A stretch of DNA of 21,526 bases from a virus. The stretch covers positions 1 through 21,526 of the IMG/VR virus record IMGVR_UViG_3300021081_000023; one strand, written 5' to 3'. Under the pieces are notes generated by a model, which saw nothing but the letters and a program-made list of their open reading frames with translations, searched no databases and had not been told where the DNA came from. Of this stretch, positions 1 through 21,526 are shown piece after piece (position 1 is the first letter of the stretch; the number at the start of each line of letters is the position of its first letter). The position numbers were made by a program, and so were the translations under genes.

Positions 1-398
1 AGGTCAAGGCCGGGAAACAGGGTATGACAGGCGACAGCCCCCAGGGTGACAATGACCTCCGGCTGGGTGTAGCGGATCTCGCGGGCCAGAAACTCATCGG
101 AGCAACAGGCGGCCAGTTGGGGGTTGGGATTGCCCCCGGCTTCGTCGGGAATGCACTTGACCAGATTGGTGATGTAGACCTGGGAATCCTTGAGCCCGGC
201 CAGCTTCAGGTAGTGGTGACGGAGTTCCTTGCCGGAATCGCCGATGAAGGGATGGCCGTGGCCCTCCCGGTCGCGCCGGTTGTTCTCTTCCTTGCCCGGA
301 GCCTCACCGATGAACATGACGCGGGCTGGCTGGGGGCCTTCCCCAAGGATGGGGAGGCGGCGGGAAGGGCAGAGGCGACAGCGGCGCTCATTTGACAC
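1..398 (-). CDS. Family 4 uracil-DNA glycosylase, C-terminus cut by window edge
   Basis: Removes uracil from DNA as the first step of base-excision repair. About 132 residues are visible and the C-terminus lies beyond position 1. The family 4 hallmarks can be read: an N-terminal CRLC pair (Cys7, Cys10), GEAPGKEE at 31-38, GHPFIGDSG at 48-56, ITNLVKC at 76-82, and PEVIVTLGAVACHTLF near the end. Cys7, Cys10, Cys82 and Cys98 sit where this family binds its 4Fe-4S cluster. The loop between GEAPG and PFIG is about 10 residues longer than I expect. I chose GTG at 398 because GGGGAGG lies about 7 bases upstream and it overlaps the end of the preceding gene by 11 bases. The catalytic C-terminal motif is outside the window, so activity cannot be judged. 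Family assignment is firm; the start is less certain. Confidence 0.88.
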   Translation of the reverse strand, partial: MSNERRCRLCPSRRLPILGEGPQPARVMFIGEAPGKEENNRRDREGHGHPFIGDSGKELRHHYLKLAGLKDSQVYITNLVKCIPDEAGGNPNPQLAACCSDEFLAREIRYTQPEVIVTLGAVACHTLFPGLD

Positions 399-666
399 GG
401 GCGGCGGCCTCCCCGGATTCGGTGATTACATACTCCCGGATTATGCGGCCGTCGATCAGCTTGACCACCCTATGAGACACCAAGCCACGACTGTCCAGGG
501 CTACAAATGTGGAGTAGGTGACTCGCCCCAAGTAGGAACTCACCAAAGCGCCAGATTGGGACCATTCCGGGTACATCATGCCCCGTTTGATAGCTACTGG
601 ACCCCGGCTGTCCATCTGCTTCAGAATGTCCAACATGAGCTGGGTGGGCTTATTCGTAGTAGCCAT
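388..666 (-). CDS. Small winged-helix-like protein (paralogue of the gene at 909-1298)
   Basis: A 92-residue protein whose layout fits a winged helix: a helix (LMLDILKQMDSRG), a variable segment, a helix (YSTFVALDSRGLVS), then a two-strand wing (HRVVKLIDGRIIREYVITESGEAA). It shares the pattern LDILxQMxxRG...TYxxF...IT.xGxE with the gene two positions upstream, so the two look like diverged duplicates. A longer frame reaches 741, but its extra residues are only a Gly/Asn-rich readout of the overlapping gene. ATG at 666, with AGGA 7 bases upstream, is the better start. It overlaps the preceding gene by 17 bases, suggesting translational coupling. The role is unknown; a DNA-binding phage regulator is an inference. 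Confidence 0.75.
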   Translation of the reverse strand: MATTNKPTQLMLDILKQMDSRGPVAIKRGMMYPEWSQSGALVSSYLGRVTYSTFVALDSRGLVSHRVVKLIDGRIIREYVITESGEAAARVK

Positions 667-958
667 AGTAATTCCTGATCTCCTCCCGGCCCCAGTCGGG
701 CCGTTTCCGTTCCAGTTCCCGTTTCCGTTTCCACTCCTCAATCAACAGGTGCATTTCGGTTCCGTAGTCCAGTTCCCCCAGAGTGATACCCCAGCCTTCC
801 GGATCGGTGAACGGGTAATGAGCGAATTGGCCGTGGTCCATGGCCACCCACCGGCACAGGAGCCATATTGAGGCCAGACCGAAGAACTCCCGCTGGAAGT
901 CCAGCCAATCACTGGCGGTTGAAGTCGTTATGGGACAGGGCGGCATAGACCCCGGCAT
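650..958 (-). CDS. Hypothetical protein, charged C-terminus
   Basis: I do not recognise this 102-residue protein. The middle is aromatic and looks folded (SDWLDFQREFFGLASIWLLCRW, then DHGQFAHYPFTDPEGWG). The C-terminus is a highly charged helix (IEEWKRKRELERKRPDWGREE) followed by a Tyr-rich tail (NYYGYY). I chose ATG at 958, with GGAGG 6 bases upstream; a further ATG at 964 directly abuts that SD sequence, and a later start at 841 is possible. With the 958 start it overlaps the end of the upstream winged-helix gene by 50 bases in another frame, which is long even here. It sits in the early operon between two related winged-helix genes. Confidence 0.65.
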   Translation of the reverse strand: MPGSMPPCPITTSTASDWLDFQREFFGLASIWLLCRWVAMDHGQFAHYPFTDPEGWGITLGELDYGTEMHLLIEEWKRKRELERKRPDWGREEIRNYYGYYE

Positions 959-1298
959 TGGCATCCTCCTCTCCAGCTTTTCCGGACTTCACTGTCTCCA
1001 GTCCCAGCTTGGTGATCCTCCAGCGCCGGTACATGGTCCCGATCTTGCGCCCAAATGTGACTGACGTGATGAATCCACTGAGTCTTAGCCGTTCCATGAC
1101 GCTCCGCCTGAACCGTCTCCTGTCCGGATGGCGGCACAGGAACGGACCATAGGTAATGTCCCGCCACCAGCACGACCAGATACCCATCTGGACAAAACCC
1201 CCGGTATTGGACCGTATGGTCCCCCTTTCGGCCATCTGCCTCAGGATGTCCAGGGCCGACGCGCTTAGCTTGTATGTAGGTTTGGCTTTCTTGCTCAT
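909..1298 (-). CDS. Winged-helix-like protein (paralogue of 388-666)
   Basis: A 129-residue protein with a winged-helix-like order of elements: a basic N-terminal tail (MSKKAKPTYKL), helix SASALDILRQMAERG, a Trp-rich stretch (GIWSCWWRDITYGPF), a basic recognition-helix candidate (DRRRFRRSVMERLRLSGFI) and a wing (SVTFGRKIGTMYRRWRITKLGLE). The C-terminus is loosely acidic. Start ATG at 1298 shares an ATGA with the stop of the ERCC4 nuclease gene, so the two are probably translated together. The long frame reaching back to 1700 is an antiparallel shadow and is not used. Likely a DNA-binding accessory or regulator; no specific family recognised. Confidence 0.78.
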   Translation of the reverse strand: MSKKAKPTYKLSASALDILRQMAERGTIRSNTGGFVQMGIWSCWWRDITYGPFLCRHPDRRRFRRSVMERLRLSGFITSVTFGRKIGTMYRRWRITKLGLETVKSGKAGEEDANAGVYAALSHNDFNRQ

Positions 1299-2080
1299 TC
1301 CGTCTCTCCCTTCCTCAATCTCAGGCTGTCCACGGCCCGTTTGGCGATGGTGGGGCCGATTCCCGGTATGGTCTCCCAGTCCCTCTGGTCGGCGGCGACC
1401 ATGTCCAGGACCGTCTTGAATTTGTTTTCCACGGCGGCCGACTTTCCCCAGCCGATCCCCGGCAGCAGGGCGGCCACCTGACGGACCAGACTGGGGGCGG
1501 CGAAACTGGCAAGCCCGATGGTGTCCGGGGGCTGGTAGAAGATACTGGTGCCAACCGATTTGTGGTCCTCCCAGGGCTTGATCCACCAGCGGGCTAGGGA
1601 GTCCACCTGGGCGGCCGTGTCCCGTATGGAGGCCGTTCTCCTGATCCTGATTCCCCCCCTCATCTCCAGGCTGTTCAGGTATCCGTCGAACTCCCGCCAC
1701 AGGTAGCCGGGTCCGCTGGCCGAATTCCTCAACGCCGTCCAGCTACCGCCCCTGGGGACCTCCAGGAGGCCGTCGTCACTGGCCCGGACAATGCCCTCCA
1801 CGATCAGATAGTAGTAGTCGTACCGGCGAACCATGCCCGGTAACTGGTAGCCTGGGAGCCGCCTGGAACGCATGGAGGCCAACAGGTCCCGAATGGTCTT
1901 ATACTCCACCCCGACCAGGACCGGCCCACGGGGGCCTGAGCCGTCGAAACTCAGGTCCCCGTACTCCAGCCGGGTGAGCGCTATCTCCAGACCCCTATGG
2001 CGCAAGTGGGGGGCCAGATCCTTCGACCCGGCCCGGTCGTCCAGTTCGATGAAGGGTTGGAGAGTCTGAACGGCGGCCAT
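1295..2080 (-). CDS. ERCC4-type (XPF/Mus81-like) structure-specific nuclease with C-terminal helix-hairpin-helix
   Basis: A 261-residue predicted endonuclease for branched DNA. The N-terminal ERCC4 nuclease fold shows ELDDRAGSKDL (residues 12-22), an LEYGDLSF segment around Asp42, and VGVEYKTIRDLLASMRSRRLPGYQ (57-79), which matches the ERKx3D active-site motif except that Arg is Tyr (EYKx3D). Two helix-hairpin-helix motifs follow, LPGIGWGKS at about 206-214 and IPGIGPTIAKRA at about 238-249, the duplicated (HhH)2 layout of XPF-family proteins. It starts 4 bases after the stop of the preceding gene and its own stop overlaps the next start. Processing of recombination or replication intermediates is inferred from family and neighbours. 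Confidence 0.88.
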   Translation of the reverse strand: MAAVQTLQPFIELDDRAGSKDLAPHLRHRGLEIALTRLEYGDLSFDGSGPRGPVLVGVEYKTIRDLLASMRSRRLPGYQLPGMVRRYDYYYLIVEGIVRASDDGLLEVPRGGSWTALRNSASGPGYLWREFDGYLNSLEMRGGIRIRRTASIRDTAAQVDSLARWWIKPWEDHKSVGTSIFYQPPDTIGLASFAAPSLVRQVAALLPGIGWGKSAAVENKFKTVLDMVAADQRDWETIPGIGPTIAKRAVDSLRLRKGETE

Positions 2081-2083
2081 GGG

Positions 2084-2386
2084 TTATTTCCAGAATCGGC
2101 CGATCAGCCGCTCAATCCGGTCCGCCAAGGCGTAGTCCATGCCCGTGGGGATGGTAATGACCTCGTTCCCCTCCCGCCTGATCAGGAGGCATTCCCCGTC
2201 ATGATTCCGGATAGTGGTAAAGGACCGCCCGCTTATCTGGTGGTATTGGGGCTGTACCGCCTTGTTCCCGAATCCGAAGTTAGATGGCATCGTGAAACCT
2301 GGATCGTCCGGATGTCTGGACTTTGGCTTTAGGGGTGGCATGACCGCTACGGCCTCCACCCCCGGATTGTCTTTCTGTCTTTCCAT
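2084..2386 (-). CDS. Hypothetical protein between RecA-like ATPase and ERCC4 nuclease
   Basis: I do not recognise this 100-residue protein. The first 35 residues look disordered and Pro-rich (GVEAVAVMPPLKPKSRHPDDPG). The rest (HQISGRSFTTIRNHDGECLLIRREGNEVITIPTGMDYALADRIERLIGRFW) reads as a small beta-rich fold followed by a helix. ATG at 2386 has AGGGAGA about 7 bases upstream. It lies 19 bases downstream of the ATPase gene and 3 bases before the nuclease gene, so it is co-expressed with both; a small partner of one of them is a guess. Confidence 0.72.
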   Translation of the reverse strand: MERQKDNPGVEAVAVMPPLKPKSRHPDDPGFTMPSNFGFGNKAVQPQYHQISGRSFTTIRNHDGECLLIRREGNEVITIPTGMDYALADRIERLIGRFWK

Positions 2387-2405
2387 TTGTTGGTCTCCCT
2401 TCTTC

Positions 2406-3209
2406 CTATTCCCAATAGCTGTAATTGGTGTCCGGCCAACACATGGAGGCCAGCGTGGGGAAGTTGCACAGGCCGCCCCGTAGCTCCTCCCCGATCAGGT
2501 TCTCCGCCTCATAGCGGCTGTCCAGAATCCGGATGTAGAACTCCAGGCCATCGTCGGTCTTGGCCCGGTCGTGCTCAATGACCACGTCGGCCATATAGCC
2601 CATCTGACTGAAGCCGGACCGCTCAAACTTGCCGGTCCAGCTATCTTTTCCAGCCGTGCCTTTGTATTCCTTTTTGACCTTGTGAATCCAGACCGAGTTG
2701 ATGGGGCTGGTGTGGATCACCTTGATGAGATCGGACATCTCCGTATTGGCTTCGGTGTAGTGCTGGGGCATGACCTGGGTGAGTTTCCCAAACCGGGCCA
2801 TCCTCAGCGTTTCCCAGACCTCCGTCCCGGTATCCATCAGGACGCTCCGGAAATACCCGCTCAGGGCCATCTCCCGGATGTTCTTTTTCAGCTTGTCCCA
2901 TTCGGCCTCTTTCTCCCTGGTGGAATCGGCCCTGTCGGGAACGGCGTAGTGATACAGGAATATCTTCTTTCCGAAGTCCCGTTTGAACTTGGCCGCGATT
3001 TCCTTGGTCCCCGTGTCCGTGTAGATGACGCCGATGGGTCCGGGCATGGTGAAAGCCCAGTGGGTCTTGCCCCTCTTTTCATGGGCGCTGGAGCATATCA
3101 TCAGATGCGGGTGGAGCCGGTCCTGGGCCTCCTCCAGGCCCATGGCCAGCATGGCCCGCTTGTCCAGCGCCTTGGTGGCGTGTTCATAACCCTCATATCC
3201 ACCCATCAC
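2406..3209 (-). CDS. Phage RecA-like/Sak4-like AAA ATPase
   Basis: A 267-residue predicted P-loop ATPase of the phage nucleotide-binding group that includes Sak4-type single-strand annealing recombinases. Visible: hydrophobic strand HLMICSS, P-loop SAHEKRGKTHWAF (residues 41-53), a strand after it (IGVIYTDTGT), Walker B-like YFRSVLMDTGTEVW (119-132), and INSVWIHKVKKEYKGTAGKDSW (about 160-180) in the position of a sensor/DNA-binding segment. The first Gly of the usual GxxxxGKT is Ala42. Start is GTG at 3209, sharing GTGA with the upstream stop, or ATG at 3206. Neighbouring nucleases and helicase support a role in DNA recombination or replication. The exact subfamily is an inference. Confidence 0.8.
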   Translation of the reverse strand: MMGGYEGYEHATKALDKRAMLAMGLEEAQDRLHPHLMICSSAHEKRGKTHWAFTMPGPIGVIYTDTGTKEIAAKFKRDFGKKIFLYHYAVPDRADSTREKEAEWDKLKKNIREMALSGYFRSVLMDTGTEVWETLRMARFGKLTQVMPQHYTEANTEMSDLIKVIHTSPINSVWIHKVKKEYKGTAGKDSWTGKFERSGFSQMGYMADVVIEHDRAKTDDGLEFYIRILDSRYEAENLIGEELRGGLCNFPTLASMCWPDTNYSYWE

Positions 3210-3577
3210 TGAATCCCTCCACCAGGGCGTCCGGTCACAATAGCGGACCTGTTGGCTTCTCTTTCCCGGCTCAGGTACATGACGATCACGTCGGCGAACG
3301 TCATGCCCTTATGCTTGCCCTGTTTGATTTCGGCGGTGTAGTTCTCCCGCAGATACAGGGAGATCGCGCTCTGGTCCTTCATCGCCTGTTTATAGGCCTC
3401 CAGGTTGGATTTGATCTGGGCCGTCATGACCTCCAGGACCCGCTTGGATTCCACCAGTCCCAGCGCCTCTTTCCGGATAATGTCCCAGACCTGGGTGGCG
3501 TTCTCTATCAACCCCCGTTCCGCCATTCCGGCCAGATCGTCCAGCGTCGGTATTTTTCTCTCCGTGTCTTCATCCAT
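3206..3577 (-). CDS. Hypothetical helical protein upstream of the RecA-like ATPase
   Basis: A 123-residue, mainly alpha-helical, charged protein (TLDDLAGMAERGLIENATQVWDIIRKEALGLVESKRVLEVMTAQIKSNLEAYKQ...), ending in a Gly-rich tail GRPGGGIQ. No catalytic motif is visible. ATG at 3577 follows an AGAGGA-type SD sequence; the frame continues to 3805, but that part lies over the FkbM gene and has no protein-like character. Its stop overlaps the start of the ATPase gene, so the two are coupled. A small accessory to the ATPase is possible on position alone. Confidence 0.75.
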   Translation of the reverse strand: MDEDTERKIPTLDDLAGMAERGLIENATQVWDIIRKEALGLVESKRVLEVMTAQIKSNLEAYKQAMKDQSAISLYLRENYTAEIKQGKHKGMTFADVIVMYLSREREANRSAIVTGRPGGGIQ

Positions 3578-3602
3578 CTGTTTCGTCCTCTCTTTCTTTC
3601 CC

Positions 3603-4607
3603 TCAACCCACCAGCTTGCAATCATCGGCCACGTCGGAGGCTTCCAGCACGTTTCGCCGCCTGATATCGGAGGCGTGAATCCCGATGAGCATATCCGAGA
3701 TAATGTCACTGGTCTTCCGGCTGTCCTGCCCTCTGGCGATCTGATCCGGGGCCAGTTTCGGGTTATCTCTCCTGAAGTAACGGGCCGCGTGCCTGTAGGC
3801 CACATAGCCCATCTCTTTCAGCGTCTCCATGATCCTGGGCCTGTTCCATTCAAATTCCAGGTAGACCACCGGCTTGTATTCGGCGATGCTTCCGGCCGCC
3901 CCCATCAGGACATCGACCTCCATTCCCTCCACGTCGATTTTCATGAAGTCGAACGGAGGCAGCTTGGCGTTATCCACCGTGTCCATCTGGGTAACGTCCC
4001 CGTTGTCAGACACCGGGTCCATCCTCATCCCGCCCGTATTGCATACCAGGAACGGGTTGATGGTGGGGACCTTTATCAGCGCCTGGGTGGCCCCTACCGC
4101 CACTCTGGCCGCATCCACGTTGTACACCCCATTGAGCGCCAGATTGCCGCAGAGCATCTGGAACGCCAGCCGCTGGGGCTCCACGGCGAACACCGTACCC
4201 CGATGGGCCAATCCCGCCAGCGCCAAGGTGTGGAGCCCGCAGTTGGCCCCGATGTCCAGGGCCAGCGAATTGGGCTGGACGAACAGCCGGAACACATCCA
4301 CTTCGGCGTCGATGTACTCCCCGTAGGTCTCCACCAGCCATGACATGAATTCCTCATTCCGGCTGATCATGACCCGGCTGAACTGAGACCCGTAGTGTTT
4401 GGCGTCCCCGGATTCGGCGTACTTGGCCGCCCAGGGCCACTCAAACGGGAGTACCCGGACCGGGTTATCCGGCGCGTCTCCCAGTCCGGCCACATAGGAC
4501 GGCCGCTCAATCTCCACCATTTCCAGGTGGGCGTCCACCGGCACAGGCCAGTCTCTGTCCGCCTCCTGGGGTTGGGCCATTGGCGTATCGCTTCTCTTGT
4601 CTTCCAT
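3603..4607 (-). CDS. FkbM-family SAM-dependent methyltransferase
   Basis: A 334-residue methyltransferase predicted to O-methylate a sugar or other hydroxyl group. The SAM-binding fold spans roughly residues 110-270: motif I LALDIGANCG (115-124), the acidic ribose-binding end of strand 2 in VFAVEPQ (139-145), NLALNG, and the FkbM-typical FMKIDVEGMEVDVL (221-234) followed by VVYLEFEW. The N-terminal 110 residues and the basic C-terminus (ARYFRRDNPKLAPDQ...) are less conserved in appearance. ATG at 4607 has GAGGAG about 8 bases upstream. A copy of the TTTAGANTCTAAA palindrome ends 24 bases before the start. It lies directly after the TPR/glycosyltransferase-like gene, so modification of the same glycan is likely. 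Family firm, substrate unknown. Confidence 0.9.
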   Translation of the reverse strand: MEDKRSDTPMAQPQEADRDWPVPVDAHLEMVEIERPSYVAGLGDAPDNPVRVLPFEWPWAAKYAESGDAKHYGSQFSRVMISRNEEFMSWLVETYGEYIDAEVDVFRLFVQPNSLALDIGANCGLHTLALAGLAHRGTVFAVEPQRLAFQMLCGNLALNGVYNVDAARVAVGATQALIKVPTINPFLVCNTGGMRMDPVSDNGDVTQMDTVDNAKLPPFDFMKIDVEGMEVDVLMGAAGSIAEYKPVVYLEFEWNRPRIMETLKEMGYVAYRHAARYFRRDNPKLAPDQIARGQDSRKTSDIISDMLIGIHASDIRRRNVLEASDVADDCKLVG

Positions 4608-4631
4608 ATCTGTTCTCCTCTTGGTAAAAAC

Positions 4632-4644
4632 TTTAGACTCTAAA
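4632..4644. promoter_or_regulatory. Operator candidate A, upstream of the FkbM gene
   Basis: Core TTTAGACTCTAAA, a perfect 13-base palindrome about a central C. It fills the short gap between the TPR-glycosyltransferase stop and the FkbM start, 24 bases before the ATG at 4607 and just before the SD. It is flanked by A and T runs. Confidence 0.75.
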
Positions 4645-4651
4645 CTTTTCC

Positions 4652-6799
4652 CTAATCGGCGTCCATTATCGACCGGCGGAGGGCTTCCGCCGATCTGGGA
4701 GTGTCCGGGGAGTCCGGGTTATCCCGGTCGCCGTCAGCCTCCCTGATCGTGTAGTCCAGTAGACCCCTCACATGGGCCTGGGCGGCCCTGTAGGCGGCCT
4801 GGAAGGCCACGGCCATGGAATAGGACTGATAGTCCGGTTCGGTCGCCTCCGGACCGCTGGGGAAGGGGCTGAAGTCGCATTGTACGGGCGCGGCAAAGGT
4901 GGGATTGGGTGGATTCTGCCGGTAGATCCTGGTCGTGGGGTCCGGCTGGGTGGACCAGACCGGGCATCTTTCCGTTGGCCCATCCACACAGTCCGGAAGG
5001 TTGTTGAGGTCCAGTTGGCCGTGCCAGGGGGGCATACCCCAGCGGGCGTCCGGGCAGTAGGGCAGGACAATCCATACGGGGATACCCAGGAGGCGGCACA
5101 GGTGGGCCACCACCGTATCAACCGTCACCACGGCGTCCATGCCGGTCAGGAACACGGCCAGATCGTGGGTGGAGCCGATATGGGGAGTCAGGTCCTGGAC
5201 TCCCAGCGGCATCCGGATCTGGCCTGGGTAGTAGGCCCGCTGGACCGAGAACAGGCGCATGGGTGGATCACAACCCAGGTGCGGACTCAGTTTGGTGACG
5301 ATACCGGCCACAAGGTCATCCCGTACGGATCTGGCCCAGTCGCCTGGGTGGGCTGGAGACCCGTGCCAGCAAAGGCCCACGTTGGCTACTCCGTCGTAGC
5401 GGCGGACCGGGCAGCCGGACTCGTCCAGGTCCAGAGCCTTTTCCAGCTCAAAAGTCAGATCGCTTAGAGGGGTGGTTACAGACAGGTCGATATCCTGATC
5501 CGGCCAATCCGGCCTGTTCAGGAGTGCGGGGATGTCCATGTGGCCAATCCACAAGCGGTCCGAGTCGAACTGGTCCATGGCTTCGGCTGGGCTCTGAATG
5601 GCGACGGCGCTGGCCAGCGTGGCGTGAGATATCACGGTATGGATCAATTTGGCGTTGGCTACCGGACAGACGATCTTGATGAGCCACTGGCCGAATACCT
5701 TGCCGTCGCTCCACATCCGTCCATCGGTTGAGTTGCGGGCCTTGACGACGGTCCGGATGAACTGGACCAGTTTGGGGAGCGCCTGTATCTGGTCGCCAAG
5801 TCCCTGTTCCATGTAAATCCCGACTGGCCCGGTCAGTCTCTCCATGCTTACCAGACCGGGGTCCGTCAGCCGTCCGGAGTTTCTGTTACAGGCCACCGTG
5901 TAATCGTTCACCGGGTAATTGAGCCAACGTCTGAAGTTGGGGAACTCCGATATCTGCCCGTGAATCAGGTGGAGTCCGTCGATCATGGACTGGGCTAGAA
6001 CCGTCATGCCGGTCCTGGTAGCGGCGTCCTGGTCGCCCCATTCGATGGAATACGGTTTTGGTCTGGTCTCCCCGTCTTTCCAGTCTTTCCGGTCTTTCCG
6101 GTCCTGTACCGAGATTCTGACCGATTCCCGGTCCACCGAATCGGGGCCTCCCTCTTTGGCCATGCGGTAACACTCGTGGTAGGCGGCTAGTGCCTGCCGG
6201 TAGTATCCACCGTTTTCCGGGGTACCCCAGGCGGCATCCATACGGGCCAGCACGGACCCCAATTGGAACCACATGACGGCCCGTTTGGGCCAGAGTGCAA
6301 TCGCCCAGCGGCTGTAGGTCTGGGCCAGTTGCAAAGCCCCGGCCTTCATGTGGCATACGCTCATGTTGTGGAAGCAGACTGCCCGCTCCCTGGTGTGGTA
6401 CTTGGCCGGGTCCGGCTCCCGCCTGTCCAACCCTTCGTACAGCTCCAGGGCGCGGCCACAGGCTTCCCGGCAGGCCTTGAACCATGTGGCGTCCATCTGG
6501 GCCAACAGGCTCCCCAGATTGATCCACGCTTCTGGACTTCCCCCACCCTCACGCCGGGCGCAATCGGCCAACAGGATCATAGCCGTTTCCTTCATCGGCA
6601 CGGGCAAGGCCATCAGTTGAATAGCGGCGGCCAACTGGTGATCGTGAATCAGCGTGGGGTGGTTGAACACGTTGGCCAGACGCCCGTAGGTATGGCGCTC
6701 CCATTCCTCCGCCGTCCTGGGACCTTGCGTCCGGCCAGCCGACTTTTTCCCAATACCGGCTACCTCATCAATATAATCGGCGTCGAATTCATCGCTCAT
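4652..6799 (-). CDS. TPR-repeat protein with glycosyltransferase-like (GT-B/heptosyltransferase-type) C-terminal domain
   Basis: A 715-residue two-part protein. Residues about 70-225 are TPR-like helical pairs (AWINLGSLLAQMDATWFKACREACGRALELYEG; AVCFHNMSVCHMKAGALQLAQTYSRWAIALWP; AVMWFQLGSVLARMD...ALAAYHECYRMA). A charged linker with three (R/W)KD repeats follows, then a glycosyltransferase-like half: MEQGLGDQIQALPKL (about 330-344), VGLCWHGSP, and HDLAVFLTGMDAVVTVDTVVAHLCRLLGIPVWIVLP (about 545-580), ending DARW, where bacterial TPR-glycosyltransferases usually have DWRW. These motifs resemble the sugar-nucleotide binding half of family 9-like enzymes. ATG at 6799 has GGAG 9 bases upstream; TTG at 6814 is an alternative. 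Probably works with the adjacent FkbM enzyme. Function by family, target unknown. Confidence 0.85.
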   Translation of the reverse strand: MSDEFDADYIDEVAGIGKKSAGRTQGPRTAEEWERHTYGRLANVFNHPTLIHDHQLAAAIQLMALPVPMKETAMILLADCARREGGGSPEAWINLGSLLAQMDATWFKACREACGRALELYEGLDRREPDPAKYHTRERAVCFHNMSVCHMKAGALQLAQTYSRWAIALWPKRAVMWFQLGSVLARMDAAWGTPENGGYYRQALAAYHECYRMAKEGGPDSVDRESVRISVQDRKDRKDWKDGETRPKPYSIEWGDQDAATRTGMTVLAQSMIDGLHLIHGQISEFPNFRRWLNYPVNDYTVACNRNSGRLTDPGLVSMERLTGPVGIYMEQGLGDQIQALPKLVQFIRTVVKARNSTDGRMWSDGKVFGQWLIKIVCPVANAKLIHTVISHATLASAVAIQSPAEAMDQFDSDRLWIGHMDIPALLNRPDWPDQDIDLSVTTPLSDLTFELEKALDLDESGCPVRRYDGVANVGLCWHGSPAHPGDWARSVRDDLVAGIVTKLSPHLGCDPPMRLFSVQRAYYPGQIRMPLGVQDLTPHIGSTHDLAVFLTGMDAVVTVDTVVAHLCRLLGIPVWIVLPYCPDARWGMPPWHGQLDLNNLPDCVDGPTERCPVWSTQPDPTTRIYRQNPPNPTFAAPVQCDFSPFPSGPEATEPDYQSYSMAVAFQAAYRAAQAHVRGLLDYTIREADGDRDNPDSPDTPRSAEALRRSIMDAD

Positions 6800-6819
6800 T
6801 TTGTGGTTCTCCAATCCAT

Positions 6820-7443
6820 TTATTCCGTATGTTCGGGCGTTTCGTTGTTATGGTCTTCAGCCTTGCCATGTACTTCGGCCTTGGCCTCATCCTTGTAGCG
6901 GAGCATCTGAGCCCAGTTGCTATCCAGCTCTCCCTGGGTGAACTCAAAGCCGTATACCGCATATTCGGGCCGGGCGTTGGCAAATCCCCGCTGGTAGTCG
7001 CCATTGACCCAGAACACATGGAGCCAAGCCTCACGGACTCCCAGGGCGTGGCAGTAGTTTTTCATCTGGGCCATCCAATACCATTCCTTGGACCAGTTCT
7101 CCGATCTCCGTTTGGACTTCCAGGTCAGCTTGAATTCATGCAACCGGCCCCCAGTAGCATCTAGCGTCAGTCCGTCCGGGGTCATGACTATCCCGTCCTG
7201 TTCGATCTCCCCAAAGTGGTACATCATGCCCGGTATCCTGGTGCTGAGCCATTCCTCCCAGGCCAGACCCAGGCTCATCCTCAGGACGGCTACCTCGTCC
7301 GGCCCCTCCTCGTCATCGTCGATCTTCAGGAATCCGGCCCTGACGGCGATGTACTTGACGATCCCGCTGGCGTGAACTCCGGAGGACCGGCCATGGCCAT
7401 CGTCCATCTGAACGTGGTTCTGTTCGACTATCCATTGGCGCAT
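6820..7443 (-). CDS. PD-(D/E)XK nuclease (YqaJ/RecB/Cas4-like)
   Basis: A 207-residue predicted exonuclease-type protein. The active site can be read as GLAWEEWL (Glu63/64), MTPDGLTLD (Asp90) and HEFKLTW (Glu103-x-Lys105), the TPDG...E-x-K arrangement typical of YqaJ-like and RecB-like phage nucleases. WYWMAQMKNYCHALGVREAWLHVFWVNGDY follows, matching the helix and strand that carry the conserved Gln/Tyr motif (QMKNYCHALG). ATG at 7443 has AAGGGG 8 bases upstream. It is followed closely by the TPR-glycosyltransferase gene. With the RecA-like ATPase and helicase it would supply end resection for recombination; that role is inferred. Confidence 0.85.
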   Translation of the reverse strand: MRQWIVEQNHVQMDDGHGRSSGVHASGIVKYIAVRAGFLKIDDDEEGPDEVAVLRMSLGLAWEEWLSTRIPGMMYHFGEIEQDGIVMTPDGLTLDATGGRLHEFKLTWKSKRRSENWSKEWYWMAQMKNYCHALGVREAWLHVFWVNGDYQRGFANARPEYAVYGFEFTQGELDSNWAQMLRYKDEAKAEVHGKAEDHNNETPEHTE

Positions 7444-7505
7444 GATCCGGTCCCCTTTCGTTCACTCATCCGATTGGCCTATTGCCGTCTACCATCTCCA
7501 TTCCC

Positions 7506-8372
7506 CTACTGGGGCATGGACACGTCGGCCCCGTCCACCACAAACCCGTTTCCGGCCAGCCAAGCGGCATTGATCACGCCACTGATGGCGTTTTTGGTTT
7601 TGGTGTCCAGGCTCTTGTCCTTGTTCAACTCGCGGAATGAAAAGACCTTCAACTGATTGATGGGAGTCGTTCCCTTTTCCAGCAGTCCGGTCACCACTCC
7701 GATAGCGATGTTGTTCATGTCATCGTCTCCGGCCGGAGCCTCCGCCTGGGCCTCCTCAGCCGCCGCCGCCGTGGCCGTAGCCGTGGTGGCAGCCGCCGCC
7801 ACCGAATTGGTCTTGGCCGCCGCCCCCGTGGGTTTGGCCGCCGTCGCCGCCGCCGTCGCCGTCCGTTTGGCTCCGGCTCCCTTCTTGTCCCAGGGCAGAC
7901 TGATCACTTTGTCCACCACCAGGATCTGGGCTTCCCGGCCCTCTTTTTTCTGGACCGTGAACGCGCCGTCCCGCTTGGGGGCCGGTTTCCGGACCACGTG
8001 GAACTTGGAGCCCTCCAGGATGCTGATATCGTCCTTAAGCGGCGTCAGGTCCCCCCCGGAGTCCGTGATGGACCGGATGAAGTGGTACCAGTTGGACGAC
8101 TGGGTCAGATGCTCTTTCCCGTTCGGGCTGATCAGCGTCTTTCCGTCATCGTCCGGATTGGGTTGGAAGTTGTCCAGGCTACCGGCGCTGAGGAATTCCT
8201 CATGCTCGTCGGAGCCATCCAACGGCTCCATGGTGATCCGGCAAGCCAGTACCGGGGGATTGACCGTACCCTGGTAGTCCCACTCCGTCCAACGCAGGTT
8301 GGTTAGGGTGACATCCACATCCTGCATGAGCCCGCCCCTGATATAGGTGTCGGGGTGCAACATGATTCCCAT
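7506..8372 (-). CDS. Candidate single-strand DNA-binding/recombination accessory protein with Ala-rich linker
   Basis: A 288-residue protein in three parts. Residues 1-165 look like a beta-rich domain (DVDVTLTNLRWTEWDYQG, ACRITMEPLDG, SILEGSKFHVVRKPAPKRDG, REAQILVVDKVISLPW). Residues about 168-225 are a low-complexity Ala/Thr/Lys linker ending in an acidic patch (EEAQAEAPAGDDD). Residues about 226-288 form a compact helical domain (IAIGVVTGLLEKGTTPINQLKVFSFRELNKD...NAISGVINAAWLAGNGF). ATG at 8372 has AGGAG 8 bases upstream. No family was recognised by motif. A DNA-binding domain, linker and C-terminal module, next to a helicase and nuclease, resembles how phage ssDNA-binding proteins are built, but that function is only a suggestion. 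Confidence 0.6.
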   Translation of the reverse strand: MGIMLHPDTYIRGGLMQDVDVTLTNLRWTEWDYQGTVNPPVLACRITMEPLDGSDEHEEFLSAGSLDNFQPNPDDDGKTLISPNGKEHLTQSSNWYHFIRSITDSGGDLTPLKDDISILEGSKFHVVRKPAPKRDGAFTVQKKEGREAQILVVDKVISLPWDKKGAGAKRTATAAATAAKPTGAAAKTNSVAAAATTATATAAAAEEAQAEAPAGDDDMNNIAIGVVTGLLEKGTTPINQLKVFSFRELNKDKSLDTKTKNAISGVINAAWLAGNGFVVDGADVSMPQ

Positions 8373-8437
8373 GTTTTTTTCTCCTGTTTTGTCTTTCCCG
8401 GCCCCCCCTCTGGGAGGCCGTCTGTCTGCCCCAGGAA

Positions 8438-8456
8438 AAGTTTAGAGTCTAAACTT
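8438..8456. promoter_or_regulatory. Operator candidate B, between helicase and Ala-linker protein genes
   Basis: AAGTTTAGAGTCTAAACTT is a perfect 19-base palindrome about a central G. It lies in the 173-base gap after the helicase stop, about 65 bases before the ATG at 8372. No clear sigma70 promoter was found next to it. Confidence 0.78.
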
Positions 8457-8545
8457 CCCATTACTTTTGCCATCCGGGGTCATTATCGTCAATGGGTTAC
8501 GGACCAAGTGGCAGGGGCGGTCCGGCCCAAAAGAGCCAAAGAAGA

Positions 8546-10186
8546 CTAATGGTTTATGAGGTCTATCAGGTCCAGGGCCTTGGGAGCCTGGGGGACCTCC
8601 ACCATATGCCTGACCAGACCGCGCCACCAGTTGGGGTAGTGGCCGGGGAACCGTTTGAGGGCCGCCTGGACCGAATCGTCGATGACGAAGTTTTCACACT
8701 GGTCGTCGTCGGCACGGGTACCGCGTCCGGTGGATTGGACCAGGGTCATGGCCATTTCGTAGCTGAGATAGGAGCCGTCCTTATCCATGCGGGCCTTCAT
8801 CACGGCGGATTTGAGATCGGGGAATGGGGCTTTGCAGATGATCTGAAATTCACATTCGGTGTAGGGGAAGTCATAGCCGGTGGAGACTGACGGGGTGACC
8901 AGGACCACGGGCTCCCGGCTGGACTTGAATTCCTCCACTGTACGCATGGCCGATCCGGGCCGGTTGTCGTTGAGGATCATGGTATGGCTATGGCGGGAAG
9001 AGGCCCGGATACGCTTGGCACGGTCGAAAGAGACGGTATGAATGATGCCTTTGCGGTCCCGGCGGCCGTCCAGGATTTCGTCGATCCGTTCCACCAGCAT
9101 CCAATAATCGGCTTCGTCGGATTTGTAGTTCAGCTTGACGGTTGGGATGAAGTGGACCGGGGAGCGCGAGGGTGGGAAAAATGAGTCGTAGTCGTAGAAG
9201 CGGGAGGAGTCTGGAGGGCAGCCCAGCATCTGGAGAGTCTTGGGCATCATGGTGGCTGAAATGAGACGGATATTGGGGATGCCCTGGAACAGGATCTCTT
9301 CGGCGTATTCCTTGGCCCAGACAAGCTGAATCCTGAAGCCGTCCTCACGGCCATGGACGGCGTCCACAACCCACTGGCCACGTAGCTTGATCAGGATCTC
9401 CAGTTTGGACACAAGGCGCTTGTAGCTTTTAAGGCGATCCATGGCGGACGGTCCGCCGTCCAGGCCCATGAGCATCTTGGTGGCCAGCTCGGTGGCCAGT
9501 TGCTGGACCTTGCCGATGTTGGCCTGGGCAAACGCGGTCCACTCTTTGGGATTGAGCGGCCAGCGTGGCCAGTCGGTTTGCAGGACCCGGATCACGTCAT
9601 AGGCCGTCATATAGACGTTGACGGCGTCACAAATGAAGCCGGGGGCGTCGTGGGCTTCATCCAGGACCAGCAGATCGAATTCGCCCAGGCCGTCCCCGTA
9701 TTGGTTGATGGCGCACCAGTAGGCGTAGTTGGTGACCACCAGTTGGGAATCCATCGCCGTGTAGTACTGCTCACGGTAGGGACAGTCCGTTTCGTTGCGG
9801 CGTTTTTTCGACTCGTGACAGCCCATGTGTGGTCCGTCCTCACACGTCCGGGGCCGGTCGTGCGGGGCCTCTATACAATCGAAGTTTCCACGGCCCTTGA
9901 CGGCGACCAGACCACAATGTCCGAAGTCGGCCAGTAGCTGGTCCTGGAGTCCCTTGGTGGCGGTCAGGATACAGGTCCGGCAACCCCGCATCATGGCCTC
10001 ACCCATGTAGACCAGACTTTTACCGGAGCCGGTGGGCATGGCATGGGCCACGAATCGACGGTTTGAATCCAGACCGGCGCTGATAGCTTCCGTCTGGCCC
10101 GGCCGCCATGCCTTGAACTTGGGTGGCAGGCCCAGGTCATGGGGCGACAGACCGGACAGGGCCGGGTTGACGCTGGTGGCTTTCAT
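8546..10186 (-). CDS. XPD/DinG-like superfamily 2 DNA helicase with Fe-S cluster cysteines
   Basis: A 546-residue ATP-dependent helicase. Motifs in order: Q-like AWRPGQTEAI (26-35), Walker A MPTGSGKS (50-57), motif Ia LTATKGLQDQL, four cysteines (104, 115, 123, 135) in the position of the XPD/DinG 4Fe-4S domain, VTNYAYW (151-157), DEAH box LVLDEAHD (173-180), motif III LISATM (308-313), TPSVSTGYDFP (431-441) and motif VI QSTGRGTR (484-491). It is shorter than E. coli DinG (over 700 residues) but holds all core motifs. ATG at 10186 has GGAG 8 bases upstream. An array of heptamer repeats lies between it and the upstream gene. Expected polarity is 5'-3', from the family. Confidence 0.92.
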   Translation of the reverse strand: MKATSVNPALSGLSPHDLGLPPKFKAWRPGQTEAISAGLDSNRRFVAHAMPTGSGKSLVYMGEAMMRGCRTCILTATKGLQDQLLADFGHCGLVAVKGRGNFDCIEAPHDRPRTCEDGPHMGCHESKKRRNETDCPYREQYYTAMDSQLVVTNYAYWCAINQYGDGLGEFDLLVLDEAHDAPGFICDAVNVYMTAYDVIRVLQTDWPRWPLNPKEWTAFAQANIGKVQQLATELATKMLMGLDGGPSAMDRLKSYKRLVSKLEILIKLRGQWVVDAVHGREDGFRIQLVWAKEYAEEILFQGIPNIRLISATMMPKTLQMLGCPPDSSRFYDYDSFFPPSRSPVHFIPTVKLNYKSDEADYWMLVERIDEILDGRRDRKGIIHTVSFDRAKRIRASSRHSHTMILNDNRPGSAMRTVEEFKSSREPVVLVTPSVSTGYDFPYTECEFQIICKAPFPDLKSAVMKARMDKDGSYLSYEMAMTLVQSTGRGTRADDDQCENFVIDDSVQAALKRFPGHYPNWWRGLVRHMVEVPQAPKALDLIDLINH

Positions 10187-10212
10187 CTCTCACTCTCCAA
10201 TCCAATTCAATC

Positions 10213-10268
10213 GGGCAATGGGCAACGGGCAATAGGCAATAGGCAGTGGGCAACGGGCAACGGGCAAC
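10213..10268. repeat. Heptamer tandem repeat, eight copies of RGGCARY
   Basis: Eight consecutive 7-base units (GGGCAAT, GGGCAAC, GGGCAAT, AGGCAAT, AGGCAGT, then three GGGCAAC). They start one base after the end of the ribbon-helix-helix gene and run toward the helicase gene. They resemble short tandem heptamers known from cyanobacterial and some other genomes. Non-coding. Confidence 0.88.
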
Positions 10269-10877
10269 TCACTCCGTAGTCTGTTTGGGCAGTCCTGGCA
10301 GGGACGCGGGCGATGGCATCTCAACTACTTTGTTACCGTCCAGGACACGTTGGCTGGTAACCTTCCATTCGGCCATCCACTTCCGTTTCCAAACCGAATC
10401 CTTGACATTACTGATGGCGGCCCGGCACGAGTTCAGCACACGGGCCGCATCCTTGTGGTCTCCCCTGTCACGGTGGTCTATGGCGCGTTTGGCCATCAGG
10501 TCCAGGTGGTCCCGAATATTGACCATGATCTGATCGTCCCGTAACAGTTCGGTGTTGGCCTCCATGGCGCTGAGGATATGGCGGGGCATGGCGGGCTCCA
10601 GCTTGTGTAGCTTGAACAGCTCACAATAGACGGCGTGGACGATCAGGTCCTGGACGGTTCTGAAGGGGAATTTCTTACTGGCTACGATGAGGGCGATTTC
10701 TCTGGCCATATGGGGGCTCACGCGGATATCCAGGCGGCTAGAATGGCCATGTTCGTCCTGGGCCACCGACACCCACTCCTCGTTTGTGTACTTGGTATCC
10801 AGGTCCTCCGGCTCCTGGTGCATTTCCACCCAGGGCTTTTCGGTCCTGACTCTACCGGATTTCTCCGCCTTGGCCAT
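10269..10877 (-). CDS. Ribbon-helix-helix-like DNA-binding protein
   Basis: A 202-residue protein with a segment at about 47-86 (SRLDIRVSPHMAREIALIVASKKFPFRTVQDLIVHAVYCEL) that reads as beta strand, helix, turn, helix, as in ribbon-helix-helix regulators. The N-terminal 45 residues are polar (EKPWVEMHQEPEDLDTKYTNEEW). The C-terminal 110 residues are helical (NTELLRDDQIMVNIRDHLDLMAKRAIDHRDRGDHKDAARVLNSCRAAISNVKDSVWKRKWMAEW). ATG at 10877 has GGAGG 9 bases upstream. Second gene of the early operon, so a regulator or nucleoid-type protein acting on phage DNA is plausible. The call rests on pattern only. Confidence 0.62.
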   Translation of the reverse strand: MAKAEKSGRVRTEKPWVEMHQEPEDLDTKYTNEEWVSVAQDEHGHSSRLDIRVSPHMAREIALIVASKKFPFRTVQDLIVHAVYCELFKLHKLEPAMPRHILSAMEANTELLRDDQIMVNIRDHLDLMAKRAIDHRDRGDHKDAARVLNSCRAAISNVKDSVWKRKWMAEWKVTSQRVLDGNKVVEMPSPASLPGLPKQTTE

Positions 10878-10900
10878 GACACCAATCCTCCAGAGCGGGA

Positions 10901-11257
10901 TTAGCGGCCGTCTCTGGGCGGGAATGGGTTCATGATAGGCAAGTGGAGGGGTGACTCCAGACGGCGGAGGGCCTTTTCAACGTTGGCCTTTTGGGCCTCC
11001 ATTACCGCGATGTTGGAGTCAACCGCTAATTTCTGGGCTTTGGTGAACAGTTTGAGCCCGGAAGCCAGTAGATCCAATTTCTCAATCTCAGTCCAGTTCG
11101 AACCACCAGTGGCCGCTTTCTGGAATTGCTCCATTGCTTTGGCCAGCGTCTCACTATGTTCGTTGGCTACGGCCAGACTGGCCTCCACCTGTTTCTTGAT
11201 GGTGTACAGTTCGGCTTTCTGTTGTTCTGGGCTTGTGGGCATCATGGCAGGCATCAT
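10901..11257 (-). CDS. Hypothetical coiled-coil-like protein, first gene of the early operon
   Basis: A 118-residue, almost wholly helical protein (PEQQKAELYTIKKQVEASLAVANEHSETLAKAMEQFQKAA, then WTEIEKLDLLASGLKLFTKAQKLAVDSNIAVMEAQKANVEKALRRLE) with a Pro-rich tail (PLHLPIMNPFPPRDGR). No enzyme motif. It begins with a duplicated MMPAMMP, so the exact ATG (11257, 11254, 11245 or 11242) is unsure; 11257 is best placed for the GGGAGA upstream. It is the first gene after the control region, and a palindromic operator candidate lies 24 bases before the start. Role unknown. Confidence 0.75.
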   Translation of the reverse strand: MMPAMMPTSPEQQKAELYTIKKQVEASLAVANEHSETLAKAMEQFQKAATGGSNWTEIEKLDLLASGLKLFTKAQKLAVDSNIAVMEAQKANVEKALRRLESPLHLPIMNPFPPRDGR

Positions 11258-11281
11258 GGCAGTGGGTCTCCCGATCTGAAC

Positions 11282-11294
11282 TTTAGTATCTAAA
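11282..11294. promoter_or_regulatory. Operator candidate C, upstream of the early operon
   Basis: Core TTTAGTATCTAAA differs from the perfect palindrome at one base. It ends 24 bases before the ATG at 11257. Its reverse complement is identical to site D on the other side of the divergent promoters. Confidence 0.75.
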
Positions 11295-11373
11295 GCCTAG
11301 CCGGGGCATCGGTTAGGCGGCCTTGGCGGGCCTGAACAGGACTCTACCACCGGGCGCTCCGGCTTGACAATGG

Positions 11374-11402
11374 GGTATATGTTGGGGTTGACTGGCAGGC
11401 AA
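11374..11402 (-). promoter_or_regulatory. Weaker divergent promoter for the early operon
   Basis: On the minus strand, TTGCCT (11402-11397) and TATACC (11379-11374) with a 17-base spacer, 4 of 6 matches in each box. It overlaps the regulator promoter, so the two would compete. Its transcript would cross site C before reaching the gene at 11257. Confidence 0.45.
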
Positions 11403-11416
11403 CTCCAAGATATAGT
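11388..11416 (+). promoter_or_regulatory. Sigma70-like promoter of the regulator gene
   Basis: TTGACT at 11388-11393 and TATAGT at 11411-11416 with a 17-base spacer, a near-consensus promoter. Transcription should start near 11423, giving a leader of about 16 bases before the ATG at 11439. Confidence 0.7.
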
Positions 11417-11438
11417 GGTTACCGGGAGGCGGGGAGCC

Positions 11439-11780
11439 ATGGATGAGAAAAGTTTAGATACTAAAGTCCCCAAGACGGTCCCCAATACGGTCTCTAGGAC
11501 GGCCCCCAAGATGGCCACCAAGGTGGCCACCAAGACGGCCCTGGGGGAGCGGGTGGCCAAGGCCGGGGGTGTGGTCAAGATAGCCCAGGCGGCGGGCGTG
11601 AGCAAGGGGTATGTTACCCACATCTGCCAAGGCAACAGGAGCCCCAGCCTGGACGTTCTGGCGCGTCTGGCCGTGGCTCTGGGTGTCAACATGACGGTGG
11701 TGATAGGGGAGATCGGGACGGCCCGGAAGTCTGGGAACTGGTCTAGCGAACCACCCTCAGGCGGTACTCGCACAGGGTAG
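11439..11780 (+). CDS. Cro/CI-type helix-turn-helix regulator, candidate lysogeny repressor
   Basis: A 113-residue protein and the only convincing plus-strand gene. Residues about 36-90 are an HTH domain: LGERVAKAGGVVKIAQAAGVSKGYVTHICQGNRSPSLDVLARLAVALGV, with IAQAAGVSKGYVTHICQGNRSP as helix 2, turn, recognition helix. Before it is an unusual Thr/Lys-rich tail built from six four-residue units (KTVP NTVS RTAP KMAT KVAT KTAL). There is no C-terminal cleavage domain of the LexA/CI type. ATG at 11439 follows GGGAGG 9 bases upstream and a sigma70-like promoter (TTGACT, 17 bases, TATAGT). A palindrome overlaps codons 4-9, suggesting self-control. The frame extends back to 11364, but that start lies upstream of the promoter. 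It could equally be a Cro-like or activator protein. Confidence 0.82.
   Translation: MDEKSLDTKVPKTVPNTVSRTAPKMATKVATKTALGERVAKAGGVVKIAQAAGVSKGYVTHICQGNRSPSLDVLARLAVALGVNMTVVIGEIGTARKSGNWSSEPPSGGTRTG
11453..11465. promoter_or_regulatory. Operator candidate D, inside the start of the regulator gene
   Basis: Core TTTAGATACTAAA, the exact reverse complement of site C. It covers codons 5-9 of the regulator (Ser-Leu-Asp-Thr-Lys) and lies about 30 bases after the expected transcription start, a good place for self-repression by blocking transcription. Confidence 0.72.
11472..11543 (+). repeat. Imperfect 12-base tandem repeat in the regulator gene
   Basis: Six in-frame 12-base units close to AAGACGGYCCCC encode residues 12-35 of the regulator. 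The units have drifted but the period is clear. Confidence 0.7.
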
Positions 11781-11991
11781 CCCCTTTAGGACCGAGACCG
11801 GGCCGGACGCGCCGGACTGCCAGCTTGTCCTCCACCAGACCGTTGAGGGCCACGACGCATAGGAATTTGGCCATGTGGATATGAGAGGGCTTGAGTAGTT
11901 CACTCACCTGGGCCGGGGTGAACCACTCATCGGGCAGGGACCGGGCGGCGTCCCGAAGGAAGTTGAGGACCTGGGTCTCACGGTCGGTCAT
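11743..11991 (-). CDS. Small winged-helix protein, excisionase- or regulator-like
   Basis: An 82-residue protein reading as a compact winged helix: DRETQVLNFLRDAARSLPDEWFTPAQVSELLKPSHIHMAKFLCVVALNGLVEDKLAVRRVRPG...LCEYRLRVV. ATG at 11991 shares ATGA with the recombinase stop and has GGAGG directly upstream, so it is made with the recombinase. Its 3' end converges on the regulator gene and overlaps it by 38 bases. Directionality factors are often small winged-helix proteins encoded beside the integrase, so that role is possible but not shown. Confidence 0.72.
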   Translation of the reverse strand: MTDRETQVLNFLRDAARSLPDEWFTPAQVSELLKPSHIHMAKFLCVVALNGLVEDKLAVRRVRPGLGPKGATLCEYRLRVVR

Positions 11992-12611
11992 TGCCTCCGT
12001 CCTCCGTTGCGTTTCCCTTTCTTCCTGTCGGCTTTCCAGTTTACGTCCACCCTGGGTTCCTCACCGGGCTTTTCATAGGCCAGCTTTTCAGTCCTCTTCC
12101 TCATCGGGCTGGTGAAGGCCGTGTATTCCATCGTGCTCAGGATCGAACGGTGTCCAAGCCAGTTCTGGACCGCCAGCAACTCCGCCCCCTTTTCCAGCAG
12201 ATGGACGGCGATGGAATGGCGGAGGGTGTGGCAATGGCGTATGTCGGCGGGCCACGACGCCGGGGCATACCGCTTGATCAGGTTGTCCAGCATCCGGCGT
12301 CCGATGCCATGGCCGTGGCGGGAGGGAAACAGCGGGCCGGGCTGGGAGCCCCTGACCCTGACCCATGCCGATACCGCCTTGACTTCGTCCGGACCGGCGA
12401 AGTACTGGCCGGAGTTGGAGCCCTTGAGCCGTTTGATGAACAACTGGCCCGTGTCCGGCCTCCAGTCGTCAAGTTGGATCGTGGCCACTTCCGACGCCCT
12501 TAAGCCCCGCCAGTACATGACCGTGAAAAGGGCGTGGTCACGAGCTGAGGCGGCCTTGGTCCTCTCCAGGAGTTCTCCCACCTGTTCCTGGGTGGCGTAT
12601 TTGATAGGCAT
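11988..12611 (-). CDS. Tyrosine recombinase/integrase, catalytic domain only
   Basis: A 207-residue site-specific recombinase. All catalytic residues are present: Arg38 (RGLRASEV), Lys63 (RLKGS), His128 and Arg131 (CHTLRHS), His154 (WLGHRS) and the nucleophile Tyr163 (MEYT). The usual N-terminal core-binding (SAM-like) domain of phage integrases and XerC/D is missing, so the size resembles FimB/FimE invertases and solitary recombinases. The C-terminus is a basic tail (NWKADRKKGKRNGGRRQ) that may help hold DNA. ATG at 12611 has GAGAGGA 7 bases upstream. It is followed by a small winged-helix gene. No attachment site was found beside it. Integration, dimer resolution or DNA inversion are all possible. 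Confidence 0.88.
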   Translation of the reverse strand: MPIKYATQEQVGELLERTKAASARDHALFTVMYWRGLRASEVATIQLDDWRPDTGQLFIKRLKGSNSGQYFAGPDEVKAVSAWVRVRGSQPGPLFPSRHGHGIGRRMLDNLIKRYAPASWPADIRHCHTLRHSIAVHLLEKGAELLAVQNWLGHRSILSTMEYTAFTSPMRKRTEKLAYEKPGEEPRVDVNWKADRKKGKRNGGRRQ

Positions 12612-12629
12612 GATCCGGTCCTCTCCGTT

Positions 12630-12947
12630 CTAGTAACCTACAGCCGACATGACCGCTCCCGGCTCCGGCGTCTGGAGTAAAAACGTGATCGTGTTCCCAT
12701 CCCTGACATAGTCCAGGCCTTCCTTGTATCTGATCCCGTTCCAGAACACCATATACCAGACGGGGGCCTCTCCAGACGGTAATGAGACGGTGAAGACGTT
12801 CTGTTCAACCCCCCTGGTGATCGTCAGATCGGTCAACACTCTTCCGGCAGCCACAAATCCTCCTATAGCCTCCATGGCGGCTTTAACCATGGCCGCCACG
12901 TTGCTCATAGTGAGAATTCTGATCTCCCTTTGCCGCTTGTATCTCAT
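12630..12947 (-). CDS. Small beta-rich virion-like protein
   Basis: A 105-residue protein whose second half (FTVSLPSGEAPVWYMVFWNGIRYKEGLDYVRDGNTITFLLQTPEPGAVMSAVGY) has the pattern of a short beta-domain found in phage tail and fibre proteins: a 'xxNGxxxxxGxDYxxxGNTITFxxxPxxGxxxxxxY' module. The N-terminal part is helical (NVAAMVKAAMEAIGGFVAAGRV). Start may be ATG at 12947 (GGAGG 12 bases upstream) or ATG at 12908. It is odd to find such a gene between a zinc-ribbon gene and the recombinase, away from the virion operon. Confidence 0.65.
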   Translation of the reverse strand: MRYKRQREIRILTMSNVAAMVKAAMEAIGGFVAAGRVLTDLTITRGVEQNVFTVSLPSGEAPVWYMVFWNGIRYKEGLDYVRDGNTITFLLQTPEPGAVMSAVGY

Positions 12948-12956
12948 ACCCCCCGG

Positions 12957-13298
12957 TTACCTCCAATGCGGTTCGTACTGGGCATCGGCGTAGCGCGATT
13001 GAGGAAAGGCGGCCACCATAGCCCGGTCCGCTTCAAACAAATCGGCCTCGGTCAACGCCGGGTAGCGAAGGCGGTATTCCACCATCCGGAGAGCGGACGA
13101 TTTAGAGCCATGGCGGGCTATCTCCATACGCTCCCTGTGCAACGCCGTTTCCAGCCTGCCCAACTGCCTCAGCATGACCCGTACCAGCCCATCCATGACC
13201 TTACAGCGGGGACAGAGCCGGTACGGGCGTAGTTTCCGGAATGGGATAAGGTGGCAGCTACAACGCCTGGGCTGTCCGGATAGGTTCGGTCTGGGCAT
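12957..13298 (-). CDS. Small zinc-ribbon-like protein
   Basis: A 113-residue basic protein with CSC near the N-terminus and CPRC about 16 residues later, a possible four-cysteine zinc site. A helical region follows (VMDGLVRVMLRQLGRLETALHRERMEIARHGSKSSALRMVEYRLRYPALTEADLFEADRAMVAAF). Start is ATG at 13298; TTG at 13307 is an alternative, since GGAGGT sits just upstream. No family recognised. It lies between the dockerin gene and the small virion-like gene. Confidence 0.6.
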   Translation of the reverse strand: MPRPNLSGQPRRCSCHLIPFRKLRPYRLCPRCKVMDGLVRVMLRQLGRLETALHRERMEIARHGSKSSALRMVEYRLRYPALTEADLFEADRAMVAAFPQSRYADAQYEPHWR

Positions 13299-13334
13299 AC
13301 CATCCAATGACCTCCGGCCACCATTCTATTGTGG

Positions 13335-13382
13335 CCACCAGTCCGGCCACCAGTCCGGCCACCAGTCCGGCTACCAGCGTTC
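13335..13382. repeat. 12-base tandem repeat downstream of the dockerin gene
   Basis: Three exact copies of CCACCAGTCCGG and a partial fourth that runs into the 3' end of the dockerin gene. The adjacent GGCCAC/GTGGCC pair (13316-13336) could form a 6-base hairpin. It has no T-tract, so it is not called a terminator. Confidence 0.75.
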
Positions 13383-14117
13383 CAGCGGGGCCACCGGATT
13401 CACCCCCCTATTCAAAGCCTGCATTTCGGACCAGGACACCCCGTACTTGGCCCAGTCGATCTGCTTCATATTGTTCAGCGCAATCGGCGGGTTCATTGAA
13501 AAGATCACGATGAGAACGTCCAGGATCTTGCAATTGCCATCCCCGTTCTGGTCGCCGGTACAGGGGACCAGACCAAGCGCCTGATCAATGATCGACTGAA
13601 CATCGGCGGAGTCAATGTCTCCGTCCAGGTCAAGGTCCGCCTTGGCCGCTACCCGGAACGAGAACGCCGGGCCTGAGACGAGGGGGACCGCCAGCCCGAT
13701 ACTTCCACCGGCCTCCAGACCCGACAGCGGCAACTGGACCAGACCGGCCGCAGTTCCGGCTGGTACGGGGATGGTGTAGACCGCTACCGGCCCGTTGGCG
13801 ATGGCGTTCTGATTCGCCCCGGCTATCAGGCATTTCGATTTGTCGGCTGTGCAGTAGAGGGTCTTGGCCGCCGCCGTCCCGGCCGTGCCAATAACGGCCG
13901 TGGCCGTGTAGCCAGTGGGGATGCCAATGGTCCACTGGATTCCGGCCACTGGGTTAGCCACCGTCGATGTCAGCCCCAGGGTGGCCGTCACGGTCTGTCC
14001 CGGTCTCACGATTGGAGTGCCGGTTACGGTCAATACAGATTGCGCCGCCAGCAGAGCCGGTAAGGCGAGAGCCAACAGCGAAAGGCGGATAGTCGTTCCG
14101 GTAGTCGTTCTGGTCAT
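13371..14117 (-). CDS. Secreted protein with cohesin-like domain and dockerin-type calcium-binding repeats
   Basis: A 248-residue predicted exported protein. Residues 1-25 are a signal peptide (basic start, IRLSLLALALPALLA core, AQ cleavage site). Residues about 27-156 look like a beta-sandwich of the cohesin type: PIVRPGQTVTATLGLTSTV, AGIQWTIGIPTGYTATAV, GPVAVYTIPVPAGTAAGLVQLPLSG, PAFSFRV. Residues 161-210 hold two EF-hand-like loops as in dockerins: DLDLDGDIDSAD (161-172) and DQNGDGNCKILD (189-200), each followed by a hydrophobic helix. A short tail follows (NNMKQIDWAKYG...). ATG at 14117 has AGAGGA about 9 bases upstream and shares ATGA with the upstream stop. It would act outside the cytoplasm, perhaps by protein-protein or glycan attachment. 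Domain calls are by pattern; the dockerin part is clearer than the cohesin part. Confidence 0.78.
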   Translation of the reverse strand: MTRTTTGTTIRLSLLALALPALLAAQSVLTVTGTPIVRPGQTVTATLGLTSTVANPVAGIQWTIGIPTGYTATAVIGTAGTAAAKTLYCTADKSKCLIAGANQNAIANGPVAVYTIPVPAGTAAGLVQLPLSGLEAGGSIGLAVPLVSGPAFSFRVAAKADLDLDGDIDSADVQSIIDQALGLVPCTGDQNGDGNCKILDVLIVIFSMNPPIALNNMKQIDWAKYGVSWSEMQALNRGVNPVAPLERW

Positions 14118-14395
14118 GGTAATGTTTCCTCTTCTTTCATCAGGTCCTCACTGGTCAAGGCCCTGTACTGATACCGATGATACCCCTCGGGAGTGTACAG
14201 GCCCCATTCCGTCTTCTTTCTCCGTCTCCGCTCCACCAGGAGCGAATCCAATAGGCGGTCCAGCAGATAACCCGTCCTGGACAGGCTCAGGGGAGGGGAG
14301 AACTGGTCCGCCACATGCTGGGCCATCCACCACTCCGGCCTGCCCCTCAAGGTCTCCAGGACCGCCTCCGTTTGTCTCCTGTCAAGATCGGTCAT
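14114..14395 (-). CDS. Small winged-helix-like protein
   Basis: A 93-residue protein with helix DLDRRQTEAVLETLRG, segment PEWWMAQHVADQF, recognition-helix candidate SLSRTGYLLDRLLDSLLVERR and a wing (RRKKTEWGLYTPEGYHRYQYRAL). This is the plan of the other small winged-helix proteins here, but with little direct sequence match. Start ATG at 14395 shares ATGA with the stop of the upstream gene; GTG at 14404 is an alternative. It lies just before the secreted dockerin gene and could be its regulator, which is only inference. Confidence 0.7.
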   Translation of the reverse strand: MTDLDRRQTEAVLETLRGRPEWWMAQHVADQFSPPLSLSRTGYLLDRLLDSLLVERRRRKKTEWGLYTPEGYHRYQYRALTSEDLMKEEETLP

Positions 14396-15234
14396 CGGAA
14401 CCACTCCAGCAGAGCCCGGATCAACTGGCCCGCTTTGAGCCGTTCCTTGGCATGTTCGGCAAGGGCATTCCTTACCAATTCAGGGACCTTGGAGACCAGC
14501 ACGTCCTCCACCACTCCACCATCGTCCTGGGTCCTGGCTTCCACCCCAAACAGCCCGCCGATCTCCACGACCAGACCAAGGCAATAGTCCCTGTTGTCGG
14601 ACATCTCTTTGGCCGTCTCCCTCCAGGAGTCCAGTTCCCTCAACGCCTGGGAAAGTTTAGACTCTAAACTTTCCGGCTTGTGGCCGATGTGTCCGGCCTG
14701 GGCTGGGGGGCTCCATTTCCGGTCTTTGGTTCCGGTCGTCTCCGATTCGCTCCGGAAACTGAAATAGGGAATCAGTCCCCAATTCTCCGGCTTCAGTTTG
14801 TTGTAGACGATTCTCATGATAGCCCCGGTGGAGTCGTTCGCGTTCAGCTTGGCAACTTCATCTGTCAGGACAATCCGGAAGTAGATCGCCCGGTCTCCCA
14901 TAGAGTCCACACCCAAGTTCCAGAGGACGCGGACCACGACGTTAGAGTGGCTGAACGCTTCGATGGTATGGCTCACCGCTTCATTCAAATCGTGGGGCGT
15001 CTCTCTCTCTTCTGGAGCCTGGGTAGGAGATGGGGTAGGGGCCGATCCTGGGTGGCCTTCGGCTTGGTCGAAAATGAACAGGCGGACCGGCTTGAGGATT
15101 GGGTAGGGGAGTACCAGCCTGATGCATTTGTCCGTCATCGCGTTATTGAACATCATGGCCAGTTCGCCAGTGGAGATCAGGGCCACCGTCTCCCCGTCCT
15201 GAATCATGGCCGTCCACTCGGATTGGTATTTCAC
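14392..15234 (-). CDS. Conserved-looking hypothetical protein, second gene of an overlapping pair
   Basis: A 280-residue protein with no named family that I can assign. Residues about 85-165 look like a conserved alpha/beta domain: AVSHTIEAFSHSNVVVRVLWNLGVDSMGDRAIYFRIVLTDEV...IMRIVYNKLKPENWGLIPYFSFRSESE. The C-terminal 110 residues are helical, partly coiled-coil-like (SLESKLSQALRELDSWRETAKEMSDNRD). I prefer GTG at 15234: it has GGAGGGAG 8 bases upstream and shares GTGA with the preceding stop; ATG at 15252 has a poorly spaced SD. A perfect palindrome of the operator family lies inside the gene at 14651-14673, encoding ESLESKLS. The preceding small gene is probably its partner. Confidence 0.72.
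   Translation of the reverse strand: MKYQSEWTAMIQDGETVALISTGELAMMFNNAMTDKCIRLVLPYPILKPVRLFIFDQAEGHPGSAPTPSPTQAPEERETPHDLNEAVSHTIEAFSHSNVVVRVLWNLGVDSMGDRAIYFRIVLTDEVAKLNANDSTGAIMRIVYNKLKPENWGLIPYFSFRSESETTGTKDRKWSPPAQAGHIGHKPESLESKLSQALRELDSWRETAKEMSDNRDYCLGLVVEIGGLFGVEARTQDDGGVVEDVLVSKVPELVRNALAEHAKERLKAGQLIRALLEWFR
14651..14673. promoter_or_regulatory. Operator candidate E, 23-base perfect palindrome inside a coding region
   Basis: The longest copy: core TTTAGACTCTAAA at 14656-14668, with symmetry extending five bases further on each side (GAAAG on the left, CTTTC on the right). It lies within the gene at 14392-15234 and encodes ESLESKLS in frame, so it is not a simple promoter site. Confidence 0.72.
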
Positions 15235-15593
15235 CGGACTAGCTCCCTCCATGACTCCACCAGGGAAGGCGCTTTCCCCTCAAGCCAATCCACGGCGTCC
15301 CTGATAGCGTCCTGGATATTGTCCGGATCTCCGTCGAAGTGGTTGAGTGCCTCATCCTCGCTCATTCTCCCGATCAGGACCTTGATCTGGGCGTCGATGG
15401 CGTTATGGTGGTTGTCCCCAAACGCGGAGGTACGCCGGACCCTGGGATTGATCTCCACCAGCGCCTTGATCTGGGCTTCGATGGCGGACTCATCCGGCCG
15501 GACCGGGGGGGCTGGCTTGGCCGTTTTGGTCTTCGCCTTGGTCTTGGGCTTGGCCGCTTTCTTGGCTGGCCGCCCTTTGGTGTCACGTTTCAT
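15231..15593 (-). CDS. Small basic-tailed protein, first gene of an overlapping pair
   Basis: A 120-residue protein with a Lys/Ala/Pro-rich tail (residues 1-32, KGRPAKKAAKPKTKAKTKT...), like histone H1-type tails. The compact domain after it contains SAFGDNHHNAIDAQIKVLIGRMSEDEALNHF and NIQDAIRDAVDWLEGKAPSLVESWREL. AIEAQIKALVEINPRV and AIDAQIKVLIGRMSED form an internal repeat. ATG at 15593 has GGAG 9 bases upstream. Its stop overlaps the next start. I recall this domain pattern from small uncharacterised bacterial proteins but cannot name a family. Function unknown. Confidence 0.74.
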   Translation of the reverse strand: MKRDTKGRPAKKAAKPKTKAKTKTAKPAPPVRPDESAIEAQIKALVEINPRVRRTSAFGDNHHNAIDAQIKVLIGRMSEDEALNHFDGDPDNIQDAIRDAVDWLEGKAPSLVESWRELVR

Positions 15594-15611
15594 TCGTTGG
15601 GTCTCCTTTTC

Positions 15612-16355
15612 TCATCTAGTTCTGAATCCTTCCTCGCACTGGGCCTTATATAGCTTTCGGGACAGGTTGGTCTTGTCCGGACCGTCCGGCGCGGCCCATC
15701 CACGGTAAAACGCATTTCTCCCAATCTGGGCGTATTCCACCAGACCGTCCATTATCAGATCCAGGACCAGGACCTCATCCACAGGACCCAACATGGCGTT
15801 GACCGTGTCCCACTCCAGCCACCCCATACGCCACTCGGGGCTATAGCCGGGGTACATGGCGGAGAACTCTAGGAGGGTATCCAGGATGCTCTTGTGGATT
15901 CCAGTAACCGTCCTGGCGACGACGTGTCCCAGATAGACGTACTCCCAGGGCTCCCCAGGATCTAGCTCAGGGTCCCTCCCCCGGCGTAAAATGTGGTGCC
16001 ATCCACGTGAAGGCATCCTCAGGTCGGAAATTCTGGAGGACACTCCGCCACCACTGGCGGGCTGGCCGATATGGACCGCGATCTCCTGTATCGTTGCCAC
16101 CATTCCGTTAATGGCCAAGGCACGATAGGTCAGGTCCAGTTGGCTCCGGAAGGCTTCCCGGTCGTGGCCCGGTTCATAGGTCCCCCCGAAGAATCGAATA
16201 TCCCCCTTGAGCCATGGAAGCTCATCGTCCGGAATCAGGTCCGTGGTGAGTCCACCGTACAGAGTCCCGTCCTGAGCGCCGGAGAGGATCTGTTGGGATA
16301 CCACCATCATGTCCCATTTTTTGGCTGGTGGGATGACCTCAACTTTGTGCCTCAT
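15612..16355 (-). CDS. Hypothetical protein with two winged-helix-like segments, first gene of the accessory operon
   Basis: A 247-residue protein. Residues about 70-140 (RSQLDLTYRALAINGMVATIQEIAVHIGQPASGGGVSSRISDLRMPSRGWHHILRRGRD...WEYVYL) read as a winged helix, with VSSRISDLR as recognition helix. A second, less clear helical DNA-binding-like segment covers about 155-225 (ILDTLLEFSAMYPG...WLEWDTVNAMLGPVDEVLVLDLIMDGLVEYAQIGRNAFYRGW). ATG at 16355 is preferred, with AGGA 9 bases upstream; TTG at 16364 is also open. It follows a good promoter at 16412-16440 by a leader of about 50 bases, so it may regulate the accessory operon. No family recognised. Confidence 0.7.
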   Translation of the reverse strand: MRHKVEVIPPAKKWDMMVVSQQILSGAQDGTLYGGLTTDLIPDDELPWLKGDIRFFGGTYEPGHDREAFRSQLDLTYRALAINGMVATIQEIAVHIGQPASGGGVSSRISDLRMPSRGWHHILRRGRDPELDPGEPWEYVYLGHVVARTVTGIHKSILDTLLEFSAMYPGYSPEWRMGWLEWDTVNAMLGPVDEVLVLDLIMDGLVEYAQIGRNAFYRGWAAPDGPDKTNLSRKLYKAQCEEGFRTR

Positions 16356-16410
16356 CGTCCCCAATCCTTTTCTCCCGGCCCCGCTATCCGCTCTCTGGGG
16401 GCCTATTGCC

Positions 16411-16426
16411 CACTATACAAATAGTG
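16411..16426. promoter_or_regulatory. Inverted repeat over the -10 box of the accessory promoter
   Basis: CACTAT-ACAA-ATAGTG, a perfect 6-base inverted repeat with a 4-base centre, covering the -10 box and part of the spacer. It differs from the TTTAGANTCTAAA family, so a second regulator, perhaps one of the winged-helix proteins, may bind it. Confidence 0.45.
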
Positions 16427-16440
16427 AGCAATTGGGACAA
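16412..16440 (-). promoter_or_regulatory. Sigma70-like promoter of the accessory operon
   Basis: On the minus strand, TTGTCC (16440-16435) and TATAGT (16417-16412) with a 17-base spacer. The -10 box is the same as in the regulator promoter. It leads into the gene starting at 16355. Confidence 0.6.
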
Positions 16441-16530
16441 GAGGAAAATAAAGGACTTAGGTCTAGTACGGGTGGTCTAGGGGGTTATATTGCTCATTAC
16501 TATGGCAGTTTGGGCCTCCAGCGGCCGTTC

Positions 16531-16584
16531 CAAAAGGAAAGGCCCCAGGGGTCCGGGTGCCTGTTTCCGGATTCCCTGGGGCCT
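16531..16584 (-). terminator. Probable terminator downstream of the lysozyme-like gene
   Basis: An 11-base perfect stem (AGGCCCCAGGG at 16540-16550, CCCTGGGGCCT at 16574-16584) with a further inner TCCGG/CCGGA stem. On the minus strand it is followed by TTTCCTTTT, an imperfect T-tract. It is about 300 bases past the gene's stop, so it could instead be another structured element. Confidence 0.45.
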
Positions 16585-16819
16585 CTCAATGGGGGGTTGC
16601 CCTCCCGCCCCGGTGGTGACTATGAGCCCGGCCCGCCGTCTGGGTATTCCCTTATGGGGGCCGGTGGATTGGAGACCCGCCCGCGTCACCAGCCTGGGTA
16701 GCTGCCACACCCCCAGGCCTCAGGATCAGGTTAAGCGCGAGTTGCCGGAATGTCAACAGGCGGCCGGAGCAATTGAACTATGGGAGAACTGAGCCGGTCC
16801 AGTTCGGAGGAGTGAACCG

Positions 16820-16843
16820 GGTCCGGAGCGGGACTCCTGGACC
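16820..16843. repeat. Hairpin-forming inverted repeat
   Basis: GGTCCGGAG at 16820-16828 pairs with CTCC-T-GGACC at 16834-16843 around a 5-base loop, with one bulged T. No T-tract on the minus strand, so it is not a standard terminator for the gene ending at 16892. Confidence 0.45.
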
Positions 16844-16891
16844 TTCCCCCGGCTTTCGCTCATGGGGTGGACCGGCTTGCTATTTACGTTA

Positions 16892-17485
16892 TCACGCTAT
16901 CAGCGCCAGAACCAACAGCCCGGCCCCAATCGCCATAGCCGCCCCCAGCTCCGACCCCTCCCCGGTGATCTGTTCGGTATAGCCCAGGTCCGGCTCCCCG
17001 CCACCACCCGACCCGTCCGGCTCATCCGATCCCTCCGGCCATCCCGGATCTCCGTATCCCGGCAGGTTACCCGGCCCGCTTCCCCCGCTTGACGACCCCC
17101 CCAACACGCCACCGATCTGGACCAGCGGCGTCCGCCTGTCTATCCCCGCCCAGGCTTCCACATTGCCGACATAGGCGCTGGTCGGATTCTCGCTTGCCGG
17201 GGCGTACTTGTTGATGAACTGCTCCAGGTTCAATCCTCTCTTGGCGTCTCTCCTGATCTGATTCCGGATTCCCTGGACGCCTTCCTCCCAACTGTTCCAC
17301 CCGGCCCAGGCCCGCCCCCCGGCATACAGACTCACCGGCACGGCCCCCGTTTGCCCGGCATACATCAAATGCCCCGGATTGTACTTCCCGAATCCAGCCA
17401 CCATCCTGGCATGGGCCGCCCTGGGATTCTGCGGGTCCTCCTGCCTGATGATTGCCTGGACCAGATCCTCAATAGTACCGGCCAT
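16892..17485 (-). CDS. Muralytic/lysozyme-like phage protein with C-terminal membrane anchor
   Basis: A 197-residue protein. Residues 1-115 match the pattern of phage lysozyme-like virion proteins: IEDLVQAIIRQED (candidate catalytic Glu16), KYNPGHLMYAGQTGAVP, RAWAGWNSWEEGVQGIRNQI, KRGLNLEQFINKYAPASENPTSAYVGNVEAWAGI. A Gly/Ser/Pro-rich linker covers about 120-175. The end is one hydrophobic segment (ELGAAMAIGAGLLVLALIA, 179-197), so the enzyme should be tail-anchored in a membrane. ATG at 17485 has GGGGG 9 bases upstream, and an operator-family palindrome ends 22 bases before it. It lies after the holin-like gene and a terminator, so it forms its own unit. Wall cleavage during entry or lysis is expected from family; the catalytic residue is a guess. 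Confidence 0.76.
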   Translation of the reverse strand: MAGTIEDLVQAIIRQEDPQNPRAAHARMVAGFGKYNPGHLMYAGQTGAVPVSLYAGGRAWAGWNSWEEGVQGIRNQIRRDAKRGLNLEQFINKYAPASENPTSAYVGNVEAWAGIDRRTPLVQIGGVLGGSSSGGSGPGNLPGYGDPGWPEGSDEPDGSGGGGEPDLGYTEQITGEGSELGAAMAIGAGLLVLALIA

Positions 17486-17507
17486 TTCCGGGTACCCCCT
17501 TCAAAAG

Positions 17508-17520
17508 TTTAGACTCTAAA
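17508..17520. promoter_or_regulatory. Operator candidate F, upstream of the lysozyme-like gene
   Basis: Core TTTAGACTCTAAA, perfect palindrome, 22 bases before the ATG at 17485. It lies between a terminator and the start of a single-gene lysis unit, where a repressor site would keep lysis off. Confidence 0.75.
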
Positions 17521-17624
17521 GTCCCCCAGGGACGGCCCAGGACGCGCCCGGCTCCGGGGGGATGCTGGACTATCGCCGGAGCCTCAAGCGCCACGCCTGG
17601 GCGATCCTGTGGACGGCGTTGGGG

Positions 17625-17648
17625 CTAAAAACGGGCCTTTCAGAGGCC
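17625..17648 (-). terminator. Rho-independent terminator after the holin-like gene
   Basis: On the minus strand the stem GGCCT/AGGCC (17634-17648) with a 5-base loop is followed by a run of five T. The holin-like gene's stop codon lies within the hairpin loop. It separates the virion/holin operon from the lysozyme-like unit. Confidence 0.65.
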
Positions 17649-17909
17649 GGACGGCGGATTGGGGCTCCTCTTGCCCAGGAATCCGGCCTTGATCCCCCGG
17701 CCCAGGGAAGCCCCGGCCGGGCCACCTACCACGGAAGGCAGGAGGGAGCTTAGAATAACAATTCCGGCCATGACCCTGGGCTGGGCCTCCAGCGGTACCA
17801 ACTGGGTGACCAGCGACGGGTCTGTGACGACCGTGGCGGCGGCCACCGTCAGGACTCCCTGAAAGATTCGAAGGAACGTCTTGCCCTTGCTCTGCTTTGG
17901 TTCGCTCAC
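17640..17909 (-). CDS. Holin-like small membrane protein
   Basis: An 89-residue protein with a basic N-terminus (SEPKQSKGKTFLR), two hydrophobic stretches (IFQGVLTVAAATVV, about 15-28, and RVMAGIVILSSLLPSVVGGPAGASL, about 45-69) and a basic C-terminal tail (KAGFLGKRSPNPPSG). Size, topology and position between a coiled-coil membrane protein and a muralytic enzyme suit a phage holin, which opens the inner membrane for lysis. ATG at 17909 shares ATGA with the upstream stop. Its stop codon falls inside the terminator hairpin. No holin family can be assigned by sequence alone. Confidence 0.66.
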   Translation of the reverse strand: MSEPKQSKGKTFLRIFQGVLTVAAATVVTDPSLVTQLVPLEAQPRVMAGIVILSSLLPSVVGGPAGASLGRGIKAGFLGKRSPNPPSGL

Positions 17910-18331
17910 TTGTTTATGGCCTCCCTTTGCTTGTCTCTTTTGTCTCTCAGAATATCGCTGGCGGCCAGTTCGTCCCGGAGGAAGCGGACTTCCTCCCGTA
18001 GGTAGTCCTGGCCGGTCTTGATGCCACTCAATTCTTCAATGACGGTGTGAATGTGGTTGGCCGTACTTTTGCCCTCCACTTTTAGGTCGTCCACGTCCGC
18101 CTTCAACAGGGAGAACGTGGCCCCAAAACCCACAAGTAAAATGATTCCGTTGATGACAGCCAGAACGCCGATCCGGAATCTGATCGTTGGTCCTTTGTTG
18201 CCATTGATAGCGATGTCCACTTCGTCCTTTTTCTCCGGGTCAGGCCCAGTCCGGCCCGAAGCCGATTCGTTGATCTCACCTGTTGAGTCCAAGCCCCTGT
18301 TCAAGCCTCTGTTCCTGTCTTCATCGTGCAT
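17906..18331 (-). CDS. Single-span membrane protein with coiled coil (spanin- or lysis-accessory-like)
   Basis: A 141-residue protein: a charged cytoplasmic N-terminus (1-50), one membrane span (IGVLAVINGIILLVGFGATFSLL, about 54-76), then a coiled-coil-like region (ADVDDLKVEGKSTANHIHTVIEELSGIKTGQDYLREEVRFLRDELAASDILRDKRDKQRE). With positive residues before the span, the coiled coil should face the periplasm, as in inner-membrane spanins. The frame extends to 18364, but ATG at 18331 fits better (GGGG 7 bases upstream). It is the first gene of a two-gene lysis unit with the holin-like gene. No lipoprotein partner was found, so spanin is a suggestion only. Confidence 0.65.
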   Translation of the reverse strand: MHDEDRNRGLNRGLDSTGEINESASGRTGPDPEKKDEVDIAINGNKGPTIRFRIGVLAVINGIILLVGFGATFSLLKADVDDLKVEGKSTANHIHTVIEELSGIKTGQDYLREEVRFLRDELAASDILRDKRDKQREAINK

Positions 18332-18381
18332 CCTCGCACCCCTTTCGTTCAATCGGATGTCCAAACCTTAATACAGTTACC

Positions 18382-20055
18382 CTAGTACAGTTCCCGCCAG
18401 ACCAGCCATGCGCTCCATTGGACGTTACCGGACAGCGACTGGACGAAAATACAGACGTTGTCGGCAGTGGCTCCGTCCGCGCTGATCGTGATGGGGAATT
18501 TGTTGACTATCTGGACGGACACCGGAACGCGGTTGGCGTTGGCCGGTCCGGACGAAATGGATTGATAGGCGATTGTTCCCAGAGTGCCGAAAGTCGTACT
18601 CAGGACGGTCCCGGCCACGCTCTGGCCATCGGTCTCCGTGATGCTCCCGGTCTGGACGGCCACAAACGTTCCACCGGCCGGAGTGGAGTAGTAGGCCAGT
18701 CCCCAGTACAGATTGGCCCCCACCGTGATCCCGGCGTCTTCGATCACGATCTGGCCCCGGTTGGGCTTGGTGTTGAAAAGCAGTCTTGGCCGGATGCACA
18801 GGGCTGGCCTGAGAGTGGTCCCCGTGGTGGCTATGGTCGTACCGGCGTTGGAGGCGGAAAACACATAGCCCCGGTCGTTCTCAAAGCCGTCTTCGCTGGT
18901 GACCGTGGCACAGATCAACTGCATTTCCGTCCCCACGGTGGAGGCCGCCGTATTGACGTTCTCCGCCCGCACGGGCAGGTTAGCCGAGGCCATGTAGACG
19001 TTGTTCTGATTGTTGGCGTTGAAAATCTGGTGGCAGTAGTAGATCCGGCCATTCACGTCCAGACCGTAACGGATGCGGCCGACTCCCAGCCACTGGTAGT
19101 CGATAATGAATATCTGCGTCCTGGTGGTGTTCAGCGTGACCCCGCTTGGCCCGGTCCCGTCGAAGCGGTCCAGGTTCCAATCGGCCTGCCCGATTCTGGT
19201 AGTCGTCAGGACTCCGGCCACGGTGGAGCGGAGATTGACGGCCGCCCCGTTCTGGTCCACGGAAAAAAATAAACCGTTGGCGTCGTCGAACTGGCCGATG
19301 CGGCGGGAATTGTTGTCCCCGGCCGTACCCAGTACTCCGGTAACGATGACCAGTTGCCCCTTGCCGGGCTGGTACCTGATGTACTGCCTGGACTGGACCA
19401 CGGCGCGGCTGGCATTGGCTCCGGTCGTGGCCAGCTTGGTGGCCGATATGTTGGCCGTGTAGGTGGCCGTTCCGCTGTTGGCCGTTATGGTGGTCCACAG
19501 GAACGGGCTCAAGCTGTACTCCTGTTGGCTGTCGAACAGGGTGACCCCGTTGGAAGTCCTGAGACGGGAAAAGGCGTCCAGGTTGGCCCCGTCCCCGATG
19601 AAGGCCGTGACGGGCAATCCACTCCCGGCTCCCGGTCTGATTTTCCAGCCGATCAGATTGCCCTTGACCACCGACGCCAGAGCGGCCGTATAGCTCACCC
19701 TGATCCATGGCTGGAGTCCGAACACCTGTATCTGGTCCGATGTGTCCGTGTCGAACGTATGCGGGTTGTCCCCAGATACGACCGGGAACGTGGCGAACAC
19801 ACCTGGAGCCCCGGCGCTGGTAGGGGCGTACTCCAGGACCAGCACGGACCCGGTGGCGCTCCCCGAATCCACGTTGGTATTGAGGACCCAGTAGGTACAG
19901 CCCACTTGCCGGTTGTCGAACACGGCGCTATGGGCTACCGTGCCGGATAGCGTGAATGCCACGTTGCAATCGGGGAATTGCTGGTAGGCGGGAGGATTCT
20001 GTCCCCATATGAATCCGGAGGCCACCAGCGTCCAGAACAGGATTCTTTTCCTCAT
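18382..20055 (-). CDS. Large phage virion protein with a signal-peptide-like N-terminus
   Basis: A 557-residue beta-rich structural protein. It contains a stretch I recognise from phage particle proteins: DAFSRLRTSNGVTLFDSQQEYSLSP, VVQSRQYIRYQPGKGQLVIVTGVLG, RRIGQFDDANGLFFSVDQNG, IFIIDYQWLGVGRIRYGLDVNGRIYYCHQIFNANN. Before it are about 135 residues of other beta-rich sequence. The N-terminus MRKRILFWTLVASGFIWGQ has the charge, hydrophobic core and end of a signal peptide, which is unusual for a virion protein. Start ATG at 20055 shares ATGA with the upstream stop and has GGAGG 6 bases upstream; the frame reaching 20379 is only a shadow of the upstream gene. Exact place in the particle unknown. 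Confidence 0.82.
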   Translation of the reverse strand: MRKRILFWTLVASGFIWGQNPPAYQQFPDCNVAFTLSGTVAHSAVFDNRQVGCTYWVLNTNVDSGSATGSVLVLEYAPTSAGAPGVFATFPVVSGDNPHTFDTDTSDQIQVFGLQPWIRVSYTAALASVVKGNLIGWKIRPGAGSGLPVTAFIGDGANLDAFSRLRTSNGVTLFDSQQEYSLSPFLWTTITANSGTATYTANISATKLATTGANASRAVVQSRQYIRYQPGKGQLVIVTGVLGTAGDNNSRRIGQFDDANGLFFSVDQNGAAVNLRSTVAGVLTTTRIGQADWNLDRFDGTGPSGVTLNTTRTQIFIIDYQWLGVGRIRYGLDVNGRIYYCHQIFNANNQNNVYMASANLPVRAENVNTAASTVGTEMQLICATVTSEDGFENDRGYVFSASNAGTTIATTGTTLRPALCIRPRLLFNTKPNRGQIVIEDAGITVGANLYWGLAYYSTPAGGTFVAVQTGSITETDGQSVAGTVLSTTFGTLGTIAYQSISSGPANANRVPVSVQIVNKFPITISADGATADNVCIFVQSLSGNVQWSAWLVWRELY

Positions 20056-21035
20056 GACCCGCCTCCTCTGATCCTTTCTCCAACCGGCTTTCCGGCCGGA
20101 ATCATGTAGCCCAGGACCGCGCACAGGATCAGGCTTGCCCCCACCTGGATATTGCCGCTTGCGTTGATCGTCCTGACAATCATCCTGACCCTCCTCCCGC
20201 TCCTGACCCCAATGTAGTCCGATATTGGGAAAGCGCAACTGGGAGTCCCCAGTTCGAACAGAATCCGGCCCATGTTGCGGGCGTACACAGATCCGATCAG
20301 CAAACGCCATTCCAGATCGCCGCTTCCGTCCACAAACCCCGTACCGCTGTAGGTGCAGGACAGTTGCTGAATCCTGCACCAGTAGCCCATGGGGACCGTG
20401 TAGTCGATCACCGTGACATCGCCGTCGATGATCGCCGGGGTGGTCACCCGGCCCCGCTTGGCGAACGCTCTGGCCAGACGTTCGGGTCCAGATGCGTTAT
20501 CGAAGCGGCGCGAATTGTAGCCCGGCAGTTCGTTCGGCCCCAGATCGCCCAGTCCGCCCATTGATCCCAGTCCGCCCCCCGGTCCGTTCCGCCAAGCCAG
20601 TCCACCGACACCGCTGATGCCCGCCCCGAATCCCGGCCCGGCCTGGGTCCAGGATCTCACCACCGCCCTGGCTTCCTCCGCCTCTTCCTCCAGAGCACGG
20701 TCGTTTTCGTTCGGCCTTCTGGGTTTCTCCGGCAGCATCCTTCTACCTCCGAATGGCGTTATCACGGCCTGTGTCGGCGAAGGCGCTATCAGGACCAGTG
20801 TCCCCAGGGCCTGTCCAGCCCCGGACGCGGTCCCCTCCAACAGGAAGTCCACCAGGACCAGAAACCCCACTGCCTGCCCGGCCCCGGACGCCGTTCCGGA
20901 TAGGGAGATGGGTCCGGAGACCCCGAAAAAATATTCCACCAGGGCATCGGTTACCCCGTTGTCCGGCTTCTGGGTGACCGATGGACGGTCAACCCGTTCA
21001 CCCAACTGATTCGGGAATGCGCCATCTCCAGCCAT
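20052..21035 (-). CDS. Phage virion protein with internal repeats and C-terminal beta domain
   Basis: A 327-residue protein. Residues about 44-85 contain two copies of GTASGAGQA(V/L)G(F/T)LVL, a repeat type seen in fibre-like proteins. An acidic/basic helical stretch follows (ENDRALEEEAEEARAVVRSW), then a Gly-rich linker (GPGFGAGISGVGGLAW...GGGLGSMGGLG). The C-terminal 130 residues are a beta domain (VTVIDYTVPMGYWCRIQQLSCTYSGTGFVDGSGDLEWRLLIG...VRMIVRTINASGNIQVGASLILCAVLGYMIP), of the kind found in phage spike or decoration proteins. ATG at 21035 lies 3 bases after the upstream stop; its own stop overlaps the next gene. A minor structural or attachment protein is likely; the exact role is unknown. 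Confidence 0.75.
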   Translation of the reverse strand: MAGDGAFPNQLGERVDRPSVTQKPDNGVTDALVEYFFGVSGPISLSGTASGAGQAVGFLVLVDFLLEGTASGAGQALGTLVLIAPSPTQAVITPFGGRRMLPEKPRRPNENDRALEEEAEEARAVVRSWTQAGPGFGAGISGVGGLAWRNGPGGGLGSMGGLGDLGPNELPGYNSRRFDNASGPERLARAFAKRGRVTTPAIIDGDVTVIDYTVPMGYWCRIQQLSCTYSGTGFVDGSGDLEWRLLIGSVYARNMGRILFELGTPSCAFPISDYIGVRSGRRVRMIVRTINASGNIQVGASLILCAVLGYMIPAGKPVGERIRGGGS

Positions 21036-21038
21036 CGC

Positions 21039-21526
21039 CTACCCTTGAATAAACTCCACCGCTCCCTGCCACTGTCCGGACGCCGCCGCAGTACATAGAA
21101 CCATCAACGCCAGACACGCTCCGGAATACAGTTGTGGCATCCCCAGGGAGAAGGCGTCCATAAATACCGCCGCGTTGACTATTGAGCACGGAAGTTCCCC
21201 TACCCGCCTTAACAGGACCAGACCGAAGTCCCCCGCCGTCCCCGTGCTGATCGACAACTGAACCTGCGATACCGTCCTGACCCCGGTATCCCCGGCCGCC
21301 AACAGAAACGGAAACATCTGTCCCACGGCCAAGGCGTTGGCGGGCATGGAATAGGTGGCCGATTTGGGTCCGCCTCCGGTCGAATCCGTGTAAGTGGCCG
21401 TGAAGACGCTGGCCGTGGCCCCCATCGCCGTGTAAACCTCGCCCCACAACTCCACGTCCTCCCCCAGCGCGTCCGGCCTTGTCAGCACGGGCGGAGTGGC
21501 GATGGTCTGGGCCGCTATGCTGTTTC
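21039..21526 (-). CDS. Phage virion protein, N-terminus cut by window edge
   Basis: At least 160 residues are visible and the frame stays open to the right edge, so the start is outside; GTG at 21488 is the most upstream start inside the window. The sequence (LGEDVELWGEVYTAMGATASVFTATYTDSTGGGPKSATYSMPANALAVGQMFPFLLAAGDTGVRTVSQVQLSISTGTAGDFGLVLLRR) has the repeating beta pattern of phage particle proteins. The segment GDTGVRxVxxxxLSxSTGTAGxFGLVLLRR is the most distinctive. Part of the structural operon with the two genes after it. Confidence 0.75.
   Translation of the reverse strand, partial: NSIAAQTIATPPVLTRPDALGEDVELWGEVYTAMGATASVFTATYTDSTGGGPKSATYSMPANALAVGQMFPFLLAAGDTGVRTVSQVQLSISTGTAGDFGLVLLRRVGELPCSIVNAAVFMDAFSLGMPQLYSGACLALMVLCTAAASGQWQGAVEFIQG

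Follow-up and report, generated by a model that had tools for sequence, protein, structure and literature searches.

Why would a phage carry a gene for a small, apparently exported protein in which a cohesin-like domain is joined to a dockerin? Few known non-covalent protein couplings are as strong as that between cohesin and dockerin, which has been studied mainly in cellulosomes. Both domains also occur outside cellulosomes in numerous bacteria and archaea (PMC9012536), and a count of cohesin, dockerin and S-layer genes has been published for Acidobacteria (PMC5900883); a literature word search, with most subscription journals outside its scope, returned no paper on phage-encoded cohesin-dockerin proteins. 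The reading we favor, to which we give a rough probability of 45%, is that the gene product is an exported, calcium-dependent docking adaptor, taken from acidobacterial secreted proteins, that alters the surface of infected or lysogenic cells. The analyses below directly support the domain architecture and homology of the protein, the fold class of its first half, its recurrence across several phage loci and the existence of possible partners within the host order.

The stretch of DNA analyzed (the window), 21,526 bases long, is a complete IMG/VR virus record. By gene content it is a phage with a gene set typical of a temperate one; its host is probably a soil member of the Acidobacteriota. 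Genes of note include the following:

11364–11780, plus strand: helix-turn-helix (Cro/CI-type) repressor-like gene (PF01381; PHROGs repressors)
11988–12611, minus strand: tyrosine recombinase (integrase), downstream of the cohesin-dockerin gene (PF00589, 5e-26; phrog_216)
18382–20055, minus strand: virion structural protein (phrog_1645, 1e-72) with a signal-peptide-like start (MRKRILFWTLVASGFIWGQ; hydropathy 2.06) and the Shine-Dalgarno sequence GAGGAGG

Other neighbors on the same strand as the cohesin-dockerin gene encode holin-like membrane proteins, recognized by inspection, and a protein with weak similarity to phage families of the tape-measure/lysozyme type; further genes encode a DEAD/Helicase_C helicase, a Sak4-like protein and an ERCC4 nuclease. 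A GGCAATG-type array of 7/14/28-nt repeats (10208–10268) lies upstream of the helicase gene, and an FkbM-type methyltransferase gene and its neighbor, whose 720-aa product weakly matches TPR (both within 3603–6814, minus strand), may serve glycan modification.

The gene under study and its parts are the following:

13371–14117, minus strand: whole gene for the predicted exported cohesin-like plus dockerin protein, 248 aa (open reading frame; homologs of 45–47% identity in other phage loci)
14114–14404, minus strand: upstream gene for 96 aa, whose stop overlaps the cohesin-dockerin start codon (ATGA; from the open reading frames)
14043–14117, minus strand: Sec-type signal peptide, residues 1–25, with putative cleavage between ...LLAA and Q (hydropathy 2.53; homologs)
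13647–14039, minus strand: cohesin-like beta-sandwich, residues ~27–157, with conserved Cys89 and Cys96 (profile 3e-20; PF00963 in homologs; PDB cohesins by profile and fold)
13602–13637, minus strand: dockerin calcium loop 1, D161–D172 (DLDLDGDIDSAD; loop pattern, shuffles)
13518–13553, minus strand: dockerin calcium loop 2, D189–D200 (DQNGDGNCKILD; loop pattern; Pfam Dockerin_1 at residues 188–217)
13374–13484, minus strand: C-terminal extension of ~37 residues, absent from relatives (alignments)

The 248-residue frame proposed in the first-pass annotation was borne out and assigned to the minus strand, where 248 codons plus a stop are read from 14117 to 13371; the plus-strand frame over the same positions is interrupted by stops. 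A good Shine-Dalgarno-like site (AAGAGGA) lies ~9 nt upstream of the ATG, and from the ATGA overlap, translational coupling to the upstream 96-aa gene is likely. A consensus scan of the sequence immediately upstream returned no promoter-like site; the gene appears to depend on coupling to its neighbors and not on a promoter of its own. A 12-nt unit (CCGGACTGGTGG, minus strand) is repeated in tandem almost four times, in near-perfect copies, across and directly after the stop codon (13333–13377). Host contamination of the window was considered and rejected on the basis of the same-strand coupling, the flanking phage genes and the homologs in other phages; the phage context originally proposed is supported.

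The N-terminus (MTRTTTGTTIRLSLLALALPALLAAQ) has the features of a Sec-type signal peptide as judged by hydropathy and inspection, with a 9-residue hydropathy peak of 2.53 and a host-style A-Q end that is common to the homologs from three other phage loci (L226, L235 and L191, described below); the N-terminus of a fourth homolog, L225, is signal-like as well, so that all five phage copies have signal-peptide-like N-termini. These features agree with the export signal predicted initially.

The identity of the first half was settled through its homologs. Direct searches with the window protein gave no match to the Pfam cohesin family (PF00963), and this is the one point in favor of an unrelated Ig-like sandwich that happens to stand beside an EF-hand motif. 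That interpretation is very remote, since it is contradicted by three sets of results. First, a profile built from eight homologous domains of acidobacterial origin, with the query left out, matched the window protein at 67 bits (3e-20), compared with a best score of 6.6 bits on 500 shuffles. Second, homologs pass the PF00963 cut-off over the aligned region (L152, 48 bits; L159, 57 bits; L154, 30 bits); L152, which aligns with residues 2–211 of the window protein at 33% identity (5e-15), also exceeds the Dockerin_1 cut-off at the aligned place, with 33 bits. Third, cohesins of known structure were recovered both by profile and by fold: the family profile (nine rows, the query being one of them) retrieved PDB cohesins at up to 3e-11, including 5n5p, 2vn5 and 1g1k among others, and an AlphaFold model built from the window protein together with relatives from viral contigs (pLDDT ~70 over mature residues 1–100, low confidence in the dockerin half) gave cohesins or cohesin complexes as its first fourteen Foldseek matches in the PDB. 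The top matches were 5lxv, 4iu3, 4iu2, 2zf9, 8ajy and 2jh2 (E values of 3e-4 to 1e-3, probability 1.00), with modest TM-scores (0.34–0.40, relative to query length) that are explained in part by the poor second half of the model; a model from the single sequence was unusable (pLDDT 40). Thus, structure prediction of residues 27–156, which had been set beforehand as a possible refutation of the cohesin-like sandwich, returned cohesins as the best PDB matches rather than an unrelated fold, and the first half of the protein is confirmed as cohesin-like. A search of BFVD gave no convincing match; one weak match there is labeled 'Dockerin type 1' (Myoviridae sp. ctCL221), showing that dockerin-named viral proteins are present in databases.

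In the second half, both of the calcium loops noticed at the outset fit the pattern D-x-[DN]-x-D-G-x5-D, that is, the full ligand set of EF-hand type, and D161, D165 and D172 of loop 1 are invariant in the alignment of 8 homologs. Chance EF-like motifs were ruled out, given that 200,000 shuffles of its sequence yielded none with two loops (mean of 0.0004 loops per shuffle). The Pfam dockerin profile (PF00404) matches residues 188–217 at 22.5 bits, 0.4 bit short of the cut-off of 22.9, which is passed by the phage homologs L225 (25.7 bits) and L226 (23.3 bits). Cys186 and Cys196, around loop 2, are conserved in the phage clade; together with Cys89 and Cys96, they are invariant in the window, L226 and L225 proteins, and L235 has two matching pairs. 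Such paired conserved cysteines are as expected for a protein in an oxidizing compartment.

Used as the sole query, the window protein recovered no relatives among viral contigs, phages, plasmids or genome contigs, and the other window proteins recovered none among viral contigs. The two best matches among the acidobacterial genomes described below, L226 and L225, both belong to genome G691, which has the acidobacterial 16S signature with one mismatch; they share 45 and 46% identity with the window protein along the full length and lie in phage surroundings. In L226, a 36-kb contig that is possibly a free phage binned with G691, one strand encodes a small-terminase-like open reading frame, the large terminase (31.6% to that of Pseudomonas phage JBD24), the portal (phrog_12), a 305-aa open reading frame and the cohesin-dockerin protein, again with an ATGA overlap, followed on the 3' side by a protease-like open reading frame, a major capsid type (phrog_1623), a head-tail adaptor (phrog_442) and a neck protein (phrog_5). 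The order in L225 is a collagen-tailed tail protein, a fiber protein, the cohesin-dockerin protein, another exported protein, small lysis-like genes and SspA/SspH defense genes; the SspA/DndA and SspH-like genes (phosphorothioation defense; 12472–15974, minus strand) adjoin the provirus with the cohesin-dockerin gene. A scan of viral contigs in which L225 and L226 also served as queries added L235, a 65-kb contig whose protein is 47% identical to the mature window protein, and L236, which is 99.9% identical to L235 over the shared 20.6 kb. In L235, which also encodes Erf-like and RecE-like recombination proteins, the cohesin-dockerin gene follows genes for fiber and other exported proteins. 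The viral contig L191 (IMGVR_UViG_3300039412_001047) has a more distant copy (28–30% identity) that has lost the second calcium loop and kept the architecture. Close to this copy lie a gene for a 383-aa Cas12f-like protein (3289–4440, plus strand; PADLOC 9e-11) and, after it, a CRISPR-like array (4560–5540; ~13 copies of ~36-nt repeats at 72-nt spacing). In L228, a small cohesin-dockerin protein is encoded near a recombinase-like gene, directly after a matchless 289-aa open reading frame, possibly in a mobile element (3835–7607, plus strand).

These neighborhoods bear on whether the protein works on the cell or on the particle. As a virion-associated adhesin, that is, a particle decoration or fiber accessory, it would bind host surface proteins at adsorption through its dockerin or its cohesin, and exported fibers may be assembled onto particles at or after lysis. 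The gene is placed accordingly within the head operon in L226, directly after fiber genes in L225 and after genes for fiber and exported proteins in L235, and neighboring structural or fiber-like proteins in the window, L225 and L235 share signal-peptide-like starts. Conversely, a Sec signal would take the protein away from the cytoplasmic site of assembly, the protein has no match in PHROGs, and its neighbors are different in every phage (a head operon, a fiber cluster, or a region between lysis-type genes and integrase), as for cargo. We consider the adhesin doubtful, yet it stays the main rival, because the differing neighborhoods all imply transcription with phage genes; the head and tail gene clusters of L226, L225 and L235 and the ATGA coupling suit late expression, and with it a role in the virion, no less than surface modification. 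The signal-peptide-like starts on structural, fiber-like or beta-helix-like proteins (window, 18382–20055, minus strand; L225, from 6317, plus strand; L235, 4886–6880, 6886–7953 and 7937–9979, plus strand), of which MRRLIYLMLVWAMPATAQ and MKFIAGLLLITSLGWG are further examples, are notable; virion proteins are not expected to be exported.

To place the family in cellular genomes, acidobacterial genomes were reached through a 16S signature pattern, the phylum being that of the genome with L063 (a Candidatus Sulfopaludibacter record). The first acidobacterial order searched gave no matches at 1e-3; across the phylum sample of 396 genomes, 35 gave matches at E≤0.05, seven of these with values below 1e-4, and in one order the family profile matched at 1e-8 in 73 of 257 genomes. 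Among six genomes of that order checked for the partner domains anticipated in the first-pass annotation, the cohesin part of the expectation held throughout (PF00963 in all six) and the dockerin part in three (PF00404), with no match in the others. No Pfam-detectable dockerin was found in G691, G655 and G338, which have cohesin-like proteins, in a search that also misses the dockerins of this family. Potential partners are thus present in the host order, and cohesin-dockerin pairing may occur there. Tandem clusters of genes for secreted cohesin-like and dockerin proteins were seen in the acidobacterial genomes with L152 (~5900–11781, minus strand) and L153 (5317–10363, minus strand).

In a tree built from 20 cohesin-dockerin pairs, all full-length, the window, L235, L226 (entered as row L196) and L225 proteins form one supported clade (96/94), and L191 is placed elsewhere among chromosomal proteins with weak support. 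Because L191 falls outside this clade, there may have been two or more acquisitions of such genes by phages. The abundance of chromosomal relatives would also suit a passenger, a host secreted-protein gene captured by phages and without phage function. We regard this as improbable, given that the phage copies form a supported clade in which the signal peptide, both loops and four cysteines were kept despite divergence to 45%, and that the frame is intact and coupled to phage genes. Alternatively, the dockerin of one copy might bind the cohesin of the next to build extracellular polymers. The two halves do occur side by side in each of the five phage copies, as they do in small relatives on chromosomes; nevertheless, such self-assembly is unlikely, considering that the halves could equally close on themselves within a one-to-one chain, that L191 has the same architecture without the second calcium loop, and that separate partners are available in the host order, many of them cohesins and some dockerins.

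In the docking-adaptor reading, phages would have drawn the gene from similarly built secreted proteins of Acidobacteriota and would carry it as recurrent accessory cargo. The signal peptide would be cleaved, and the cohesin-like sandwich and the EF-like pair of dockerin loops would fold outside the cytoplasm, held by two predicted disulfides (Cys89-Cys96 and Cys186-Cys196). Most likely, the dockerin half would then plug into abundant host proteins, secreted or at the cell surface, through their cohesin-like domains, leaving the phage-supplied cohesin-like face exposed, or the reverse. The altered surface of the infected or lysogenic cell could result in receptor masking, adhesion or exoprotein capture. 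We infer export, calcium binding, the disulfides, the binding target and the benefit to the phage from the features described above.

Comparison with known systems places the protein between several classes. It shares the predicted beta-sandwich with cohesins (PF00963), including cohesin-like 2jh2 and the type III cohesins 4iu2 and 2zf9, and its homologs pass the Pfam cut-off, but it is itself below Pfam detection and is a small phage protein with a single cohesin and an extra conserved Cys pair. As in type I dockerins (PF00404), the calcium loops are duplicated with a complete ligand set, whereas the score just under the cut-off and the Cys pair around loop 2 set it apart. Cellulosome adaptor scaffoldins likewise combine one dockerin and cohesin in a single secreted chain; in contrast, the window protein is phage-encoded, outside any cellulosome locus, and, instead of the several cohesins plus a carbohydrate-binding or anchoring module that define a scaffoldin, has one cohesin and, by Pfam, no such module or enzyme module. 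Domain order and signal peptide are those of acidobacterial secreted cohesin(-dockerin) proteins (L152, 867 aa; L157, 215 aa; L227, 206 aa), which differ in their setting (chromosomal for L227, near cytochrome and efflux genes, and apparently so for the others) and in often being much larger. Finally, it resembles phage morons or lysogenic conversion genes as a predicted accessory exported protein with a variable neighborhood in phages with integrase and repressor, and the L226 and L225 copies lie beside portal, terminase, capsid and tail genes, as in integrated prophages, save that L226 is possibly a free phage; it differs from morons in the ATGA coupling to its neighbor and in that the consensus scan gave no promoter-like site upstream. 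The lysogenic conversion suggested initially is plausible with respect to the integrase, the repressor and the homologs beside phage structural genes in a bacterial assembly, although the gene looks tied to its neighbors.

The new part is the recurrence: phages seem to use cohesin-dockerin coupling repeatedly, perhaps re-dressing the surface of the infected cell. A broader proposal, which we consider quite unlikely, is that phages of Acidobacteriota export receptor-binding and surface proteins (fibers, the beta-helix-like protein, cohesin-dockerin) through Sec and couple them extracellularly, via cohesin-dockerin, to host surface proteins or released particles; if true, phage accessory parts would be assembled outside the cell by a plug-and-socket borrowed from the host. 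The finding also draws attention to a puzzling trait of these phages, the signal-peptide-like starts on fiber-like proteins. If phages of soil Acidobacteriota recurrently carry an exported version of this coupling, they would be tapping the extracellular docking system of their hosts, and this version offers a testable route to the role of the many cohesin and dockerin proteins in non-cellulolytic bacteria.

Follow-up and report, generated by a model that had tools for sequence, protein, structure and literature searches.

In a 21.5-kb virus record that was analysed over its whole length (21,526 nucleotides; hereafter the window), we identified a gene for a protein of a known virion family with a predicted Sec signal peptide at its N-terminus. 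The cytoplasm is regarded as the site where tailed phages assemble their particles. With moderate confidence, we interpret the product as an outer tail or appendage protein with a lectin/GH16-like core, which would be made as a Sec-exported preprotein and would later join the particle or act on the envelope. Within the family, the export signal seems to have been gained (or lost) repeatedly, and its placement in other phages suggests a recurrent habit across unrelated phage lineages, in which Sec signals are put on outer tail proteins and not on capsid, portal or interior proteins. The gene, its parts and its neighbours in the window are as follows.

18382..20055, minus strand: phrog_1645-family virion protein with a signal-like N-terminus (557 amino acids plus stop)
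20062..20067, minus strand: Shine-Dalgarno sequence AGGAGG, six bases 5' of the ATG
20002..20055, minus strand: signal-peptide-like N-terminus, residues 1-18 (MRKRILFWTLVASGFIWG), with putative cleavage near residue 18
19585..20001, minus strand: extra N-terminal region, residues 19-157, with Cys30 and Cys53; no detectable relative
18385..19584, minus strand: conserved phrog_1645 core, residues 158-557, from profile match and model
20052..21035, minus strand: 327-residue open reading frame, ATGA-coupled to the gene above; no signal peptide and no significant family match
21039..21488, minus strand: next upstream open reading frame, which reaches the window end, so that its true N-terminus may be cut off; no family match
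17906..18364, minus strand: 152-residue downstream open reading frame with one hydrophobic segment and a charged, coiled-coil-like tail; no family match
17640..17909, minus strand: 89-residue downstream open reading frame, holin-like by reading; no family match
16892..17485, minus strand: 197-residue open reading frame with weak matches to tape-measure, transglycosylase and endolysin families

The reading frame begins with an ATG at position 20055, its translation starts with MRKRILFWTLVASGFIWGQNPPAYQQ, and the strand 5' of the coding sequence reads AGGAGGCGGGTCATGAGG. With AGGAGG six bases away and the stop of the upstream frame (20052-21035) overlapped as ATGA, the frame is real and well started, and the start put forward in a preliminary description of this DNA is confirmed. 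No promoter or terminator signals were found around the coding sequence, where the counts were near chance level. By reading, the upstream frames are structural-looking (without a significant family match) and the downstream ones are lysis-like, with 17906-18364 read as a lysis or membrane gene.

Elsewhere on the minus strand of the window, an ERCC4-type nuclease (1295-2080), a Sak4-like protein (2406-3209), a DNA helicase (8546-10186) and an integrase-like protein (11988-12611) were recognised, and a phrog_8156 methyltransferase (3603-4607) adjoins a 720-residue protein without a PHROG match (4652-6814). A second signal-bearing protein of 248 residues (13371-14117, minus strand; signal peptide ending in LLALALPALLAAQ) matches dockerin type I weakly (E 1.3e-4, narrowly short of the Pfam cut-off), and its start overlaps the upstream frame at 14114-14404 in an ATGA-type coupling.

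Residues 1-18 of the virion-family protein consist of MRKR followed by an uncharged hydrophobic run, and resemble a Sec signal peptide. We applied a rule-based scan that requires a positive n-region, an uncharged h-core (scored as the mean Kyte-Doolittle value over 8 residues) and a permissive -3/-1 site, and that allows no second hydrophobic stretch. The window protein was accepted with a charge of +3 and an h-core of 2.41. At this stringency (h-core of at least 2.4 and charge of at least 3), 11 of 1983 N-termini, none of 7453 internal Met positions and 11 of 9915 shuffled N-termini were accepted, and the signal therefore stands above chance; at the loosest setting, the numbers were 85 of 1983, 83 of 7453 and 180 of 9915, respectively. 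The apparent signal peptide of the preliminary description is thus credible as a prediction. False positives were evident among the raw matches, such as the scaffold-like reading frame at 11120-11947 of contig L250, and the frame at 15634-16143 of contig L281 is doubtful. It is quite unlikely, in our estimate, that the hydrophobic N-terminus arose by chance or that the start is wrong, with the functional protein beginning downstream near the core, where most relatives begin. The false rate of 1-2% in the loose scan leaves some room for such an error, but the strong Shine-Dalgarno sequence and the ATGA coupling at 20055, the counts for internal Met positions and shuffles at the stringency of the window protein, and the region of ~130 residues between signal and core, which continues the same open frame, all speak against it.

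The positive n-region and the hydrophobic h-region at a supported start correspond to what is expected of a Sec (SPase I) preprotein. The h-region is weaker than in the signal-bearing relatives (2.41 vs. 2.88-3.51), and it is not followed by a classic AXA cleavage site; by reading, the only candidates are ASG/F and IWG/Q. This lack of a clean site would suit an N-terminus that is retained as an uncleaved membrane anchor, or as a membrane-active peptide in the particle, instead of serving for export, and short hydrophobic N-termini could conceivably aid membrane penetration. We consider this reading unlikely, as textbook cleavage sites (SPAFA, VAYA, SSAHA, VAFA) were found in several relatives and neighbours, with the conserved part beginning right after them, and as the pattern is common to non-homologous neighbours. 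For the window protein, we infer that an export signal is probably cleaved near residue 18 and that assembly takes place after export. Other types of N-terminal peptide were also considered and rejected: a lipoprotein signal (no lipobox Cys at the signal end, the first Cys being residue 30), a Tat signal (no RR motif by reading) and a prohead-protease targeting peptide, a class of peptides that are charged and not hydrophobic.

Residues 158-556 match phrog_1645, "virion structural protein", with E 6.1e-73 (profile positions 50-439 of 440), in agreement with the earlier reading as a phage particle protein; no match was found to the 557-residue protein in Pfam or NCBIfam. Relatives (180 records, all below 60% identity) are present in cyanophages, Puniceispirillum phage HMO-2011, freshwater phage DSL-LC04 and Salicola phage SCTP-2, and in the cyanophages and HMO-2011 the family bears a virion-protein annotation. 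Eight annotated phage relatives were aligned with the window protein, and all of them begin near the conserved DAFGRLR core. Together with three scans of IMG/VR and one of genome contigs, these eight yielded 248 loci with the core, of which 206 were distinct and had a full N-terminus (8 partial loci were removed, and the remaining difference consists of duplicates). Similarity to the window protein, L095 or L091 served as the ranking in the three scans, each of which contributed the best 80 of 540-597 confirmed candidates, from a candidate list limited to 600; in two of the three query alignments, the leading sequence was a signal-bearing protein other than the window's own.

The preliminary description had proposed that N-termini of homologues be compared, and had named starts downstream at the conserved part as evidence against the signal. 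Such starts are indeed the rule in this ranked sample, in which 198 of the 206 relatives have no signal by the scan and the median start lies ~42 residues before the core (205 rows). They do not refute the signal, since it recurs in 8 of the 206, in several lineages (L091, L095, L098, L126, L134, L135, L146 and L180), and also on some neighbouring tail proteins; as the samples were ranked and biased, this fraction does not give the rate in the population. The case of L126 is weak, with a charge of +1, a signal of 13 residues and a high-GC contig of odd composition. L268, identified later, brings the signal-bearing members of the family to ten; it shares 65% identity with the L095 protein, starting at residue 1. 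On a tree of the core alone (102 rows), the nine signal-bearing rows, the window included, correspond to 6 state changes, at least 4 of which are forced by well-supported (starred) branches, and among 500 shuffles of the labels, a single one was as low as 6. No close relative of the window phage came to light: single-protein scans with the window protein and the window helicase returned no relative, and a corresponding scan with the L250 tail protein recovered only its own contig.

In ortholog pairs, the letters of the signal diverge faster than the next 60 residues, while its character is kept. Identities amount to 8 of 18 positions in the signal vs. 39 of 60 in the adjoining residues for L095 and L098, 9 of 20 vs. 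43 of 60 for L095 and L268, and 9 of 26 vs. 40 of 60 for L091 and L180. The protein of L134 has the signal MRKFLLIAFLMVFVSPAFA, ending in SPAFA, followed by SRFDDVNITAQD (SRFDDVNITAQDSTSIDAFGRWR), and its signal-free relative L156 starts with MSRFEKVSVTAQD (MSRFEKVSVTAQDSGSIDAFGRWR), with an in-frame stop just upstream. The signal therefore precedes, or was lost from, exactly the ordinary N-terminus of the family. A simple fusion to a host secreted N-terminus, as had been suggested for the window protein, is not the best account, since it is the signal alone that is placed ahead of the usual N-terminus in the relatives.

The extra region of the window protein (residues 19-157) does not fold in models made without relatives (pLDDT about 31-46): residues 1-148 were below 50 pLDDT in the full AlphaFold2 model, and the N-terminal 170 residues folded alone gave a pLDDT of 31.5. 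A tblastn search with this region in "phages" gave no match. Its resemblance to the signal-bearing 160-residue protein of L095 and to the N-terminal domains of L163 and L166 was seen by eye only, with no significant alignment by BLASTP (E 0.34), shuffle test or jackhmmer. L163 and L166 have an extra 174 and 201 residues before the phrog_1645 core, both without a signal, and these are mutually similar by eye (FRIVYTNG-type segment).

The core, residues 158-557, was well modelled by AlphaFold2 from 66 sequences, with most blocks above 90 up to residue 400. In the model, residues 157-390 form a concanavalin/GH16-type beta sandwich, which aligned to GH16 glucanases and legume-type lectins with a VIA-align Z of up to 18.1 (171 residues, rmsd 2.4 Å) and matched GH16/lectin-type folds in Foldseek with E 2.4e-6. 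GH16 enzymes are characterised by an E-x-D-x-x-E motif, in which the nucleophile Glu is located two residues before a conserved Asp. A near-invariant D-x-[E/Q]-W-L-G motif was placed at this position by reading and not by residue-level structural alignment. Among the 196 relatives with a locatable motif, the nucleophile position is never Glu (it is Ile in the window protein); at the acid/base position, 123 have Glu, 72 have Gln and 1 has Ala. An active GH16 enzyme was rejected because the nucleophile position is replaced. The lectin/GH16-like core is thus probably non-catalytic, and we infer a glycan-binding or structural role as opposed to hydrolysis by the GH16 mechanism.

Predicted signals were also found on other proteins of the tail modules. 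In one related group, many of these proteins appear to carry them (fibres, lectins and, in single phages, a tail-tubular-B homologue), and the signals seem to be absent from the capsid, the portal and most interior proteins of the signal-bearing phages. The 15.8-kb contig L250 of the L098 phage has signals on 7 of the 10 genes from the major head gene (phrog_212) to the contig end; with the 148-residue gene left out of the count, 7 of 9 at the shuffled rate of 1.8% correspond to a probability of ~2e-11. In this contig and in the 36.8-kb L280/L281 of the L268 phage, the genes are distributed as follows.

L250, with signal: 775-residue fibre-like, 146-residue, Laminin_G_3, 550-residue fibre-like, phrog_1645, 107-residue and phrog_376 proteins
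L250, without signal: phrog_394 tail protein, 83-residue protein, and 148-residue protein adjoining the head gene
L280/L281, without signal: terminase, portal and scaffold (by reading), major head protein (phrog_9953), and the large genes at L281 10153-13526
L281, with signal: phrog_3287 protein (6085-7671), phrog_1645 protein and 182-residue protein (2068-2616)
L281, with signal, further: 7668-7961, 7971-9749, 13951-15624 and 17455-17856; fibre-like proteins are among the signal bearers of this contig

The family match of the L250 phrog_376 tail protein starts at residue 29 (E 7e-119), and its homologues in epsilon15 and HTVC034P start without a signal. Within the virion gene cluster of L281, a polytopic membrane protein (by reading) is encoded at 2626-3846 on the plus strand, between the head and tail genes. 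In L095, which is from a Desulfobacterales MAG, the four genes with a signal code for the 160-residue protein, a fibre-like protein, the phrog_1645 protein and a Gp10_C tail protein, and those without code for the major head protein (phrog_14242), a portal-like protein and a phrog_3287 protein, the counterpart of which has a signal in L281. The L180 and L091 phages have signals on the phrog_1645 protein and a large fibre-like protein. In the L183 phage (L259), the phrog_1645 protein has no signal; signals are present on four genes close by, among them one with a match to tail-fibre families. Two signal-bearing genes of L259, at 6298-6990 and 14400-15455 on the plus strand, have similar mature N-termini (YYTGLFWENGSSVPGTCTAPAFYY and WYGGIYYDAGTSTPGSCSPPAMFY), and the second matches tail-fibre families. 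Overall, 9 of 68 same-strand neighbours of signal-bearing loci have a signal, as compared to 40 of 1585 elsewhere (Fisher p 1e-4), and 6 of these 9 belong to L095 and L098. No signal was found in nearby same-strand genes of at least 120 residues around L146, L180 and L126, the fibre-like signal of L180 being seen on a longer stretch.

The main rival to a role in the particle is that the signal is real and the exported protein acts at the envelope or cell surface, where it could cover glycan receptors (superinfection exclusion, progeny escape from debris) or serve as a lysogen adhesin. The lectin/GH16-like fold without the GH16 nucleophile fits such a role, as do the integrase-like protein and the second signal-bearing protein (13371-14117) of the window phage, and phage envelope proteins with a signal are known, e.g., Lom, a signal-bearing protein of the outer membrane (PMC12309495). 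We regard it as somewhat unlikely, given the virion annotation of the family in cyanophages and HMO-2011, and given that the signals in L250 and L281 include tail-machine homologues (phrog_376 and phrog_3287), a poor fit to surface decoys. The two roles could coexist.

For a protein destined for the particle, which is the reading we prefer, the N-terminal signal would take the window protein across the inner membrane of the infected cell and would be removed, probably near residue 18. The mature protein would then join the particle when the inner membrane opens at lysis, which we think most likely, or bind envelope glycans in place. Export, as suggested in the preliminary description, is supported at the sequence level by the signal-like N-terminus on a virion-family protein. 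In contrast to the L098 and L268 phages, the window phage perhaps exports just one appendage, because one upstream structural-type frame has no signal and the other is perhaps cut. More generally, and tentatively, we raise the possibility that in some tailed phages the outer tail parts (fibres, lectin-like appendages and the tail-tube-end protein) are Sec-exported, processed and meet DNA-filled heads at the breach of the inner membrane, a two-compartment assembly that would have been gained repeatedly by the addition of a signal to virion genes. Neither signal-bearing tail modules nor export-first tail assembly was found described in the open PMC literature that we searched. If export of tail proteins comes first, lysis could set the time at which tails are completed, the periplasm could provide disulfides to tail adhesins as they fold, and the host surface could become coated with these proteins as well. 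Annotation may file signal-bearing phage genes as host secreted, and such genes may therefore be overlooked or misassigned.

Particle proteins made with Sec signals are known from the coat proteins of filamentous phages, which assemble at the membrane without lysis and, unlike the window phage, are not tailed. The eight aligned phrog_1645 proteins (cyanophages, HMO-2011) have a core of ~400 residues in common with the window protein at 28-32% identity and start at most ~80 residues before the core without a signal, to which the window protein adds a signal and the ~130-residue region. GH16 glucanases and legume-type lectins share the fold of residues 157-390, but there is no sequence-family match and the nucleophile Glu is absent in the window family. 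Sec-exported endolysins have a canonical Sec signal like that predicted here, but are lysis enzymes and not particle proteins (PMC8951688). Lambda Lom is likewise phage-encoded, with a signal peptide and a gene located between tail genes (PMC12309495). It differs from the window protein in being an outer-membrane barrel and not a member of a virion family.
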